From Gillisia lutea (lineage in GTDB: Bacteria; Bacteroidota; Bacteroidia; Flavobacteriales; Flavobacteriaceae), in the NCBI RefSeq assembly GCF_021568705.1, contig NZ_JAKGTH010000006.1, positions 806,001 to 870,000 on the forward strand: DNA of 64,000 bases. The letters are read 5' to 3'. Made by a program: the position numbers and the translations under genes. Position 1 is the first letter of the stretch, and each line of letters begins with the position of its first letter. Under the pieces are notes generated by a model, which ran no database searches, was not told where the DNA came from, and saw only the letters and a list, made by a program, of their open reading frames with translations. Below are positions 1-64,000 of this stretch, one piece after another.

Positions 1-228
1 GAGTTATAGTGTCCCCATTTTGATTCACTAATTTGAAATCTGCAATTCTATGATATTTTCTTACATACTGAATAGTGGTATCCACCAACTCGGCATTTAC
101 CATATCTGGCTGGAATACCTGCAATTTTTCCTTAGGCTTTAACAAAGAGTAAATTGAGAAAATAATTATTACTGAAAGTATGGATAATACTATGGCAAGA
201 AATTTGAATTTTGCAAAGAACCGAAGCA
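1..228 (-). CDS. SCO family copper chaperone (SCO1/SenC), N-terminal part
   Basis: My own reading of the reverse strand gives an open frame from ATG at 226-228 to the window edge (76 codons). It begins MLRFFAKFKFLAIVLS, one N-terminal membrane anchor at about residues 8-30, followed by a periplasmic stretch containing HRIADFKLVNQNGDT. That last stretch is typical of the start of the thioredoxin-like SCO domain in flavobacteria, which delivers copper to cytochrome oxidase. The CxxxC copper-binding motif would lie beyond the window, so it cannot be confirmed. A second ATG at 231-233 is in another frame. The gene is divergent from rseP and has its own promoter box at 246-253. Confidence 0.7.
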
Positions 229-245
229 TACATTTTATTTTAACA

Positions 246-253
246 CAAAATTA
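246..253 (-). promoter_or_regulatory. Putative -7 box of the SCO gene promoter
   Basis: The reverse strand reads TAATTTTG, an exact match to the Bacteroidota -7 element TAnnTTTG, 17 bases upstream of the SCO start codon. No good TTTG -33 partner is seen at the usual spacing, so this rests on the -7 box alone. Confidence 0.45.
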
Positions 254-349
254 AAGCCTAAGAATCAATTAGAAGGCCTTTCTCTGGTAAAATTTTTTAT
301 TCAGGAAAGCTTGGAAAGATTTATACTTTTTTAGGAGCTTTTAAAAGGT

Positions 350-357
350 TACTTTTG
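350..357 (+). promoter_or_regulatory. Putative -7 box of the rseP promoter
   Basis: TACTTTTG matches TAnnTTTG exactly and ends 26 bases before the rseP ATG. The region where a -33 box should lie is T-rich but has no clear TTTG. Confidence 0.45.
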
Positions 358-383
358 TGCGATTAAAAACCGAAGTTTAAAGA

Positions 384-1700
384 ATGGATCCATTTATAAT
401 TAAAGCAATACAGTTAATTCTAAGTTTGTCGTTGCTTATAGTTTTACACGAATTAGGGCATTTTATTCCCGCCAAATTATTTAAAACCCGAGTAGAAAAA
501 TTCTTCTTGTTCTTTGATGTGAAGTTTGCACTTTTCAAGAAGAAGATAGGAGAGACAGAGTATGGAATTGGGTGGCTTCCATTAGGTGGCTATGTGAAAA
601 TTTCAGGAATGATTGATGAGAGCATGGACAAGGAGCAAATGGCGCTACCTCCACAGCCTTGGGAATTTAGATGTAAGCCGGCATGGCAGCGTTTAATAAT
701 AATGCTTGGAGGGGTAACCGTGAATTTAGTTTTAGGTTTCCTTATTTATATGATGGTATTATTTGTTTGGGGAAGTAATTATGTGGGAGCAAACGATATG
801 CCTCGAGGGTTTGCAGTAGCCGAACAATTCAAGGAGTTTGGATTTCAGGATGGCGACAGGATACTGGAAGTGAATGGTGAGGACATGAAAAACTCTATTG
901 ATATAAACCGTTTTCTTTTTATGCGTGATGTGAAGAACATCACAGTGTTACATCAGGATGGCTCAAAAGAAACAGTGAATGTTCCGGATGAGATAGGTTC
1001 TAAAATGTTTCAGGAGGGAATTATGCAGCCATTTATCCCTATTCAAAATGCAATTTTAGATAGTGTGGTTATAGATTATGCTGCGGCTAACGCCGGACTT
1101 CAAAAGGGAGATAGTCTTATTTCCTTGAATAATCAGGAAATAGGGTATTGGCATGAGCTTGCTCCTATCTCTGTTGAGAATGCAAATAAGGAAGTAGAGT
1201 TGGTTTTTGCTCGTGATGGGAAAATAATGAGTACAAAAATCACTCCTAATGAAGAAGGAAAATTAGGGGTAACAAGTAGAAGAGATTGGGAAATACAACA
1301 CAAAGATTATAGCGTTTCCGAAAGTATTAAAGAAGGTTTTGATTATGGGTATTGGACCTTACGCGATTATGTGGCGCAATTCAAATACGTGTTTACGGCT
1401 AAAGGCGCAACACAAGTTGGTGGATTTGGGGCTATTGGAGGCTTGTTTCCGGACGCTTGGAACTGGCAAGGTTTCTGGTTAGCAACCGCTTTGATCTCCA
1501 TTATATTGGCTTTTATGAATATACTTCCAATTCCGGCTTTAGATGGAGGGCATGTTATGTTTTTGCTTTATGAGATTATTACAGGAAGAAAACCGAACGA
1601 TAAATTTATGGAGTATGCTCAAATGGTAGGATTCTTTATTCTTATTGCTTTAGTGCTCTTTGCAAATGGAAATGATATTTATCGCTGGTTATTTGAATAG
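384..1700 (+). CDS. rseP: Site-2 intramembrane zinc metalloprotease RseP
   Basis: Inner-membrane protease of the M50B family, which cuts transmembrane anti-sigma factors or other single-span substrates inside the membrane. The zinc motif HELGH is at residues 22-26 in the first transmembrane helix. The second motif, LDG, is around D387 in a C-terminal helix. Between them are a further helix near residues 105-130 and two PDZ-like regions (about 135-200 and 225-290). The length of 438 residues is normal for the family. The start ATG lies right after a promoter box and gives the expected short N-terminus before the first helix. It is followed by a strong terminator, so it is probably transcribed alone. 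The FecR-type anti-sigma factors encoded further along are conceivable substrates, but nothing in the sequence proves this. Confidence 0.93.
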   Translation: MDPFIIKAIQLILSLSLLIVLHELGHFIPAKLFKTRVEKFFLFFDVKFALFKKKIGETEYGIGWLPLGGYVKISGMIDESMDKEQMALPPQPWEFRCKPAWQRLIIMLGGVTVNLVLGFLIYMMVLFVWGSNYVGANDMPRGFAVAEQFKEFGFQDGDRILEVNGEDMKNSIDINRFLFMRDVKNITVLHQDGSKETVNVPDEIGSKMFQEGIMQPFIPIQNAILDSVVIDYAAANAGLQKGDSLISLNNQEIGYWHELAPISVENANKEVELVFARDGKIMSTKITPNEEGKLGVTSRRDWEIQHKDYSVSESIKEGFDYGYWTLRDYVAQFKYVFTAKGATQVGGFGAIGGLFPDAWNWQGFWLATALISIILAFMNILPIPALDGGHVMFLLYEIITGRKPNDKFMEYAQMVGFFILIALVLFANGNDIYRWLFE

Positions 1701-1724
1701 CGAATACTTTAAAATATAAAAAAC

Positions 1725-1751
1725 GGCCACTTGTTCAAGTGGCCTTTTTTT
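1725..1751 (+). terminator. Rho-independent terminator of rseP
   Basis: A 9-bp perfect stem (ggccacttg at 1725-1733 with caagtggcc at 1736-1744) is followed by seven T residues at 1745-1751, 25 bases after the rseP stop codon. Confidence 0.85.
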
Positions 1752-1780
1752 ATGAATATTATTATAAAGTGAGTTTCTTA

Positions 1781-1823
1781 AAAACAAGAAAGCCTGATAT
1801 TGCTATCAGGCTTTCTGCTCCTC
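1781..1823. repeat. Direct repeat copy 1 (partner 2152-2194)
   Basis: These 43 bases match 2152-2194 at 42 positions; the first 34 are identical. The unit contains the tRNA-Asn terminator hairpin and the last bases of the tRNA-Asn acceptor stem. The two copies bracket the GIY-YIG nuclease gene, 371 bases apart. Confidence 0.85.
1789..1814 (-). terminator. Terminator hairpin downstream of the GIY-YIG gene
   Basis: An 11-bp stem with TTGC/GCAA loop, identical to the hairpin at 2160-2185. On the reverse strand it is followed by a T-rich run. It would end transcripts of the GIY-YIG gene and duplicates the terminator of the tRNA-Asn genes. Confidence 0.7.
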
Positions 1824-1851
1824 TCCTGATAGCTATCGGGAGGGCTCGAAC
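1817..1851 (-). pseudogene. Remnant of a tRNA-Asn 3' end interrupted by a palindromic element
   Basis: On the reverse strand, GTTCGAGCCC (1851-1842) matches the T-loop and T-stem start of the intact tRNA-Asn genes, and GAGGAGC (1823-1817) matches their last acceptor bases. Between them, in place of five tRNA bases, lies the near-palindrome at 1824-1841. The remnant begins only three bases after the GIY-YIG stop codon. The 5' half of a tRNA is absent, so this is a tail fragment and not a working tRNA. Confidence 0.65.
1824..1841. repeat. REP-like palindromic element
   Basis: The 18 bases tcctgatagctatcggga form an inverted repeat with a perfect 10-base core (gatagctatc) and one outer mismatch. 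Similar tcccgatagctatcggga elements are, from memory, common in intergenic DNA of Flavobacteriaceae. Only one copy was noticed in this window. Confidence 0.55.
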
Positions 1852-1854
1852 ATT

Positions 1855-2136
1855 TTAATATTTGGATAGGAGTTTTTCTGTCATTTCTGGATATTTTGAA
1901 AGATTGATGAAATAGCTTTTACTTTTCATAGATTTTATATGTTTTTCAATTTTGCGAGCTTGTATTGAATTTTCACAGGAAATCAGATGAAAATAAATCC
2001 AGTCCTGAGCTATTTTAGTATAAGCATTTGTAAAGTGACCTGTATTATGTTGGATGATTCTTTCTTCTATATCTGAGGTTTCTCCAATATAGAAAGCATT
2101 TTTATTAGAAGAATGGAGTATATATACGTAATGCAT
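1855..2136 (-). CDS. Small GIY-YIG nuclease family protein
   Basis: A single-domain GIY-YIG protein of 93 residues if started at the ATG at 2136 (MHYVYIL); an upstream in-frame start at 2151 adds five residues. The YVY...YIG pair is at the N-terminus, followed by an ERIIQH segment with the expected arginine and a C-terminal KIEKHIK segment with the metal-binding glutamate. It therefore looks catalytically intact. Proteins of this size (UPF0213/URI-like) are common and often numerous in Flavobacteriia; their substrate is unknown to me. It lies on the same strand as two tRNA-Asn genes, directly after their terminator, and is itself followed by a tRNA-Asn tail remnant and a copy of that terminator. 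This arrangement suggests a mobile or formerly mobile gene tied to tRNA-Asn. Confidence 0.85.
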   Translation of the reverse strand: MHYVYILHSSNKNAFYIGETSDIEERIIQHNTGHFTNAYTKIAQDWIYFHLISCENSIQARKIEKHIKSMKSKSYFINLSKYPEMTEKLLSKY

Positions 2137-2151
2137 ATCTTGAATATACAA

Positions 2152-2194
2152 AAAACAAGAAAGCCTGATATTGCTATCAGGCTTTTTGCTCCTC
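2152..2194. repeat. Direct repeat copy 2 (partner 1781-1823)
   Basis: This is the copy attached to an intact tRNA-Asn gene: acceptor-stem end plus terminator hairpin. It matches 1781-1823 at 42 of 43 positions. Confidence 0.85.
2160..2185 (-). terminator. Terminator of the tRNA-Asn genes
   Basis: A perfect 11-bp stem (aaagcctgata with tatcaggcttt) and a 4-base loop. On the reverse strand it is followed by a T-rich run and begins three bases after the tRNA-Asn discriminator base. Confidence 0.8.
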
Positions 2195-2262
2195 CTCTTG
2201 GGCTCGAACCAAGGACCCTCTGATTAACAGTCAGATGCTCTAACCAACTGAGCTAAGGAGGA
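2189..2262 (-). tRNA. tRNA-Asn(GTT), downstream copy
   Basis: A 74-base cloverleaf on the reverse strand. The acceptor stem is TCCTCCT with AGGAGGA, the discriminator base is G, the anticodon loop is CTGTTAA with GTT at 2226-2228, and the T-stem is CTTGG/CCAAG with loop TTCGAGC. CCA is not encoded. The sequence is identical to the upstream copy. Confidence 0.95.
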
Positions 2263-2316
2263 AAATACCAATATGTTTTATCGTTTTTGAAAAGGTGATA
2301 ATTCCTTTTTGTTTTG

Positions 2317-2390
2317 CTCCTCCTCTTGGGCTCGAACCAAGGACCCTCTGATTAACAGTCAGATGCTCTAACCAACTGAGCTAAGGAGGA
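2317..2390 (-). tRNA. tRNA-Asn(GTT), upstream copy
   Basis: Identical in sequence and structure to the copy at 2189-2262, 54 bases upstream of it on the reverse strand. The two are probably transcribed together from the promoter at 2416-2447. Confidence 0.95.
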
Positions 2391-2415
2391 GTTTCGCAAA
2401 GCATTTTTGCGGATG

Positions 2416-2447
2416 CAAATATAATATTTATTTTATTTTTCACTAAA
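2416..2447 (-). promoter_or_regulatory. Putative promoter of the tRNA-Asn genes
   Basis: The reverse strand carries TATATTTG (2423-2416), an exact TAnnTTTG -7 box, with a TTTAG element about 20 bases upstream (2447-2443) as an imperfect -33 box. The -7 box is 25 bases before the first tRNA base. Confidence 0.6.
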
Positions 2448-2692
2448 CATTCTATAAAAAATATCAAATTTCTTCTAGAATGATTTCAACAGTCTTGGTA
2501 GTCAAGGTTTAATAATTACAACATTATACCTTTTACCTGCTGTTGAAGGCCAAAGTTAGCTTTTATTTGGGTTAAAATAGAAAGAGATCAAAAAATCTTT
2601 TAATAGAATTTTACAATGCATAAAAGCCGATAAGCTATGGGAATCATTTAAATTTGTGAGAACAATGAATAAAAATGACTGGCTGTAAGCCC

Positions 2693-2722
2693 TTTGTGTG
2701 GTAGCTGGTTAATCTACTTTTG
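2693..2722 (+). promoter_or_regulatory. Putative pncBA promoter overlapping the start
   Basis: TTTG at 2693-2696 and TACTTTTG at 2715-2722 are an 18-base-spaced -33/-7 pair of the Bacteroidota type. The -7 box ends three bases before the ATG at 2726, which would place the transcript start at or next to the start codon. Confidence 0.6.
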
Positions 2723-2725
2723 CTT

Positions 2726-4129
2726 ATGATCAATTTTACTGCAACTTATACCGACCAGTATCAACTGGCAATGGCTCATGTTTATTTTGAAAACGGTCAG
2801 AAAGACCATACAGCGGTTTTCGATTATTATTTTAGAAAACTTCCCTTCGATGGAGGATATGCCATTTTTGCTGGATTGGAAGATCTATTATCAAAACTGG
2901 AAAACTTAAAATTTAGCGATGACGATCTTAAATATTTAAGAGAGCAGGATTTTTCGGAAGCATTCCTACAATATTTGAAAGATTTTAAATTTAGCGGAAA
3001 GATATATTCGGCTCAGGAAGGCGATGTGGTATTTCCCAACAGGCCAATTTTGCAAGTGGAAGCCAATATCATTGAGGCGCAGCTTATTGAAACCATTCTT
3101 TTAAATTTATTGAATTTTCAAACTCTTATAGCTACTAAGGCTAGCCGAATGAGATTAGTAGCCGGCAATCGGAAGCTTTTGGATTTTGGCTTACGCAGAG
3201 CCCATGGCCCTGGAGGTTACTATGCTTCTCGAGCAGCTATAATTGGTGGATTTAACAGTACGAGTAATGTGGTTGCGGCAAAAGATTTTAATATTCCTGT
3301 CTCAGGTACCATGGCGCACTCATTTATTCAAAGCTACGATAGTGAAATTGCCGCTTTTAGAGCATTTGCAGAAGGAAGACCAAACGATTGTGTGCTGTTA
3401 GTGGATACTTATAATACCCTTAAGAGCGGACTCCCAAATGCTGTTACAATAGGAAAGGAAATGGAAGAGCGAGGAGAAAAATTGATGGGAATACGATTAG
3501 ATAGTGGGGATCTGGCCTATTTAGCAAAGGAATGTAGAAAAATGTTAGATGAGGCTGGATTAGAATACGTCAAAATTGCAGCCTCCAATCAGTTAGATGA
3601 GTACGTAATTAAAAGTTTGTTAGAGCAAAAGGCTCCCATAGACGTCTTTGGAGTAGGAACTAACTTAGTGACTGGGAATCCTGATGCGGCACTAGATGGG
3701 GTTTATAAATTAAGTATGTCTAATAACATTCCCAGATTAAAGATATCTGAGAGTCTTTCTAAAGTAACTATTCCTCATAAAAAACAGGTCTTCCGACTTA
3801 AAAATACTAATGGAGAATTAATTGGAGCTGATGCCATTACAATGAGAGAGGAAAATGGAATAGATAGAATGTACGATCCTCAGGAGATCTTGAAATCCCT
3901 TCCAGTAGAAACCTGTGAAACCGAAGCTTTACTTCATTTAGTCATGGAAAAAGGAAAGCGAACCTCGCAAGAGCGGAGTCTTACTGAAATAGCTGAATAT
4001 TCTGCGAAGAGACTTAACAGTATTCCAGAGGAATATAAACGATTTGATAATCCGCATATATATAAAGTCGGCATCAGCAAAAAGCTGAAAAAAGAACGGG
4101 AAATGTTATTAAAGAAATACAAAGTTTAA
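2726..4129 (+). CDS. pncB: Nicotinate phosphoribosyltransferase
   Basis: Cytosolic enzyme that joins nicotinate to phosphoribosyl pyrophosphate to give nicotinate mononucleotide, the entry step of the Preiss-Handler NAD salvage route. Family features visible are the N-terminal TATYTDQYQLAM segment, the DFGLRRAHG motif, the GTMAHSFIQS motif and the barrel segments GIRLDSGDL and FGVGTNL. The length of 467 residues is usual. I chose ATG 2726 rather than TTG 2720 because the family normally begins at this methionine and a promoter -7 box ends at 2722. The nicotinamidase gene starts one base after its stop codon, so the two form an operon in which PncA makes nicotinate for PncB. Confidence 0.95.
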   Translation: MINFTATYTDQYQLAMAHVYFENGQKDHTAVFDYYFRKLPFDGGYAIFAGLEDLLSKLENLKFSDDDLKYLREQDFSEAFLQYLKDFKFSGKIYSAQEGDVVFPNRPILQVEANIIEAQLIETILLNLLNFQTLIATKASRMRLVAGNRKLLDFGLRRAHGPGGYYASRAAIIGGFNSTSNVVAAKDFNIPVSGTMAHSFIQSYDSEIAAFRAFAEGRPNDCVLLVDTYNTLKSGLPNAVTIGKEMEERGEKLMGIRLDSGDLAYLAKECRKMLDEAGLEYVKIAASNQLDEYVIKSLLEQKAPIDVFGVGTNLVTGNPDAALDGVYKLSMSNNIPRLKISESLSKVTIPHKKQVFRLKNTNGELIGADAITMREENGIDRMYDPQEILKSLPVETCETEALLHLVMEKGKRTSQERSLTEIAEYSAKRLNSIPEEYKRFDNPHIYKVGISKKLKKEREMLLKKYKV

Positions 4130-4130
4130 A

Positions 4131-4739
4131 ATGAAGGCACTTATAATTATCGATATGCAAAATGATTTCGTCCCCGGTGGAGCCCTTGCGGTAAAAGAGG
4201 GAGATATAATAGTCTCGCTTATAAATAAATTGCAGGAGAAATTTGATCTTGTAGTAGCAACTCAAGATTGGCATCCTCGCGATCACTCCAGTTTCGCTGT
4301 CAATCATGCAGGTAAAAATGAGTTTGAAACCATCACTTTTGAAGGGCATTCCCAGGTGTTATGGCCTGTGCATTGTGTTCAGAATTCAGAAGGAGCTGAA
4401 TTTCACCCGAAGTTACAGACATCTAGAATAGAGGCTATTTTTAGAAAAGGAACAAACCAAAATATAGATAGTTATAGTGCGTTTTATGATAATGCACATT
4501 TAAAATCTACGGGTCTATCTGGGTATTTAAAGGAAAAAGGGATTTCTCAACTTTATTTTTGTGGATTAGCTGCAGAATATTGTGTGTATTTCTCTATAAT
4601 GGATGCGCTGAAAGATGGTTTTAAGGCAACTCTTATTGAAGATGCTACACGAGCCTTATCACATCCAGATTTTTTAGAAGCCAAACAGCAAATTTTAAAG
4701 GCTGGCGGCCACATTATTAATAGCGATGAACTAAGTTAA
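4131..4739 (+). CDS. pncA: Nicotinamidase (bifunctional nicotinamidase/pyrazinamidase type)
   Basis: Cysteine hydrolase of the isochorismatase fold that converts nicotinamide to nicotinate and ammonia. The catalytic triad is visible as D8 (IIDMQND), K106 (FRKG) and C151 (AAEYCV). The metal ligands are D46 and H48 (TQDWHP) and H81 (PVHC). All key residues are present and the length of 202 residues is normal. It starts one base after pncB and feeds that enzyme; translation is probably coupled. No terminator was recognised after it. Confidence 0.95.
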   Translation: MKALIIIDMQNDFVPGGALAVKEGDIIVSLINKLQEKFDLVVATQDWHPRDHSSFAVNHAGKNEFETITFEGHSQVLWPVHCVQNSEGAEFHPKLQTSRIEAIFRKGTNQNIDSYSAFYDNAHLKSTGLSGYLKEKGISQLYFCGLAAEYCVYFSIMDALKDGFKATLIEDATRALSHPDFLEAKQQILKAGGHIINSDELS

Positions 4740-4840
4740 ACACTTTCATAAAAACTTATTGGTGCAAAATTGATAAACCTGATAGAACATTATGAAAAAA
4801 ATGTGTAAAAAGCCGGTTATTTCATGTTAGAAAGGAATGC

Positions 4841-4848
4841 TATATTTG
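4841..4848 (+). promoter_or_regulatory. Putative -7 box of the M28 peptidase promoter
   Basis: TATATTTG is an exact TAnnTTTG match 36 bases before the ATG at 4885. No convincing -33 box is present. Confidence 0.45.
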
Positions 4849-4884
4849 GTACTTACGGTAACCACATAATTTTAATTTTTATAC

Positions 4885-6438
4885 ATGAAAAAAACCTTAT
4901 TACTAGTATCAGCTTTTCTGATTATTCAAATCAGTCCTGTGGTAGCACAGGAATCAAATGTAGTTGTTGAAAATATAATTGATGAAGCCAATGACAATTC
5001 CCAACTAGAGCAATTAGCACATGAACTAATGGATGTAGTTGGTCCACGTTTGGTAGGAACCCCACAAATGAAGAACGCTCATGACTGGGCTGTAGAAAAA
5101 TATAGCTCTTGGGGAATTTCTGCAGAAAATGAGCTATGGGGAAAGTGGCGCGGATGGGAACGCGGGATTACTCATATAGATTTAATTGAGCCAAGAGTAA
5201 GGACATTAAGCGGAATGCAGTTAGCTTGGAGTCCGGGAACCGGAAAGAAACCAATAGTGGCTGAAGTTGTTATTTTGCCTATGCTTAAAGATTCCAGTAA
5301 TTTTAACAAAATAGCTTCTCAGGTAAAGGGAAAACTAGTAATGATCTCTATGCCTCAACCTACAGGAAGGCCTGATTATAACTGGGAAGAATTTGCGACT
5401 AAGGAATCTTTTGAGAAAATGAAATCTTCTCGTGAAAAGCAGTCTGATGCTTGGGAAGAAAGAATTAAGAATACAGGGTTAACATATAGAACTCTACCTG
5501 AAGCTTTAGAAAAGGCAGGTGCTGTTGGTATTATAACATTAAACTGGTCCCGTGGATTTGGTGCTAATAAGATATTTTCTGCGAGTACTAAGAAAATTCC
5601 CACTTTAGAACTTTCTTTAGAAGATTATGGAATGGTTTATAGACTGGTAGAATCTGGAAATACACCAAAGCTTAGAATAGTTGCTGAATCAAAAGAGCTG
5701 GGCGCAGTACCAACTTTTAATACCATCGCCACAATTAAAGGGACAGAAAAGCCTGAAGAATACGTTATACTTTCTGCCCATTTTGACTCCTGGGATGGTG
5801 CTACCGGCGCGACAGACAATGGTACTGGAACAATTGTTATGATGGAAGCAATGCGCTTGTTAAAAAAGATGTATCCTAATCCTAAGCGTACTATAATAGC
5901 CGGACATTGGGGAAGTGAAGAACAAGGCTTGAATGGCTCACGTGCATTTGTTAAAGACCACCCCGAGATTGTAGCTAATTTACAGGCATTATTTAATCAA
6001 GATAACGGAACAGGAAGAGTGGTGAACCTTTCTGGTGGTGGATTTTTACATTCATATGAATATCTAGGAAGATGGATGGAAGCTGTTCCGGAAGAAATTT
6101 CAGGACAAATTGAAACAACTTTTCCGGGTACTCCGGCAGGGGGAGGTTCAGATTATGCTTCTTTCGTTGCAGCTGGTGCCCCTGCGTTTAGTTTAAGCTC
6201 ACTTAGTTGGTCTTATTGGAATTATACCTGGCACACTAATTTAGATACCTACGATAAAATTGTTTTTGATGATGTTAGGAACAATGCTATTCTCACGGCA
6301 ATTCTTGCTTATAAGGCAAGTGAAGATTCTGAAACTACTTCCAGAGAACGCAGTGTATTGCCTATAAGTAAGCGTACCGGCGAACAAATGACCTGGCCAG
6401 AGGCTAGAGATGCCGTTAGAGCAGGGGGTATTGATTAA
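4885..6438 (+). CDS. Exported M28 family metallopeptidase (aminopeptidase/carboxypeptidase type)
   Basis: A two-zinc exopeptidase with a clear signal peptide (MKKTLLLVSAFLIIQISPVVAQ), so periplasmic or secreted. The N-terminal half, about residues 30-270, contains a PA-like inserted domain. The M28 catalytic domain follows: H299 (SAHFDSW), D311 (GATDNGTG), the EE pair 345-346 (GSEEQG) with the general base, the aspartate of NQDNGTG, and H450 (WHTN). All metal and catalytic positions expected of the family are present. It is preceded by a promoter box and followed by a bidirectional terminator, so it is a single-gene unit. The true substrate (dipeptides or N-terminal residues) cannot be told from sequence. 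Confidence 0.88.
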   Translation: MKKTLLLVSAFLIIQISPVVAQESNVVVENIIDEANDNSQLEQLAHELMDVVGPRLVGTPQMKNAHDWAVEKYSSWGISAENELWGKWRGWERGITHIDLIEPRVRTLSGMQLAWSPGTGKKPIVAEVVILPMLKDSSNFNKIASQVKGKLVMISMPQPTGRPDYNWEEFATKESFEKMKSSREKQSDAWEERIKNTGLTYRTLPEALEKAGAVGIITLNWSRGFGANKIFSASTKKIPTLELSLEDYGMVYRLVESGNTPKLRIVAESKELGAVPTFNTIATIKGTEKPEEYVILSAHFDSWDGATGATDNGTGTIVMMEAMRLLKKMYPNPKRTIIAGHWGSEEQGLNGSRAFVKDHPEIVANLQALFNQDNGTGRVVNLSGGGFLHSYEYLGRWMEAVPEEISGQIETTFPGTPAGGGSDYASFVAAGAPAFSLSSLSWSYWNYTWHTNLDTYDKIVFDDVRNNAILTAILAYKASEDSETTSRERSVLPISKRTGEQMTWPEARDAVRAGGID

Positions 6439-6455
6439 GCTTTTAAAACCTTAAA

Positions 6456-6503
6456 AATAAGTCTGGTTACTATAACTCATAAGTTTTGGTAACCAGACTT
6501 ATT
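6456..6503. terminator. Bidirectional terminator between convergent genes
   Basis: A 15-bp perfect inverted repeat (aataagtctggttac at 6456-6470, complement at 6489-6503) with an 18-base loop. It sits between the M28 gene and the convergent lipoprotein gene, whose stop codon begins at 6505. Confidence 0.7.
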
Positions 6504-6504
6504 A

Positions 6505-6840
6505 CTATAGTTTAGCTCCAACAGGCTTGCTGCAATCATGACCCGGTTGCCCATGTGCTGGATTTATACTAGGGGAAGGGGTTTCTGCCCACACAGGTGA
6601 AACAGAAGGGTTTTTTTGTTGGGTTTTTACCGGTTGGTTCAAAGAAGCGCCCACAGGAATGTCGCATCTATGTCCGGGCTCTCCGTGAGCAGGATTTACA
6701 GTAGCTGTAGTTTTCGGATTAGTAGCCTGTGTCTCAACTTCTGGTTGTGAATTAGCGGCTTCTTTTTTATCCTCTTTGCACCCAATTAATGTGCTTATAC
6801 AAAGAGATAGAAAGGCTATCTTTAAAATGATGGTTTTCAT
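6505..6840 (-). CDS. Small lipoprotein with two NPAHGxPGHxC repeats
   Basis: A 111-residue lipoprotein: signal sequence with lipobox LIGC (C21), then a low-complexity linker rich in T, P, K and N. Two near-identical 17-residue repeats follow, NPAHGEPGHRCDIPVGA in the middle and NPAHGQPGHDCSKPVGA at the C-terminus. Each has two histidines and one cysteine in fixed spacing, which suggests metal or cofactor binding. I recall the motif from other Bacteroidota lipoproteins but know no function for it. The gene lies between the convergent M28 gene and the same-strand DUF1028 gene, 34 bases after the latter's stop, so it may be the second gene of that transcript. Confidence 0.75.
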   Translation of the reverse strand: MKTIILKIAFLSLCISTLIGCKEDKKEAANSQPEVETQATNPKTTATVNPAHGEPGHRCDIPVGASLNQPVKTQQKNPSVSPVWAETPSPSINPAHGQPGHDCSKPVGAKL

Positions 6841-6874
6841 AATATTTTCTTTTTTTTCAATAAGCTGAATTGCT

Positions 6875-7867
6875 TTATTCTACAATCAGTTTCAAATCTG
6901 TTTTCGATACATTCAATAAACCTGAAGCAGGTAACCTTAAGGTCATCGTTCTCCAGTTCTCGTCCTCTTCAAATATAGATTTAAATACCGGAATAGCTTC
7001 TTTTATTCTTCCGCTATTGGCCAATGCTACGGCTTTCCAATATCTCATTTCTAAATTCTTCGGAAACATTTTTTCTGCATTTCCGTATTCTTCCAGCGCT
7101 TTTTCAACATTTTCTTCTTCCATAGCTAGATCACCTCTATTCATATACTCATAGGCTCGAGCAACTTTCAACAACCTCTCGAGCTCTGCAAGCGGATTAT
7201 CACTGTCGTCTACCCGGAGGTCAATTTTTTTATCTTCCCAGGAATTCTCCACCTTGTTAGGGCCAACAACGATCAATGCGGCCGACTGTTTTCCACGAAT
7301 ATCCCCTCCGGCATCCTGCGCAGCCTGCAAGGCCATCACAACCCTTTCAGCTAAAGGAAGTTTTGGGTTGGTTATAAATGCCTTTTTCATTGCGGGAATA
7401 ACATCGTCATTCAGCATCATATTCGCCTGTACCGAAAAATTCTCACCCACATAATGAGAAGCCGATTCTACGCAATTAGCCCCCGTGAAAGCTGAGGCTT
7501 TTCCATTTGCATCTAAAAAAGCTACTTGCCTATATTCCCGACCCTCATCTTTTGAAATTAATTCTTTTAATGCATTCACGGCTGATTTACCTTTTTCCAT
7601 TAAAGCTAAGCCATTGGGCCCATATGCCGGGTTAACAAATGACTGGGTGGCAACTACGCCAACCCCAGATTTCCCCCATGGTACCAGGGCTCCTACAGAG
7701 AACCAATGACTTTGAACGCCAACCGCCATTTCTCCCGTAATAGAGTCTCTGGCAACAATCGAAAAAGTATGGGCAAATGGGTCTTTCATAATTGAGGGAT
7801 TTTGAGCAGTAGTGGTATTTATCATTATGAAACTTAAGCAGAATAGTAATAAGTATCGGGATTTCAT
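6875..7867 (-). CDS. Exported DUF1028 protein with C-terminal TPR-like region
   Basis: A signal peptide (MKSRYLLLFCLSFIMINTTTAQ) is followed by a DUF1028 domain (about residues 28-225), a predicted Ntn-hydrolase-like fold. Its hallmark segments are visible: FSIVARDSITGEMAVGVQSH, GVGVVATQSFVNP and a late GGDIRGKQSAAL block. In Ntn hydrolases the nucleophile becomes N-terminal after processing, and no such site can be assigned here. Residues 235-310 look helical and TPR-like (RAYEYMNRGDLAMEEENVE). The enzymatic function of the family is not established. It precedes the small repeat lipoprotein on the same strand. Confidence 0.85.
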   Translation of the reverse strand: MKSRYLLLFCLSFIMINTTTAQNPSIMKDPFAHTFSIVARDSITGEMAVGVQSHWFSVGALVPWGKSGVGVVATQSFVNPAYGPNGLALMEKGKSAVNALKELISKDEGREYRQVAFLDANGKASAFTGANCVESASHYVGENFSVQANMMLNDDVIPAMKKAFITNPKLPLAERVVMALQAAQDAGGDIRGKQSAALIVVGPNKVENSWEDKKIDLRVDDSDNPLAELERLLKVARAYEYMNRGDLAMEEENVEKALEEYGNAEKMFPKNLEMRYWKAVALANSGRIKEAIPVFKSIFEEDENWRTMTLRLPASGLLNVSKTDLKLIVE

Positions 7868-7987
7868 GAGGAATGGCTTTAAGTGAATTTAAAAATAGGT
7901 AATTTCTCATTACGATCAACTATTTCAAAATAGCTGATGTTTTTATAAAAAAAACCAGCTTTGAGATCAAAAATTAAAACTGTAATG

Positions 7988-8016
7988 TTTGTAACATCAT
8001 AGAAGTTTATAAATTT
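7988..8016 (+). promoter_or_regulatory. Putative tRNA-Arg promoter
   Basis: TTTG at 7988-7991 and TAAATTTA at 8009-8016 (one base off TAnnTTTG), 17 bases apart. The -7 box ends 14 bases before the mature tRNA 5' end. Confidence 0.5.
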
Positions 8017-8030
8017 ACGTCACAATAACT

Positions 8031-8102
8031 GGCCTCGTAGTTCAACGGATAGAATAGAAGTTTCCTAAACTTTAGATCCAAGTTCGATTCTTGGCGAGGT
8101 CA
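8031..8102 (+). tRNA. tRNA-Arg(CCT)
   Basis: Acceptor stem GGCCTCG with CGAGGTC, discriminator A, anticodon loop TTCCTAA with CCT at 8064-8066 (reads AGG), T-stem CCAAG/CTTGG with loop TTCGATT. It is 72 bases long without CCA. Confidence 0.93.
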
Positions 8103-8443
8103 CAAATAACTTCAAATCGTATAAACTTTTATTGAGCTGGTAGGCTATAATAAAGTTTCTTATTTTCTAAATTTTGCCGATTTCGAAATATAAAGATGAA
8201 CTTATTTGTTTTTGTTAAGAAAATCGTTTTCTTCTTTAAGAATTTTCTAAAAATAAGTAAATCAAGGTCTTTCGTGTAGAATTTCTTTAATTTTTGTGAA
8301 AAAAATCTTAATATTGAGCAAAAATATCACTTAAACGTCTTTGCGACAATTTCCCTACAACTTGTTGATATTTTTAATTTTGGTCTAATCGACTAGAAAA
8401 TTATATTAGATAGGGGAATAAGTGTGAAAATTAATTATACCCT
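8103..8443 (+). other. Intergenic region between tRNA-Arg and the FecI gene
   Basis: AT-rich, with no gene. It contains a short inverted repeat aagaaaa/ttttctt (8217-8233) and an exact -7 box TAATTTTG at 8375-8382. Otherwise I see nothing in it. Confidence 0.6.
8375..8382 (+). promoter_or_regulatory. Putative -7 box of the locus A fecI promoter
   Basis: TAATTTTG matches TAnnTTTG exactly, 61 bases before the TTG start of the sigma factor gene. No -33 box is found at normal spacing. Confidence 0.4.
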
Positions 8444-9046
8444 TTGAAAGAATTCGGAACAGGAAATACTGACAAGCTACTTGTAGGGCAACTTATTTCG
8501 GGTGATGAACATGCGTTTAGGCAATTATATCTAACATATAAGAACGATATTTATGCTTTCTGCTTTGCTATGCTTAAGTCTAAAACATATGCAGAGGAGG
8601 TTGTTCAGGAAGTTTTTCTAAGGGTTTGGCTTAATAGAAATGATTTGAATGTCGATCTATCATTTAAATCTTTCATATTCACTATTGCCAGAAATCTTAC
8701 CTTCAATTTTCTAAATAAAGCCTCAAACGAAAAAGATTTACATAAAGAGATTTTCTATAAAGCTGAAAAGTTTTCTTATTCCACAGATCAGTTCATGGAT
8801 GAAGTCGATTATAATCACATAAAAAATCAGGCCTTAGACCTATTACCTCCAAAACGAAAAATTATTTTTCAAATGTCTCGAATTGATGGTCATAGTTATG
8901 AGGAAATAAGTACTGAATTAGGAATATCTCTCAGTACTGTAAAAAACCAAATGAGTAAGGCCCTTGCAACCATCCGTCAATATCTTGAAGTAAATTCGGA
9001 TATAACTACCCTAATATTCCTACTTCTTTCAGATTGGGTACATTAA
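8444..9046 (+). CDS. FecI-type ECF RNA polymerase sigma factor (locus A)
   Basis: A cytoplasmic sigma-70 family factor of the Bacteroidota FecI-like group, 200 residues. Region 2 is at about residues 25-95 (QLYLTYKNDIYAF, EEVVQEVFLRVW). Region 4 is at about 135-190 with a helix-turn-helix (SYEEISTELGISLSTVKNQM). The start is TTG at 8444: no in-frame ATG lies upstream, and the family N-terminus fits. The anti-sigma gene follows after 157 bases. Such factors are held by the FecR partner and released when the STN domain of the cognate SusC signals substrate. It should therefore drive the downstream SusC operon. Confidence 0.9.
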   Translation: MKEFGTGNTDKLLVGQLISGDEHAFRQLYLTYKNDIYAFCFAMLKSKTYAEEVVQEVFLRVWLNRNDLNVDLSFKSFIFTIARNLTFNFLNKASNEKDLHKEIFYKAEKFSYSTDQFMDEVDYNHIKNQALDLLPPKRKIIFQMSRIDGHSYEEISTELGISLSTVKNQMSKALATIRQYLEVNSDITTLIFLLLSDWVH

Positions 9047-9203
9047 CTCAATTTATTCATTTCTTCTCCTTCAAGCCTTTTAAATTATGCTACCTAATGA
9101 GGTGTTTTAACATTTAATTTAAAAAAAGTTAAAAATAATTTAAAAGAGAGTAGTACTAAAAGACTTTTCAACTGTATTATATATAGAGATCATCAGAAAA
9201 GAT

Positions 9204-10385
9204 TTGGAAAAAGATAAGTACATACAGGAATTGCTTCGGAAATATATTCGAAATGAGTGTTCTCAAAAAGAATTACAAGAGATAATTAATTTCTTTCAAA
9301 AGAAAGATTCTATCTCCCAGTTTCCTAATTTGGAAGAGGTCATGGAAATGATGCCAGAGAAGGCTGAAATGGATGACCGAACTACAGATCGCCTTTTTGA
9401 GACTATATTATCTGTATCGAAAGAAAGAGACTTTAAACCGCAAAATTCATATTGGGGTAAAAAGAAATTTTACAAGTATGCTGCTGTGGCCGCTATTTTT
9501 ATTGCTTTCTTATGTTTAAACTTCTTTTATGATTTGCCAATTTCATTTACAAAGGTAAACAGTGATGTTAACATCCCTGAAAGCTTAATCACTCTTCAAT
9601 TAGAAGATGGTTCGGTAAAAATTTTAGAAGAGGGTGAGCAATTGGTTTTAGTAGATGAACAAGGAAATTTCCTGGGTTCACAAGACAAAAATCAATTAGT
9701 TTATAAGCCTAAAAGGCAAACTGAAGAAGTAAAGTTTAATACTCTTAGAGTTCCGTATGGTAAAAGGTTTGAGATAGAACTCTCAGATGGTACACATGTA
9801 CACTTAAATTCTGGTACCTCTTTTAGATACCCCGTACAATTTATTCCAGGAAAAATTCGTGAAGTTTATTTGAGCGGTGAGGCATTTTTTGATGTAGCGA
9901 AGGATACAGAGCATCCATTTATAGTAAATTCTGAGAACTTAAATATTAAGGTTTTAGGAACTCGTTTTAACGTTGCCTCATATAAGGAAGATAGTCGGGC
10001 AGATATAGTTTTGGTAGAAGGTTCAGTAGGAATGTATCCAGATGGAGAGAATTTACAGTCAGAACATTCCTTAATGCTTGTACCAGGGACCAAAGGTAGT
10101 TTTAATAAGAGTGAACTTTCATTAACAAAGAAAAAGGTAATTACAAGTGTATATACCTCTTGGATTAAAGGTGAGTTGGTTTTTAGAAATATGACTTTTA
10201 AAAATATTCTAAAAAAGCTGGAAAGGCATTATAATATTGAAATTGATAATAGAAATGAAATATTAGAAAATGAAACATTTAATGCGAATTTCGGAAATGA
10301 GCCTATTGAAAAAGTTATGGAATATTTAAAAACCATGTATGGAATAAAATATTCCATTAAAAACGATAAAATAATTATTGAATAA
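9204..10385 (+). CDS. FecR-type transmembrane anti-sigma factor (locus A)
   Basis: An inner-membrane regulator of 393 residues. The N-terminal cytoplasmic part (1-88) binds the sigma factor, one transmembrane helix lies at about residues 90-110 (AAVAAIFIAFLCLNFF), then comes a periplasmic FecR domain (about 175-290, with LSDGTHVHLNSGTSFRYP and GEAFFDVAKD). A C-terminal DUF4974 domain (about 315-390) would contact the STN domain of SusC. The start codon is TTG at 9204, as in the sigma gene. The order sigma, anti-sigma, STN-SusC is the standard cell-surface signalling arrangement. Confidence 0.9.
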   Translation: MEKDKYIQELLRKYIRNECSQKELQEIINFFQKKDSISQFPNLEEVMEMMPEKAEMDDRTTDRLFETILSVSKERDFKPQNSYWGKKKFYKYAAVAAIFIAFLCLNFFYDLPISFTKVNSDVNIPESLITLQLEDGSVKILEEGEQLVLVDEQGNFLGSQDKNQLVYKPKRQTEEVKFNTLRVPYGKRFEIELSDGTHVHLNSGTSFRYPVQFIPGKIREVYLSGEAFFDVAKDTEHPFIVNSENLNIKVLGTRFNVASYKEDSRADIVLVEGSVGMYPDGENLQSEHSLMLVPGTKGSFNKSELSLTKKKVITSVYTSWIKGELVFRNMTFKNILKKLERHYNIEIDNRNEILENETFNANFGNEPIEKVMEYLKTMYGIKYSIKNDKIIIE

Positions 10386-10466
10386 TAGTAATTAACAGTA
10401 ACCAATTAAAATATCATAATCATGATTGAAATGCCACTAGTGCCTGATTAGGAGTGGAGATAAAAA

Positions 10467-10496
10467 AATCGGAAAATGGTGACGCATTTCCCGATT
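10467..10496 (+). promoter_or_regulatory. Stem-loop in the susC leader (locus A)
   Basis: A 12-bp stem with one mismatch (10467-10478 with 10485-10496) and a 6-base loop, preceded by a run of seven A. It lies 47 bases before the susC ATG. No T-run follows, so it is not a standard plus-strand terminator. A similar structure precedes the susC gene of locus B. Confidence 0.5.
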
Positions 10497-10543
10497 AAAA
10501 AAGTGTGATCAATTACATAACCACAATTAAACATTACAAAAGT

Positions 10544-13500
10544 ATGAAAAAACTTCTTTACTACACAAGAAGCTCACACCCCTTGCTTAAATTTAACCTA
10601 AAGATGAGGTTGACACTATTGTTTGCTTTTATCACATTATTCACTTTACATGCAAATTCAGCATACTCTCAAAAAACAAATGTTACTCTAAATCTAGAAA
10701 ATGTTAGTATTGAAAGGCTTATTGATGAAATTGAGACAAAGACCGATTTCAGATTTGTATTCAAGACTAAGGATGTAGATCTCAATAGAAGAATTTCTAT
10801 TAAGGTTCAAAAAAAGCCTGTAACCCTAATTTTAAATGAGGTTTTTGGCCAATCGAGAACTTCGTATAACATTATCGATCAACAGATATTTTTAACTGAA
10901 AAATCAGGTAAAGGTGAGGGAGCTAATAGTTCTGACCAGAAAGTATTTCAATTAGACCAGAGTCAGATAAAAGGACTTGTTACCGATGAAAATGGTAACT
11001 CTTTCCCTGGGGTATATGTAATTATAAAAAATACTTCAAGTGGAGTGATTTCCGATCTCAATGGAAATTTTTCCATAACCGCTGGTCCTAAAGATATCCT
11101 ACTTTTTAGTCATATTGGCTATAGAACTCAGGAAGTGACGTTACAAGGCCCGGACTTTATCAACATTAAAATGGAAACCGATATGGCAGAACTGTCTGAG
11201 GTAATTCTAACTGGTATTTACCAAAGAAAGGCAGAAAGCTTTACTGGTTCTACAATTAGTGTTACCGGAGAGGAATTGAAGCGTGTTGGTAATTCCAATT
11301 TGTTTCAAGCTATTCAAAATATTGATCCGTCTATAGTTATAATGGATAATTTCTCTACAGGGTCTAATCCTAATGCTTTGCCAGATATGCAAATAAGAGG
11401 GACCTCTACTTTTCCTGCACAGGAAACAGATCTGGGAAGTGAATTAAAAGGCAACTTCCTGAAGGATCCAAACCAACCTTTGTTTATTTTAAATGGGTTT
11501 GAGGTTTCTATAGAGCAAGTATATGATCTTAATATAAACAGGATCGAAATGATCACGGTTCTTAAAGATGCTGCTTCAAAGGCATTATATGGTTCCAAAG
11601 CAGCTAACGGGGTTGTAGTGATAGAGACTAAACAACTTTCTTCTGACGAAGCTCTAATCACCTATAATAGTAGTCTTGATCTAGAATTTCCTGATCTTTC
11701 AAGTTATAATCTAACTAATTCAATGGAGAAGTTGGATGCCGAAGTAATAGATGGAATGTATGTTCCTTCCCTTAATGATTCTGATAACTATGTGGAGCTT
11801 CAGCAACTTTATAACTCAAGAAGGAAACTCGCATTAGAAGGATTGGATACCGACTGGATGGCAAAACCACTTCAGAATGGTATTGGTCAGAGACATGCTT
11901 TTTCTGTGGAACTAGGTAGTAATGATTTAAGAATGCAAGCCAATCTATCTTACCGTGATATTCAGGGAATTATGAAAGGCTCGGGTAGAGAAAATATAGC
12001 GGGAGGTATAACGGCTTTCTATCGTGTTAAGAACCTTTCCTTTCGTAATATTATTAACGTTAATAGTAATAAAACTACCGATTCCCCCTATGGAGAGTTT
12101 AGTGAATATGCTGTAATGAATCCTTATTGGCGGGCCGAAAATTTAGACGGGAGTATTCCTTATTATGCTGAAATCGGTCCTAATAACGTTCGATACACAA
12201 ACCCGCTTTATAATTCAACACTAAATTCCCGTATAGAGTCAAGCTACTTCAACTTTAGTAACAATTTCTATCTGGAATGGAATATTTTATCAAATTTAAA
12301 AGCAGTTACTAGGGTAGGTATTGATGTGAAGAAGAGTGATGGTGATGAATTCTATTCTTCAAAACATACAAAATTTGAAAATTATTTAACTCAGTCAGAT
12401 ATTCAGCGTAAAGGTTCTTATCAAATCAATAATGGTGAGAGCACTTATTTGTCAGGAGACTTTAACCTCCAGTATTCAAAAAATAGAAATAAGAGCTTCT
12501 ATTTCGCCAATGTTGGTTTTAATATAAGTGAAAGAAAATTTGAGGAAATTGTTCATAAAGCTGAAGGTTTTCCAAGCAGTAGAATGGACGATATCATTTT
12601 TGCTCGTGATTATGCACTTGATTCACGCCCTACTGGGATTAATGGAATTACCAGAGATATAGGGTTTTTGGCTGTTGGCTCTTATGTATATGATAATCGA
12701 TTTCTTTCTGATTTTACTCTTAGAACCAGTGCTTCCTCACAGTTTGGTGCAGACAAACGCTGGGCTAATTTCTGGAGCCTTGGTCTTGGATGGAACCTTC
12801 ACAACGAGAAATTCTTTAGAAGTTCTTTTCTTGAACAATTAAAAGTTAGGGGTTCCATAGGATCTACCGGTAACCAGAATTTTAATACCAACGAATCTAT
12901 TGCAACGTATGCTTACTATCTTAATTCAAGATATCAGGGATTTCCAGGGTCTTATGTTTTAAATATATCTAACCCATCACTACAGTGGGAATCTAAGTTT
13001 GATTATAATGCCGGATTGGATGCCAAGATAGGCCACCTTTCTTTAAGATTTGATTATTACGAAAGCTACACAGAAAACTTAATTACTGATATCACCATCC
13101 CATATTCTACAGGTTTTGATAGAGTAAAAGATAATTTGGGGAAAGTGAAGAACTCTGGAATAGAGGCAAATATTTCCTATTTATTATGGTCTAAAGGAAG
13201 GGATTTTGTGAGTATTAATGGAGGTGTTTCAACTAATAAGAATGAAATCGTGGAGCTGTCTAATGCAATGAAGTCTTATAACGAGGCAATGGATGAGCAG
13301 GCGGCTGATAGAGGAAATAGTGAACCTGTACATAAATATGAAGACGGTATGTCTATGAATGCGATCTGGGCGGTACGTTCATTAGGGATAGATCCTTCAA
13401 CAGGTAACGAGATTTACTTAGACAGAAATGGGAATACTACGTATGAATGGAGTGCAGAAGATCTTGCGGTAGTAGGTAACTCTAATCCAAAATACAGAGG

Positions 13501-13978
13501 CATATTTGGAATTTCGGGAGAATATAAAGGCTTCGGAGTTAACGTAACAGGCCGCTACTTAGGTGGTGGTCAGTTATATAATCAAACTTTGGTTGATAAG
13601 GTGGAAAATGTAGATATGAATTATAATGTAGATCGAAGAGTTCTTACCGGTAGATGGCTTTATCCTGGGCAAGATGCCCTTTTCAAAAGACTTGGAAAGT
13701 TTACCGTAGATACAGATGGTGATAATGTGGTAGAAAGTTACCAGGAAAAAACACGTGCAACCTCTCGATTCGTTCAGGATAGGAATGAATTAGATATAGC
13801 GGCTGTAAATGTTTATTACGAATTCCAGAAACAGGTAATTGACGCCTTGAAATTAAAAAGACTGAGACTTAGTTTTAATATGAATGAGGTTGCAAAATTT
13901 TCTTCTATAGAAATTGAAAGAGGAACCTTATATCCATTCTCGAGATCTATGTCATTTTCATTAACAGCAAACTTCTAA
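10544..13978 (+). CDS. SusC/RagA-type TonB-dependent transporter with STN domain (locus A)
   Basis: An outer-membrane TonB-dependent importer of about 1144 residues. I chose ATG 10544 over GTG 10505 because it gives a normal signal sequence (MKKLLYYTRSS then a hydrophobic core ending AYSQ). Domains in order are: STN secretin/TonB short N-terminal domain (about residues 40-115), carboxypeptidase-regulatory-like domain (about 140-220, GLVTDENGNSFPGVYV), plug (about 225-365, with VLKDAASKALYGSKAANGVV) and a 22-strand barrel ending in aromatic F. The STN domain marks it as a signalling transporter working with the FecI/FecR pair just upstream. SusD follows after 10 bases. The substrate is not recognisable from sequence. 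Confidence 0.92.
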   Translation: MKKLLYYTRSSHPLLKFNLKMRLTLLFAFITLFTLHANSAYSQKTNVTLNLENVSIERLIDEIETKTDFRFVFKTKDVDLNRRISIKVQKKPVTLILNEVFGQSRTSYNIIDQQIFLTEKSGKGEGANSSDQKVFQLDQSQIKGLVTDENGNSFPGVYVIIKNTSSGVISDLNGNFSITAGPKDILLFSHIGYRTQEVTLQGPDFINIKMETDMAELSEVILTGIYQRKAESFTGSTISVTGEELKRVGNSNLFQAIQNIDPSIVIMDNFSTGSNPNALPDMQIRGTSTFPAQETDLGSELKGNFLKDPNQPLFILNGFEVSIEQVYDLNINRIEMITVLKDAASKALYGSKAANGVVVIETKQLSSDEALITYNSSLDLEFPDLSSYNLTNSMEKLDAEVIDGMYVPSLNDSDNYVELQQLYNSRRKLALEGLDTDWMAKPLQNGIGQRHAFSVELGSNDLRMQANLSYRDIQGIMKGSGRENIAGGITAFYRVKNLSFRNIINVNSNKTTDSPYGEFSEYAVMNPYWRAENLDGSIPYYAEIGPNNVRYTNPLYNSTLNSRIESSYFNFSNNFYLEWNILSNLKAVTRVGIDVKKSDGDEFYSSKHTKFENYLTQSDIQRKGSYQINNGESTYLSGDFNLQYSKNRNKSFYFANVGFNISERKFEEIVHKAEGFPSSRMDDIIFARDYALDSRPTGINGITRDIGFLAVGSYVYDNRFLSDFTLRTSASSQFGADKRWANFWSLGLGWNLHNEKFFRSSFLEQLKVRGSIGSTGNQNFNTNESIATYAYYLNSRYQGFPGSYVLNISNPSLQWESKFDYNAGLDAKIGHLSLRFDYYESYTENLITDITIPYSTGFDRVKDNLGKVKNSGIEANISYLLWSKGRDFVSINGGVSTNKNEIVELSNAMKSYNEAMDEQAADRGNSEPVHKYEDGMSMNAIWAVRSLGIDPSTGNEIYLDRNGNTTYEWSAEDLAVVGNSNPKYRGIFGISGEYKGFGVNVTGRYLGGGQLYNQTLVDKVENVDMNYNVDRRVLTGRWLYPGQDALFKRLGKFTVDTDGDNVVESYQEKTRATSRFVQDRNELDIAAVNVYYEFQKQVIDALKLKRLRLSFNMNEVAKFSSIEIERGTLYPFSRSMSFSLTANF

Positions 13979-13988
13979 TCGCATAATT

Positions 13989-15452
13989 ATGAACAAAAAA
14001 CTTAGAAATATCCTTTTGGGATTATCGATAGCAGTTACCGCTTCTTCTTGCGAAAAAGAATGGCTTGATGTTACTGCTAATACACAAATTGAAGCCTCGG
14101 AACAGTTTAATTCTGAAGATGGATTCAAAGACGCCCTAATGGGGGTTTATATTGGAATGACTGCTCCAGAACTTTACTCAAAGGATCTAACCTGGAATAT
14201 CGTAGACCTTTTAAGTCAGCAATATGAAACCTTGCCAATAGCTTCACAATATGACCAGATACAGCAATTTAAATATGATGCAACAAGCTCTATAGACAAG
14301 CTAGACGGAATCTGGAAAAAATCGTATAATGTATTGGCCAATATAAATCTGGCGCTGGCTTATATAGATAAAGATGACAGTGTACTTCAGGATATAGATC
14401 ATTCATTAATAAAAGGTGAGTTACTAGCGCTGCGAGCATTTGTACATTTCGACTTATTGCGTTTATACGGAATAGGCGATTTGGGAAATAGAAATGTTTC
14501 TGGTGAATACGCCATTCCGTATGTTACACAATATGGAAAAGAAGTTACACCGCAGCTAGATTATATTGAGACCTTTGCCTTACTGGAAAATGATATAGAA
14601 ACTGCGATGGAACTTTTAAAAGAAGATCCAGTGTACCCAAACTCCAGCAGAGATGAAAACTATTTTACGGAAGCTAATCGAAATGGTTTTTATAATCATC
14701 GTGAACAGCGTCTGAATTACTATGCTGTGAAAGCTTTACAAGCCAGGGTGCTACAATGGCAGGGAGGTGAGAAACTACAGGCTGCGGCTATGGTAGCAGA
14801 GGAAGTGATTAACGAGTCTTTTACTTCGCTTATCGCTTCAGAAAATTACCCAGTAAGCAGTGACCCTATATTTTATCCGGAAATATTATTTGGACTGAAC
14901 GTGGAAGGTTTTGCAAACATAGTTAATCCTCAGCTGAACGCGGAAAGCAGTACCAATTATGATGCTTTATATTACACCCAGGAAAGAGCTACTGATGTTT
15001 TTGAAACCGATAGTGTAAATATTGGTCTGGCAGATGTTAGATTCAATACTTTGTTACAATCTCAATCTAGAGGTCTTATAAACATCAAGTTGCTCCAGAG
15101 TACTGATTCCCGAAATATTATGCCTCTTATAAAACTACCGGAAATGTATTACATCGCTGCAGAATATCATCTCGAAAAGGGTAATGTAGGAACTGCTGTT
15201 AATTACATAAATACAGTTAGAAGTAGTAGAGGAATTATTCAACAAATCCCGGAGAATTCTGAAGTAGAGCAGGTTAGAGAAGAACTAATGAAAGAATACC
15301 GAAAGGAATTCCTGATGGAAGGCCAATTATTCTTCTTTTATAAGAGAAAAGGGCTTAGTAATATACCCGGTCTATCGGATGACACGGTAGTGGATGATGA
15401 CATATATGTATTGCCTTATCCGGATAATGAAGTTGAATTTGGAAACAGATAA
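13989..15452 (+). CDS. SusD/RagB-type surface lipoprotein (locus A)
   Basis: The lid and ligand-binding partner of the upstream SusC. Lipobox ending TASSC (C21), then the SusD-like N-terminal TPR-rich region (EQFNSEDGFKDALMGVYIGM, GELLALRAFVHFDLLRLYG) and the RagB/SusD C-terminal domain (about residues 330-487, with LPEMYYIAAEYHLEKGN and YRKEFLMEGQLFFFYKR). The length of 487 residues is normal. It is the second gene of the susCD unit and is followed after 18 bases by the DUF4843 lipoprotein gene. Confidence 0.92.
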   Translation: MNKKLRNILLGLSIAVTASSCEKEWLDVTANTQIEASEQFNSEDGFKDALMGVYIGMTAPELYSKDLTWNIVDLLSQQYETLPIASQYDQIQQFKYDATSSIDKLDGIWKKSYNVLANINLALAYIDKDDSVLQDIDHSLIKGELLALRAFVHFDLLRLYGIGDLGNRNVSGEYAIPYVTQYGKEVTPQLDYIETFALLENDIETAMELLKEDPVYPNSSRDENYFTEANRNGFYNHREQRLNYYAVKALQARVLQWQGGEKLQAAAMVAEEVINESFTSLIASENYPVSSDPIFYPEILFGLNVEGFANIVNPQLNAESSTNYDALYYTQERATDVFETDSVNIGLADVRFNTLLQSQSRGLINIKLLQSTDSRNIMPLIKLPEMYYIAAEYHLEKGNVGTAVNYINTVRSSRGIIQQIPENSEVEQVREELMKEYRKEFLMEGQLFFFYKRKGLSNIPGLSDDTVVDDDIYVLPYPDNEVEFGNR

Positions 15453-15470
15453 GAACCAAAAAAAATTAAA

Positions 15471-16223
15471 ATGAAAAATTTTAAGACAGCCCTTTTCGCA
15501 TTGTTTGCCACTATTCTTTTAACTACGGCATGTGAGAAAGATGAGATAACCTCTTTTGAGGCAAAGCCAGCGGTAAATTTTACTGTTGTAAGTGAAAATG
15601 ATTATAAGTACAACAAACGATACAGTTTCCTAGGAAATACCGATGGAGAATTCTTAATGGAAATCCCGGTTAGAATTATGGGAAATTCAACCAATTATGA
15701 TAGGTACTTTAATGTAGAGATTATTCAGGATTCTCTTAGTACAGCTTCTGAAAACCTTTATGAAATTCAGAAAGGTGTGGTAAAAGCAGGAGAATTTGAT
15801 GGAAAGCTATATATAATAGTTTATAATTCAGAGGAATTGAAAAATGAAGAAGCTTCCTTACATCTGAGGTTTACTAACTCTGATGATTTCCAAGCAGGAA
15901 ATAAGGAAGCAGTAGAGTATACTGTTATCTGGACAGATAAAGTAATAGTTCCAAACTGGAGATGGTATTCTTATTTCTTCACCCGAACATCAAGTACCGC
16001 TGCCTATAGAGCAGTAGTAGAATCAACAGGTTATACAGACTTTACGCTGAATGACTATAGGGCGTTAGGACCAACCGGTGCTCAGGCAGTCGGTACCCAG
16101 TTTGGGGATTACGTGAAACAATATAATCTCGATCATCCGGACGCACCTCTTCTCCACGACGATGGAGATATGGCTGGCGAAGAGATAGTACCTCTATATT
16201 ATACTCATTCTCTTTACGATTAA
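15471..16223 (+). CDS. DUF4843 lipoprotein
   Basis: A 250-residue lipoprotein (lipobox LTTAC, C21) with a DUF4843-like beta-rich body. The family typically sits right behind SusC/SusD pairs and is thought to be an accessory surface component of the uptake complex. Segments seen are PAVNFTVVSENDY, a middle MEIPVRIMG stretch and a NWRWYSYFFTRTSS segment near the end. No enzymatic motif is visible. It is the third gene of the operon and is followed by the PKD-like lipoprotein. The DUF assignment is from memory of the family pattern. Confidence 0.75.
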   Translation: MKNFKTALFALFATILLTTACEKDEITSFEAKPAVNFTVVSENDYKYNKRYSFLGNTDGEFLMEIPVRIMGNSTNYDRYFNVEIIQDSLSTASENLYEIQKGVVKAGEFDGKLYIIVYNSEELKNEEASLHLRFTNSDDFQAGNKEAVEYTVIWTDKVIVPNWRWYSYFFTRTSSTAAYRAVVESTGYTDFTLNDYRALGPTGAQAVGTQFGDYVKQYNLDHPDAPLLHDDGDMAGEEIVPLYYTHSLYD

Positions 16224-16290
16224 ATTAATTAAAGCGTTCAAACCTCGCGTTAGTAGCTAGGTTTAATTTTAAACGTGCTAAATAACTATT

Positions 16291-17841
16291 ATGAAAAAAA
16301 TCAAAAACATATATATACTAGGCTTAGTCATCATAATTGGTCTGTTCTCTTCATGTTTTAAGGACACCACTATTATGGACCTAATGGAAATTGAAGGTGT
16401 GGTTATTGACACGACTGGAATGACGGATTTTTCTGTGTATCAGTTTGAGCACCTCATTGTAGAACCAAATTTGAATACTTCTTTAACTGAAGAAAACTTG
16501 AGTTTTGAATGGAGGATCAATCTGGAACCGGGAGATACAATTTATGAAACTATTGGAACAGAAAGGAATTTAAATTTTGAGGTTGACTTTAAACCCAATG
16601 TGTCAGGCAAAAAACATCAGTTGCTATATACAGTTACAGATGAAAATACCGGTTTAGATTATATCATGGCGTGGCCCCTTACAGTAAAAAATAATATTGG
16701 AGAAGGTCTTGTAATTGCAGAGACTAGTGACGGTATAACTACCGACATCAGCCATATAATGTCTCCACAGGTTACAGCTGACTATTCGCAAGTGAGCGTT
16801 AAACATCATGTCTATTCTTCTATAAATGGAAATAGGATTCCAGGCTTGATTAAGCAAATGAGATTTGGTAATATATATGGCGTTGATGCATTGATAGGAA
16901 TAACAGATAATAGTGTTGTAAGAATAAATACATTGGACTATACATTTGCCGGAGAAAACGATGATCTCTTCTTCACCAGTACTCAAAATTATCAGCCACA
17001 GGCATTAGGTGTTTCTGTTCAAGCCGATATTTATATTGGTAACGGTAAGCTAACGTCAACTTACATGGGTGCTTCTAAGAAATTCGGATTACCTTTTGAT
17101 GCGGATTATTCTGTTCCTGATCATGTAGCTATAAATCCTTTCAATTACTACCCCTTACCGGTGAGGGTAAGTTTTTACGATGAAGAGATTGAGAAATTTA
17201 TTTACATCCCTTCCCTTTCAAGTTGGGGAGATAGGAATTTTTATGAAACCCCTGGGGTAACAGGTGGGGTTTTTAATCCTTCCAATCTGGAAAATAAAAT
17301 AAATCTGGTTTCTGGAGTAAGTACAGAAGGAGACTTTAGGCACCTGTTAAAAGATACCTTTACAGGTGAAATAGGCTTGTACGTTTTAACTGGCGGAGTA
17401 GATAACTACCCTGAAGCATTGATCCCCCCCGCTCCAAAAGCGTTCTATGATATGTCGAATGCCCCTGGAATTAATGAGGCTACAGAGTTTGTTTTCATGG
17501 ATAATCAAAAGGTGCTTTATTATGCTACCTCCACAAAGATCTATGCAATGCTCTATAGCTCTGATTCTCCTGTTTTTGAGGAGAGGTATACTGTCCCTGC
17601 TGGAGAAGAGATCACAACCCTTCAGGTGTATACTCAAGCCGATTATCCTTTTAGAGCTGAAGGAGGAGACTCCCCATATTTGGAGACGAATAATAAGCAA
17701 CTTATATTATCTACTTACGGTAGTGAAGGTAAAGTTTACCTATTACCGTTAGTAAATACTGGTGTTGGAAATATTGATGATTCAAATATCAAGGTGTTTA
17801 CTGGATTTGACCGTATAACGGCCATTACTACTCAATTATAA
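16291..17841 (+). CDS. PKD-like family surface lipoprotein
   Basis: A 516-residue lipoprotein (lipobox LFSSC, C22). An N-terminal Ig/PKD-like domain lies at about residues 35-135 (LSFEWRINLEPGDT, GKKHQLLYTVTDENTG). A longer region follows that looks like repeated beta-strand units (TQNYQPQALGVSV, DNQKVLYYATSTKIYAML), possibly a propeller. Genes of this type regularly follow SusC-SusD-DUF4843 in Bacteroidota and probably encode an extra surface binding subunit. No catalytic motif is evident. It is the last lipoprotein of the set, with 167 bases before the ABC genes. Confidence 0.72.
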   Translation: MKKIKNIYILGLVIIIGLFSSCFKDTTIMDLMEIEGVVIDTTGMTDFSVYQFEHLIVEPNLNTSLTEENLSFEWRINLEPGDTIYETIGTERNLNFEVDFKPNVSGKKHQLLYTVTDENTGLDYIMAWPLTVKNNIGEGLVIAETSDGITTDISHIMSPQVTADYSQVSVKHHVYSSINGNRIPGLIKQMRFGNIYGVDALIGITDNSVVRINTLDYTFAGENDDLFFTSTQNYQPQALGVSVQADIYIGNGKLTSTYMGASKKFGLPFDADYSVPDHVAINPFNYYPLPVRVSFYDEEIEKFIYIPSLSSWGDRNFYETPGVTGGVFNPSNLENKINLVSGVSTEGDFRHLLKDTFTGEIGLYVLTGGVDNYPEALIPPAPKAFYDMSNAPGINEATEFVFMDNQKVLYYATSTKIYAMLYSSDSPVFEERYTVPAGEEITTLQVYTQADYPFRAEGGDSPYLETNNKQLILSTYGSEGKVYLLPLVNTGVGNIDDSNIKVFTGFDRITAITTQL

Positions 17842-18008
17842 CGATTAGGTTGGGGTTTCATTGGTTATCGGGGGCCTTTTAGGTTCCTGGTATCCTCTGG
17901 AAGTGATAAGAGAATATTCTTTAAAATGAAAATTGTATTAAAATACTGCTTGCATTAAACTTGACGGGCCTGCTGTAGCCTGCTCTAAATTGAACAAATA
18001 TTATTTAA

Positions 18009-20276
18009 ATGAAGAAGATTTATAAGATAGCGAAGCTTGAGTTGAGTATATTATTTTACTCTCCAATTGCCTGGATTGTATTGATAATTTTTATCGTCCA
18101 GTGTGGGGTGACCTTCACAGGTTTAATTGATGTAAGGGAAACCAGTCAACAATTAGGTCAAAATTTAAAAGGCTTAACAGTAGATGTTTTTGGTGGGAAT
18201 CAAGGATTTTTTGCAGCAGTGCAGAATAAGTTATATCTATATATCCCCTTGTTAACCATGGGCTTAATGAGTCGCGAAATAAGTAGTGGGTCTATTAAAT
18301 TATTATATTCTTCGCCTATTACCAATCAGAAAATCATTTTTGGTAAATTTTTAGCAATGATGCTCTATGGGTTATTATTAGTTATAATATTAGGTAGCAT
18401 TGTCGCTGCAGGATTAATTTCTATAGAGTCTCTTGATGTAAAATTCGTATTGGGTGGAGTATTGGGATTATACCTTTTAATATGTGCTTATTCAGCTATA
18501 GGGCTGTTTATGTCCAGTCTTACTTCATATCAAGTAGTTGCAGCCATAAGCACCCTTGCCGTTTTAGCCGCTCTTAACTTTGTAGGAAATATTGGTCAAA
18601 GTATCGATTATGTTCGTGATATAACCTATTGGATAAGTATAACAGGTAGGGCAGATAATTTTATTAATGGTCTTATTAGCAGTAAGGATGTAATTTATTT
18701 CCTATTAGTTATTGGGTTATTTCTAGCTCTAACAATAACGAGGTTAAATAGTGGGAGGGTTTCGCGCTCAGGAATCATTAAGACAGGGAAATATGCAACC
18801 TTCGTGATTGCGGTTCTTCTAATAGGATATATAAGCTCTTTACCTGCTTTTGATGGCTATTATGATACAACTCGTTTTAAGGATAGAACTTTAACAGAAA
18901 ATAGCCAGGAGCTAATTAAAAGACTTGATAAACCTGTAAGTATAGATACTTATGTAAACGTAATTAATAGTTTTTCACATTTAGGATCACCGAAATTCAG
19001 AATTTTCGATCTGAATAAATTCAATCAGTACACTCGTTTTCTTCCAGATCTTGATATAAAATATACCACTTACTACGATTCAACTCTTAATGCTAGAGAT
19101 AATACTCCTATGACCTTGCCTGAAAGGGCCAAAAGATCTGCCACTGCTTATGGTTTTGATTATGACAAAATCTTAAGTCCGGAGGAACTTAGGGCCAATG
19201 TTGATTTAAGGCACGAGGAGAATATGTTTGTCCGGAAAGTGCGTTATGGAAATAAAGAGACCAGTCTTCGAATGTTTTATGATATGTTAACCTATCCTGG
19301 AGAGGCAGAAATTTCAGCCGCTCTCAAAAGGCTAATAACTTCCCCGGCGGTGGTTGGTGTATTAACCGGAAAAGATGAAAGAGATATTAACAAAACGGGA
19401 GATAAGGGATATAAAGATATTTTCAACTCCCTTAACTCAAGAGGTTCATTGATTAATCAAGGTTTTGATGTTGTTGAGGTCAAAATAAATTCCCTTTCAC
19501 AATCCTCTACTAATCTCACAGTATTAGTAATAGCCGATCCATTTGGAATATACTCGGAAGAGGAAATAAGCAAAATTAATACCTACATTGATAATGGAGG
19601 TAACCTTATAATAGCAGGAGAACCGGGAAAACAAGACAACTTCAATCCCCTCTTACATCAACTTGGTCTCGCATATACAGGGGGTACACTCCTTCAGGAA
19701 AGTGAAGATTATGAGCTGGATTTATTACAAACACATATTACCGAAGAAGCTACTTCCCTAGATTTTAATCTCTCTGCAAAGGATATAATTAGTTTTTCAG
19801 GTGCCGTGGGTATCTCTGTAAATGAATCTTCACAATTTGACATAATTCCAGTCATTACTACTGAGGAAGATAAGGTGTGGAATAAAGAGGGGGAATTTGA
19901 TCTAGAAACCGATGAAATTAAATTCGGAAAAGGGCTGGACACGAAAACAATAGTCCCCGTCGGGATGGCTTTAACAAGAAAGCATTCAGAAAAGCAACAA
20001 AAAATAATGGTATTCGGGGATGCAGATTTTATGAGTAATGGAGAATTGGGAAGATTTAATTTGCGCACAGAGAATTATAAATTCATTATTCAAATGTTCA
20101 AATGGTTTAGTGGCAATGAGTATCCTATAGACACTTCACGCCCTGACCCGATTGATAATAGAATTTTGCTTTCAAGAAGTCAAATTTCGTGGATGGAAAC
20201 TTTCTTTTTAGGCTTATTCCCGGTTTCTATTGCATTGTCTGGAGCATTTCTTCTTATAAGGAGAAAACGAAAATAA
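18009..20276 (+). CDS. Fused GldF/GldG-type ABC permease, copy 1
   Basis: A 755-residue inner-membrane protein. The N-terminal third (1-240) is an ABC-2 type permease with about six helices (IAWIVLIIFIVQ, LLLVIILGSIVAAGLI). A further helix at about 260-280 leads to a large periplasmic GldG-like domain (ABC_transp_aux type, about 285-720, with VGVLTGKDERD and LTVLVIADPFG). A final helix (LGLFPVSIALSGAFLLI) and a basic tail end the protein. In gliding bacteria GldF and GldG are separate proteins; here they are one chain. It is clearly paralogous to the gene at 21280, with the same N-terminal pattern of LELSILFYSPIAW. An ATPase gene lies between them, suggesting a heterodimeric permease. The transported substrate is unknown. 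Confidence 0.8.
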   Translation: MKKIYKIAKLELSILFYSPIAWIVLIIFIVQCGVTFTGLIDVRETSQQLGQNLKGLTVDVFGGNQGFFAAVQNKLYLYIPLLTMGLMSREISSGSIKLLYSSPITNQKIIFGKFLAMMLYGLLLVIILGSIVAAGLISIESLDVKFVLGGVLGLYLLICAYSAIGLFMSSLTSYQVVAAISTLAVLAALNFVGNIGQSIDYVRDITYWISITGRADNFINGLISSKDVIYFLLVIGLFLALTITRLNSGRVSRSGIIKTGKYATFVIAVLLIGYISSLPAFDGYYDTTRFKDRTLTENSQELIKRLDKPVSIDTYVNVINSFSHLGSPKFRIFDLNKFNQYTRFLPDLDIKYTTYYDSTLNARDNTPMTLPERAKRSATAYGFDYDKILSPEELRANVDLRHEENMFVRKVRYGNKETSLRMFYDMLTYPGEAEISAALKRLITSPAVVGVLTGKDERDINKTGDKGYKDIFNSLNSRGSLINQGFDVVEVKINSLSQSSTNLTVLVIADPFGIYSEEEISKINTYIDNGGNLIIAGEPGKQDNFNPLLHQLGLAYTGGTLLQESEDYELDLLQTHITEEATSLDFNLSAKDIISFSGAVGISVNESSQFDIIPVITTEEDKVWNKEGEFDLETDEIKFGKGLDTKTIVPVGMALTRKHSEKQQKIMVFGDADFMSNGELGRFNLRTENYKFIIQMFKWFSGNEYPIDTSRPDPIDNRILLSRSQISWMETFFLGLFPVSIALSGAFLLIRRKRK

Positions 20277-20301
20277 AAAAATAACAGTAAAAATATTAGA
20301 G

Positions 20302-21267
20302 ATGGAAGGAAGTATAGCACAAATAAAACACCTCTCACATAGATACAGTAAAGACTGGGCTATTAGAGATATCAATTTTGAAATATCAAATAAAGGAATT
20401 TTGGGATTGCTAGGATCTAACGGTGCTGGTAAATCAACTACCATGAATATTCTTTGTGGGGTTATTAACCAAACAGAAGGTGAGGCTTTTATAGATGGAA
20501 TTAATGTTAGAGAGAATCCGGTAGAGGCCAAGAAATTAATTGGATTTCTGCCTCAGAAAGCACCTTTACATTTAGAATTAACAGTAGATGAATATCTAAC
20601 TCATTGTGCTCATTTAAGATCAATCCCAACAGAAAAAATTAAAACCGCTCTAGAACTTGCAAAGGCGAAGTGTGGGATTAGTCATTTCAGTAAGCGGGTT
20701 TTGCGCAATCTTTCAGGAGGGTATCAGCAAAGAGTTGGCTTAGCACAGGCTATAATTCATAACCCTAAGTTGGTAGTTCTAGACGAACCTACTAACGGGT
20801 TGGACCCAAATCAAATACTGGAGGTAAGAAAATTAATTAAAGAAATTGCAGAGGACAGAGCAGTTATTCTCTCTACACATATACTGTCAGAAGTTCAAGC
20901 AACCTGTGATAATATAGTAATGATAGAAAATGGCCAAACTGTATTTTCTGATACGCTCTATGCTTTTAATAATTATATAGAGCCAGATACACTCATTATG
21001 GAAATGGAAAATGCTCCATCTAATGATGAATTGCTTTCTATACATGGTGTAACCGGAGTAGAAATAATAAATAAAAATAAACTTAGAATAAGGTTTAGCA
21101 CTGGCCCAGAAATTACGAAAACTTTAATTGCTACCTGTGTAATGAAAAATTGGCCATTAACTGAGATTTATCTTGAAAAAACCTCTTTGGACGGAGTATT
21201 TGCTCAGCTATCAAAAAAGCCTCAAGATAAATTCACTGAGACTATTTCTGAAATTTCCGGAAATTAA
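20302..21267 (+). CDS. ABC transporter ATP-binding protein (GldA-like)
   Basis: A cytosolic ATPase of the ABC-2 export class, 321 residues. Walker A GSNGAGKST (K44), signature LSGGYQQR, Walker B LVVLDEP followed by the D-loop NGLD, and switch histidine in STHILSE. The C-terminal 90 residues form the extra domain typical of ABC-2 ATPases. It resembles GldA, the ATPase of the gliding-related complex. It sits between the two fused GldF/GldG-type permease genes with gaps of 25 and 12 bases, so it most likely powers both. Confidence 0.92.
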   Translation: MEGSIAQIKHLSHRYSKDWAIRDINFEISNKGILGLLGSNGAGKSTTMNILCGVINQTEGEAFIDGINVRENPVEAKKLIGFLPQKAPLHLELTVDEYLTHCAHLRSIPTEKIKTALELAKAKCGISHFSKRVLRNLSGGYQQRVGLAQAIIHNPKLVVLDEPTNGLDPNQILEVRKLIKEIAEDRAVILSTHILSEVQATCDNIVMIENGQTVFSDTLYAFNNYIEPDTLIMEMENAPSNDELLSIHGVTGVEIINKNKLRIRFSTGPEITKTLIATCVMKNWPLTEIYLEKTSLDGVFAQLSKKPQDKFTETISEISGN

Positions 21268-21279
21268 AAAGAACTAATA

Positions 21280-23544
21280 ATGAAAAAAATATTTAGAATA
21301 GCCCGGTTAGAGCTAAGCATTCTTTTTTATTCTCCAATTGCTTGGCTTATACTTATAATTTTTATCGTTCAAACTGGCCTAACGTTTACAGAGCTTTTGT
21401 ATTCTCAGGAAACAAACCAGCAGTTGGGAAGACCTCTTAATGTACTTTCTAAAGTACTGTTTGCCGGTGAGGATGGTATTCTAGCCACGGTTCAAAGAAA
21501 TTTATACCTATATATTCCATTGCTTACTATGGGGCTGTTCAGCCGGGAAACTAGCAGTGGCAGTTTTAAATTGTTATTGTCCTCACCGGTAAGTGTTTCT
21601 CAAATAGTATTCGGTAAGTTTTTATCAATGATGGGATATGCCTTTTTGTTATGTCTTATTCTGGCAAGTTTTATAATTTCAGGACTAATCTCCATTGAAG
21701 CTCTAGATATTAAATTTGTATTGGGAGGTGTATTTGGTATTTATCTATTGATTTGTGCGTATTCGGCTATAGGCTTATTTATGTCCAGTCTTACAACATA
21801 TCAGGTAGTAGCGGCAATTAGTACTCTTGCTATTTTAGCCGCTCTTAATTTCGTAGGGAATTTGGGTCAGAGTTATGATTTTGTGCGAGATATAACCTAT
21901 TGGTTGTCAATATCGGGTAGAGCAGATAATTTTGTCAATGGTCTAGTTAGCAGTAAAGATATTATTTATTTCCTACTTGTAATAGGACTTTTTATTAGTC
22001 TTGCCATACTTAAACTTAAGGATGAAAGAAAATCAAGAACGAAGCCTGTAAAAATCATTCGCTATACCTCGCTTATATTGATGGTTGTTGCCATAGGCTA
22101 CATTTCTTCCTTACCAACAATTAACGTCTATTATGATTCTACTAGATTTAAAGATAGAACTCTTACTGAAACATCACAGGAAATTGTAACTAAGTTAAAT
22201 AAGCCGGTAAATATTACCACTTATGTTAATGTGGTTCATTATAGCGCTGGGTACGGAGCGCCTAAAAACAGGATAAAAGATCTTAACCAGTTTGAGCAAT
22301 ACAGAAGATTTTTACCAGAAATGGAAATGAAGTACGTTACTTATTACGACACCTTGGTAAGGTACAACGATACAACTAAAACTTTATTGGAAAAAGCTAA
22401 AAGAGCTGCGTCTGCTCATAAATTCAATTTTGATGATTTATTAAGCCCTGTTGAAATAAAAGAAAAGATTAATCTTATTCCTGAAGATAATCGATTAGTG
22501 CGTATACTAGAATATAATGGTAAAAGTACTCCATTAAGGATGTTTGATGATATGTTGGTGTATCCTAAGGAAGCGGAAATTTCAGCAGCTTTAAAGCGTT
22601 TAGTTGAAAAGCCTGGCCTAGTAGGGGTTATTTCTGGAAATGGAGAACGTGGTACGAATACCATGGAAGATGGATCTTATAAGATAATAACAAAAGGTTT
22701 AAATGTTAGGGGCTCATTGCTAAATCAGGGGTTTGATATTGTTGATATCCCCCTTAATTCTACTAAAGAAATCCCTGAAAATCTTGATGTACTAGTACTA
22801 GCTGATCCAAAAAAAGAATATTCTCCAGCACAAATTGATAAAATATCCCATTTTATTAAAAGCGGAGGGAACCTTATGATTGCAGGGGAGCCTGACAGAA
22901 GGGAGCTTATAAATCCAATTCTTAAAACAATAGGGCTAAAATTGATAGAAGGGACTTTGCTTCAGGAAACTGAAAATTATGAATACGATCTTATTCAAGG
23001 AGATTTTACATCTTATGCTCCAAAATTTGGACAGTCGTTTTATGAAAAAGCCATTGTTAGTTTTCCAGGAGCTGGTGCTATAATTTATAATGATAGTACC
23101 GATTTCGATATTTCGCCCATTCTCGTTTCAGATCCTACAAGTGTTTGGAATAAGCTTGGGGATTTTGATCTGGATACTCAAAAAATAGAATTTGATCCAG
23201 CAACAGATCAAAAAAATACCGCTGCTTTAGCCGTAGCGCTGGAGAGACAGGTAAATGGAAAGAACCAAAAAATCATGGTATTTGGAGATGCTGATTTCAT
23301 GGGAAATAGCGAAATGACAAGGAACAATTTGAATACCGTCAATTCTTCTTTTGTAGTACGGATGTTCAGATGGTTTAGTAATGGGAAATATCCTGTTAAT
23401 ACTGCAAGACCGGCAGCTTTAGACAAGACTATTCTGGTTTCTCGTTCAGAGATAGAGATAATGAAAGGAATTTATGCAGGATTATTCCCTGTGCTTATTG
23501 GTGGGCTGGGAATGTTCATATTAATTCGACGAAAAAGACAGTAA
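21280..23544 (+). CDS. Fused GldF/GldG-type ABC permease, copy 2
   Basis: A 754-residue paralogue of the protein at 18009, collinear over its whole length: ABC-2 permease part (1-240), linker helix (about 258-278), large periplasmic GldG-like domain (about 285-715, with VGVISGNGERG and LDVLVLADPKKEY) and C-terminal helix (LFPVLIGGLGMFILI). Shared blocks such as YSAIGLFMSSLTTYQVVAAI show a duplication of the whole fused gene, later diverged in the periplasmic part. It begins 12 bases after the ATPase stop. The M16 peptidase gene follows after 74 bases, probably in the same operon. Confidence 0.8.
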   Translation: MKKIFRIARLELSILFYSPIAWLILIIFIVQTGLTFTELLYSQETNQQLGRPLNVLSKVLFAGEDGILATVQRNLYLYIPLLTMGLFSRETSSGSFKLLLSSPVSVSQIVFGKFLSMMGYAFLLCLILASFIISGLISIEALDIKFVLGGVFGIYLLICAYSAIGLFMSSLTTYQVVAAISTLAILAALNFVGNLGQSYDFVRDITYWLSISGRADNFVNGLVSSKDIIYFLLVIGLFISLAILKLKDERKSRTKPVKIIRYTSLILMVVAIGYISSLPTINVYYDSTRFKDRTLTETSQEIVTKLNKPVNITTYVNVVHYSAGYGAPKNRIKDLNQFEQYRRFLPEMEMKYVTYYDTLVRYNDTTKTLLEKAKRAASAHKFNFDDLLSPVEIKEKINLIPEDNRLVRILEYNGKSTPLRMFDDMLVYPKEAEISAALKRLVEKPGLVGVISGNGERGTNTMEDGSYKIITKGLNVRGSLLNQGFDIVDIPLNSTKEIPENLDVLVLADPKKEYSPAQIDKISHFIKSGGNLMIAGEPDRRELINPILKTIGLKLIEGTLLQETENYEYDLIQGDFTSYAPKFGQSFYEKAIVSFPGAGAIIYNDSTDFDISPILVSDPTSVWNKLGDFDLDTQKIEFDPATDQKNTAALAVALERQVNGKNQKIMVFGDADFMGNSEMTRNNLNTVNSSFVVRMFRWFSNGKYPVNTARPAALDKTILVSRSEIEIMKGIYAGLFPVLIGGLGMFILIRRKRQ

Positions 23545-23618
23545 TAAAATTTTCCAGCTACCTATTTTCTGAGTTTATCAGTAAATGGGAATGTATTAAT
23601 GAATGCAAAATAAAAATT

Positions 23619-26435
23619 ATGCAAAAAATAATAATTGTACTATTTCTTTTTCTTATTTGTGGGATAAGTGTTTTTTCCCAAGAAGAGAACAGCTTAAATA
23701 GAATCCCTTTAGATACAGCCGTAAAAATTGGGAAATTGCCTAACGGAATAACCTATTATATTAGAAAGAATTCAGAGCCACGAGAACGGGCAGAGTTAAA
23801 TTTAGTTATAAAAGCAGGTTCCCTACAGGAAAATGACCTTCAAAAAGGTTTAGCTCATTTTACCGAACACATGGCATTCAATGGTACAAAAAGTTTTCCG
23901 AAGAACGATCTTATAGATTATTTACAGAAGTCTGGAGTGAGGTTCGGTGCTGATCTTAATGCTTATACCGGATTTGATGAAACGGTTTATCAACTCCCTA
24001 TTCCCACAGATGATCCAAAACTTTTGGAGTCAGCATTTCAAATTCTTTCTGAATGGGCAGGAGATATCTCTTTTGAAGCAGAAGAGATAGAGAATGAAAG
24101 AGGGGTGATTATAGAAGAAGAAAGACAACGAGGAAAAAATGTTTCAGAAAGGCTTAGTAAGAAATTAATGCCCATTTTGCTTGCAAATTCCAGATATAGG
24201 GATCGTCTCCCAATTGGGGAAACAGCTGTCATTAATAATTTTGAACATAAAACGCTAAAAGCTTATTATAATGATTATTACCGGCCAGAACTTCAAGCTG
24301 TTATTGCTGTGGGGGATTTTAAAATAGAGATGGTAGAAGAGCTAATAATTAAAAACTTTTCATCTTTAACAGAAAAAGGTAATTCTCCGGAATTAAAGGA
24401 ATATCTCATTCCGAATAATCTTGAACCATTAGTTAAAATTGCCACCGATCCAGAGTTCCCTTACACGGTAGCTTCAATTATTTATAAGCATCCTGAAACA
24501 ATTACGAGAACAGAAGGCGATTTTAGAAATGCTATAATTCGCAGTGCTGCAAGTAGTATGATCTCTAATAGGGTGCAGGAAATGGTTAAAAATGGAAATG
24601 CTCCATTTTTAGATGCCGGCGTTGGTTACGGCCCGTTTCAAGGAGGTATGGTTAAAATGGATGCTTTTTCCATTCAGGTAGTTGCTAAAAAACCTGAGGA
24701 ATTGAAGGAAGCTATAGATGGTATTATGAATGAGATTGATAAAATGCTAAAGTTTGGTTTTACTGAAACAGAGTTTGAGAGAGTGAAAACAACCTTTATG
24801 ACATCCATAGAGAAGAGCTTAATGGAAAAAGATAAGATATCGTCTGCAGGATACCTTAAGCAATATTTAAAACATTTTACCTCCGGAGCGGCTATAATGA
24901 GTTTGGATTATTCTTATGATTTCTATAAGAATAATTTAGAAAAAATTACTCTTAAGGAAGTAAATGAAATGGGAGCTAGCTTTATTACTGCAGAAAATCA
25001 GATCATTCTGGTGCAAGCTCCTGAGGAAAGCAAAGATGCTTTACCTAGTGAAAAGACTCTTAGTGCTTGGGTAAACAATAAAAATAGAAGTGTTTCTGAA
25101 TATATAGATGACATAATAGATGCTCCGCTAATAGAAGATAAATTACTAGGGGCTAAGGTGATAAAGTCCAAAGTTCATAAATCTATAAAAACTACCGAGG
25201 TGGAACTTTCTAATGGGGTGCGTATTGTATTGAAACCCACAGATTTTAAGAACGATGAAATTCTGTTCACCGCATTTAGTCCGGGAGGGGTATCCCTGGC
25301 GAAAGAAGCTGAAATAACATCAGCAAAGATGGCTGATAATATTATAGCTTCTTCGGGAATAGGAAAGTTTAATTCTAACCAACTTAGCAAACTTCTTACA
25401 GGAAAATCTTTGGGAGTGGGTCCATATATTGGTACATATTCGGAAGGTATTAAAGGCTTCTCTTCTAAAAAAGATATCGAGTCCGCTCTTAAGTTGATCT
25501 ATCTTTATTTCAGCCACCCCAGAAAAGATACTGTTGCATTTAATAGAGTAATGGAAAATACCAGAGTAGCTATTGAGGGTAAATCTTCTAACCCAATGTC
25601 CGTTTTTCAAGACACAATAAATACCGCAATGAATGGTTTGGGGGCCTGGGCGGCAAGTACTACCTTAAAGAGTCTTGAAAAAGTTTCTTTAGATAAATCT
25701 TATAATTTTTATCAGGAGAGATTTGCAGATATTGGAGACTTCACATTTTTATTTGTAGGTAATTTTAAGACGGAACAGCTTCTTCCTCTTTTAGAAAAAT
25801 ATCTTGGATCTTTGCCCTCTAAAAATAATAAAGAATCGTTTAGAGATATTGGCTTAAAACCTTTGCCCGGTAAAGTAGTTAAAAAGGTATATAGGGGTTT
25901 AGAAGATAAAGCAGTAGTAGTTCTTTCTTATCACGATAAGTATAAATATTCAAAAGATAATAACTTAAAATTAAAAGCGCTTAAATCGGCGTTAGAAACT
26001 AGATTATTAGAAAGGCTCCGAGAAAAGGAGAGTGGAGTTTATAGTCCATCGGTAAGTCTTAGCTATGTTAAAATACCTTCACCATATTATTCGCTGGCCG
26101 TTTCTTTTAGTTGTGCAAGTGATAGAGTTGAACAGCTGGTTGAAGCTACCCGACAAGAAATTGAAGCTATGCGTGCTGAGGGGCCTACGTCGCTAGAAAT
26201 TGATAAGTTTGTCGCTCAGGAAAAAAGACAGCATGAAGTGGCATTAAGAACTAATAATTTTTGGCTTAGTTACTTAAAGAATGTTTATGCTAAAGAAAGT
26301 GATATTAATAGTGTTAATACTTACTCTAGACGATTGGATAATTTGAAGGCACAAAAAATGAAAAAATCTGCAAGAAAATTGTTGGATACCGAGGGAAGTC
26401 AGGAGTTAATACTTTTACCTGAGAATAAAAAATAA
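23619..26435 (+). CDS. Exported M16 (insulinase/pitrilysin) family zinc peptidase
   Basis: A 938-residue peptidase with a signal peptide (ending ISVFSQ), so periplasmic or outer-membrane associated. The first M16 half holds the inverted zinc motif HFTEH (H80, E83, H84) and a downstream glutamate in the ENERGVIIEEE block. The R/Y-containing second half (about residues 520-930) is the inactive M16_C-type partner that completes the clam shell. The length is typical of full pitrilysin-type proteins. It closes locus A and would degrade peptides delivered by the SusCD system or handled by the ABC complex; that link is inferred from gene order. A weak stem-loop follows at 26483-26514. Confidence 0.9.
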   Translation: MQKIIIVLFLFLICGISVFSQEENSLNRIPLDTAVKIGKLPNGITYYIRKNSEPRERAELNLVIKAGSLQENDLQKGLAHFTEHMAFNGTKSFPKNDLIDYLQKSGVRFGADLNAYTGFDETVYQLPIPTDDPKLLESAFQILSEWAGDISFEAEEIENERGVIIEEERQRGKNVSERLSKKLMPILLANSRYRDRLPIGETAVINNFEHKTLKAYYNDYYRPELQAVIAVGDFKIEMVEELIIKNFSSLTEKGNSPELKEYLIPNNLEPLVKIATDPEFPYTVASIIYKHPETITRTEGDFRNAIIRSAASSMISNRVQEMVKNGNAPFLDAGVGYGPFQGGMVKMDAFSIQVVAKKPEELKEAIDGIMNEIDKMLKFGFTETEFERVKTTFMTSIEKSLMEKDKISSAGYLKQYLKHFTSGAAIMSLDYSYDFYKNNLEKITLKEVNEMGASFITAENQIILVQAPEESKDALPSEKTLSAWVNNKNRSVSEYIDDIIDAPLIEDKLLGAKVIKSKVHKSIKTTEVELSNGVRIVLKPTDFKNDEILFTAFSPGGVSLAKEAEITSAKMADNIIASSGIGKFNSNQLSKLLTGKSLGVGPYIGTYSEGIKGFSSKKDIESALKLIYLYFSHPRKDTVAFNRVMENTRVAIEGKSSNPMSVFQDTINTAMNGLGAWAASTTLKSLEKVSLDKSYNFYQERFADIGDFTFLFVGNFKTEQLLPLLEKYLGSLPSKNNKESFRDIGLKPLPGKVVKKVYRGLEDKAVVVLSYHDKYKYSKDNNLKLKALKSALETRLLERLREKESGVYSPSVSLSYVKIPSPYYSLAVSFSCASDRVEQLVEATRQEIEAMRAEGPTSLEIDKFVAQEKRQHEVALRTNNFWLSYLKNVYAKESDINSVNTYSRRLDNLKAQKMKKSARKLLDTEGSQELILLPENKK

Positions 26436-26759
26436 GTATTACAGCTTATATAATTGATTAGCCAACATAGATCAATTTTTGTGATACTCCGCATTTTTTT
26501 TAATGTGGAGTATCGTCATTTCTAAGAAGCATAATTATATTTTCTACTTATACTACCGTTACAGGAGGTAATTGAAATTATTTAATAACCCCTTGCCAAT
26601 CAATTTTTAAGTTAGTGTACTATTTCAATATAAATACCTAATTTTCTTTGCAGTAACCCTTTTGAGGTTCCAAAATTTAAAAATTACTTAACCAAAGCTT
26701 AAACAAGATTGAACGGTTTAAGTTGCGGGATTGTTTTCATTTGTTATACCTGCAAACAA
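26436..26759 (+). other. Intergenic region between loci A and B
   Basis: It contains the stem-loop at 26483-26514 just after the M16 gene. The rest is AT-rich upstream DNA of the second sigma factor gene. No exact TAnnTTTG box was seen near the chosen ATG. Confidence 0.55.
26483..26514 (+). terminator. Weak terminator-like stem-loop after the M16 gene
   Basis: A 12-bp stem with one G-T pair (gatactccgcat with atgtggagtatc) and a T-rich 8-base loop. No long T-run follows the stem, so termination is uncertain. Confidence 0.45.
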
Positions 26760-27344
26760 ATGGAAAAAGAACTTGCTACATTAACCGATACAGAACTTTA
26801 CTGTCTTTTTAAGGACAATAATTCTTTGGCTTTTGAAGCGATTTTTGATAAATACTGGAAAAGGCTCTATGGTTATGCCTATCGAATTTACCAGGACGAA
26901 CCAATTTGTGAGGATATTGTACAGGAGGTCTTCATCAGTTTATGGGAAAAGCTCTCCAACACTGAGATTCTTCACTTAGAAGGTTATTTATTCCGAGCAG
27001 TAAAATACAAAATCGCAAATCATATTCGAGATCTTAAATTCACCGATCTGCATGAAAAGATCATTCTCGAAATTCCCCATTCCTCAGCTGCTTCAAGGAA
27101 TATGGAATTTCAAGAATTTGAAGGACACATAAAAAATCTAATTGATAAACTTCCTCCTAAATGTAGAGAGGTTTTTACTTTAAGCAGGTACGAGCAACTT
27201 TCTAATATGGAAATTGCTGAAAAATTAGACCTTTCCATTCGTACTGTAGAAACTCATATTAGCAAAGCATTGAAATTCCTTAAAAGCAATATTGATGCTT
27301 CCCATATCTCCATCATTATTACCACAATGTTTCTTGAACGTTAG
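26760..27344 (+). CDS. FecI-type ECF RNA polymerase sigma factor (locus B)
   Basis: A 194-residue sigma factor. Region 2 (about 18-85) contains FDKYWKRLYGYAYRIY and EDIVQEVFISLWEK. Region 4 (about 125-180) has the helix-turn-helix SNMEIAEKLDLSIRTVETHI. I chose ATG 26760 (MEKELATLTD); an upstream in-frame TTG at 26709 would add 17 residues that do not look like the family. The FecR-type gene follows after 92 bases. It should control the STN-bearing SusC at 28457. Confidence 0.9.
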   Translation: MEKELATLTDTELYCLFKDNNSLAFEAIFDKYWKRLYGYAYRIYQDEPICEDIVQEVFISLWEKLSNTEILHLEGYLFRAVKYKIANHIRDLKFTDLHEKIILEIPHSSAASRNMEFQEFEGHIKNLIDKLPPKCREVFTLSRYEQLSNMEIAEKLDLSIRTVETHISKALKFLKSNIDASHISIIITTMFLER

Positions 27345-27436
27345 GCCGCTTCCTTTTCTATTACCAAAACATTAACCTTGTTTTTTTCTCTACGTGTGGT
27401 AGGTCATTTATGTGACTTACTGGTAAAAGACACATT

Positions 27437-28375
27437 TTGAGATTAGAAGAATTCAAAAATTTAGCTGATAAATACGGAAGACAAAAGGCAAGTAGTCAAG
27501 AAAAACTATCTATGGATATATTTCTATCAAAAGTACAAAAAGCCAATAGTAGTCTTGTCGTTCCACTTTCTTCAGAAAAAAGAGAAAAGCTATTAAATAC
27601 AATCAATAACAGAATTCATAAACCATCAAGAAACAGGTTGTGGGTAAAAAGATCCTATGGCATAGCCGCTATTTTTGCGGCAATTATCACACTCGCTTTT
27701 TTCACCGACTTATTTTCATCGAAGGTCACCACGATTATTGCTGAGAAGGGAGAGAAAAAAGAAATAAAGCTCGACGATGGAAGTGTTATTTTGCTTAATG
27801 GAAATAGTCAGTTGTCTTATAATCACGACTTTACTGAAGCTCGTTTGGTTAAACTTAAAGGGGAAGCCTTCTTTAAGGTGGCCAAAAATCCTGAAAAACC
27901 TTTTATAGTAGAAAGTTCAAGTCTTCGTACTAGAGTTTTAGGAACTTCTTTTAACATAAAAAATTATGAAGGCGAACGGGCCGTAGTGAGTGTGAACACC
28001 GGAAGAGTAGAAGTAACTCCCAAAGCTTACCCGAAAAAGAAAGTTATACTGACTAAAAATGAGCAGGTAACGTATACAAGAAATTTTAGTGCCAGGGTAA
28101 GCAAGGAGAATAGTGAAGATTTCAATGCATGGACACGTAAAATGATAATTCTTAAACAAGCCAGTTTAGGGAGCACCGCCACGATTCTGGAAAACTGGTA
28201 CAATGTTCATATCAACTTTGCGCAGGATAGCCTGAGAACTTTAAAAATTACCGGAAAATTTAAAGATGAAAAACTGAAGAACATCTTAAAAAGCATTGCC
28301 TTAATAAAGAACCTACAAATAGATTCTACCAATCAAAAACACATAATTATAAGAACAAAACCAGCTGCTGAATAA
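27437..28375 (+). CDS. FecR-type transmembrane anti-sigma factor (locus B)
   Basis: A 312-residue anti-sigma factor: cytoplasmic N-terminal part (1-74), one transmembrane helix (about 75-95, YGIAAIFAAIITLAFF), FecR domain (about 100-200, with LDDGSVILLNGNSQLSY and GEAFFKVAKNPEKPF) and C-terminal DUF4974 domain (about 235-305). It is shorter than the locus A partner because the linker after the membrane helix is shorter. The start is TTG at 27437, with no in-frame ATG nearby. It would pass the signal from the STN domain of the following SusC to the sigma factor. Confidence 0.9.
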   Translation: MRLEEFKNLADKYGRQKASSQEKLSMDIFLSKVQKANSSLVVPLSSEKREKLLNTINNRIHKPSRNRLWVKRSYGIAAIFAAIITLAFFTDLFSSKVTTIIAEKGEKKEIKLDDGSVILLNGNSQLSYNHDFTEARLVKLKGEAFFKVAKNPEKPFIVESSSLRTRVLGTSFNIKNYEGERAVVSVNTGRVEVTPKAYPKKKVILTKNEQVTYTRNFSARVSKENSEDFNAWTRKMIILKQASLGSTATILENWYNVHINFAQDSLRTLKITGKFKDEKLKNILKSIALIKNLQIDSTNQKHIIIRTKPAAE

Positions 28376-28382
28376 CAAAAAA

Positions 28383-28410
28383 ATCCACCGCTGTTGCCGC
28401 AGCAGTGGAT
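28383..28410 (+). promoter_or_regulatory. Stem-loop in the susC leader (locus B)
   Basis: An 11-bp stem with one mismatch (28383-28393 with 28400-28410) and a 6-base loop, preceded by seven A and not followed by a T-run. It lies 46 bases before the susC ATG, almost the same place as the hairpin before the locus A susC. Confidence 0.5.
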
Positions 28411-28456
28411 CTATAAAAATCAAGACTACAAATATTAATCTATAGCCAAAATAGTA

Positions 28457-31400
28457 ATGAATACTAAACTACGATTTTTTAGAAAACTTCTTAAACAGAG
28501 AAACATTTATATTCTTAGTTGTTTTCTAATATTTATGGGAACCAGTAAAACCCAAGCAAAAAATCAGAATCTAAATGAAATTTTAATAGAGCTTCAGGTA
28601 AAAGAAGTCCTTCTTCCTGAACTTTTTCAAGCAATTGAGTCAAAAACCGAAGTCACATTCGTTTTTGATGAAAAAGTTTCAAAATCAAAAGAAACCTTCA
28701 CTTTTAGCGGGGAGAACTTACAGCTTTCCTCTATTCTACAAAACGTAAGTAAAAAAACTAATTTCAAGTTTAAGAAGATCAACAATACCATTACCGTAAT
28801 AGAGAATGATCAAATTAGTATAAGTGGTAAAGTGCTAGATAATTACAATCTTCCATTACCAGGCGCGACAGTAGTAGAAAAGGGAACTTCGAATGGCACA
28901 AATACTGATTTTGACGGGAATTTTAAACTGAATGTCTCTTCCTCTCCGGCCATCGTTGAAATCTCGTTTATGGGTTTCGAAACACAGGAAGTTGAAGCTA
29001 CTGCCAATACATTTTTAGAAGTTATTTTGAAGGAAAACACGAATTCCCTTAGCGAGGTAGTTGTAACAGCTCTTGGAATTAAAAGAGAGGAAAAAAAATT
29101 GGGATTCTCGCAAGCCACTGTAGGTTCTGAAAGTCTTGCCCAGGCCATGCCTACCAACTGGTCTTCAGGTTTAAAAGGAAAAGTGGCCGGATTAAATATT
29201 GTTTCTGCGGGATCGGGACCCTTAAATTCTCAGCAAATTACACTTAGAGGAAATAATTCTTTGAACCCGGATGGAAATTATGCCCTTATCGTGGTAGATG
29301 GGGTTCCTGTTAATACTGAAATGACTACTTCTGGTGCAACCTCAGCCTACACTGGAGATTCCTCACCGGTAGATTATGGAAATGGGATTTCCGATCTTAA
29401 CTTAGAAGACATCGAAAGTGTATCGGTATTAAAAGGTCCTGGGGCTACAGCACTTTATGGGAGTCGTGCCGCTAATGGTGCCTTGATAATTACTACTAAA
29501 TCGGGTAAGAAATCCAACGGATTGGGAATAACTTATAACAGTAGTATTAGCATCGATAATATACAGCGTTGGCCAGACTGGCAATATGAGTACGGTCAAG
29601 GAACCGGTAAATACTTTGACGATGAGGGAAATCCTTATTATTCCTATGGAAGCTCGGAAGATGGAAATAATACCGGAAGTACAAGTAGCGCCTGGGGGCC
29701 TAACTTCGATGGACAGTATTATTATCAGTACGATCCTACGGTTGAAGGTCAGTCTGTAGAAAGACAACTTTGGAGAGGATACAAAGACAATAGAAAAGCC
29801 TTTTGGAGAACCGGAGTTACCACCAATAATAATGTTTCCCTGCAAGGCGGAGACGATAACGGTTCGATGAGAGCTTCGGTAGGATATCAAAAAAATGAAT
29901 GGATCATGCCTAATACTGGCTATGATCGTATTACGGCATCCATCAATGCAAATTATAAGATATCCGACAAGATCAAAATTGGTTCGGTAATCAACTATAA
30001 CAATCGTCAAAGTGATAACCTTCCCAGTACAGGGTATAATAATGGAAGCATTGCATATTTTATGATCTTTCAAAATCCAAATGTCGATCTAGACTGGTAC
30101 CGTCCTATTTGGCAAGAAGGACAAGACCAAATTCAGCAAATTCAACCATTTAGTTCTTATATAGATAACCCTTATTTAATTGCTTATGAGGCAACAAATG
30201 CCTTAGCCAGCGATCAGATAGTTGGAAATATCTATAGCAATGTTGAACTAACTCCACATTTAAATTTGATGCTTAGAACATCATTGAATACCTATCATCA
30301 AGATAGGGAGCAAAGACGACCTTACAGCATTAACCGCTATGCTCAAGGATTCTTTAAAACTCAAGATGTATGGAAGCAGGAAGTGAATTCAGATTTTTTA
30401 CTGACTTATGAAAATACTTTAAGCAAAGACCTTGATCTTTCAGTTTCGGCAGGAGGAAATGCGATGGACTATAAGTACAGAAGAACAGATGCTTCGGTTG
30501 ATGGTTTGGTGGTTCCGGGAGTATATAAATTAGCAAATGGCATTAATAATCCGCAAATTAAGACCTACGACCGTAACAAGAAGGTAAACAGCTTATATGG
30601 ATTGGCTACACTTTCTTTTAAAGATCAAATATTCCTTGATATAACAGGAAGAAATGACTGGTCAAGTACATTACCCGTAGAAAACAATTCATTTTTCTAT
30701 CCTTCGGCAAATGCAAGTTTCATTCTTTCTGAAATGATGAATCTTCAGGGAGCAGTGAACTATCTAAAATATCGCTTTTCTTTTGCTGAAGTAGGTAATG
30801 ATACCGACCCATATAAAACCAGTAAATACTATAGCCAGAACGAATTTGCAAGTTCAGCAACAACTCCATTAACACTATATAATGCCAACTTTAAACCTGA
30901 AATAACCACGAGTTATGAAACAGGAATCGAAGCTAAATTATTTGATGGTAGAATAGGCTTGGATGCCACAGTATATGAAACTTCAACCAAGAACCAGATC
31001 ATTTCAGTGCCCTTAGATATCACTACCGGATATAGCTCGGGAGTACTCAATTCAGGTGAGGTTCGTAATCGTGGTGTAGAATTGACTTTAAAGGCTAAGA
31101 TCTTAAAATCCAGTAATTTCAGTTGGACTTCGAGCTTAACCTGGTCCAGAAACTGGAATAAAGTAATGGAGCTGGCAGATGGTATCGAGGGACAACAGGA
31201 AATAGGCTCCGGAGGAAACGCTACCCTAATTGCTAAGGTAGGAGGAACCACTACCGCCATTTATGGGTATGGATTTGTTCGTTCTCCCCAAGGAGAGATT
31301 GTATATGATAATAAAGGTTTACCTGCCTACCCAGATGAGATACAGTATATAGGAGACGCCAGCCCCGATTGGAAAGTAGGACTTTATAATAGCTTTAAAA

Positions 31401-31900
31401 TTGGGAAGTTAGGTGTAAATGTGATGTTAGACGGGCAGTATGGTGGAATTATCTATTCACAAACACATCACAAACTCACGCAGCAGGGGAAATTAAGATC
31501 TAATTTCGAAGGTCGTGAAGATGGCTTTATAATAGGTGAAGGTGTGGTAATAAATGAAGATGGTTCCTATTCTCCTAACACTACTGAAGCTGTTACCCCA
31601 GATTGGTATAATAGATATTACAGAAGAGCAAATGTAGAATCCAACTCTTTTGATGCCTCCTGGATGAAGTTAAGAGAAATTAGTTTACAATACGATTTCT
31701 CTAAGAAAACCCTTCGTAATACGGGCATACAGGGCTTAAGCCTATCACTATTTGGAAGAAATCTGGCAACGGTGAGCGATTTTCCTATCTACGATCCTGA
31801 GACTGCCGCCCTAAATGGGGACACTATTTTACCGGGAGTAGAGATGGGGCAAATGCCATCTCCGGCTACCTACGGATTCAATTTAAAACTGAACTTATAA
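28457..31900 (+). CDS. SusC/RagA-type TonB-dependent transporter with STN domain (locus B)
   Basis: An outer-membrane importer of 1147 residues. Signal sequence at 1-35, STN domain (about 45-115, with LPELFQAIESKTEVTFVFDE), carboxypeptidase-regulatory-like domain (about 119-200, GKVLDNYNLPLPGATVVEKG), plug (about 205-345, with VLKGPGATALYGSRAANGAL) and beta barrel to the C-terminus. The STN domain pairs it with the FecI/FecR genes upstream. The SusD-type gene starts 11 bases after its stop. Downstream phosphatase genes point to a phosphorylated substrate, but that is inference. Confidence 0.92.
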   Translation: MNTKLRFFRKLLKQRNIYILSCFLIFMGTSKTQAKNQNLNEILIELQVKEVLLPELFQAIESKTEVTFVFDEKVSKSKETFTFSGENLQLSSILQNVSKKTNFKFKKINNTITVIENDQISISGKVLDNYNLPLPGATVVEKGTSNGTNTDFDGNFKLNVSSSPAIVEISFMGFETQEVEATANTFLEVILKENTNSLSEVVVTALGIKREEKKLGFSQATVGSESLAQAMPTNWSSGLKGKVAGLNIVSAGSGPLNSQQITLRGNNSLNPDGNYALIVVDGVPVNTEMTTSGATSAYTGDSSPVDYGNGISDLNLEDIESVSVLKGPGATALYGSRAANGALIITTKSGKKSNGLGITYNSSISIDNIQRWPDWQYEYGQGTGKYFDDEGNPYYSYGSSEDGNNTGSTSSAWGPNFDGQYYYQYDPTVEGQSVERQLWRGYKDNRKAFWRTGVTTNNNVSLQGGDDNGSMRASVGYQKNEWIMPNTGYDRITASINANYKISDKIKIGSVINYNNRQSDNLPSTGYNNGSIAYFMIFQNPNVDLDWYRPIWQEGQDQIQQIQPFSSYIDNPYLIAYEATNALASDQIVGNIYSNVELTPHLNLMLRTSLNTYHQDREQRRPYSINRYAQGFFKTQDVWKQEVNSDFLLTYENTLSKDLDLSVSAGGNAMDYKYRRTDASVDGLVVPGVYKLANGINNPQIKTYDRNKKVNSLYGLATLSFKDQIFLDITGRNDWSSTLPVENNSFFYPSANASFILSEMMNLQGAVNYLKYRFSFAEVGNDTDPYKTSKYYSQNEFASSATTPLTLYNANFKPEITTSYETGIEAKLFDGRIGLDATVYETSTKNQIISVPLDITTGYSSGVLNSGEVRNRGVELTLKAKILKSSNFSWTSSLTWSRNWNKVMELADGIEGQQEIGSGGNATLIAKVGGTTTAIYGYGFVRSPQGEIVYDNKGLPAYPDEIQYIGDASPDWKVGLYNSFKIGKLGVNVMLDGQYGGIIYSQTHHKLTQQGKLRSNFEGREDGFIIGEGVVINEDGSYSPNTTEAVTPDWYNRYYRRANVESNSFDASWMKLREISLQYDFSKKTLRNTGIQGLSLSLFGRNLATVSDFPIYDPETAALNGDTILPGVEMGQMPSPATYGFNLKLNL

Positions 31901-31911
31901 GTCAATTTATA

Positions 31912-33345
31912 ATGAGAAAATTAAAATCATTTCTATTAAGTATAATCGCTGTAGTTGCTGTTGTGGCATGTACCAGCAATTTTGATGAGATCAACGAAGA
32001 CCCTAACCGCATTGCTCAAATTAGTCCGGGAACGCTTATTAACCCTATCATTTACGGGTTAGCAGCACATAACGCAGATAGAAGTGCCAGCATCACTTTC
32101 GATCTAATGCAGGTTTCCCTGCCATTTCCAAGTGTTTCTGGGGGTTTGCACAGGTATGATGTAAGCCAAAATATTGGAAATTCTTCCTGGTACCATTATT
32201 ACAAATGGGCCAATAATATTCGCGAAATGCGCATGGCTGCTGAAAAGGCGGAAGATGAAAATTACCTTGCCATTGCTCTAACATTAAATGCATGGGTGTA
32301 CAGTAATTTAACCGACATATTTGGTCCCGTGCCAATGATGGAAGCATCAACTGGAGAAGAGGGAAATTTTTATCCCGCATTCGATAGTCAGGAATTTATC
32401 TACGAGATTCTTTTGCAAGACCTGGAAAGAGCTAACGAGTTATATCAGGTAGATGAAAAAATGGTGTATGCCGAGGATATCCTTTTTCACAATGATGTTT
32501 CAAAATGGCAAAAATTCACCAATTCTTTACACATGCGTTTGTTGTTAAGAATTTCAGAGAGAGCTGAAACCAATGCTTTTCAGCAGTTAACGGCCATGGT
32601 TAATAACCCCGAGGTGTATCCCGTATTTGAGAGTACAGAGGAATCTGCCATTTTGAAAGTTACCGGGGTAACCCCCAATGTTTCGCCTTGGGGAAGGCCA
32701 CAGGATTTTAGATTAAGTGTGAAAATGGCCGACTTTTTTGTAGAGAACCTTAATGAACTTGAAGACTCAAGAAGGCCGATTATAGCTACTTTGGCTAAGA
32801 ATGAGGCCAATGAAAATATTGGCTATAAAGGGATTCCCAGCGCCTACGATGGGCCTGAATCTCAGTTTGAATACAATGCTTCAACATTTAATATCGAGCA
32901 GGTAACCAATCCTATGAAAATTGTACTATTGCCTTATTCTGAAGTTGAATTTATAAAAGCTGAACTTGCCCAAAGAGGTTTTATTGAAGATGCTAAAACT
33001 CATTATGAAAAAGGAGTGCAGGCGGCCTTTGAACAATTAGAAGCTGAATTTTCGGCAAATTATTTTGAAAATGAGCTTGCTGCCTATAATGACAGCCTTG
33101 AAAGAATTATGCTCCAAAAATACTACGCGCTTTATTTTGTAGATTATCAGCAGTGGTTTGAATATCGAAGAACAGGTTTTCCCGAGCTCCCTACAACTGA
33201 TGCCATGTTTAATGATAAAAAGATGCCTGTAAGATTCTATTATCCTTCCGATATTCAGGTAAATAATAGTGAGAATTATAGTAAAGCGGTAGAAATGCTT
33301 GGTGGCAGCGATGATATTAATACAAAAGTTTGGTGGGACCAATAA
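31912..33345 (+). CDS. SusD/RagB-type surface lipoprotein (locus B)
   Basis: A 477-residue lipoprotein (lipobox VVAC, C20), partner of the SusC just upstream. The pattern (FDEINEDPNRIAQISPGTLI near the start, LALTLNAWVYSNLTDIFGPVPM style TPR region, and a C-terminal YALYFVDYQQWFEYRRTGFP) fits the SusD-like_2 branch rather than the classical RagB branch of the other two SusD proteins here. It ends 8 bases before the ATG of the phosphoesterase gene, so the three genes are tightly linked. Confidence 0.9.
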   Translation: MRKLKSFLLSIIAVVAVVACTSNFDEINEDPNRIAQISPGTLINPIIYGLAAHNADRSASITFDLMQVSLPFPSVSGGLHRYDVSQNIGNSSWYHYYKWANNIREMRMAAEKAEDENYLAIALTLNAWVYSNLTDIFGPVPMMEASTGEEGNFYPAFDSQEFIYEILLQDLERANELYQVDEKMVYAEDILFHNDVSKWQKFTNSLHMRLLLRISERAETNAFQQLTAMVNNPEVYPVFESTEESAILKVTGVTPNVSPWGRPQDFRLSVKMADFFVENLNELEDSRRPIIATLAKNEANENIGYKGIPSAYDGPESQFEYNASTFNIEQVTNPMKIVLLPYSEVEFIKAELAQRGFIEDAKTHYEKGVQAAFEQLEAEFSANYFENELAAYNDSLERIMLQKYYALYFVDYQQWFEYRRTGFPELPTTDAMFNDKKMPVRFYYPSDIQVNNSENYSKAVEMLGGSDDINTKVWWDQ

Positions 33346-33353
33346 AACTAGAT

Positions 33354-34928
33354 ATGAAAAAAATAATTACAGGAATTGGGTTACTACTCTTTAGTTTGAA
33401 CATCTTAGGGCAAGATATTGCTAAAGGTTATGTTTTTGAAGATATCAACCTTAACGGAAAAAAAGACCGAAAAGAACAGGGTATCCCACAGGTTTCGGTT
33501 TCCAACGGAACTCAGGTAGTACAAACAGATAAGAAAGGAAAATATGAACTTCCCATAACCAATGATAATATCATTTTTGTGATAAAGCCGGAAGGATATG
33601 CTACAAAGCTTAATGAAAATAACCTTCCGCAGTTCTATTACATCCATAAACCGGAGGGTTCTCCCAAGTCTAAATTTTCAGGAGTACAACCCACCGGGAA
33701 ATTGCCAAGATCAGTAAATTTTGCGCTAACTCTTTCTGAAGAAAAAGAAGCGTTAACAGCCTTGGTGTTTGGAGACCCACAGCCATACAATGTTCAGGAA
33801 ATTGAATATTTTACGAAGGGGATTATTTCCGAAGTTGACGGAATTAAAAATATTCCTTTCGGATTAAGTTTAGGAGACCTTGTAGGCAATAACCTGGAAC
33901 TTTTTGAGCCTTATATAAAAGCCGTGCAAAAAGTTGGGATTCCGTGGTATAATGTGATGGGTAATCATGATATGAATTTTGATGCCCCACAAGATCATTT
34001 GAGTGATGAAACCTACGAAGCTCACTTCGGACCGGCAAATTATTCATTTAATTACGGGAAAGTGCACTTTATAATAATGGACGATATTCTTTATCCCGAC
34101 CCCAGAGACGAAAAAGGGTATTGGGGAGGTTTTAGAAAAGATCAGTTAGATTTTATAGAGAACGACTTAAAGTATGTTAACAAGGATAAACTGATTGTTT
34201 TGGCCTGGCATATCCCTTTGCTGGAACCTACAGGGGAGGATACTTTCAAAAATGAAGATAAACAGCGGTTGTTTACCATGTTAAGTGAATTTCCGCATAC
34301 TTTGTCCTTATCGGCCCACACGCATATTCAGCGTCAGGATTTCTTCGGAGAGCAAGATGGCTTCATTAGAGATGTACAACATCATGAATATAACGTAGGA
34401 ACTACCTCGGGCGATTGGTATTCAGGAAAGCTTGATGAGCAGGGCATACCCATTTCTGTAATGCGAGATGGTACTCCAAAAGGCTACGCTTTTATTCATT
34501 TTGATGGGAATAAGTATCAAACCGATTATAAGGTTGCGGGCAAGGAAAAGGATTTTCAAATGAAAATTTTTGCTCCCAAGGTAGTGGCAACGGGAAGGAA
34601 TACACAGGCAGGGATATTTGTGAATTTCTTTATGGGAAAAGAAGATGATGAGGTATTATATAGAATAGATGGAGGAGATTGGAAATCTATGGAATATACA
34701 GCCACCAAAGACCCTTCTTATGAAATTCTTGTTTATGAATGGGATCTTGCCGAACAATTAATGCCGGGAAGACGTTCTTCTAATCCTATAAACAGTACAC
34801 ATTTATGGCGCGGAAATATTCCGACTAAACTGAAACCAGGGAAACATACTATAGAGATTAAGGCTACCGATATGTTTGGGAAAACATACACAGCTACCAC
34901 TAGCTATCAACTGGAAAACCCACGATAA
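33354..34928 (+). CDS. Exported calcineurin-like phosphoesterase with N- and C-terminal accessory domains
   Basis: A 524-residue metallophosphoesterase with signal peptide (MKKIITGIGLLLFSLNILGQ). I chose ATG 33354; the frame is open further upstream but would overlap the susD gene. An N-terminal Ig/SdrD-like domain (about 22-125, GYVFEDINLNGKKD, VSNGTQVVQTDKKGKY) precedes the catalytic domain (about 130-345) with the two-metal motifs FGDPQ, GDLVGN, MGNHDMN, AWHIP and SAHTH all intact. A C-terminal beta domain (about 370-520) matches the MetallophosC type. It acts outside the inner membrane on an unknown phosphoester. Position in the SusCD operon suggests it dephosphorylates the imported compound. 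Confidence 0.88.
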   Translation: MKKIITGIGLLLFSLNILGQDIAKGYVFEDINLNGKKDRKEQGIPQVSVSNGTQVVQTDKKGKYELPITNDNIIFVIKPEGYATKLNENNLPQFYYIHKPEGSPKSKFSGVQPTGKLPRSVNFALTLSEEKEALTALVFGDPQPYNVQEIEYFTKGIISEVDGIKNIPFGLSLGDLVGNNLELFEPYIKAVQKVGIPWYNVMGNHDMNFDAPQDHLSDETYEAHFGPANYSFNYGKVHFIIMDDILYPDPRDEKGYWGGFRKDQLDFIENDLKYVNKDKLIVLAWHIPLLEPTGEDTFKNEDKQRLFTMLSEFPHTLSLSAHTHIQRQDFFGEQDGFIRDVQHHEYNVGTTSGDWYSGKLDEQGIPISVMRDGTPKGYAFIHFDGNKYQTDYKVAGKEKDFQMKIFAPKVVATGRNTQAGIFVNFFMGKEDDEVLYRIDGGDWKSMEYTATKDPSYEILVYEWDLAEQLMPGRRSSNPINSTHLWRGNIPTKLKPGKHTIEIKATDMFGKTYTATTSYQLENPR

Positions 34929-34948
34929 TTAATTTGAGTTTTTGTTTA

Positions 34949-34986
34949 AGTCCGTTATAAGTTTAGATTTTATAGCGGACTTTTTT
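34949..34986 (+). terminator. Terminator after the phosphoesterase gene
   Basis: An 11-bp stem with one G-T pair (agtccgttata at 34949-34959 with tatagcggact at 34971-34981), followed by T residues to 34986. It lies directly in front of the next gene, whose ATG is at 35000. Confidence 0.8.
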
Positions 34987-34999
34987 AAATCTAATACAT

Positions 35000-35908
35000 A
35001 TGAAAAGAATTAAATACCATGCGTTTTTGCTGCTTCTTTTACTTGCATCTTGCAAAAATGTAGAACAAAACGAGACACAAATAATTACTGAAGATTCAAA
35101 AATTGAAGTTCAGGGACATCGAGGTCAGCGAGGGCATTCCCCCGAGAACAGTATCTCCGGATTTTTAGCCGCTATTGAAAAAGGAGTAGATGTGGTTGAA
35201 ATGGATGTTGTTATGTCTAAAGACGGAGAAATTGTAGTGAGCCACGAACCTTTTATGTCTTCATTATACATGTTAACCCCGGCCGGCGATACTATTGCGA
35301 AGTCGGAAGAGCTAAATTATAATCTCTATGCTATGACGTACGATAGCATTAGGAGATTTGATAGTGGTAGTAAGGGAAACAAACTATTTCCGCTGCAACA
35401 AACAAAGAAAACCTATAAACCTTTGCTTACAGAGGTGATAGATAGCATCGAGAGTTATGTGCATTCAAACCGTTTAAATGAAATAGGTTATAATATTGAA
35501 ATAAAATCTGGAGAATCTGAATATGGGAAATCTCAGCCACAACCAAAAGAATTTGTGAAAGCGATAATGAATATTCTGAAGGGATCACCAATTATTTCCA
35601 GAATGAATATCCAGTCTTTCGATATAAACATTCTTGAAGAAATGCATAAAAGCTATCCAGAAGTGAAATTAGCTTATTTAGTGGGCCACGGTAATTTTGA
35701 AGAAAACATGGAGAGGATTAGTTTTCAGCCAGAGATATATAGTCCGCATTTTAAGCTACTTAATAAGAAAGAAGTAAATTCCATTAAAGGAGTTGGCATG
35801 AAAGTTATTCCCTGGACCGTAAACGAGCAGGCAGATATAGATGCGGTAAAAGCTATGGGAGTAAATGGTATTATCACCGATTTCCCGGAGAGAGTGATTT
35901 CCCAGTAA
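35000..35908 (+). CDS. Glycerophosphodiester phosphodiesterase lipoprotein
   Basis: A 302-residue GDPD-family enzyme anchored as a lipoprotein (lipobox LLASC, C18), probably in the outer membrane facing the periplasm or surface. It hydrolyses glycerophosphodiesters to an alcohol and glycerol 3-phosphate. The catalytic start of the TIM barrel is clear: GHRG near residue 39, PENS (about 49-52), then EMDVVMSKDG (about 67-76) with the metal-binding E and D, and SHEP. Later barrel strands IEIKSGES and SFDINILEE are also present, and the C-terminal VNGIITDFPE is typical. It lies 71 bases after the phosphoesterase gene but behind a terminator, so it may need read-through or its own promoter. Confidence 0.9.
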   Translation: MKRIKYHAFLLLLLLASCKNVEQNETQIITEDSKIEVQGHRGQRGHSPENSISGFLAAIEKGVDVVEMDVVMSKDGEIVVSHEPFMSSLYMLTPAGDTIAKSEELNYNLYAMTYDSIRRFDSGSKGNKLFPLQQTKKTYKPLLTEVIDSIESYVHSNRLNEIGYNIEIKSGESEYGKSQPQPKEFVKAIMNILKGSPIISRMNIQSFDINILEEMHKSYPEVKLAYLVGHGNFEENMERISFQPEIYSPHFKLLNKKEVNSIKGVGMKVIPWTVNEQADIDAVKAMGVNGIITDFPERVISQ

Positions 35909-36007
35909 ATTTAAATAAACCCAGCATAATTTTTTTAAAGCTTTAACGCAAATGCTAATGGAAAGTGAAATAACAAGGGGTTAACAGCATCGTAGTGGCT
36001 TATGGAC

Positions 36008-36015
36008 TAATTTTG
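36008..36015 (+). promoter_or_regulatory. Putative -7 box of the SYLF gene promoter
   Basis: TAATTTTG, an exact TAnnTTTG match, ends 27 bases before the ATG at 36043. Confidence 0.45.
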
Positions 36016-36042
36016 TGGTAAATCAATTAAAAATTATTTATT

Positions 36043-36612
36043 ATGAAAGCAATGAAAAGTTTCTACAAACCGGCTATAGCACTTATGTTAGTGATGTTCA
36101 CCACTAATTTAATAGCTCAAACCGATGATGATGCTAATGAAGATATGCAGGATCGAAAAGAATTAGTGAGTGATGCTCAAAAAGCCAAAACCAAGTTTAT
36201 AGCCAACAAGGGAAATATTGCCGAATTATTTACAAATGCAAAGGGATATGTTATTTTCCCAAATGTTGGTAAAGGTGCTTATGTTGTTGGAGGAGCTGCC
36301 GGAAATGGAGTTGTCTATGAAAATGGAGAGGTTATTGGCCTTGCTAAGCTTAGACAGGTTGATGTTGGATTGCAAATAGGAGGACAAGCCTTTAGACAGG
36401 TTATCTTTTTCCAAACAAAATCGGAGTTGGAAAGATTTAAAAAAGGAAATTTTGAGCTATCCGGAAATGCATCGGCCGTTGTACTTGAAGAAGGAAAAGC
36501 AAAGAGTATTGAATTTAGAGATGGAATTGCCGTAGTTACCATGCCTAAAGCAGGTGCGATGATAGAAATTTCTGTGGGAGGTCAAAAATTTGAATACGAA
36601 GATTGGGAATAA
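36043..36612 (+). CDS. Exported SYLF/Ysc84 lipid-binding domain protein
   Basis: A 189-residue protein with signal peptide (ending TTNLIAQ), then a short acidic stretch and a SYLF (DUF500/Ysc84) domain at about residues 50-185. Typical blocks are AKGYVIFPNVGKGAYVVGGA, GLAKLRQVDVGLQIGGQAF and a glycine-rich C-terminal strand set. SYLF domains bind phosphoinositides in eukaryotes; in bacteria the role is unknown, and a periplasmic lipid-related function is a guess. It is a single-gene unit with its own promoter box and a strong terminator. Confidence 0.85.
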   Translation: MKAMKSFYKPAIALMLVMFTTNLIAQTDDDANEDMQDRKELVSDAQKAKTKFIANKGNIAELFTNAKGYVIFPNVGKGAYVVGGAAGNGVVYENGEVIGLAKLRQVDVGLQIGGQAFRQVIFFQTKSELERFKKGNFELSGNASAVVLEEGKAKSIEFRDGIAVVTMPKAGAMIEISVGGQKFEYEDWE

Positions 36613-36633
36613 TTTCTAAACTTTAGAAAATTT

Positions 36634-36668
36634 AAAAAGCCGATTCTTATTTCAAGAATCGGCTTTTT
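36634..36668 (+). terminator. Terminator of the SYLF gene
   Basis: A perfect 15-bp stem (aaaaagccgattctt with aagaatcggcttttt) and a 5-base loop, 22 bases after the stop codon. The second arm ends in five T. Confidence 0.88.
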
Positions 36669-36774
36669 CTTTAATATCAGCACTAAATTATTATAAAAGC
36701 TAAAAAAACACATTCAAAAGCTGATTATATAAGAAACTTCTTTAATTTTAACGTTTACTCTAATTTGAGCCGTT

Positions 36775-37788
36775 ATGAGATCTAAAATAACCCTAAAGGA
36801 ACTTGCAAAACTATTGAACGTATCGGTTTCAACGGTTTCAAAATCGCTAAATGATAGTTCAGAAATAAGTCCCAAGACCATACAAAGGGTAAAGGAATTA
36901 GCAAAACTTCATAATTACAAGCCTAACCCCATGGCGGTGAACCTGAAGCATAAAAGAACCGGTAATATAGCGGTAATAGTACCCAATATTTCCAATCCTT
37001 TTTTTGCGAAGGTTTTGGCAGGAGTAGAGACAGAAGTGAGAAGCCTAGGTTTTCAGGTTATTACTTACATCTCAAATGAATCTCTTCAGTTAGAGCAGCA
37101 AATTACCGAACTTCTTTCCAACGGGATGGTAGATGGGTTGTTGATATCGGTTTCTGAAGAAACTCAAAGAACGGGAGACTATGAGCATTTGCACAGGCTA
37201 AAGGAATATGAGATTCCTGTAGTATTATTTGACAGGATTAATGTTGATATCGAATTGGACAAAGTGGGAGTTAATGATATGCGAAGTATCTACAACGCCG
37301 TTTCATTTTTATATTCGAAAAACATCAAAAAAATAGGATTGGTATGTGCTATTGGAGAAATTGGATTAGGGAAGCAGCGAATTGAAGGATATCTTTCAGC
37401 TTGCAAAGATCTAAATTTAGAGATGAAAGATAACTATGTGGTGGTCTCTGAAGATTATGCAGTTTTAAAGAAGGACTTAAAAGAATTGTTGAGACAGGAA
37501 GATATAGAAGCAATTATCGGGTTAGATTATATAAGTACGTTACTTGCTTCCAGAGTAGTTCAGGAATCCAATTTGAAAATTCCGTACGATATAAAAATTA
37601 TTGGTTATGCAAATGCAGAGTATACAGAGTATTACTGGCCATCTATTAGTTATATAGATCAGCATCCAATGAAAATGGGAGCCACCGCTACTAACTTGCT
37701 GGTAGAACGAATTAAGGGAGTAGGAGAAAAAACCTATGAGAAGATATTAGAAACCGAATTGGTTCACTTTGATTCTACCGAATTTTAA
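36775..37788 (+). CDS. LacI family transcriptional regulator
   Basis: A 337-residue DNA-binding regulator. The N-terminal helix-turn-helix (about residues 4-25, LKELAKLLNVSVSTVSKSLN) and hinge helix (about 48-58, PNPMAVNLKH) are followed by a periplasmic-binding-protein-like effector domain (about 62-325; IAVIVPNISNPFFAKVLAGV, VVLFDRIN, IIGYANAEYTEY). The ligand, probably a sugar or related metabolite, is unknown. It is apparently monocistronic. A central-CG element AACGTT lies at 36750-36755, 19 bases before the start, which could be part of an autoregulatory operator. No neighbouring sugar genes point to a regulon. Confidence 0.92.
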   Translation: MRSKITLKELAKLLNVSVSTVSKSLNDSSEISPKTIQRVKELAKLHNYKPNPMAVNLKHKRTGNIAVIVPNISNPFFAKVLAGVETEVRSLGFQVITYISNESLQLEQQITELLSNGMVDGLLISVSEETQRTGDYEHLHRLKEYEIPVVLFDRINVDIELDKVGVNDMRSIYNAVSFLYSKNIKKIGLVCAIGEIGLGKQRIEGYLSACKDLNLEMKDNYVVVSEDYAVLKKDLKELLRQEDIEAIIGLDYISTLLASRVVQESNLKIPYDIKIIGYANAEYTEYYWPSISYIDQHPMKMGATATNLLVERIKGVGEKTYEKILETELVHFDSTEF

Positions 37789-37894
37789 TCCATCCCCATT
37801 ATTAAGCCAGAGTTAAACTTCTTTTAAATGAAGAGTAGGTGAATTTCAAGCTATTTCTTATTCGTAAATTGAAGCGATATTTAAATAGCCCAAT

Positions 37895-38569
37895 ATGTTA
37901 CCAAAGCCTAAGTTGCTTATTTTCGATGTAAACGAAACTCTTTTAGATCTTTTCCCTCTTAAACAGGCGGTGAATAAATTGCTCGAAGATCCGGGAGCCT
38001 TCGATCTTTGGTTTTCCGGTTTACTGCATTATTCTTTGGTAGAAACTATAACTGGAAATTATCGAGATTTCGGAGAAATAGGAAAAGCTACTTTGCGAAA
38101 GATGGGTTTAAAATATAACAAACAAGTAAGTGATGCAGATTGTGAACATGTCTTGGAAAAGATTACGCGTTTACCTGCACATATTGATGTTGTAGAAGGA
38201 TTGCAAATACTTAGGCAATGCGAATACAAATTGGTGGCTTTTTCAAATGGCGGTCTAAAAACACTTAAAGAGCAGCTTAAATTTGCCGAGATACATTATT
38301 TGTTTGATGAGGTATTGAGCGTTGAAAGTATCCAAAAATTCAAACCTCATCCTGAAACTTATCAATATGTATTAACTAAATTTCATTGCAAGCCTGAAGA
38401 GGCAATGCTTATTGCTGCTCATGATTGGGATGTAGCAGGAGCAATGCGAGCAGGTTTACAGGCAGGTTTTGTGAGTAGGCCGGGAAAGTTTTTATCCCCT
38501 ACCGAAATGGAGCCTCGTTTGGAGGGTAAAACTATAAAACGGATAGCCAAAGATTTACTAATGTTATAA
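37895..38569 (+). CDS. HAD superfamily hydrolase, haloacid dehalogenase type II-like
   Basis: A 224-residue cytosolic HAD hydrolase. Motif I is FDVNETLLD with nucleophile D11, motif II is SNGG (about residues 118-121), motif III lysine is in KFKPHPE, and motif IV is AAHDWDVAGA. The helical cap (about 18-95) is of the type II 2-haloacid dehalogenase group (C1 cap). In such proteins the name does not prove dehalogenase activity; phosphatase-like activity is as likely. It is convergent with the flavoprotein gene, 26 bases from its end. Confidence 0.85.
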   Translation: MLPKPKLLIFDVNETLLDLFPLKQAVNKLLEDPGAFDLWFSGLLHYSLVETITGNYRDFGEIGKATLRKMGLKYNKQVSDADCEHVLEKITRLPAHIDVVEGLQILRQCEYKLVAFSNGGLKTLKEQLKFAEIHYLFDEVLSVESIQKFKPHPETYQYVLTKFHCKPEEAMLIAAHDWDVAGAMRAGLQAGFVSRPGKFLSPTEMEPRLEGKTIKRIAKDLLML

Positions 38570-38595
38570 GCCCAGCGTAGCTATTCTGAAAAGTA

Positions 38596-39969
38596 TTATT
38601 TTATACTTTCAAGTTTTTCCAGCATAGTTGGAATTAGTTCGCTAACAGTAGGGTGTATATGCACTGCATCTCTAAGAGCGGTATAGGAAGCTCCGGCATA
38701 CATCATATCTATAATAGTGTGCACATATTCATCGGCACCTGTTCCTAAAAAACTTGCACCTAAAAATTTATTTGTCTCTTCTTCAACAAAGATCTTTAAA
38801 AGACCCTGTGTTTCACCTTTTTCCTTCGCTCTTGCAATTTCTGACATAGGTTTTTTTGCAAGCTTCGCTTTAATTCCTTTCCGGCGAATATCTTCTTCAT
38901 TTAAGCCTACTCTGGCAATTGGCGGGTCGATAAATGCTGCATAACACAATATCCTATCCGACAAAAATCTTTTCTTCTCCTCAAATAAATGGGAATTCAC
39001 TATTTGAAAATCGTTATAAGAGGTGTGGGTAAAGCCACCCTGTCCATTACAATCTCCCAATGCCCAGATATTATCTAAAGTGGTTTGTAGGCTGTTGTTC
39101 ACTTTTATATATCCTCGCTCATCGGTATCAACACCAATTTTATCTAAACCTAAGTCCGAAGTATTTGGGATGCGTCCCGTGGCTAATAATAAATGTGATC
39201 CTGTGATGGAAGGGCTACCTTCGGCACAGTCTACATTAACTTCAATTCCTTTTCCAGATTTCTTAGCGCTGATACATTTTGAATTCAGTCTAATATGAAT
39301 TTGTTCCTTTTTAAAGATATTGGCAATTTCCTGGGCCATGTCGTCATCTTCATGTTTCAGCAGTTTACTGCCTCTGTCTAAAATAGTAATCTTACTGCCA
39401 AAGCGGCGAAACATCTGTCCAAATTCCAATCCTATATAACCTCCTCCCACAACTATTAAATGTTCCGGGATTTCTTCAAGTTGCAAGATGGTCTCGTTTG
39501 TAAGATAATCGACCCCATTAAAGCCTTCAGGAATTCTTGGCCTACCGCCAACGTTGATGTAAATTTTCTCAGCAGTATAAGTAGTGTTATTTACTGCAAT
39601 ACTATTGCCATCAATAAACGTTGCCTTTCCATTAATAAGTGTAATATTTTCATTGCTCTCGAGCATTTCTTTAATACTGCTTCGGGATTCGCTAATAATA
39701 TCCTCTTTACGCTGCTTTATTTGTTTCAAATCAATAGTGACGTCACCATTAATTTTAACACCCATATCGCTGCTGTTTTTAGCAATGTAAGCTCTTCGAG
39801 CATTCGCTACATAAGCTTTGGTAGGGGTGCACCCGTTGTTTACACATGTGCCTCCCACTTGTGACTTTTCAATAATACCTACTTTTAGACCGTTTTTAGC
39901 CATGCTAGCCGCGAGTGGAGTGCCCGCCTGCCCTGTTCCAATAATTATAGCATCAAAATCAAAAGTCAT
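38596..39969 (-). CDS. FAD-dependent pyridine nucleotide-disulphide oxidoreductase
   Basis: A cytosolic flavoprotein of 457 residues in the lipoamide dehydrogenase/mercuric reductase family. FAD-binding GTGQAG near the start, redox-active CVNNGC (C42, C47), a second NAD(P) Rossmann motif (VVGGGYIGLE, about 170-180), GDCNGQGGF and the C-terminal HIHPTVSE with the active-site histidine. I chose the ATG at 39969; a longer frame runs 34 codons upstream into the neighbouring gene. It lacks the heavy-metal domain of MerA and is not beside 2-oxoacid dehydrogenase genes, so the true substrate is open. It starts 13 bases after the stop of the large outer-membrane gene and should be co-transcribed with it. 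Confidence 0.85.
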   Translation of the reverse strand: MTFDFDAIIIGTGQAGTPLAASMAKNGLKVGIIEKSQVGGTCVNNGCTPTKAYVANARRAYIAKNSSDMGVKINGDVTIDLKQIKQRKEDIISESRSSIKEMLESNENITLINGKATFIDGNSIAVNNTTYTAEKIYINVGGRPRIPEGFNGVDYLTNETILQLEEIPEHLIVVGGGYIGLEFGQMFRRFGSKITILDRGSKLLKHEDDDMAQEIANIFKKEQIHIRLNSKCISAKKSGKGIEVNVDCAEGSPSITGSHLLLATGRIPNTSDLGLDKIGVDTDERGYIKVNNSLQTTLDNIWALGDCNGQGGFTHTSYNDFQIVNSHLFEEKKRFLSDRILCYAAFIDPPIARVGLNEEDIRRKGIKAKLAKKPMSEIARAKEKGETQGLLKIFVEEETNKFLGASFLGTGADEYVHTIIDMMYAGASYTALRDAVHIHPTVSELIPTMLEKLESIK

Positions 39970-39982
39970 ACTTTCCTTTTTT

Positions 39983-42900
39983 TTAGAATTTGAATCCAAA
40001 TGTAAATACCACTCGAGCTCCTTCCGAGCTGGTATAATATCCAACATTTCCAGTAAAGGCACTGAATCCATTCACAAATACAGAACCTCCATATCCATTA
40101 TGCCATTTTTCAGAATTATCATTCTCTGTCCATACCCTTCCGTAATCGAATCCTGCTGTAAGTCCTAATCTTAAAGGAATGAAATTGGTTTTAAGTTTCA
40201 TGATTCCTACTCGCAGGTCGGTACTTTGATAAAATGCCGATTTTCCATTAAAACGTTCATTTCTATAGGCTCTCAGACTGTTATTTCCTCCTAAAGTTGC
40301 TGCATGATAAAACTCGTAATTATCACCTATAATAAAGTCGGCTCCAATTTTTGTTGCCAGCACAGCCACTCCGCTAGGGTGCAAGGGGTAATCTATTGAT
40401 AAAGCCGGTTTTACATAGGCAAATTCATTATTATGTTCATCTATATTCGTTTTATACCCTGAAGTAATATCGAATTGCATCCCTAAATTGGGATATCCGG
40501 GATTATGCTCCTTATTAAGGTATTGGTAACTTGCTTCGATCCCTCCGTAGAGTTGTTCATCGAAAACATCATTATCCTCGTTAAAAGTATCGTTGATAAA
40601 ACGGTCTTCGTTATTTGAAACTTCTAATGCTTCAATTATTGGTTTAATATAGAATTTACTTCCTCTATCGTTATTCCATATAAGTGATGGAGCGAACCTA
40701 AGTTGTTCTATGTTCACTCTATTATAATCAAGATCTACTTCGCCATCATCATAGCGGGTGTCATTTCCTGTTCCAAAATAATTCAGAGTGAAATTAGGAC
40801 TGGAATAGTAAGCATCGATCCCTAAGTTCCAGTTGTAGAAGATATGAGCAAACTCTCCTTTATAATCCAATTCTAAACCTGAAGTTGCAAAATAGTAGTT
40901 TGCAGCAAGTGTATGCTGTGTGGTAAAAGGATTCTTTGCCAAACCATAGGTGGTATAGGTGTCTGAGATCCCTGCTTTAAGCCCAGCATCGGAGCTATAT
41001 CCTAGACTCGGAAAAATGGTGTTTTGCGAATATTTACGTTTGGTGTAGTCGTAATTATTAATTTCATATGAATCTACTAACCACTTATGAGACGCTTTAT
41101 TTTTGATGGTATTTTTCTTCGATTTATAATCATAAAGTTTGGCATTATGGGTGTTCTCAAAATCGTAAATATCATTTTCTTCTCCCCCCAGGATTTTTAG
41201 CTGAATAAGATTAGAACCCTTTCCTTCAATTTTAAATTCATCATCGCCATCAAGACCGTAGATCCAGATCTCTTTGGTTTTCTTAGCATCATATTCATTT
41301 GTAAAAACTACCTTATCATCTTTTGTAATAGAAATTTCTGTAATTCCGTTATCTTTTCTTGTAATAAGGAATTGGTCGTCCTCTTCGGTGCCAATCACTG
41401 TTTGAAATCGGCTTAAATAATTATAATAGTTCCTGGCGATCTCTTCTAAGTTGCCTCTTCGTAACTTCAGGTTTTTCTTTATCTGGGTGATGCTTTCATC
41501 TTTTACATCTTTGGGTAAATTAGCAAATGCAGCATCTATTTTCTCATCGGTTAAATTTTCCTGAATAAATGTGACCTGTTTCTTCCAATCTTCCCATTTA
41601 GAGGTTTTAATTAGCGCGTTATCCAGAGGGTAACCGGCAACGTTAAACCATTTTAATTGCTTCAATTCCGGGCCATAAGATTGCATCGCTCTAAAGGCCG
41701 GAACTCCTAGTTTTAAAAGATCTATTATGGGGCCATCATATTTTGAAAAGGCTTGGTCCCTATCTCGGGGGATAGGCTCATATTTCTTTTTGTTTCCATC
41801 TTCTGAAAATTCAGACCACCTCCACTGGTCCTGATGCCTGTCCCAATCTCCTACAAGCATATCGAAAAGCCTCGCCTTGATATATTCATCTTCATCTACA
41901 TAGGCATCTTTAGATTCCTGTATTTCTTCCAACAAATCGGATGTGCTTAAGATATCATCGGGCTTGCCAAATTCTTCAAATTCTTTATTTTCATCTCCCA
42001 CGTGCTTTTCTAGCATATAAAGTTCATCTCCATATTCATCATTATAGATACCAAGTCCTTTTTGCTTGGGTACGTAGAATATTTCAGGGTTGATATGATA
42101 GATATTAAGCGCCTCCATTAAATCGTTGGTAGCAAATTGAGCATATGGGTGTGCAGTTGTATAATAATCCATTACCACTCTTTCAGCTATTGTATTTTCT
42201 ACAATATCTCCTACATAGTGCTCTTTTACGTTATTTTGAATAAAACGAATGGCGCTTTTTCTAAGAGCTCGAAGTGTAAATTCATTTTCATTATCATTTA
42301 TAAGGCGTAATGATCTGGACTGATGCCCTCCTCCTTCAGAAATAGGCTTTACATTTCCGGGAAGGTCTTCTAAGAACAAGGTAGGAGCCGCGATCTTCTT
42401 GCTGTAAATTTCTCTGTAATGATCACCCCAAATCCATTTGTAAAATCCGCTTTTTTCGGTTTCTTCTTCAGTGTATATCGAAGACATTTCAGTTTTTCCA
42501 TAATTGCTTCTAGGTTTGAAGGAAACTTCATCTAAACGAGTACGTTGTCTCTTTATGTCTTTAGCGAATAGGAGGTTGGAGCTGTTTTCTAAGGCTTCAT
42601 AAAAATATACTTTTGAGCTTCCATCTTTATAAACTTCAAGCTTAGCATATCCAATTTTACTGGAAGCGAAATGCCCTTCTTTCTTAATTTTAGCAGATTG
42701 TGGAGAAATGGTTGCACCGCTAATAATTTGAGGCACCTCGTGATGATCTAAATATTGAAGGTTCCTATCGTTTCCCGATACAAAAATCACATCATCAAAC
42801 TGCCGTGCAATGGTCTCTAGTCTCGAATGTAATTCTTTCTGACGGTCATTTTGATAGGTGTTTTTTGAAAAGCCTCCAATTTTATTGATAAAACCGTATT

Positions 42901-43594
42901 TGGTGTTGGTTAGAATAGGGTGATGTATGGCAACTATCACCGTTTTACCTTGATTATCTTTTATTTCATCAGCAAACTCAACAAAGAACTGCTCTCTGGT
43001 TTTAAGATCACATTTATTATTGATGTAAGGGTGTTCATCCCAATCTTCTAAAAACCATTGCGAATCTACCATTACTAACTCAACGTTGTCGCTCAAGCTT
43101 TCGTGCTCTAATGCACAACCGTCATTTGGCCAGAATTTCCCTTTACTATTATCTTGTAAAAAAGACTCCAGATCGTCTATATTCTTATGTCCACCTTTAT
43201 TCCACTCATTTACTCCCGGCGTGTAAATTATAGATCCGTTAAAATCTTTAAGAGGAGTAAAAAGATGCTCTTTTATAAATTTTTCTTCTTCGTCTCTTTG
43301 CTTACCTTCTTTAGGATAACCGTTATTGCTGGTCAAATTTCCAAGGAGTACAAAAGAAGCGTCTTTATCTTTTTTTGAGGAAGCTACAATTTGTTTCAGT
43401 ACACTATTAGATGTTCCTTCGTTCTCCAGACCTGTGTTGGCGGTAAAGTAAACTGTTTTGGAAATAGAATTTTCAGTCCCGCTTTTTTCTTCCTGAGCAA
43501 AAGCGATGTTGTTACTAAAAAGAAGCAATAAAATGTTAATTGTAGAAAGCTTCAAAAAGCCTTTAAAGTTAAAATCGGTAATTTGATTTTGCAT
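39983..43594 (-). CDS. Outer-membrane fusion: degenerate calcineurin-like domain, kinase-like middle domain, beta barrel
   Basis: A 1203-residue exported protein (signal sequence at 1-34). Residues about 45-345 follow the pattern of calcineurin-like phosphoesterases but with altered metal sites: GNLTSN where GDN is usual (about 85), PGVNEW instead of PGNHDW (about 126), VSGNDRN instead of SGHDHN (about 272); IHHP is kept (about 223). Residues about 410-640 form a separate domain with GGGHQSRSLRL, LRALRK (K446), VGDWDRHQDQWRW (D585, H587) and PIPRDRDQAF (D611, D613), recalling Fam20C/CotH-type kinases. Residues about 855-1203 form an Omp85/surface-antigen-like barrel (NSLRAYRNERF) ending in F. 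I recall close relatives in many Flavobacteriia annotated only as metallophosphoesterase. It is first in a two-gene operon with the flavoprotein. Confidence 0.75.
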   Translation of the reverse strand: MQNQITDFNFKGFLKLSTINILLLLFSNNIAFAQEEKSGTENSISKTVYFTANTGLENEGTSNSVLKQIVASSKKDKDASFVLLGNLTSNNGYPKEGKQRDEEEKFIKEHLFTPLKDFNGSIIYTPGVNEWNKGGHKNIDDLESFLQDNSKGKFWPNDGCALEHESLSDNVELVMVDSQWFLEDWDEHPYINNKCDLKTREQFFVEFADEIKDNQGKTVIVAIHHPILTNTKYGFINKIGGFSKNTYQNDRQKELHSRLETIARQFDDVIFVSGNDRNLQYLDHHEVPQIISGATISPQSAKIKKEGHFASSKIGYAKLEVYKDGSSKVYFYEALENSSNLLFAKDIKRQRTRLDEVSFKPRSNYGKTEMSSIYTEEETEKSGFYKWIWGDHYREIYSKKIAAPTLFLEDLPGNVKPISEGGGHQSRSLRLINDNENEFTLRALRKSAIRFIQNNVKEHYVGDIVENTIAERVVMDYYTTAHPYAQFATNDLMEALNIYHINPEIFYVPKQKGLGIYNDEYGDELYMLEKHVGDENKEFEEFGKPDDILSTSDLLEEIQESKDAYVDEDEYIKARLFDMLVGDWDRHQDQWRWSEFSEDGNKKKYEPIPRDRDQAFSKYDGPIIDLLKLGVPAFRAMQSYGPELKQLKWFNVAGYPLDNALIKTSKWEDWKKQVTFIQENLTDEKIDAAFANLPKDVKDESITQIKKNLKLRRGNLEEIARNYYNYLSRFQTVIGTEEDDQFLITRKDNGITEISITKDDKVVFTNEYDAKKTKEIWIYGLDGDDEFKIEGKGSNLIQLKILGGEENDIYDFENTHNAKLYDYKSKKNTIKNKASHKWLVDSYEINNYDYTKRKYSQNTIFPSLGYSSDAGLKAGISDTYTTYGLAKNPFTTQHTLAANYYFATSGLELDYKGEFAHIFYNWNLGIDAYYSSPNFTLNYFGTGNDTRYDDGEVDLDYNRVNIEQLRFAPSLIWNNDRGSKFYIKPIIEALEVSNNEDRFINDTFNEDNDVFDEQLYGGIEASYQYLNKEHNPGYPNLGMQFDITSGYKTNIDEHNNEFAYVKPALSIDYPLHPSGVAVLATKIGADFIIGDNYEFYHAATLGGNNSLRAYRNERFNGKSAFYQSTDLRVGIMKLKTNFIPLRLGLTAGFDYGRVWTENDNSEKWHNGYGGSVFVNGFSAFTGNVGYYTSSEGARVVFTFGFKF

Positions 43595-43946
43595 ATTTGA
43601 GACGTTGTTATAGAATGAGTTGGCTTAAAATTTTAATAATCACGTGATTAAGAATATTTTTAACAATCGTCAATATTAAAAAAGAAAAAAATATTTTTTA
43701 TATATTTTAACTGACTATAACATTTGAACATCCCACTATTTAAGGAAACTATAAGAATTGGATCGCTTTATAAGTTAAATATAAAAGCACATTTAGGTGA
43801 TTTGCGATTTAATGTAGTAAGTGAGTTTTAAAAGGTTAGTAGCTCATTTTAAATGAAGTATAACAGTGTGAAAAAATTAGCTGTAGTTAAACTGTTATTA
43901 ATACGTATTATTACAAATAGTAAGAATTATTCTAAAATCCCTGTCT
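43595..43946. other. Divergent intergenic region
   Basis: It separates the large outer-membrane protein gene (left) from the SusR-like regulator gene (right). It contains the 14-base palindrome at 43637-43650 and a long A/T-rich stretch around 43680-43720. No ORF of note and no exact TAnnTTTG box was found. Confidence 0.6.
43637..43650. promoter_or_regulatory. 14-base perfect palindrome, possible operator
   Basis: TAATCACGTGATTA reads the same on both strands and lies 43 bases upstream of the start codon of the large outer-membrane protein gene. The size and position suit a dimeric regulator; which one is unknown. Confidence 0.4.
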
Positions 43947-46730
43947 TTGAGTAAACTGATCTTTTTCTTTTTTTTATTAATCCCTCTGTTAGGCTATAGC
44001 CAAGATATGCCACCAGTAGTTAATTTTAATGCTACTCAATATGCGGCAGGCAATCAAAACTGGATGATTGCTCAAGGAGTAGACAAAGATATTTACATTG
44101 CCAATGGAAGTGGACTACTTGAGTATACCGGTGAGAAATGGTCTTTATATGCGGTACCTAATAACACAGTAGTGAGATCGGTAAAGGTTTCGGGAGAACG
44201 TATCTATACAGGGGCGTATATGGAAGTAGGATATTGGAAAAAGGATGATTTAGGAGTTTTAAATTACACCAGTTTATTATCCCAGTTTCCTAATAAATTA
44301 GAAGATGGGGAGCAGTTTTGGCATATTGAAACTTTAAGTGATTATGTGATTTTTCAAAGTTTTGAAGGCCTGTATATCTATGATGAAGGAGCTAATAGTA
44401 TTAGTATTGCTCAGCTTTCCACTAATAACCCAATTATTAATCTTTTCAAAGAGGAGCAAAAAATCTATTTTCAGGTAGCTTCTGAAGGTTTATTCACGAT
44501 AGAAAACGCACAGCCAAAACTGGTTATTCCTCATAAATTTTTAGAGAATATCGAACTGCTCTCTTTGCAGCGAAGAAATGCTGAATTAAAACTAGTAACT
44601 CAGGATGGTAATTTTTATAGCTGGAATGGAGAACAGTTAACAAGGGAATATATAGAGCTCACTAATAGCTTGAAGGGGAAAAGTATTTTCTCTAGCCTTC
44701 ATCTGGAAAATGGGAATATGATATTAGGAACGGTTTCAGATGGTATTTACCAGATAGATCAAAACGGGATCATTCTTAATCATTTTAATCAGCAAAATGG
44801 ACTTCAAAATAATACCATTTTAAGTCTGTTTCAAGATAATAGCAATAATGTTTGGGCGGGGCTTGATAATGGGTTAAGCCTTATAAATCTAGATTCTCCT
44901 TTTTCTATTTACGAAGACAGTAATGGCAAAATTGGCTCCGTATATTGTTCTTATCAAAGTAAAGAATACCTCTATTTGGGTACAAATCAAGGTTTATATT
45001 ATAGAAAAAAAGGGAATAATAATTTTGAACTAGTTGCAGGAACGAATGGCCAGGTATGGAATATTCAGGAATTGGATGGAAGCCTACTTTGTGGTCATAA
45101 TTACGGAACTTTTCTTGTAGAAGGGGTTAAAGCTACTAAGATTGCTGACAGATCTGGGACTTGGATAATTAAAAAGGTTGAGGGAAATTCAGAAATATAT
45201 GTTCAAGGGCACTATAATGGAGTTAGCTTTTTAAAGCGAACCAAGGCTGGTTTTGAGGTGCTTCCAATGCTTAAAGACTTTCCTCATTCTTCAAAGTTCA
45301 TCATTTCCAAATTCAATAATGAGTTTTGGATAGGGAATGAGCATAAAGGTATTTATCGAATTGAATTGGATGATTCCTTTCAAAATATACTTTCTATCAA
45401 GAACTATCCGTTAAATCATATTTCCGGGATTACTTCCAGCATCTTTACCTTTAATGACACCTTGTATTATGCAAGTAAAAATGTGTTGTTACAGTACAAT
45501 AGCGTATCCGATTCATTTCAGGAAAATAGTAGGTTGGCAATGCTCTTGAAGGATGTCAATAGAATTAGTGGAAAGATCATAAATGAAAATGATTATAAGA
45601 TCTGGGGTTTTGCCAACAATTCTATTTTTAATATTACAAAAGAGCCTTTAAATTCATCATATGTCTTAAATAACCTGTACTTGCCCAAAGACTGGCGCAC
45701 AATTCCATCAGGCTATGAAAACATTTCCAAACTTGATAAGGGCGAATATCTGCTGGGTATAGCAAACGGTTTTCTTAAGCTCCATAAGCCTTCTAATCAA
45801 AATAGTGCCTATTCCATAAGAATAGATGAGATAAGGAATTTTAAAATTGATGAAGATTCAAAGTTGGTTAGCCTTACCCAACCCCCTAAATTTCACTATA
45901 AAGAGAATAATTTCTCGTTCAGTTTTAGTACGCCAGTATATAAGAAGTTTATTACTCCTTTATATAGTTATCGGTTAATTGGGCTTAGCGATAAATGGAC
46001 TTCTTGGAGCGAAATCCCTGAAGCTAGTTTTAAGAACCTGTCTTATGGTAGCTATACTTTTGAAATAAGAAATATGATTGGAAAGGAACTTTCTTCAGCA
46101 GCTTCCTATTCCTTTATAATTAATAGGCCATTTTATTTAAGCTATTGGGCTTTTCTGGTATATCTGGTATTGCTGGCTCTTATAATGTTAATTATACATA
46201 GGTTATATAAGAAACATCATCAAAAACTTGGGGAAGAACGAGAAAGAGACTTACGACTGCAAAACATGGAGGCAGAACAAAAGATTATAAAGCTTCAAAA
46301 TGAACAGCTGGAAAAAGATATGGCCGGTAAGAACCGGGAGTTGGCGGCTTCTGCTATGAGTTTAATTAAAAAGAATGAATTTCTTATTAGTATAAAGGAA
46401 ATATTAAAATTATCAGAATCGACTAAAGCCAAAGCCGTTATCAAAACTATCGATAAGGATATTAGTGAAAAGGATAACTGGAATTTCTTTAAAAAGGCCT
46501 TTAACAATGCCGATAAAGATTTCTTCAAAAAGGTTAAGGCAATTCATCCAGATCTAACTTCTAACGATTTAAAGCTATGCGCTTATTTAAGGCTTAATTT
46601 GTCTTCTAAAGAGATTGCTCCTCTATTAAATATTTCGGTGAAGAGTGTAGAAATTAAACGATATCGTTTGCGAAAAAAGATGGACTTAGATCGAGACGTT
46701 AATTTGACCGATTATATTTTAGAGTTATAG
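43947..46730 (+). CDS. SusR-like transmembrane regulator (propeller, YYY domain, LuxR-type HTH)
   Basis: A 927-residue inner-membrane sensor-regulator. A signal sequence (MSKLIFFFFLLIPLLGYSQ) is followed by two-component-regulator propeller repeats (about 30-640, e.g. NNTILSLFQDNSNNVWAGLD), a Y_Y_Y domain (about 650-725, YSYRLIGLSDKWTSW), one transmembrane helix (about 730-755), a coiled coil (about 760-800) and a C-terminal LuxR-like helix-turn-helix (about 865-925, LSSKEIAPLLNISVKSVEIK). There is no histidine kinase domain, so it should sense a glycan in the periplasm and bind DNA directly. The start is TTG at 43947; no in-frame ATG is near and the signal peptide fits. It precedes the laminarin-type locus, which it probably controls. 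Confidence 0.88.
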   Translation: MSKLIFFFFLLIPLLGYSQDMPPVVNFNATQYAAGNQNWMIAQGVDKDIYIANGSGLLEYTGEKWSLYAVPNNTVVRSVKVSGERIYTGAYMEVGYWKKDDLGVLNYTSLLSQFPNKLEDGEQFWHIETLSDYVIFQSFEGLYIYDEGANSISIAQLSTNNPIINLFKEEQKIYFQVASEGLFTIENAQPKLVIPHKFLENIELLSLQRRNAELKLVTQDGNFYSWNGEQLTREYIELTNSLKGKSIFSSLHLENGNMILGTVSDGIYQIDQNGIILNHFNQQNGLQNNTILSLFQDNSNNVWAGLDNGLSLINLDSPFSIYEDSNGKIGSVYCSYQSKEYLYLGTNQGLYYRKKGNNNFELVAGTNGQVWNIQELDGSLLCGHNYGTFLVEGVKATKIADRSGTWIIKKVEGNSEIYVQGHYNGVSFLKRTKAGFEVLPMLKDFPHSSKFIISKFNNEFWIGNEHKGIYRIELDDSFQNILSIKNYPLNHISGITSSIFTFNDTLYYASKNVLLQYNSVSDSFQENSRLAMLLKDVNRISGKIINENDYKIWGFANNSIFNITKEPLNSSYVLNNLYLPKDWRTIPSGYENISKLDKGEYLLGIANGFLKLHKPSNQNSAYSIRIDEIRNFKIDEDSKLVSLTQPPKFHYKENNFSFSFSTPVYKKFITPLYSYRLIGLSDKWTSWSEIPEASFKNLSYGSYTFEIRNMIGKELSSAASYSFIINRPFYLSYWAFLVYLVLLALIMLIIHRLYKKHHQKLGEERERDLRLQNMEAEQKIIKLQNEQLEKDMAGKNRELAASAMSLIKKNEFLISIKEILKLSESTKAKAVIKTIDKDISEKDNWNFFKKAFNNADKDFFKKVKAIHPDLTSNDLKLCAYLRLNLSSKEIAPLLNISVKSVEIKRYRLRKKMDLDRDVNLTDYILEL

Positions 46731-46981
46731 CCTTTACAAACTATTCAAATAACTCTACATGTCCTCTACATGATAACTAAAAAGCTGTGTTTCAGCATTC
46801 GCAAAAAATAATAGTTATTATGTGATATTCTTAATTAGAGGGGTTAAAAATCACTTTTAATGCCATTTCTAAGCAATAATAAAATAAAATATTGCTACTG
46901 TATATATTTTGTAAAGGTGCTTTTCTCATGTACTTAACTTTCTATTGATATATTGCTAATGCAATTTTAACAATTAACAAG

Positions 46982-49900
46982 ATGATGAGATTCACAAGTT
47001 TTTTAATTGTCCTTTTAGGGGGAGTCTTTTCTATGTGCTCGCAATCGTTTTCGGTTGAAGGTAATGTGGTAGATGAGAATAATATTCCGCTACTAGGAGT
47101 AAACGTACTCGTAAAAGGGGAAGCACGGGGAACCACTACAGATTTTGATGGGAATTTTTTAATAGACAATGTCTCTGCTAATGATATTTTACAATTTACC
47201 TATGTTGGATTCTTAACTAAGGAGGTCCAAGTGGGTAATCAAAGAACAATAAGTGTTCAGTTAGAAACGGACTCCCAATCTTTAGATGAAGTAATAGTAA
47301 TTGGATATGGTACCCAGCAACGAAAGGATATTACCGGTGCTGTTTCCATAGTGTCAGAAAATACTATTAAAGAGCTAAACCCTATAAAATTAGAACAGGC
47401 TTTGCAAGGTACAGCAGCCGGGGTAAATGTTACACCTTCTTCTGGTGCTCCGGGTGCAGGAATAAATATCAACATTAGAGGAATCGCTTCAAATAGCGTG
47501 AATGGCCCCCTCGTTTTAATAGATGGGTATCAGGGAGATTTGGGCACGTTAAATCCCAACGATGTCGCTTCTATCTCCATTCTTAAAGATGCACAAGCTG
47601 CTATTTATGGGATAGCGGGCGCTAATGGTGTAGTTCTTATTACTACAAAAACAGGGAAGAAAAATACAAGTCCGCAAATACAATACGATTCGTATGTGGG
47701 CTTACAGGAAGCTTCTCGCATGATCCCTTTATTAAATGCTACAGAATATGCGTTGCTTTTAAATGAAAGCTATGCTAATAACGGGCAGGACATTCCTTTT
47801 CCAGATGTTAGTGAGCTTGGAAAAGGATCCGATTTTCAAGATGAGGTATTGGAAACGGCCCCTATCTACAATCATAATTTAACTTTATCGGGTGGTTCTG
47901 AAAAAGTTACCTATTCTATAGGTGGTTCACATCTCTATCAGGAAGGAATTATTGGTTCAGAAAAATCAGATTTTACCAGAAGTACAGCCCGATTCAATTT
48001 GGGAATAGCTATTAGCGATCAATTCGATCTAAGTGCAAATTCCATTTACACCAATATAGACAGACGTTCTATAAATGAGAATGGTTTAGGTTCTGTGCTA
48101 TTTAATGCCCTAAACATAGCACCCACTTTTGCCTTAGATCAGGAAGATCTGGATGGAAAACTAGGAAACGAAATAATTAACCCTTTATCTCAAATCGAAA
48201 ATACTTTTAATGAGTACAACCTTAATAAATTCAACGGTTCTTTTAGTTTGGATTTTAAACCTATTGAAGCATTAAAATTCACTTCCAGATTGGGATATAG
48301 TGTTTCAAATAGTAAAGGGAAAGATTTCGCTCCAATTATTAGTTATGGTCCCGGAAAGGTTTTTAATAACGATAGAAGCAGGGTGAATCAAAATAGGATA
48401 AATGATAATAGTTATACATATGATCTATTTGGAACCTATGATAATACCTTTAATGAAACACATCATGTAACTGCTACTGCCGGTATGACGGTTATCAAGA
48501 ACTGGGGAGATGGTTTGTACGCTACAGGCTATGACGTTCCTAATAATTCCTGGGATTTTGCAGATATCAGTTTAACTACCGGTACTAACGACGGAATTAA
48601 TAATAGCGCCTATAAATATGATACGCGCAAACTATCATTTTTTGGGCGATTACAGTACGACTATAAAGGGAAATATTTAGTGTCTGGGATGTTGCGAAGA
48701 GATGCATCTACAAGATTTAGCCCTGATAATAGAGTAGGATATTTTCCTTCTGCCACTGCAGGCTGGATCCTGTCGGAAGAAGATTTTTTAAGTGATTCTC
48801 AACTTATCTCTTTTCTGAAATTAAGAGCGAGTTTTGGAATTTTGGGTAACGATGAAACAGGAGGATCTCAATTTTACAGGTCTTTGCTTAATGGGGAAGC
48901 CACCTATGTTTTTGACGGCGCGTTGGTAAATGGAAAAGCTCTAGGAAGCCTAGCAAACCCTGCCGCAGGTTGGGAAGAGGCTGAAAAAACTAATATAGGA
49001 GTAGATATTAGATTGTTAAAAAATAAATTGGATATCACTGCTGATGTCTTCCGGGAAGATAGAAAGGACTTACTTATTGCAGGGATTCCAGTTTCAGGGA
49101 TTTTTGGAGGCGGAGCTCCGGGCTCTGGCGCTCCAACAATCAATGCAGGAACCACGAGAAATGAAGGGTTAGAGTTTTCAGTAAAATATTCAGATAACAA
49201 GGGAGATGATTTCAATTATAGTATTGCCTATAATGCTACTATTCTGAATAATGAAGTTACAGAGGTTAATGGAACCGAATTTCTTTCCGGAGGTCAATTT
49301 GCTGTAGGGCAACCACAACCTTCCAGATTTCAGGCTGGCTTTCCAATAGGGTATTTCTACGGATATAAAACCGATGGTGTTTTTCAGACTCCTGCAGAAG
49401 TGGCGGCACATCCTTCTCAACTTGCATTAGGTGCTAATGCCTCTCCAGGCGATATACGGTATGTAGACATAAATAACGATGGGGTGATAAATACCGACGA
49501 TCGTACCAATATTGGAGACCCCATTCCAACTGCTACAATGGGGCTTAATATCAATTTGAATTACAAGAATTTTGATTTCACAGCGTATATCTATGCATCT
49601 TTAGGTAATGACATGGTTAGGAATTACGAGCGAAATCAACCAAATGTTAACAAATCTGCTTACTATTTAGAACGTTGGACAGGTCCCGGTACGAGTAATG
49701 AAGTTCCGCGGGTAACAACAGGGGCAACAGCAAATACCGCTTTTTCCGATTTCTATGTGGAAGATGCATCGTATGCAAGAATTCAAAATGTGCAATTAGG
49801 CTATAGCCTTCCGGGAACTTTCCTATCAAAAACAGGGCTAGACAGATTAAGGATTTACGCTTCTGTAAACAACTTGTACACATTTACTAAATACAAAGGT

Positions 49901-50005
49901 TTTGATCCTTCGGCATCTACCGGAGAAGCAATTGGAGGAGGAATAGATTACGGGTTCTATCCGGTTCCCAGAATATTCTTAGCCGGAGTAAATCTTAACT
50001 TTTAA
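46982..50005 (+). CDS. SusC-type TonB-dependent transporter without STN domain (beta-glucan locus)
   Basis: A 1007-residue outer-membrane importer. The signal peptide (about 1-21) leads directly into a carboxypeptidase-regulatory-like domain (about 24-100, NVVDENNIPLLGVNVLVKGE), plug (about 105-225, LDEVIVIGYGTQ, ILKDAQAAIYGIAGANGVV) and barrel ending NLNF. It lacks the STN domain found in the other two SusC proteins, in line with control by a SusR-like regulator instead of FecI/FecR. ATG 46982 and ATG 46985 are both possible starts. SusD follows after 12 bases. The substrate is inferred as laminarin-type oligosaccharides from the GH16/GH3 genes. Confidence 0.93.
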   Translation: MMRFTSFLIVLLGGVFSMCSQSFSVEGNVVDENNIPLLGVNVLVKGEARGTTTDFDGNFLIDNVSANDILQFTYVGFLTKEVQVGNQRTISVQLETDSQSLDEVIVIGYGTQQRKDITGAVSIVSENTIKELNPIKLEQALQGTAAGVNVTPSSGAPGAGININIRGIASNSVNGPLVLIDGYQGDLGTLNPNDVASISILKDAQAAIYGIAGANGVVLITTKTGKKNTSPQIQYDSYVGLQEASRMIPLLNATEYALLLNESYANNGQDIPFPDVSELGKGSDFQDEVLETAPIYNHNLTLSGGSEKVTYSIGGSHLYQEGIIGSEKSDFTRSTARFNLGIAISDQFDLSANSIYTNIDRRSINENGLGSVLFNALNIAPTFALDQEDLDGKLGNEIINPLSQIENTFNEYNLNKFNGSFSLDFKPIEALKFTSRLGYSVSNSKGKDFAPIISYGPGKVFNNDRSRVNQNRINDNSYTYDLFGTYDNTFNETHHVTATAGMTVIKNWGDGLYATGYDVPNNSWDFADISLTTGTNDGINNSAYKYDTRKLSFFGRLQYDYKGKYLVSGMLRRDASTRFSPDNRVGYFPSATAGWILSEEDFLSDSQLISFLKLRASFGILGNDETGGSQFYRSLLNGEATYVFDGALVNGKALGSLANPAAGWEEAEKTNIGVDIRLLKNKLDITADVFREDRKDLLIAGIPVSGIFGGGAPGSGAPTINAGTTRNEGLEFSVKYSDNKGDDFNYSIAYNATILNNEVTEVNGTEFLSGGQFAVGQPQPSRFQAGFPIGYFYGYKTDGVFQTPAEVAAHPSQLALGANASPGDIRYVDINNDGVINTDDRTNIGDPIPTATMGLNINLNYKNFDFTAYIYASLGNDMVRNYERNQPNVNKSAYYLERWTGPGTSNEVPRVTTGATANTAFSDFYVEDASYARIQNVQLGYSLPGTFLSKTGLDRLRIYASVNNLYTFTKYKGFDPSASTGEAIGGGIDYGFYPVPRIFLAGVNLNF

Positions 50006-50017
50006 AATATTGAAAAA

Positions 50018-51481
50018 ATGAAAATACTTAATTCAAATTTTAAACATATTCTGCTCCTGTTTTCAGTAATGATACTTGCGGGCTGTAGTGAAGACTACTT
50101 AGATAAAACAGAGGAGTACAGCATAGATTCTGAAAATTATTTCAATTCAGAAGAAGATTATTATAATGCGCTTATTGGGGTATACGATATTCTTCAATCT
50201 ACTTACGTTAATGTACTTCTTGGAGAGATCGCTTCCGATAATACTTTAAGCGGAGGAGAAAGTGCAAATGATGTTATAGGATTTCAACAAATTGATGTAA
50301 TGCAACATACTCCTGTAAACGATAACCTCGATGATATTTGGGATTGGAATTTTGCAGGGATTCAGCGGGCAAATTATATTTTAGAATTTCAGGATAAAAC
50401 CGATTTTGATGGGAAAGAAAAGATATTAGCTGAAACCCGTTTTTTAAGAGCCTATTTCACTTTTGAATTACTGAAATGGTTTGGTCCAATTCCTTTGAAA
50501 GGAGATGAACGCTTTAGATTAGGAGATGAGAAAACTATTCCCAGAGCATCTAAGGAGGAAGTATATGCTCAGATAGAAGCCGATTTAACCTATGCTATCT
50601 CAAATTTAGAATATACCGCACCACAAGTTGGAAGGGTGACCAAAGGAGCAGCGCAGGCCTTATTAGGGAAAGCGTATCTGTATCAAGAAAAGTTTGATCA
50701 GGCTGCAACAGTATTTACAAGTGTTATTAACGATGGACCTTATCAGCTTTCCGATTTCAATATCCTGTTCGAACAGGTAGGAGAAAATAATGAGGAATCG
50801 GTGTTTGAAGTACAATATACTGGAGAAGAAGGAGCTGGTTTTGACTGCTTGCAATGTAGTGAAGGGAATGTTGCAGTCGGTTTTCAGGGAATAAGAAATT
50901 ATACAGGTCCTAAATTTGAATCTGGTTTTAGCTTTAATGTTCCAACTGCCGAGGTTTTTAATGCCTTTAGTGAAAACGACTTACGTAGAGATCTATCAAT
51001 ATTAGATATCGATGCCTGGGCTTCTGAAACAGGCGCAACCTATGCAGAAGGCTATAAACATACCGGGTACTTCAATAGAAAATACCTTCCAAGACAAAAT
51101 GATAATGTTGGAGATGCTAATCTTACACAGCCTAATAATTATCGAGCTATACGATATGCCGATGTGTTGCTTATGGCAGCTGAAGCCTTGAACAGAGGTA
51201 ATATTGATGATGCAAGAGCGAGAACTTATCTCAATCTTGTTAGAGAAAGAGCAAATCTCGACCCCGTTACCGAATCGGGGAACAATCTTACCGAAATTAT
51301 CTATACCGAGCGCAGACTTGAGTTGGTAGGGGAAGGACATCGTTTCTTTGATCTTGTAAGAACAGGACGGGCAGCTCAAAATATTACTGGTTTTACTACC
51401 GGAAAAAATGAACTCTTTCCAATTCCACTGGAAGAAATAGAATTTTCTGAAGGCAACTGGGAACAAAATCCGGGATACTAA
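50018..51481 (+). CDS. SusD/RagB-type glycan-binding lipoprotein (beta-glucan locus)
   Basis: A 487-residue lipoprotein (lipobox LAGC, C23), lid and binding partner of the preceding SusC. N-terminal SusD region (NYFNSEEDYYNALIGVYDIL, AETRFLRAYFTFELLKWFG) and RagB/SusD C-terminal part (about 300-487, with YADVLLMAAEALNRGN and ERRLELVGEGHRFFDLVRTG) are clear. It lies 12 bases after susC and 3 bases before the next lipoprotein gene, so it is central in a tight operon. Confidence 0.93.
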   Translation: MKILNSNFKHILLLFSVMILAGCSEDYLDKTEEYSIDSENYFNSEEDYYNALIGVYDILQSTYVNVLLGEIASDNTLSGGESANDVIGFQQIDVMQHTPVNDNLDDIWDWNFAGIQRANYILEFQDKTDFDGKEKILAETRFLRAYFTFELLKWFGPIPLKGDERFRLGDEKTIPRASKEEVYAQIEADLTYAISNLEYTAPQVGRVTKGAAQALLGKAYLYQEKFDQAATVFTSVINDGPYQLSDFNILFEQVGENNEESVFEVQYTGEEGAGFDCLQCSEGNVAVGFQGIRNYTGPKFESGFSFNVPTAEVFNAFSENDLRRDLSILDIDAWASETGATYAEGYKHTGYFNRKYLPRQNDNVGDANLTQPNNYRAIRYADVLLMAAEALNRGNIDDARARTYLNLVRERANLDPVTESGNNLTEIIYTERRLELVGEGHRFFDLVRTGRAAQNITGFTTGKNELFPIPLEEIEFSEGNWEQNPGY

Positions 51482-51484
51482 AAA

Positions 51485-53569
51485 ATGAAACTTATGAGAA
51501 CGTATTTAAAAATTCTTTTATCCGCCTTTATAGCTATTACATTTTTTAGCTGTTCTGATGATGATTCTTTAGTGGATCTCGACTATTTGGAAGCTCCCTC
51601 AAATTTAGGAGCAACTTTTATGATAACTCAAGACAATTCGGGACTTGTAACGGTTATACCAACCGGAGATGGTGCCGCATTATATTCAGTGAATTTTGGA
51701 GATGGCTCTGCAGCTTCAGAAGATATTAAACCAGGGGAAAGTGTAGAGCATGTATATCTCGAGGGAGAATATGATGTGGTGGTGACTGGTAAGAATCTAA
51801 CAGGAAAAGAAGCACAGGGAACTCAGAAACTGGTAGTTTCATTCTTAGCTCCTGAAGATCTGCAGGTTGATGTAGTCAAGGATGCTGTAAATAATTATAA
51901 GATTTCTGTTTCTGCATCTGCCGAAAATGCTGCAATGTTTGAAGTATATTTTGGAGATGTTGATGATGAAGAACCAACACCTTTAATGATTGGCGAAACG
52001 GTCGATCATATATATGAAAATGTTGGGTTATATAATCTTCGTGTTGTTGCGTTAAGTGGAGGAGCTGCCACTACCGAGCTTGTACAGGAAGTCTCCATTA
52101 CCGACCCGCTCTTTTTACCTATAGATTTTGAATCTACTACCCTTAACTACGGTTTTTCTAATTTTGGTGGAGGTGAAGGCGCTGGTGCACCGATTATTGA
52201 TAATCCTGATCCTTCTGGAGTTAATACAAGTGCTAAGGTGGCTTCTTATATCAAAGTGGCAGGTTCTGAGGTTTGGGCAGGAACAACCATCGCTTTAGAT
52301 GAGCCTATAGATTTTTCAAGTAAAAGATATGTAAGTGTAGATGTGTGGTCTCCTTCCAGTGGCACGCCAGTTTTATTCAAAATAGAAAATTTAGAAGATT
52401 CTAATAAATTCGTTGAGTTTAGTGCGACCACAACTGTTGGAAATCAATGGGAAACATTGGTGTTCGATATGAACGCAATAGACCCGGCAATTGAATATGG
52501 TAGAATAGCTTTTTTCTTCAATTTTGGAACTCCTGGAACCGGAGAGACCTATTATTTCGATAATATCAAGACCACAAGATTAGAGCTGGTAAAACTTCCT
52601 CTTAATTTTGAATCGGAAAGTCTTACCTATTCTTGGGGCGGATTTGGAGGAGCAGGAGGAGAGGTTATAGATAATCCTGATGCTACCGGAATTAATACCA
52701 GTACAAAAGTGACAAAACTTTCTAAAGGTAATGGCGCTGAAACTTGGGCCGGAATTTCTTTGAATCTTGATGAAAAAGTAGATTTTTCTGCAGGGACTAC
52801 TATAAAAATGAAGGTTTGGTCTCCCGAAGCAGGAGTTCCTATCCTCTTCAAATTTGAAAACTCTCTATCTGCTCCCGACGGAAATGGAAATCCTTCGGTA
52901 GTTGTAGAAGTAATACAAAACACAACCGCTTCCAATGCATGGGAAGAGTTGAGTTTTGATCTCACCACTTTTGAAGCATTTAGTGCTGATATAAATTATG
53001 ACAGAGCGATTGTTTTTTACGACTTCGGAAATTCGGGAGAAGGAACCGATTTTTATTTCGATGAACTAAGAGTTAGTTCAGATGAAGAACCAACAAGCGT
53101 TGTTCTTCCTGTAAATTTCGAATATCCCGACCTCGAATATAAATTAACAGCCTTTGAAGGAGCCGAATCTGTAGTAGTAGAAAATCCTTTCTCGCAGGGA
53201 ATAAACACCAGTAATATGGTCGTGAGATCAACAAAAACCGTGGGAGCGCAATTTTATGCAGGTACAACTTTAGAATTGGAAGCTCCAATAGATTTTTCAT
53301 CTCAACAAAAGATCAGCATAAAAGTATATTCTCCAAAAGCTAATATTCCCGTTCGGTTAAAACTGGAGAATGGAACCGATGGGAATATTTTCCTGGAAGT
53401 AGATGCAAATACTACGGTTACCAATGAGTGGGAGGTATTAACCTTCGATTTTTCCGGAATGGATACCTCTCGTGATTACAGTAAAATGATTGTTTTCTTT
53501 GAGTTTATAGCAGATTTACCGGGAGACGGTGCCATATATTATTATGATGATATTCAACTTACTAATTAA
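51485..53569 (+). CDS. Multi-domain surface glycan-binding lipoprotein (PKD domains plus three tandem repeats)
   Basis: A 694-residue lipoprotein (lipobox FFSC, C23). Two PKD-like domains lie at about residues 40-205 (YSVNFGDGSA and FEVYFGDVDD). Three tandem repeats of about 155-170 residues follow, starting at L211 (LPIDFES), L371 (LPLNFES) and L541 (LPVNFEY). Each has the same order of blocks: INTS or VNTS, WAGTT-type, PIDFSS, V.SP.. .PV..K.EN, NEWE.L.FD and YYFD. They look like carbohydrate-binding beta-sandwich modules. No catalytic motif is seen. It sits between SusD and a GH16 gene, the usual place for a surface glycan-binding protein, and the three repeats would give multivalent binding to beta-glucan. 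Confidence 0.8.
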   Translation: MKLMRTYLKILLSAFIAITFFSCSDDDSLVDLDYLEAPSNLGATFMITQDNSGLVTVIPTGDGAALYSVNFGDGSAASEDIKPGESVEHVYLEGEYDVVVTGKNLTGKEAQGTQKLVVSFLAPEDLQVDVVKDAVNNYKISVSASAENAAMFEVYFGDVDDEEPTPLMIGETVDHIYENVGLYNLRVVALSGGAATTELVQEVSITDPLFLPIDFESTTLNYGFSNFGGGEGAGAPIIDNPDPSGVNTSAKVASYIKVAGSEVWAGTTIALDEPIDFSSKRYVSVDVWSPSSGTPVLFKIENLEDSNKFVEFSATTTVGNQWETLVFDMNAIDPAIEYGRIAFFFNFGTPGTGETYYFDNIKTTRLELVKLPLNFESESLTYSWGGFGGAGGEVIDNPDATGINTSTKVTKLSKGNGAETWAGISLNLDEKVDFSAGTTIKMKVWSPEAGVPILFKFENSLSAPDGNGNPSVVVEVIQNTTASNAWEELSFDLTTFEAFSADINYDRAIVFYDFGNSGEGTDFYFDELRVSSDEEPTSVVLPVNFEYPDLEYKLTAFEGAESVVVENPFSQGINTSNMVVRSTKTVGAQFYAGTTLELEAPIDFSSQQKISIKVYSPKANIPVRLKLENGTDGNIFLEVDANTTVTNEWEVLTFDFSGMDTSRDYSKMIVFFEFIADLPGDGAIYYYDDIQLTN

Positions 53570-53581
53570 AAAGAACTAGAA

Positions 53582-55219
53582 ATGAAGAATTTAATAAGTA
53601 TAAGTCTTTCGCTACTTCTACTGGTTATTTGTAATAGCTGTGTAGACGATGATTATAATATAGGCGAGATTGTCACCCCTACAAATTTGACAGTTACAAG
53701 TGAAGTTGTAGGTCAGACTGAAGAAATGCCTGATGGAGACGGAAGCGGAATGGTGAAATTTACAGCTACAGCCAATAATGCAATGACATATAAATTTATA
53801 TATGGAGATGGGTTTGAAGAGACCTCTGCAACGGGCAGCACTTCTCACAATTTTAATAAGAACGGAGTGAATGATTATACGGTCACTGTTCTTGCTTCAG
53901 GAACTGCCGGGGTTGCAGCTACCGCTACTACTACGGTAAGAGTCTTTAGTGATTTTAGCGATCCGGAGGCAAAAGAGTTGCTTACAGGCGGTAGCACTAA
54001 AACCTGGTTTATCGCTGCTTCTCAACCGGGGCACCTAGGGGTAGGACCTGCAAATGGCGAAGGTTTTGACGGTCCTATTTATTATGCTGCAGCTCCTTTT
54101 GAGAAGGCAGGATCTCCTACTAGTTCGTGCTTCTATACAGATGAAATGACTTTTAGTCTGGTTAATGATGAGATAGTATATAATTATAATAATAACGGAC
54201 AAACTTTTTTCAATGTGGCGAATTCAGCTGATTTTGGAGGAGATGGTTCAGAAGATCAATGTTTAGAGTATGATGGTTCCGGAGACAAGAATGTTTCACT
54301 ATCGGCTGCTACTTCTGGATTATCGGGCGAGCAAAGCAGAGGTACGGTTCTTAACATTTCCGGTGGTGGTTTCTTAAGTTATTACATTGCAACCAGCTCC
54401 TATGAGATCCTTTCTATTACCCAAAACACGATGTACGTTAGAGCTATTCCGGGGAATGATCCGGGATTAGCCTGGTATCTGAAACTTACCACATCTCAGG
54501 GAGAACCGGAGCCGGAAGAGTTTGTTTCAGAATATGAAACCCTAGCTTGGTCTGAAGAATTTGATGTTGATGGGGTTCCTAATCCGGAGATCTGGAATTT
54601 CGAAATTGGCAATAATGATGGCTGGGGAAATGAAGAGAAACAATATTATACCAATGAGAATGCTGTAGTGAATGATGGTAATTTAATTATCACGGCCAAA
54701 GCTGAAAGTACCAATGGGTTTGACTATTCTTCTTCTCGAATTACGACAAAGGATAATTTTGAATTTACTTATGGAAGAGTAGAAGTACGAGCAAAATTAC
54801 CGGAAGGGGCGGGAACCTGGCCTGCAATCTGGATGCTGGGTGCCAATTTTGAAGAAGTTGGATGGCCCGCTACCGGAGAAATAGATATTATAGAACATAC
54901 CGGAAATGAACAGAACACTATTCATGGAACGCTGCATTATCCTGAGAGGTTTGGTGGCAATGCTGATGGAGGAACTACTGTAGTTAGTAATGTGAGTTCT
55001 GAATTCCATCTATATACGGTAGATTGGTCGGCAGAGCGTATCTGGTTTTTAGTAGATAATGAAGTATATCATACTTACGAGAATAATTCAGCCTCACCTT
55101 TGAATAAAGACTTCTTCTTCATTTTAAATGTCGCCATGGGAGGAACATTTGGGGGAGAGATTGCTCCTGATTTTGTAGAGTCGTCTATGGAGGTCGATTA
55201 TGTTCGCTTGTATCAATAA
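53582..55219 (+). CDS. GH16 endo-beta-glucanase lipoprotein (laminarinase type)
   Basis: A 545-residue surface enzyme (lipobox CNSC, C20). A PKD-like domain (about 28-125) and a second beta-rich domain (about 130-305) that I cannot name precede the GH16 catalytic domain (about 315-545). The retaining active site is GEIDIIEH with E433, D435 and E438; the flanking WPAIWMLG and the C-terminal DYVRLYQ are typical of bacterial beta-1,3-glucanases. It should cut laminarin at the cell surface into oligosaccharides for the SusCD pair. It begins 12 bases after the binding-protein gene and is the last of the closely packed genes. Confidence 0.9.
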   Translation: MKNLISISLSLLLLVICNSCVDDDYNIGEIVTPTNLTVTSEVVGQTEEMPDGDGSGMVKFTATANNAMTYKFIYGDGFEETSATGSTSHNFNKNGVNDYTVTVLASGTAGVAATATTTVRVFSDFSDPEAKELLTGGSTKTWFIAASQPGHLGVGPANGEGFDGPIYYAAAPFEKAGSPTSSCFYTDEMTFSLVNDEIVYNYNNNGQTFFNVANSADFGGDGSEDQCLEYDGSGDKNVSLSAATSGLSGEQSRGTVLNISGGGFLSYYIATSSYEILSITQNTMYVRAIPGNDPGLAWYLKLTTSQGEPEPEEFVSEYETLAWSEEFDVDGVPNPEIWNFEIGNNDGWGNEEKQYYTNENAVVNDGNLIITAKAESTNGFDYSSSRITTKDNFEFTYGRVEVRAKLPEGAGTWPAIWMLGANFEEVGWPATGEIDIIEHTGNEQNTIHGTLHYPERFGGNADGGTTVVSNVSSEFHLYTVDWSAERIWFLVDNEVYHTYENNSASPLNKDFFFILNVAMGGTFGGEIAPDFVESSMEVDYVRLYQ

Positions 55220-55282
55220 TTTAATCTGCTTACATAACTATTCAGTTTAATTAGCCCCGCATTTTATATGCTTTTAGAGAAT

Positions 55283-55313
55283 TAACTCACTTATGAAATA
55301 TTCGAGTGAGTTA
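55283..55313 (+). terminator. Stem-loop between GH16 and GH3 genes
   Basis: A 9-bp perfect stem (taactcact with agtgagtta) and a 13-base loop in the 145-base gap. Only weakly T-rich sequence follows, so it may lower rather than stop transcription. Confidence 0.4.
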
Positions 55314-55364
55314 GTACTCTATTTTAATTAAAAATTCCCTTTATGGCCTACCAATTCGTTTAAA

Positions 55365-57641
55365 ATGAAAAAGATACATTTAATTATATGCTTCTTTCTT
55401 CTTAGCAATTTTAACTCCTTTGCTCAGAAATCGAATATTTTAAGTTCTGTTGAAAATATAGAAATCAAAGTCGATTCTGTTTTGGCAATGATGACACTGG
55501 AAGAAAAAGTAGGACAGCTAGTACAATATAACGGAAGTTGGGATCTTACCGGGCCCGCCTCCGAAATGAATAATCAGCTCAAAGTTGCCAACCTGAAAAA
55601 AGGCTTGGTAGGTTCTATGTTGAATGTACTCTCTGTAGAAGCAACTCTGGAGGCACAGAAGCTGGTCATGGAAAATTCAAGGATGAAGATCCCGCTTATG
55701 TTTGGGTATGATGTTATTCATGGCTACAAAACCATATTTCCTGTTCCTCTTGGTGAAACTGCAAGTTGGGATCTTGAACTTATGGAAGAAACAGCCAGGG
55801 TTGCCGCTTTAGAATCTGTAGCATATGGTGTTAACTGGACATTTTCACCTATGATAGATGTTTCCAGAGATGCCCGTTGGGGTAGAATCATGGAAGGATC
55901 GGGAGAAGATCCTTACTTAACAGCTCAGGTAGGAGTGTCTAAAATTAAAGGCTATCAGGGAGACGATCTTGCTAAAAATACTACAATTGCAGCTACAGCT
56001 AAACACTTTGCAGGATATGGCTTTGCCGAGGCAGGAAGAGATTATAATACTGTAAATATTGGGGAGAATGAGCTGCAAAATATGGTGTTGCCTCCGTTTA
56101 AAGCTGCAGCAGAAGCAGGAGTAGCAACTTTTATGAATTCTTTTAACGATCTAGACGGTACCCCGGCCACAGGAAATAAAATGTTACAACGAGATGTGCT
56201 AAAAGGAGATTGGAAGTGGGATGGCTTCGTGGTGTCTGACTGGGGTTCTATAACAGAAATGGTAAATCATGGATTTGCTACTAATAAAAAACATGCAGCT
56301 GAAATAGCCATAAAAGCAGGTAGTGACATGGATATGGAAGGAGGAGCCTATGAAGTCGGTTTGGCTGAATTGGTAAAGGAAGGAAGGCTGAAAGAAGAGT
56401 TAATAGACGATGCGGTGAAACGCGTTTTAAGAGTGAAATTTAAACTCGGACTTTTTGAAGATCCTTATCGCTATTCTAAGCCTGAGGTTCTTAATAATAT
56501 CAATTTTGAGGATCACAAAAAACTTGCAAGAGAGGCGGCTAAAAGATCTATAGTCTTATTAAAAAACTCAGATAAGATTCTACCAGTTAAGTCATCAGTT
56601 AAAAAAATTGCGGTAATTGGACCGTTGGCAAATGATAAAGATTCACCATTAGGAAATTGGCGGGCTCAAGGTGAAACCAATTCGGCTGTTTCGGTAGTGG
56701 AAGGTTTAAAAAATGGAATAGGTGAAAGCACAGAGATCACCTTTTCAGAAGGTACAAAACTGGGAACAGGAGAGCGCAGCTTTTTAATGCCTCTAGCTAT
56801 TAACACTACAGACAGATCGGGCTTTCAAGATGCTATTGAAAAAGCCACTAACGCCGATCTTGTAGTAATGGTGTTGGGAGAAGATGCTTTTCAGGCCGGT
56901 GAGGGAAGAAGTCAGGCGAATATTGGCTTAGCAGGTTTACAAATGGAACTATTTGATACAGTTCATAATGTAAATTCCAATATCGTATTGGTGCTTATAA
57001 ATGGTAGGCCGTTGGAAATTTCAGAAATATCAAAAAAGGCCACAGCAATTGTTGAAGCATGGCAACTGGGCTCGGAAAGCGGTAATGCCATTGCAGATGT
57101 GCTTACCGGAAAATATAATCCTTCAGGGAAATTACCTGCTTCTTTCCCTAGAGCAGTAGGGCAGGAGCCTCTATATTATAATGAAAAGAATACTGGAAGG
57201 CCTTATAATGAGGAACATGTTACCTACTCGCATTATACTGATGTTAAAAAGGATGCTTTATACCCCTTCGGATTTGGATTAAGCTATGCTACTTTTCAAT
57301 ATGGTGACATTCAACTCTCTTCAACACAAATGGATATGGAAGGGAATATTAAAGTGAGTATACGAGTTACAAATACCAGTAAAATTCCCGGGAAGGAAGT
57401 GGTTCAATTATATCTTAGAGATCTTGTTGCCAGCACCACGCGACCGGTAAAAGAATTAAAGGGCTTTCAAATGATAACACTAAAGCCGGGAGAAACCAAG
57501 TCTGTTACTTTTAGTATCACAAAGAAAATGTTGGAATTCTATTCAGCAAATAAAAAATGGGAAGCAGAGCCCGGGGATTTTGAGCTATATTTAGGGGGGA
57601 ATTCTGTAGATGTGAAGTCTGCGAGATTTAAACTGAAATAA
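55365..57641 (+). CDS. bglX: GH3 beta-glucosidase (BglX type)
   Basis: A 758-residue periplasmic enzyme (signal peptide ending NSFAQ) that releases glucose from the ends of beta-glucooligosaccharides. GH3 N-terminal barrel with the nucleophile D292 in VVSDWGS, and upstream substrate-binding KHFAGYG and GRIMEGSGEDPYL. GH3 C-terminal domain (about 390-620, with GEDAFQAGEGRSQANIGL near the acid/base region) and fibronectin type III-like domain (about 665-750). The length and domain order are those of BglX. In this locus it would act after the GH16 enzymes on imported laminari-oligosaccharides. Confidence 0.92.
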   Translation: MKKIHLIICFFLLSNFNSFAQKSNILSSVENIEIKVDSVLAMMTLEEKVGQLVQYNGSWDLTGPASEMNNQLKVANLKKGLVGSMLNVLSVEATLEAQKLVMENSRMKIPLMFGYDVIHGYKTIFPVPLGETASWDLELMEETARVAALESVAYGVNWTFSPMIDVSRDARWGRIMEGSGEDPYLTAQVGVSKIKGYQGDDLAKNTTIAATAKHFAGYGFAEAGRDYNTVNIGENELQNMVLPPFKAAAEAGVATFMNSFNDLDGTPATGNKMLQRDVLKGDWKWDGFVVSDWGSITEMVNHGFATNKKHAAEIAIKAGSDMDMEGGAYEVGLAELVKEGRLKEELIDDAVKRVLRVKFKLGLFEDPYRYSKPEVLNNINFEDHKKLAREAAKRSIVLLKNSDKILPVKSSVKKIAVIGPLANDKDSPLGNWRAQGETNSAVSVVEGLKNGIGESTEITFSEGTKLGTGERSFLMPLAINTTDRSGFQDAIEKATNADLVVMVLGEDAFQAGEGRSQANIGLAGLQMELFDTVHNVNSNIVLVLINGRPLEISEISKKATAIVEAWQLGSESGNAIADVLTGKYNPSGKLPASFPRAVGQEPLYYNEKNTGRPYNEEHVTYSHYTDVKKDALYPFGFGLSYATFQYGDIQLSSTQMDMEGNIKVSIRVTNTSKIPGKEVVQLYLRDLVASTTRPVKELKGFQMITLKPGETKSVTFSITKKMLEFYSANKKWEAEPGDFELYLGGNSVDVKSARFKLK

Positions 57642-57666
57642 GAATGAATTACTATAACTTCAAGAG

Positions 57667-58428
57667 ATGAATTTTTTAAAAAATTACAGCTGTTTATTAT
57701 TGACGCTCCTGCCGTTACTTACAACCGCGCAAGTAATCTTTGAAGATAACTTTGATGGAGAGCAATTAAACATGAATTCATGGAGTTATGAAGAAGGGGA
57801 TGGGTGCCCAAACCTATGTGGTTGGGGAAATAATGAGCGCCAGGTTTATAACCGAGATTATGTAAAGGTAGAAGATGGAAATTTGGTGATAACTGCCTCT
57901 AAAAAAGGTGACCAATATTTTTCTGGAAAGATCAATTCCAAAGAAAAAGTAGAATTTAAATATGGTATTATTGAAGTTCGGGCAAAATTAGCTACAGGAG
58001 AGGGGTTATGGCCTGCTGTCTGGATGCTAGGCGCCGATATAAGTGAAGTGGGATGGCCTGCATCGGGAGAAATAGATATCTTGGAATATGTAGGGAGAGA
58101 ACCTCATACTGTTTTTACTTCCCTCCACACGCCCGCCAGTCACGGGGAAACCATCAACACGAAAAAAACCTTCATTAGTGACATTGAAACCGGCTATCAT
58201 ATTTATAAAACAGAGTGGACCGAGAAATATATTAAATTTTTTGTGGATAATGAATTGGTATATACCTTTATTCCTGAGGTCTATGATGAAAATTACTATC
58301 CTTATAACAAAGATTTTTATCTTCTAATCAACATGGCTGTAGGCGGCAATTTTGGAGGTCCCAAAGTAGATGATGCTGTTTTTCCTGCTAAATTCTATAT
58401 AGACTACATAAAAGTTAGCAAATTATAG
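57667..58428 (+). CDS. GH16 endo-beta-glucanase, single domain
   Basis: A 253-residue secreted or periplasmic GH16 (signal peptide ending LTTAQ). The catalytic domain fills the rest: WGNNERQVY near residue 58, WPAVWMLG, and GEIDILEY with E135, D137 and E140. It has no accessory domain and no lipobox at the cleavage site, unlike the GH16 lipoprotein upstream, so it probably works in the periplasm on imported fragments. It starts 25 bases after the GH3 gene and ends the locus. Confidence 0.9.
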   Translation: MNFLKNYSCLLLTLLPLLTTAQVIFEDNFDGEQLNMNSWSYEEGDGCPNLCGWGNNERQVYNRDYVKVEDGNLVITASKKGDQYFSGKINSKEKVEFKYGIIEVRAKLATGEGLWPAVWMLGADISEVGWPASGEIDILEYVGREPHTVFTSLHTPASHGETINTKKTFISDIETGYHIYKTEWTEKYIKFFVDNELVYTFIPEVYDENYYPYNKDFYLLINMAVGGNFGGPKVDDAVFPAKFYIDYIKVSKL

Positions 58429-58546
58429 CAAGTACAATCTTCTTAGAATTTCCTTATTCCTAATTATTTGAGCTATAAGTTTGTGGAACATACTTATCTT
58501 TACTAGCTATGCACGCTATTAAATGCCGGTGTTTAAAACAACTTAA

Positions 58547-58906
58547 ATGGATATTGAAAGTTTTCGTGAATATTGTCTTTCCAAGAAAGGGGTAACTGAA
58601 GGACTTCCATTTGGACCTGAGACCTTGGTGTTAAAACTGATGGGAAAAATGTTTGCTTTAGCAGCATTAGATGAATCTCCGTTACGAGTAAACTTGAAAT
58701 GTGACCCTGACAAAGCAATCTTACTTCGAGACGAATATCCAGAGCATATCCTACCGGGATATCACATGAATAAACAACATTGGAACACCTTAGTGCTTGA
58801 TGGTCATCTTCCTAATTCAAAAACCCTAAATTTGATAGATCATTCTTATGATCTGGTGAAGAACGGACTCACAAAGAAATTACAACAGGAGCTAACGGCT
58901 CTTTAA
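58547..58906 (+). CDS. MmcQ/YjbR family protein
   Basis: A 119-residue cytosolic protein of the MmcQ/YjbR family (CyaY-like fold). Typical blocks are CLSKKGVTEGLPFG, LVLKLMGKMFAL, VNLKCDPDKAILLRDEY and HMNKQHWNTLVLDG. The family is often called DNA-binding, but its function is not settled. It lies 16 bases upstream of the MutS-like gene and may be translated from the same transcript. Confidence 0.88.
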   Translation: MDIESFREYCLSKKGVTEGLPFGPETLVLKLMGKMFALAALDESPLRVNLKCDPDKAILLRDEYPEHILPGYHMNKQHWNTLVLDGHLPNSKTLNLIDHSYDLVKNGLTKKLQQELTAL

Positions 58907-58922
58907 AAGCTTCAATAGTTAG

Positions 58923-60692
58923 ATGACAGCATTCGAATTTTATACTCAGGAAAAACAACTTCAGGAACAAAATTTAAAAGCGGCAAATAAGCAATTACAA
59001 CTTTCCAGTATGCTGAGGTTGTTAATATTTTTGATTCTTGCATGTGGAGTGTATTACTTCTTTTCTACCTGGAAAATTGTACTCTTACTTATCTTTATTG
59101 GAATTGCTATTTTTTTATTCCTGGTTTCCCGCCATTCCAACCTAAAATACAAACGAGATAAAGTTTTAGAATTGGTAAAGCTGAATGAACTGGAACTTAA
59201 AATTTTAGATCGTGATTTTAAGAGCCAGCCTTCAGGATTGGAATATATGGATCCGTTACATGCTTATAGTCAGGATATCGATCTTTTTGGAAAAGGATCT
59301 TTCTTTCAATATATGAATCGCTCCTCTTTAAAAGAAGGGGAGGCCAGATTAGCTGCAATGCTTACCGAAAACTCTATAGATAAAATCTCTAAAAAACAGG
59401 ATGCGGTAAAGGAATTATCTGAAAAAGTGAAGTGGCGACAAGAATTTTCAGCAGTAGCTAAATTAGTTAAAACCGATACGTCTTCCACATCTGTTATTCG
59501 GTGGTTCAAGAATTACGAAAGTTTTACACCGAAATTCATCCCGGTACTGGGTTGGCTGGTTATAAGCATCTCATTTTTACTCATCGCTGCCTATTATGCC
59601 AACTATTTAAACGGATGGATCGTTTTTGGCTGGTTCTTGGCGGGCTGGGGCTTTACCGGATTATACGTTAAAAAGATAAATCCTCTTGCCACCAACGTAG
59701 GTAAGGTTCAGGAAACATTTCATCAGTACCATCAGTTATTGGGAATGATCGAAAAAACTACTTTTAAATCAGAAAAATTAAAGGCGCTTCAGAAGAAAAT
59801 TATTATTCAGGATAAAAAGGCATCGCTTATTCTTAAGGATTTTTCAAAAGCTATTTCGGCAATGGATCAGCGAAACAATGCTATTTTTATTGCCCTTGGA
59901 AACGGTTTTTTACTTTGGGATCTTAGGCAAGCTTACCGACTGGAAAAATGGATTAAAGCTCATTCACAAAGTGTAGAAGGTTGGTTTAAAGTTATAGAAG
60001 TTATCGATGCTTTTAACAGTCTAGGGAATTTTTCATTTAATCACGCTGATTATGTTTTTCCGCAGATAAATAAAGGGGAGCATGTTATAAAAGCGAAGAA
60101 TACCGCGCACCCCTTATTAGACCCTAAAAAAAGGGTGACCAACGATTTTGAGATCGATAATGAGCAGTTCTTTATAATAACCGGGGCCAATATGGCAGGA
60201 AAAAGTACTTTCTTAAGAACGGTTTCTCTTCAAATTGTGATGGCGAATATCGGCTTGCCGGTTTGCGCGAGTTATTGTGCATACAGTCCTATAAAATTGA
60301 TCACCAGTATGCGTACTACCGATTCGCTCACCGATGATGAATCCTACTTCTTTTCAGAATTAAAACGCTTGCAGTTTATTGTAAATGCAATTAAGACCGA
60401 TACCTATTTTATCATTTTAGATGAAATTTTAAAAGGTACCAACAGTACCGATAAAGCAATTGGATCTAAAAAATTCATCCAAAAACTCGTTAAATCCAGA
60501 TCTACAGGTATAATTGCAACGCATGATCTTAGTCTATGTGAAGTATCCCAAGAACTGAGTCAGGTTAAAAACCATTATTTTGATGCCGAAATAATCAACG
60601 ATCAACTCTATTTCGATTATAAGTTTAAAAATGGGATCTGCCAAAACATGAATGCCTCCTTTTTGCTGAAAAAAATGGAGATCGTAGATTGA
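58923..60692 (+). CDS. Membrane-anchored MutS-like ATPase
   Basis: A 589-residue protein with the MutS C-terminal ATPase domain (about 390-589): Walker A GANMAGKST (421-429), MRTTDSLTDDESYFFSEL, Walker B FIILDEIL, and the late STDKAIGSKKF and ATHDL segments. The mismatch-recognition and connector domains of MutS are absent. Instead there are four predicted membrane helices, two at about 30-75 (LLIFLILACGVYYFF, IVLLLIFIGIAIFLFL) and two at about 200-245. A helical clamp-like part lies between them and the ATPase. It is therefore not a standard repair MutS. Such proteins are annotated as MutS-related in Bacteroidota; their job is unknown to me. Confidence 0.85.
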   Translation: MTAFEFYTQEKQLQEQNLKAANKQLQLSSMLRLLIFLILACGVYYFFSTWKIVLLLIFIGIAIFLFLVSRHSNLKYKRDKVLELVKLNELELKILDRDFKSQPSGLEYMDPLHAYSQDIDLFGKGSFFQYMNRSSLKEGEARLAAMLTENSIDKISKKQDAVKELSEKVKWRQEFSAVAKLVKTDTSSTSVIRWFKNYESFTPKFIPVLGWLVISISFLLIAAYYANYLNGWIVFGWFLAGWGFTGLYVKKINPLATNVGKVQETFHQYHQLLGMIEKTTFKSEKLKALQKKIIIQDKKASLILKDFSKAISAMDQRNNAIFIALGNGFLLWDLRQAYRLEKWIKAHSQSVEGWFKVIEVIDAFNSLGNFSFNHADYVFPQINKGEHVIKAKNTAHPLLDPKKRVTNDFEIDNEQFFIITGANMAGKSTFLRTVSLQIVMANIGLPVCASYCAYSPIKLITSMRTTDSLTDDESYFFSELKRLQFIVNAIKTDTYFIILDEILKGTNSTDKAIGSKKFIQKLVKSRSTGIIATHDLSLCEVSQELSQVKNHYFDAEIINDQLYFDYKFKNGICQNMNASFLLKKMEIVD

Positions 60693-60741
60693 TCGAATTT
60701 TAATAATCACCTCATTTTAAATTTTAATTCTGATTTTTTCT

Positions 60742-62112
60742 ATGAAAGCCTTACTTCAGAAAAACAAAATTCTGTTATTGCTAATAGCAGTTGTAGTGGT
60801 TTTTTATGCTGACTTTGCTTATAGTTTAGAGAGGGCTAATTTTATTAAACTGTTTGGTCTCTATTCGGTTTTATTCTTTTTAAGCTATAAGATCTTTCAA
60901 ATCTATAAATGGAACTTTTGGGGTTTAGCAGGAATAGCTTTTCTCTTTCGGATTGTTTTTATTGCTGCCATCCCAAATCTGTCTCAAGATTTTTACCGAT
61001 TTATCTGGGATGGAAGAATGTTTGTGGCAGGTTGGAATCCTTATTTATATCTCCCGGAAGATATTATTGTGCAGGGTAATGCTCCTATTTTCCAAGCAAG
61101 AGAACTGTTTAATGGGATGGGGGGTTTAAACGCCAGCCATTATACTAATTATCCGCCGCTAAATCAATTAATCTTTGCCATGGCAGGCTTAGTGTCAGGA
61201 AAAAGTATGCTTGGAGCAGTGATTACCATGCGTGTGTTTATTATTGCGGCAGATATTGGAACGCTTTATTTCGGTAAGAAATTACTGGAAGCTTTCTATC
61301 TGCCAATCTCCAGGATCTATTTATATATTCTAAATCCCTTTGTTATCATTGAACTTACCGGCAACCTCCATTTTGAAGGAGTGATGGTATTTCTATTGGT
61401 TTTCTCCCTTTATTTATTGCATTTCAAAAAATGGATGCTGAGTGCTGTAATGATTGCCTTATCGATCTCTTTGAAATTATTGCCTCTAATTTTTCTTCCT
61501 TTACTCTTTGGGTATTTTACCAAACAAAAAGAAAGAAACAGCTTAAGTTTTGGAAAACTTCTGCTTTACTATGCAATCACAGGTTTGGTTGTAATGCTTA
61601 GCTTTTTACCTTTTCTTTCTGCTGAACTTATTTCAAATTTTGCTTCAAGTATAGGACTATGGTTCCAGAAATTTGAATTCAATGCCAGTATTTATTATAT
61701 CATTAGGTGGATAGGGTTTCAAATAAAGGGATATAACATTATAGGAATAGTAGGTAAGCTGCTTCCTGTGGCTGTAATATGTGTTATTCTAGCGCTTACC
61801 TTCCTTAGGAAAAATAGTTCCACACAGAGGCTTATTGTGAGTTCATTGTTAGCGGTGACGACCTATTTCTTTCTATCTACTACGGTTCATCCTTGGTATA
61901 TAGCTACTCCTTTAATACTATCTGTATTCACCAGATATCGCTTTGCCGTGATCTGGTCTTTCTTTAGCATTTTAAGTTACTATGCTTATAGCTCAGATTT
62001 ATTTAAAGAAAATCTATGGTTGGTGGCTTTGGAATATGTTGTGGTAATGGGTGTGTTTTGCAGGGAGGTTTTTACCACAAAAGAAAATCAAAAGCCGTTA
62101 TTTGGCCTTTGA
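60742..62112 (+). CDS. Polytopic membrane glycosyltransferase (GT-C/GT87-like)
   Basis: A 456-residue inner-membrane protein with about 11-12 hydrophobic helices. A conserved loop after the second or third helix reads LSQDFYRFIWDGR, then FVAGWNPYLY, a pattern typical of mannosyltransferase-like proteins that use polyprenyl-phosphate sugars; acidic residues in this loop would be catalytic. Further helices include LHFEGVMVFLLVFSLYLL. Donor and acceptor cannot be assigned. Its 3' end overlaps the convergent LAB_N-type gene by 15 bases. Confidence 0.75.
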   Translation: MKALLQKNKILLLLIAVVVVFYADFAYSLERANFIKLFGLYSVLFFLSYKIFQIYKWNFWGLAGIAFLFRIVFIAAIPNLSQDFYRFIWDGRMFVAGWNPYLYLPEDIIVQGNAPIFQARELFNGMGGLNASHYTNYPPLNQLIFAMAGLVSGKSMLGAVITMRVFIIAADIGTLYFGKKLLEAFYLPISRIYLYILNPFVIIELTGNLHFEGVMVFLLVFSLYLLHFKKWMLSAVMIALSISLKLLPLIFLPLLFGYFTKQKERNSLSFGKLLLYYAITGLVVMLSFLPFLSAELISNFASSIGLWFQKFEFNASIYYIIRWIGFQIKGYNIIGIVGKLLPVAVICVILALTFLRKNSSTQRLIVSSLLAVTTYFFLSTTVHPWYIATPLILSVFTRYRFAVIWSFFSILSYYAYSSDLFKENLWLVALEYVVVMGVFCREVFTTKENQKPLFGL

Positions 62113-62724
62113 TTTTTTCATGATATATAAATTCCTGATATATACAATCCCACCAAAGAAATGAGCAGCAAGTAATACAGGATCATCTCTAAAGATAGCA
62201 TAGGTAAAAATGATGATAGACCCCATTAAACTCAGGATCCAAAAGCCCTTTGGAAGTGAAGATTCCTTATTTTTTTCAGAATAGAGCCACTGATAAATGA
62301 AGCGAAGGGTGTAAACTATCTGACCTATCACTCCTAATATAATTAACCAAAGTGCTATGTTTTCGCCATGCACCAGTTGTTTCCATTCCATTTCTGTCAA
62401 GAATAACAAATAACCGGCCAAAGCAATTGGAAAGCCAATTACCAAGATCTTAAGAAATACATTAGAACTACTCCATTCTTTTTGAAGTTGTAGATTTCTT
62501 ATATAAACAGTGTATGTAATAAGTTGTCCCAACATAATTGCGAGATCTTCTCTTAGAAATCCGTAAACGAAAAGTAAGATGGAAGCAATTAAACTAAGCT
62601 TCCAAAAGATGGAGGGAGTTTGTACTTCTTTGGCTTTTTCAGATAAAAACCATTGGGTAATTAACCTTGCAGAAAATAATAGTTGGGCTGTAAATCCAAC
62701 GCTATAGATAATCCAATCACTCAT
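62098..62724 (-). CDS. Membrane protein with two LAB_N (lipid-A-disaccharide synthase N-terminal-like) halves
   Basis: A 208-residue inner-membrane protein made of two similar halves: FTAQLLFSARLITQWFLSEK...VYIRNLQL (about 10-82) and IGQIVYTLRFIYQWLYSEK...GGIVYIRNLY (about 128-202). Each half has three helices and an R..(I/T)QW(F/L).SEK element. This is the LAB_N domain that occurs fused to LpxB in some bacteria and alone in others; no LpxB glycosyltransferase domain is present here. Stand-alone members often accompany polyprenyl-linked glycosyltransferases, which fits the convergent GT gene next door. Function is otherwise unknown. Confidence 0.82.
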   Translation of the reverse strand: MSDWIIYSVGFTAQLLFSARLITQWFLSEKAKEVQTPSIFWKLSLIASILLFVYGFLREDLAIMLGQLITYTVYIRNLQLQKEWSSSNVFLKILVIGFPIALAGYLLFLTEMEWKQLVHGENIALWLIILGVIGQIVYTLRFIYQWLYSEKNKESSLPKGFWILSLMGSIIIFTYAIFRDDPVLLAAHFFGGIVYIRNLYIMKKSKAK

Positions 62725-62778
62725 AATTGATGTTCACCAAAACTGGTGCTTTAACGGCTAAATTAGCCAGAATATAAA

Positions 62779-62830
62779 AAGACTGTTCAATAAATGTGGC
62801 GCATGGCCTAAGCAAATATCAAACAGTCTT
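62779..62830 (-). terminator. Possible terminator of the polyamine genes
   Basis: A 9-bp perfect stem (aagactgtt at 62779-62787, aacagtctt at 62822-62830) around a long 34-base loop, 22 bases after the stop codon of the deoxyhypusine-synthase-like gene. On the reverse strand the stem is followed by a short AT-rich stretch. Confidence 0.5.
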
Positions 62831-62852
62831 ATTTTCTTTAAATTTAACGGAA

Positions 62853-63824
62853 TTACATATCCAATAAGTAAGCAAATATCAAAGGAGCAACAATGGTGGC
62901 GTCACTTTCGATGATAAACTTTGGCGTATCGATATCTAATTTACCCCAGGTGATCTTCTCGTTAGGAACAGCTCCTGAATAAGACCCGTAACTAGTTGTT
63001 GAATCTGAAATCTGGCAGAAATAGTTCCAGAAAGGAGTGTCGGTGCGCTCCATATCTTGATATAACATTGGCACTACGCATATTGGGAAATCTCCGGCAA
63101 TCCCTCCTCCAATTTGGAAGAATCCAATTCCTTCTTTAGAATTTTCGGTATACCAATCGGCAAGAAAAGTCATATACTCAATTCCAGATTTCATGGTGCT
63201 GGCTTTTAATTCGCCCTTCAGCACGTATGATGCAAAGATGTTACCCATGGTGCTGTCTTCCCATCCGGGAACAACAATAGGAAGGTTCTTCTTAGCGGCA
63301 GCATACATCCATGAATCTTTGATGTCTATTTCATAATATTCTTCAAGAACTCCTGATAGTAAAAGTTTGTACATAAATTCATGTGGAAAATAACGTTCTC
63401 CAGCAGCCTCAGCATCTTTCCAGATCTTTACTATATGTTCCTGAATTCTTCTGAAAGCTTCTTCTTCAGGAATGCAGGTGTCTGTAACACGATTCAATCC
63501 TTTTTCCAAAAGATCCCATTCATCCTGAGGTGTAAGGTCTCTATAATTTGGCACTCTTTTGTAATGTGAATGCGCAACTAGATTCATTACATCTTCTTCA
63601 AGATTTGCCCCGGTACAAGAGATAATTTGCACCTTATCTTTTCTGATAATTTCAGCAAAGATTTTTCCCAGTTCTGCAGTACTCATTGCTCCGGCAAGAG
63701 ATACCAACATCTTTGATCCTTTTGCCAGTTGTTTCTCGTAAGCTTCAGCAGCGTCTACAAGTGCAGCGGCATTAAAGTGTAAATAATATTTTGAAATAAA
63801 TTGAGAAATCGCTCCTTTACTCAT
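62853..63824 (-). CDS. Deoxyhypusine synthase-like enzyme (spermidine/homospermidine synthase type)
   Basis: A 323-residue NAD-dependent enzyme of the deoxyhypusine synthase family. N-terminal VSLAGAMSTAELG and SCTGANLEEDVMNLVAH, middle VVPGWEDSTMGN and GGGIAGDFPICVVPML, and the C-terminal SGAVPNEKITWGK with the catalytic lysine at K295. Bacteria have no eIF5A, so it probably moves an aminobutyl group between polyamines (for example to make homospermidine or spermidine). Its ATG overlaps the end of the agmatinase gene by 8 bases, so the two are translationally coupled; agmatinase makes the putrescine such an enzyme could use. Confidence 0.88.
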   Translation of the reverse strand: MSKGAISQFISKYYLHFNAAALVDAAEAYEKQLAKGSKMLVSLAGAMSTAELGKIFAEIIRKDKVQIISCTGANLEEDVMNLVAHSHYKRVPNYRDLTPQDEWDLLEKGLNRVTDTCIPEEEAFRRIQEHIVKIWKDAEAAGERYFPHEFMYKLLLSGVLEEYYEIDIKDSWMYAAAKKNLPIVVPGWEDSTMGNIFASYVLKGELKASTMKSGIEYMTFLADWYTENSKEGIGFFQIGGGIAGDFPICVVPMLYQDMERTDTPFWNYFCQISDSTTSYGSYSGAVPNEKITWGKLDIDTPKFIIESDATIVAPLIFAYLLDM

Positions 63825-64000
63825 CGTCTTCGTCAGGGTTATGGTTTAAATATTTGAACTTATAGCTCAACATTTTATAATATAGTTTTGCTGCAAGGAA
63901 ATCTGATGATCTCTCATTTTCATTCGGACAAAGTTCTACGATGTCGAAACCTACAACATTCTTCTTTTTGAACATCAGCTTCAAGAATTCCAAAGTCTCA
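63817..64000 (-). CDS. speB: Agmatinase (ureohydrolase family), C-terminal part
   Basis: A partial reverse-strand frame cut by the window end, stop codon at 63817-63819. The visible C-terminus includes NVVGFDIVELCPNENERSSD and FLAAKLYYKML, the standard end of arginase/agmatinase proteins (VGFDIVEL.P). Agmatinase converts agmatine to putrescine and urea. The metal-binding motifs lie outside the window. It is upstream of and overlaps the deoxyhypusine-synthase-like gene, a polyamine operon arrangement. Choice of agmatinase over arginase rests on that context. Confidence 0.8.
   Translation of the reverse strand, partial: ETLEFLKLMFKKKNVVGFDIVELCPNENERSSDFLAAKLYYKMLSYKFKYLNHNPDEDDE

Follow-up and report, generated by a model that had tools for sequence, protein, structure and literature searches.

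An outer-membrane protein of Gillisia lutea that probably joins an atypical kinase-like domain to an Omp85-type barrel

A protein encoded by Gillisia lutea (Bacteroidota; Flavobacteriaceae) is best explained as an atypical kinase-like enzyme of the HipA/CtkA/CotH type carried on an Omp85-type barrel in the outer membrane, most likely at its periplasmic face. This explanation is considered likely and rests on the domain order, a high-confidence model of a protein-kinase-like (PKL) fold, the conservation of a lysine, an aspartate, a glutamine or asparagine and a DxD motif, predicted export signals, and the loss of most phosphatase motifs in the clade to which the protein belongs. Its status as an active kinase is an inference, and neither donor nor substrate has been identified. 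To our knowledge, Gram-negative bacteria offer hardly any examples of phosphorylation beyond the inner membrane. That a widespread, unannotated outer-membrane family keeps both the shape and the catalytic residues of a kinase points to a possible transfer of phosphate, or of a similar group, on the far side of that membrane.

The gene occupies positions 39983-43594, on the minus strand, of the window, by which is meant the whole 64,000-nucleotide stretch analysed (contig NZ_JAKGTH010000006.1, positions 806,001 to 870,000), and all features described below lie on the same strand. Its 1203-residue product comprises, in order, a signal peptide, a purple-acid-phosphatase (PAP)-like domain, the kinase-like domain, a beta linker domain, and an Omp85-type barrel; residues 34-1203 were modelled at full length with a pLDDT of 90.8 and a pTM of 0.88. 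The signal-peptide-like N-terminus (residues 1-33; 43496-43594) was recognized in the sequence, with cleavage near AFA-Q judged by eye. Neighbouring genes in the window encode a redox enzyme, a HAD hydrolase, a LacI regulator, and SusC/SusD proteins, and suggest no operon. An earlier sequence-only reading had proposed this reading frame, without giving its strand, and a three-part layout of calcineurin-like N-terminus, kinase-like middle, and Omp85-like barrel; the frame held exactly and so did the layout. Every residue string that it quoted sits where it had been placed in the 1203-residue protein, so that its numbering of K446, D585, D611, and D613 is correct, but the limits that it gave the middle domain (410-640) failed, the model giving a larger domain of about 377-735. 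Its core inference, a kinase-like domain tethered to a beta barrel, would have been refuted by an unrelated predicted fold or by a lack of conservation of K446, D585, and D611/D613; the predicted fold is protein-kinase-like and these residues are conserved across Bacteroidota, so the inference was not refuted on either count and is supported by both, with activity and target not shown.

The PKL domain (residues 377-735; 41390-42466) was delimited from the model, from PDB fold matches, and from hhalign comparisons with CotH and HipA. An AlphaFold2 model of residues 365-845 reached a mean pLDDT of 95.2 and a pTM of 0.93, and in this predicted model the domain meets the criterion of a two-lobed PKL fold. 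A Foldseek search of the PDB returned 556 matches at E ≤10, 18 of them at E ≤0.001, and the best 50 rows were inspected. Named kinases or kinase-fold proteins make up 40 of these 50, and the other ten (seven of MSMEG_1954/Rv3197, two of an 'MDT protein', and one pre-40S particle chain) we take to be kinase-like. CtkA fills the first seven rows (E 6.3e-6 to 5.3e-5, TMt 0.51-0.55), followed by STK33, Rio2, ADCK3, HipA (structures 3tpb, 3tpd, and 3tpv among the best 50), and PI4KII-alpha, while CotH and Fam20C structures are absent from the best 50 of the 556. The TM-scores are moderate, with TMq of 0.17-0.35 across the best 50. Eight matches at E ≤0.001 were obtained in BFVD, three with 'kinase' in their names and five unnamed, uncharacterized or called ADP-ribosyltransferase; a phage PI3/4-kinase is among the BFVD matches. 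Sequence searches of the PDB gave no rows with the window protein and only two, both at chance level, with the family profile A1. Taken together, the fold, as predicted by the model, and the conservation of its residues are strongly supported.

Residues in the positions expected of a kinase core can be assigned within this fold. The segment GGGHQSRSLRL (residues 421-431; 42302-42334) forms a glycine-rich turn between N-lobe strands 416-421 and 426-432, and G422 is present in 163 of 171 aligned rows, an alignment that includes the window protein and one fragment lacking the core. K446 (42257-42259), the inferred ATP-lysine position, ends the motif LRALRK (residues 441-446) and the model strand 438-446. 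The inferred catalytic loop, VGDWDRHQDQW (residues 581-591; 41822-41854), was placed by alignment with CotH and HipA, with D585 the putative catalytic aspartate and Q590, five residues on, at the putative position of the metal-binding asparagine. PIPRDRDQAF (residues 607-616; 41747-41776) holds the inferred metal-binding DxD, identified by hhalign and by CotH column counts; from the profile alignment, PIPRDRD would be the equivalent of the CotH motif P-[YW]-D-[YF]-D. Across the 171 rows, lysine is found at 446 in 167, aspartate at 585 in 164, arginine at 586 in 167, histidine at 587 in 160, glutamine at 590 in 163 (asparagine in five), and aspartate at 611 and 613 in 163 and 162, respectively. 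The strand-3 lysine, catalytic aspartate, metal-binding asparagine or glutamine, and aspartate thus stand in the expected order, and their catalytic roles are inferred from topology and profile alignment, without a three-dimensional superposition of residues.

Of the window's 37 stop-to-stop frames that are 200 aa or longer, only this protein meets the loose pattern GGG...K...DxHxx[QN]...DxD, which six of 20000 shuffles of the same protein also meet; the pattern was composed only after the window protein was known. Within the protein's own clade, in which the phosphatase is degenerate (60 rows, window protein included), nine of ten kinase positions are kept in 60/60 rows and the tenth, E529, in 59/60. 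Degenerate-phosphatase rows as a whole keep the kinase core in 62 of 64, the remaining two lacking an intact K/D/D/D set, as do nine of 33 barrel-type rows without a phosphatase domain that cover the core, and core residues have been lost in several relatives (e.g., L120, L156, and L131). Part of the family may therefore be pseudokinase.

A possible kinship with known kinases is suggested by profiles rather than by single-sequence searches. Alignment by hhalign scored 40.3-41.9 against CotH (E 1.7e-4 to 7.1e-4 over 180-192 columns) and 29.2-31.2 against HipA, the program's own probabilities being only 26-49% and 4-7%; the maximum among 51 unrelated families, most with shallower alignments, was 22.8, a value that the CotH and HipA scores both exceed. 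The window protein matched no Pfam family at E ≤1, CotH, HipA_C, and Fam20C included. Among 87 members, two matched CotH weakly (best E 0.022) and one matched Fam20C at E 0.0011, below the Pfam gathering cut-off in both cases, and unrelated families scored similarly (Dna2 0.0017, EnY2 0.0033). HipA (PF07804) was not among the best 25 of the 57 Pfam families matched by A1 members, and no sequence match of the family reached any curated kinase cut-off. CotH genes occur in 24 of 61 sampled Bacteroidota genomes; the corresponding search for Fam20C found none in 61 and is uninformative because controls also gave none.

The N-terminal domain (residues 45-330; 42605-43462) has a purple-acid-phosphatase/GAP50-type fold, assigned from a Foldseek match of the full-length model to GAP50 (3tgh, TMt 0.68) and from a table of motifs; by sequence, the relative L095 matches GAP50 at 1.3e-6 and tartrate-resistant acid phosphatase (TRAP) at 0.02. 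The description 'calcineurin-like' was thus correct for the fold, and it missed the loss of four of the five phosphatase motifs. Where intact relatives carry xGDxG, LGDN, PGNHDW, HHP, and SGHxH, the window protein has TANTG, LGNLT, PGVNEW, AIHHP, and SGNDRN, with only HHP kept. These five motifs are known for their roles as metal ligands. Among 133 full-length rows, all five are present in 68, none to two in 64, and three or four in one, and a second copy in the Gillisia lutea genome has all five intact. Plasmodium GAP50 has been described as a membrane anchor and has also been reported as an acid phosphatase (PMC8949495). By analogy with the GAP50 anchor, the N-terminal domain of the window protein is probably a pseudophosphatase that would serve as a binding or regulatory module.

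The kinase-like domain is followed by the beta linker domain (residues 736-854; 41033-41389), which is almost all-beta in the model, with one four-residue helix. The match of a stand-alone relative of 429 aa (L113) ends at residue 729 and excludes the linker, while those of L114-L116 end at 827-842 and take in most of it. The barrel (residues 855-1203, ending in F; 39986-41032) was defined from model strands and fold matches; it has 16 strands of at least 10 residues by manual count, and BamA and TamA lead its Foldseek matches. The NCBIfam model Omp85_fam matches at E 1.6e-11 with 44.3 bits, below its curated cut-off of 200, and Pfam Omp85 is above cut-off in two of six relatives (L119 and L121). 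No POTRA domain is seen before the barrel in the full-length model, and the barrel is for this reason named Omp85-type only. A survey of Omp85 proteins recognizes a 'noNterm' group, which has no N-terminal extension at all, and the words metallophos, calcineurin, kinase, and phosphatase are all absent from the survey's main text (PMC4104836).

From its targeting signals, the kinase-like domain is predicted to lie outside the cytoplasm, most likely in the periplasm. Signal-like or lipobox N-termini were found in 130 of 133 full-length rows by a simple home-made heuristic, and the N-termini of the stand-alone domains, judged in part by eye, are of the lipobox, signal-like or membrane-anchor kind. 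The conservation of Cys160 in 117 of 133 full-length rows, and of Cys195 in as many, is consistent with a possible disulfide in an oxidizing compartment.

Whole-genome sampling, which covers Bacteroidota only, gave matches to the kinase-like domain in 115 of 296 genomes and in 63 of 140 genera; a few of these matches are weak and partial. The 171 rows consist of 133 full-length proteins, 34 barrels without the phosphatase domain, and four middle domains alone, and further stand-alone copies were found beyond this alignment. The domain falls outside the families of Pfam and NCBIfam, none of which matches more than five of 87 members even at E ≤1. The annotation as metallophosphoesterase alone that the earlier reading ascribed to relatives was compared with plasmid records only, where four of five copies are called 'hypothetical protein' and one has no annotated feature; all five plasmid matches come from Bacteroidota genera, by the genus names in the records. 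Around 80 named loci, up to 6 kb on each side, there is no common operon partner, and even the most frequent neighbour, a generic receptor (by eye), is present at no more than 21; among stand-alone members, synteny is shared mainly within close pairs. The literature searched, without most subscription papers, showed no title on a phosphatase-fold/kinase-like/Omp85 fusion, and papers on Bacteroidota BAM and TamL mention no kinase, phosphatase or phosphoesterase in their main texts (PMC12611786, PMC12045153). Riemerella OMP76 was considered as a family member and rejected, being described as a TonB-receptor-like barrel (PMC10281475). It is possible that the PKL family is already listed in KINtaro or in the 2020 review of bacterial PKL families.

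Under the preferred explanation, a nucleotide and a divalent metal would bind between the lobes of the kinase-like domain, and phosphate or another nucleotide-derived group would pass to an envelope protein, glycan or lipid, with the barrel holding the domain at the outer membrane, most likely at the periplasmic face. Where the phosphatase domain is intact, as in the second copy and the 68 of 133 full-length rows, it could work against the kinase. The main difficulty is the identity of the donor, ATP not being known to occur in the periplasm.

The alternative that survives best is a special case of this explanation and not exclusive of it, namely that the protein is active as a PKL enzyme without being a protein kinase, in that its substrate is a lipid, a glycan or a small molecule, or in that it transfers AMP or another group. 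This remains possible. PI4KII-alpha and the phage PI3/4-kinase are among the fold matches, PKL proteins with AMPylation or glutamylation activity exist (PMC10870513), and the host membrane is rich in lipids and glycans; SelO and SidJ are familiar PKL proteins that transfer AMP or another group. Against it, there is no direct evidence for any substrate, and a protein kinase function has been described for CotH, the closest relative by profile (PMC12189002). Less probable is a pseudokinase scaffold, in which the PKL domain would bind nucleotide, metal or a partner without catalysis and regulate the barrel or sense periplasmic nucleotides. The absence of a known periplasmic ATP source, the degeneracy of the adjoining phosphatase domain in the window protein's clade, and the losses in the three relatives named above favour it; however, each of K446, D585, Q590, D611, and D613 is conserved in 162-167 of the 171 rows and in all 60 of the clade, and joint retention of lysine, catalytic aspartate, and DxD is less to be expected of a pure scaffold. 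Surface display, which differs from the preferred explanation solely in the side of the membrane, would have the enzymatic domains pushed through the barrel to meet external substrates and nucleotides from lysed neighbours. Surface-exposed lipoproteins are common in Bacteroidota, and PlpD-type proteins were once thought to pass their enzyme domain to the surface, but the PlpD domain was found only in the periplasm (PMC11116518), and stand-alone relatives from the window protein's own family have an N-terminal membrane anchor (by eye) that would keep the domain attached to the inner membrane on its outer face, leaving this alternative improbable. A barrel-borne phosphatase with a merely structural middle part and a fortuitous kinase resemblance, suggested by Pfam marking only Metallophos, Omp85, and ShlB in six full-length relatives, is all but excluded by the kinase fold match, by a clade that lost most phosphatase motifs yet kept the middle-domain residues, and by the 34 of 171 rows with a barrel and no phosphatase domain, the four of 171 with the middle domain alone, and the additional stand-alone copies.

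A bolder extension of the preferred explanation is possible, in which the family would constitute a Bacteroidota-wide envelope phosphorylation system with an outer-membrane-anchored atypical kinase and a purple-acid-type phosphatase in one polypeptide. This pair would reversibly modify proteins, glycans or lipids of the envelope from within the periplasm, and duplicated copies would have specialized, the window copy keeping the kinase half and a pseudophosphatase regulator. If true, this would require a phosphodonor in the periplasm that has yet to be described. An active protein would provide a concrete enzyme for testing phosphorylation in the envelope, together with the donor used and any tie to the biogenesis of the outer membrane. 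Copies with an intact phosphatase fold and copies with a degenerate one provide a natural experiment on which of the two halves is important.

The protein can be compared with several known systems. CotH (PF08757) is the best profile match, with the aspartate of GNWD and the P-x-D-x-D motif in register with D585 and PIPRDRD; it differs in having tyrosine two residues after the aspartate in 25 of 32 sequences, where the window protein has DRHxDQ, and the window protein additionally fuses its kinase-like domain to a phosphatase fold and a barrel. In the HipA/CtkA group (PF07804), CtkA is the best fold match, the catalytic-loop spacing DxHxxN/Q is identical, and the first aspartate of the HipA motif TDDH aligns with D585 by hhalign, whereas no DxD was found in 19 compared HipA sequences, 18 of which have alanine two residues before the aspartate. 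HipA-type kinases are cytoplasmic or secreted and are not known to carry a barrel. The DRH motif of the window protein recalls Fam20C (PF06702), which has this motif and a location in the secretory pathway. TRAP/purple acid phosphatases and GAP50 share the N-terminal fold, the window protein differing in being bacterial, in its fusion to a kinase-like domain and a barrel, and in the loss of four of the five motifs. The patatin-Omp85 protein PlpD has a different enzyme fold, and no POTRA is seen in the model of the window protein, but in both an enzyme or enzyme-like domain is followed by a 16-stranded Omp85-type barrel (PMC11116518).

The protein encoded on the minus strand at 39983-43594 very likely carries a protein-kinase-like (PKL) fold between its phosphatase-type fold and its Omp85-type barrel, as judged from a predicted model. 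A sequence-only reading had placed a kinase-like domain in this open reading frame, which encodes 1203 aa; the frame held exactly, and every motif quoted from it was found at the residue number given. AlphaFold2, run on residues 365-845 with 87 sequences, returned a model with a mean pLDDT of 95.2 and a pTM of 0.93. A fold search of the PDB with the middle-domain model gave 556 matches at E ≤10, 18 of them at E ≤0.001, and 50 of the 556 rows were examined. Helicobacter pylori CtkA fills the first seven (E 6.3e-6 to 5.3e-5, TMt 0.51-0.55), after which come STK33, Rio2, MSMEG_1954, ADCK3, HipA, and PI4KII-alpha. Forty of the 50 bear the names of kinases, of pseudokinase domains, or of proteins known to have a kinase fold; the remaining 10 (MSMEG_1954 and Rv3197, seven rows; "MDT protein", two; a pre-40S particle chain, one) we take to be kinase-like too. 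Since TMq lies between 0.17 and 0.35 across the 50 rows, the match is one of superfamily level, and CotH and Fam20C structures are absent from them. In a viral structure library, three of the eight matches with E ≤0.001 carry "kinase" in their names, the other five being unnamed, uncharacterized, or called ADP-ribosyltransferase.

The model places a GGG turn between strands 416-421 and 426-432, and K446 as the last residue of strand 438-446. Across 171 aligned rows, G422 is conserved in 163, K446 in 167, D476 in 163, E529 in 163, D578 in 170, D585 in 164, H587 in 160, D611 in 163, and D613 in 162; position 590 is Q in 163 rows and N in five. The kinase roles assigned to these residues are inferred from topology and profile alignment, without structural superposition. 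The set K446, D585, D611, and D613 is intact in all 68 rows with an intact phosphatase; it is not intact in two of 64 degenerate-phosphatase rows and in nine of the 33 core-covering rows that lack the phosphatase fold. These exceptions speak against an enzyme in every member, and the relatives L120, L156, and L131 appear to be pseudokinases. In four further relatives (L127, L128, L159, and L160), P-[ILV]-R-[HQ]-Y replaces PRDRD and K446, D585, and Q590 are kept, possibly marking a pseudokinase branch or one of altered chemistry.

The family is widespread. The whole protein as query matched in 135 of 296 Bacteroidota genomes, the match being confined in some of them to the phosphatase or the barrel, and the middle-domain profile alone matched in 115 of 296 (63 of 140 genera), a few matches being weak and partial. 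In a pattern search of genome contigs, at least 576 of 589 matches encode a relative, and the best 80 were retained. Phosphatase fold, kinase-like domain, and barrel occur together in 133 of the 171 rows, the window protein included; 34 have the barrel without the phosphatase fold, one being a fragment missing the kinase core, and four have the kinase-like domain alone. Stand-alone copies found later lie outside these counts. They include proteins of 426-433 aa at L226:6364-7650, L227:6235-7533, L228:6321-7607, L229:6559-7851, and L230:6942-8219, from genomes of the same family as Gillisia lutea, with what looks by eye like a membrane anchor at the N-terminus and profile matches that stop short of the beta linker. 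Stand-alone kinase-domain genes also lie side by side, three at L231:4129-9148 and two at L232:5436-8775, four of the five appearing lipoprotein-like by eye. In one genome (G019), about 1.5 kb separates a CotH-family gene from a relative with kinase-like domain and barrel on the opposite strand (C15:16534-17403 and 18854-21292). Gillisia lutea itself has one other full-length copy (L002, G000:C11:158509-162117, 1254 aa), with a lipobox-like N-terminus, LLFGCST, by eye and V in place of E at position 529; it may serve as a natural partner or contrast for the window protein.

In the phosphatase half, five of six relatives scanned scored above the Metallophos cut-off, and L033, which belongs to the window's clade, gave no family match; the relative L095 matched GAP50 (1.3e-6) and mammalian TRAP (0.02) by sequence; the full-length window-protein model matches GAP50 at TMt 0.68. 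Of the 133 full-length rows, 68 have all five phosphatase motifs, 64 retain 0-2, and one has an intermediate number. The window protein retains HHP alone, and L002 keeps all five. In the window's clade, defined as the 60 rows, itself included, more than 45% identical to the window protein in the kinase-like domain, nine of ten kinase positions are kept in 60/60 and the tenth in 59/60. Mean pairwise identity there is 0.51 in the phosphatase fold and 0.564 in the kinase-like domain, against 0.535 and 0.531 in 50 related intact-motif rows. By these identities the degenerate domain is still under constraint, as would be expected of a module whose role is not enzymatic. A quick FastTree tree of the kinase-like domain, with several long branches, requires six changes for the degenerate class, five forced by well-supported branches, so the motifs were probably lost more than once.

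The full-length model (pLDDT 90.8, pTM 0.88) has 16 long strands at its C-terminal end and no visible POTRA domain; BamA and TamA head its fold matches, and 154 of the 167 barrel-type rows end in F. By a simple home-made heuristic, the N-terminus is signal-like or has a lipobox in 130 of the 133 full-length rows, in 25 of the 34 that lack the phosphatase fold, and in all four stand-alone rows; in additional stand-alone relatives, lipoboxes or a membrane anchor at the N-terminus can be seen by eye. At position 160, as at position 195, 117 of the 133 full-length rows share the Cys of the window protein, and PlpD, an Omp85 protein, holds its patatin domain in the periplasm (PMC11116518). From the N-termini, anchors, cysteines, barrel, and PlpD, the periplasmic face is the probable site, though this has not been shown.

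Downstream on the same strand, a flavoprotein reductase frame (38596-40071) overlaps the 3' end of the gene by 89 bases; with a main domain that starts only at residue 40, this reductase probably has its real start codon further inside the frame. The adjoining region, 43947-53566, encodes a SusC-like receptor, a SusD protein, a PKD/carbohydrate-binding protein, and a Y_Y_Y-domain protein whose LuxR-like C-terminus falls just below cut-off, and resembles a polysaccharide utilization locus.

We propose, as the most likely mechanism, that the PKL domain binds nucleotide and metal and passes a phosphate or related group to an envelope substrate; the phosphatase fold would counteract it enzymatically in some copies and would be a pseudo-enzyme module in the window protein. 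The main objection is that no donor is known in the periplasm. Some transferase activity is inferred to be likely, on a substrate that may be protein, lipid, glycan, or small molecule.

PKL enzymes, purple-acid-phosphatase folds, and Omp85 barrels are each known kinds. No title in the open-access full-text literature searched described their fusion or a PKL domain within an outer-membrane protein, and the family may already be among the 72 PKL families of KINtaro (PMC10870513). The window protein had no Pfam match, even at E 1, and an NCBIfam match to Omp85_fam (E 1.6e-11, best stretch 1021-1203) that scored 44.3 bits where the cut-off is 200. By sequence alone the middle domain is distant from all kinase-fold families matched: among 87 members searched singly, two matched CotH (best E 0.022) and one Fam20C (E 0.0011), which alone proves nothing, since unrelated families such as Dna2 (0.0017) and EnY2 (0.0033) match likewise. 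Profile-profile comparison is better evidence of kinship, though its probabilities are low: hhalign scored 40.3-41.9 against 32 CotH sequences (E 1.7e-4 to 7.1e-4, 180-192 columns, probability 26-49%) and 29.2-31.2 against 19 HipA sequences (4-7%), whereas 51 unrelated families, most of them represented by shallower alignments, had a median score of 15.1 and none exceeded 22.8. In the CotH alignment, the Asp of GNWD (28 of 32 sequences) stands opposite D585 and IPYDYD opposite PIPRDRD, with 30 and 22 of the CotH sequences having the first and second Asp of the DxD; all 19 sequences of the HipA set keep the three named residues (Asp, His, Asn) of DxHxxN. On these alignments and column counts, the family looks like a composite whose catalytic loop resembles that of HipA and whose metal motif resembles that of CotH.
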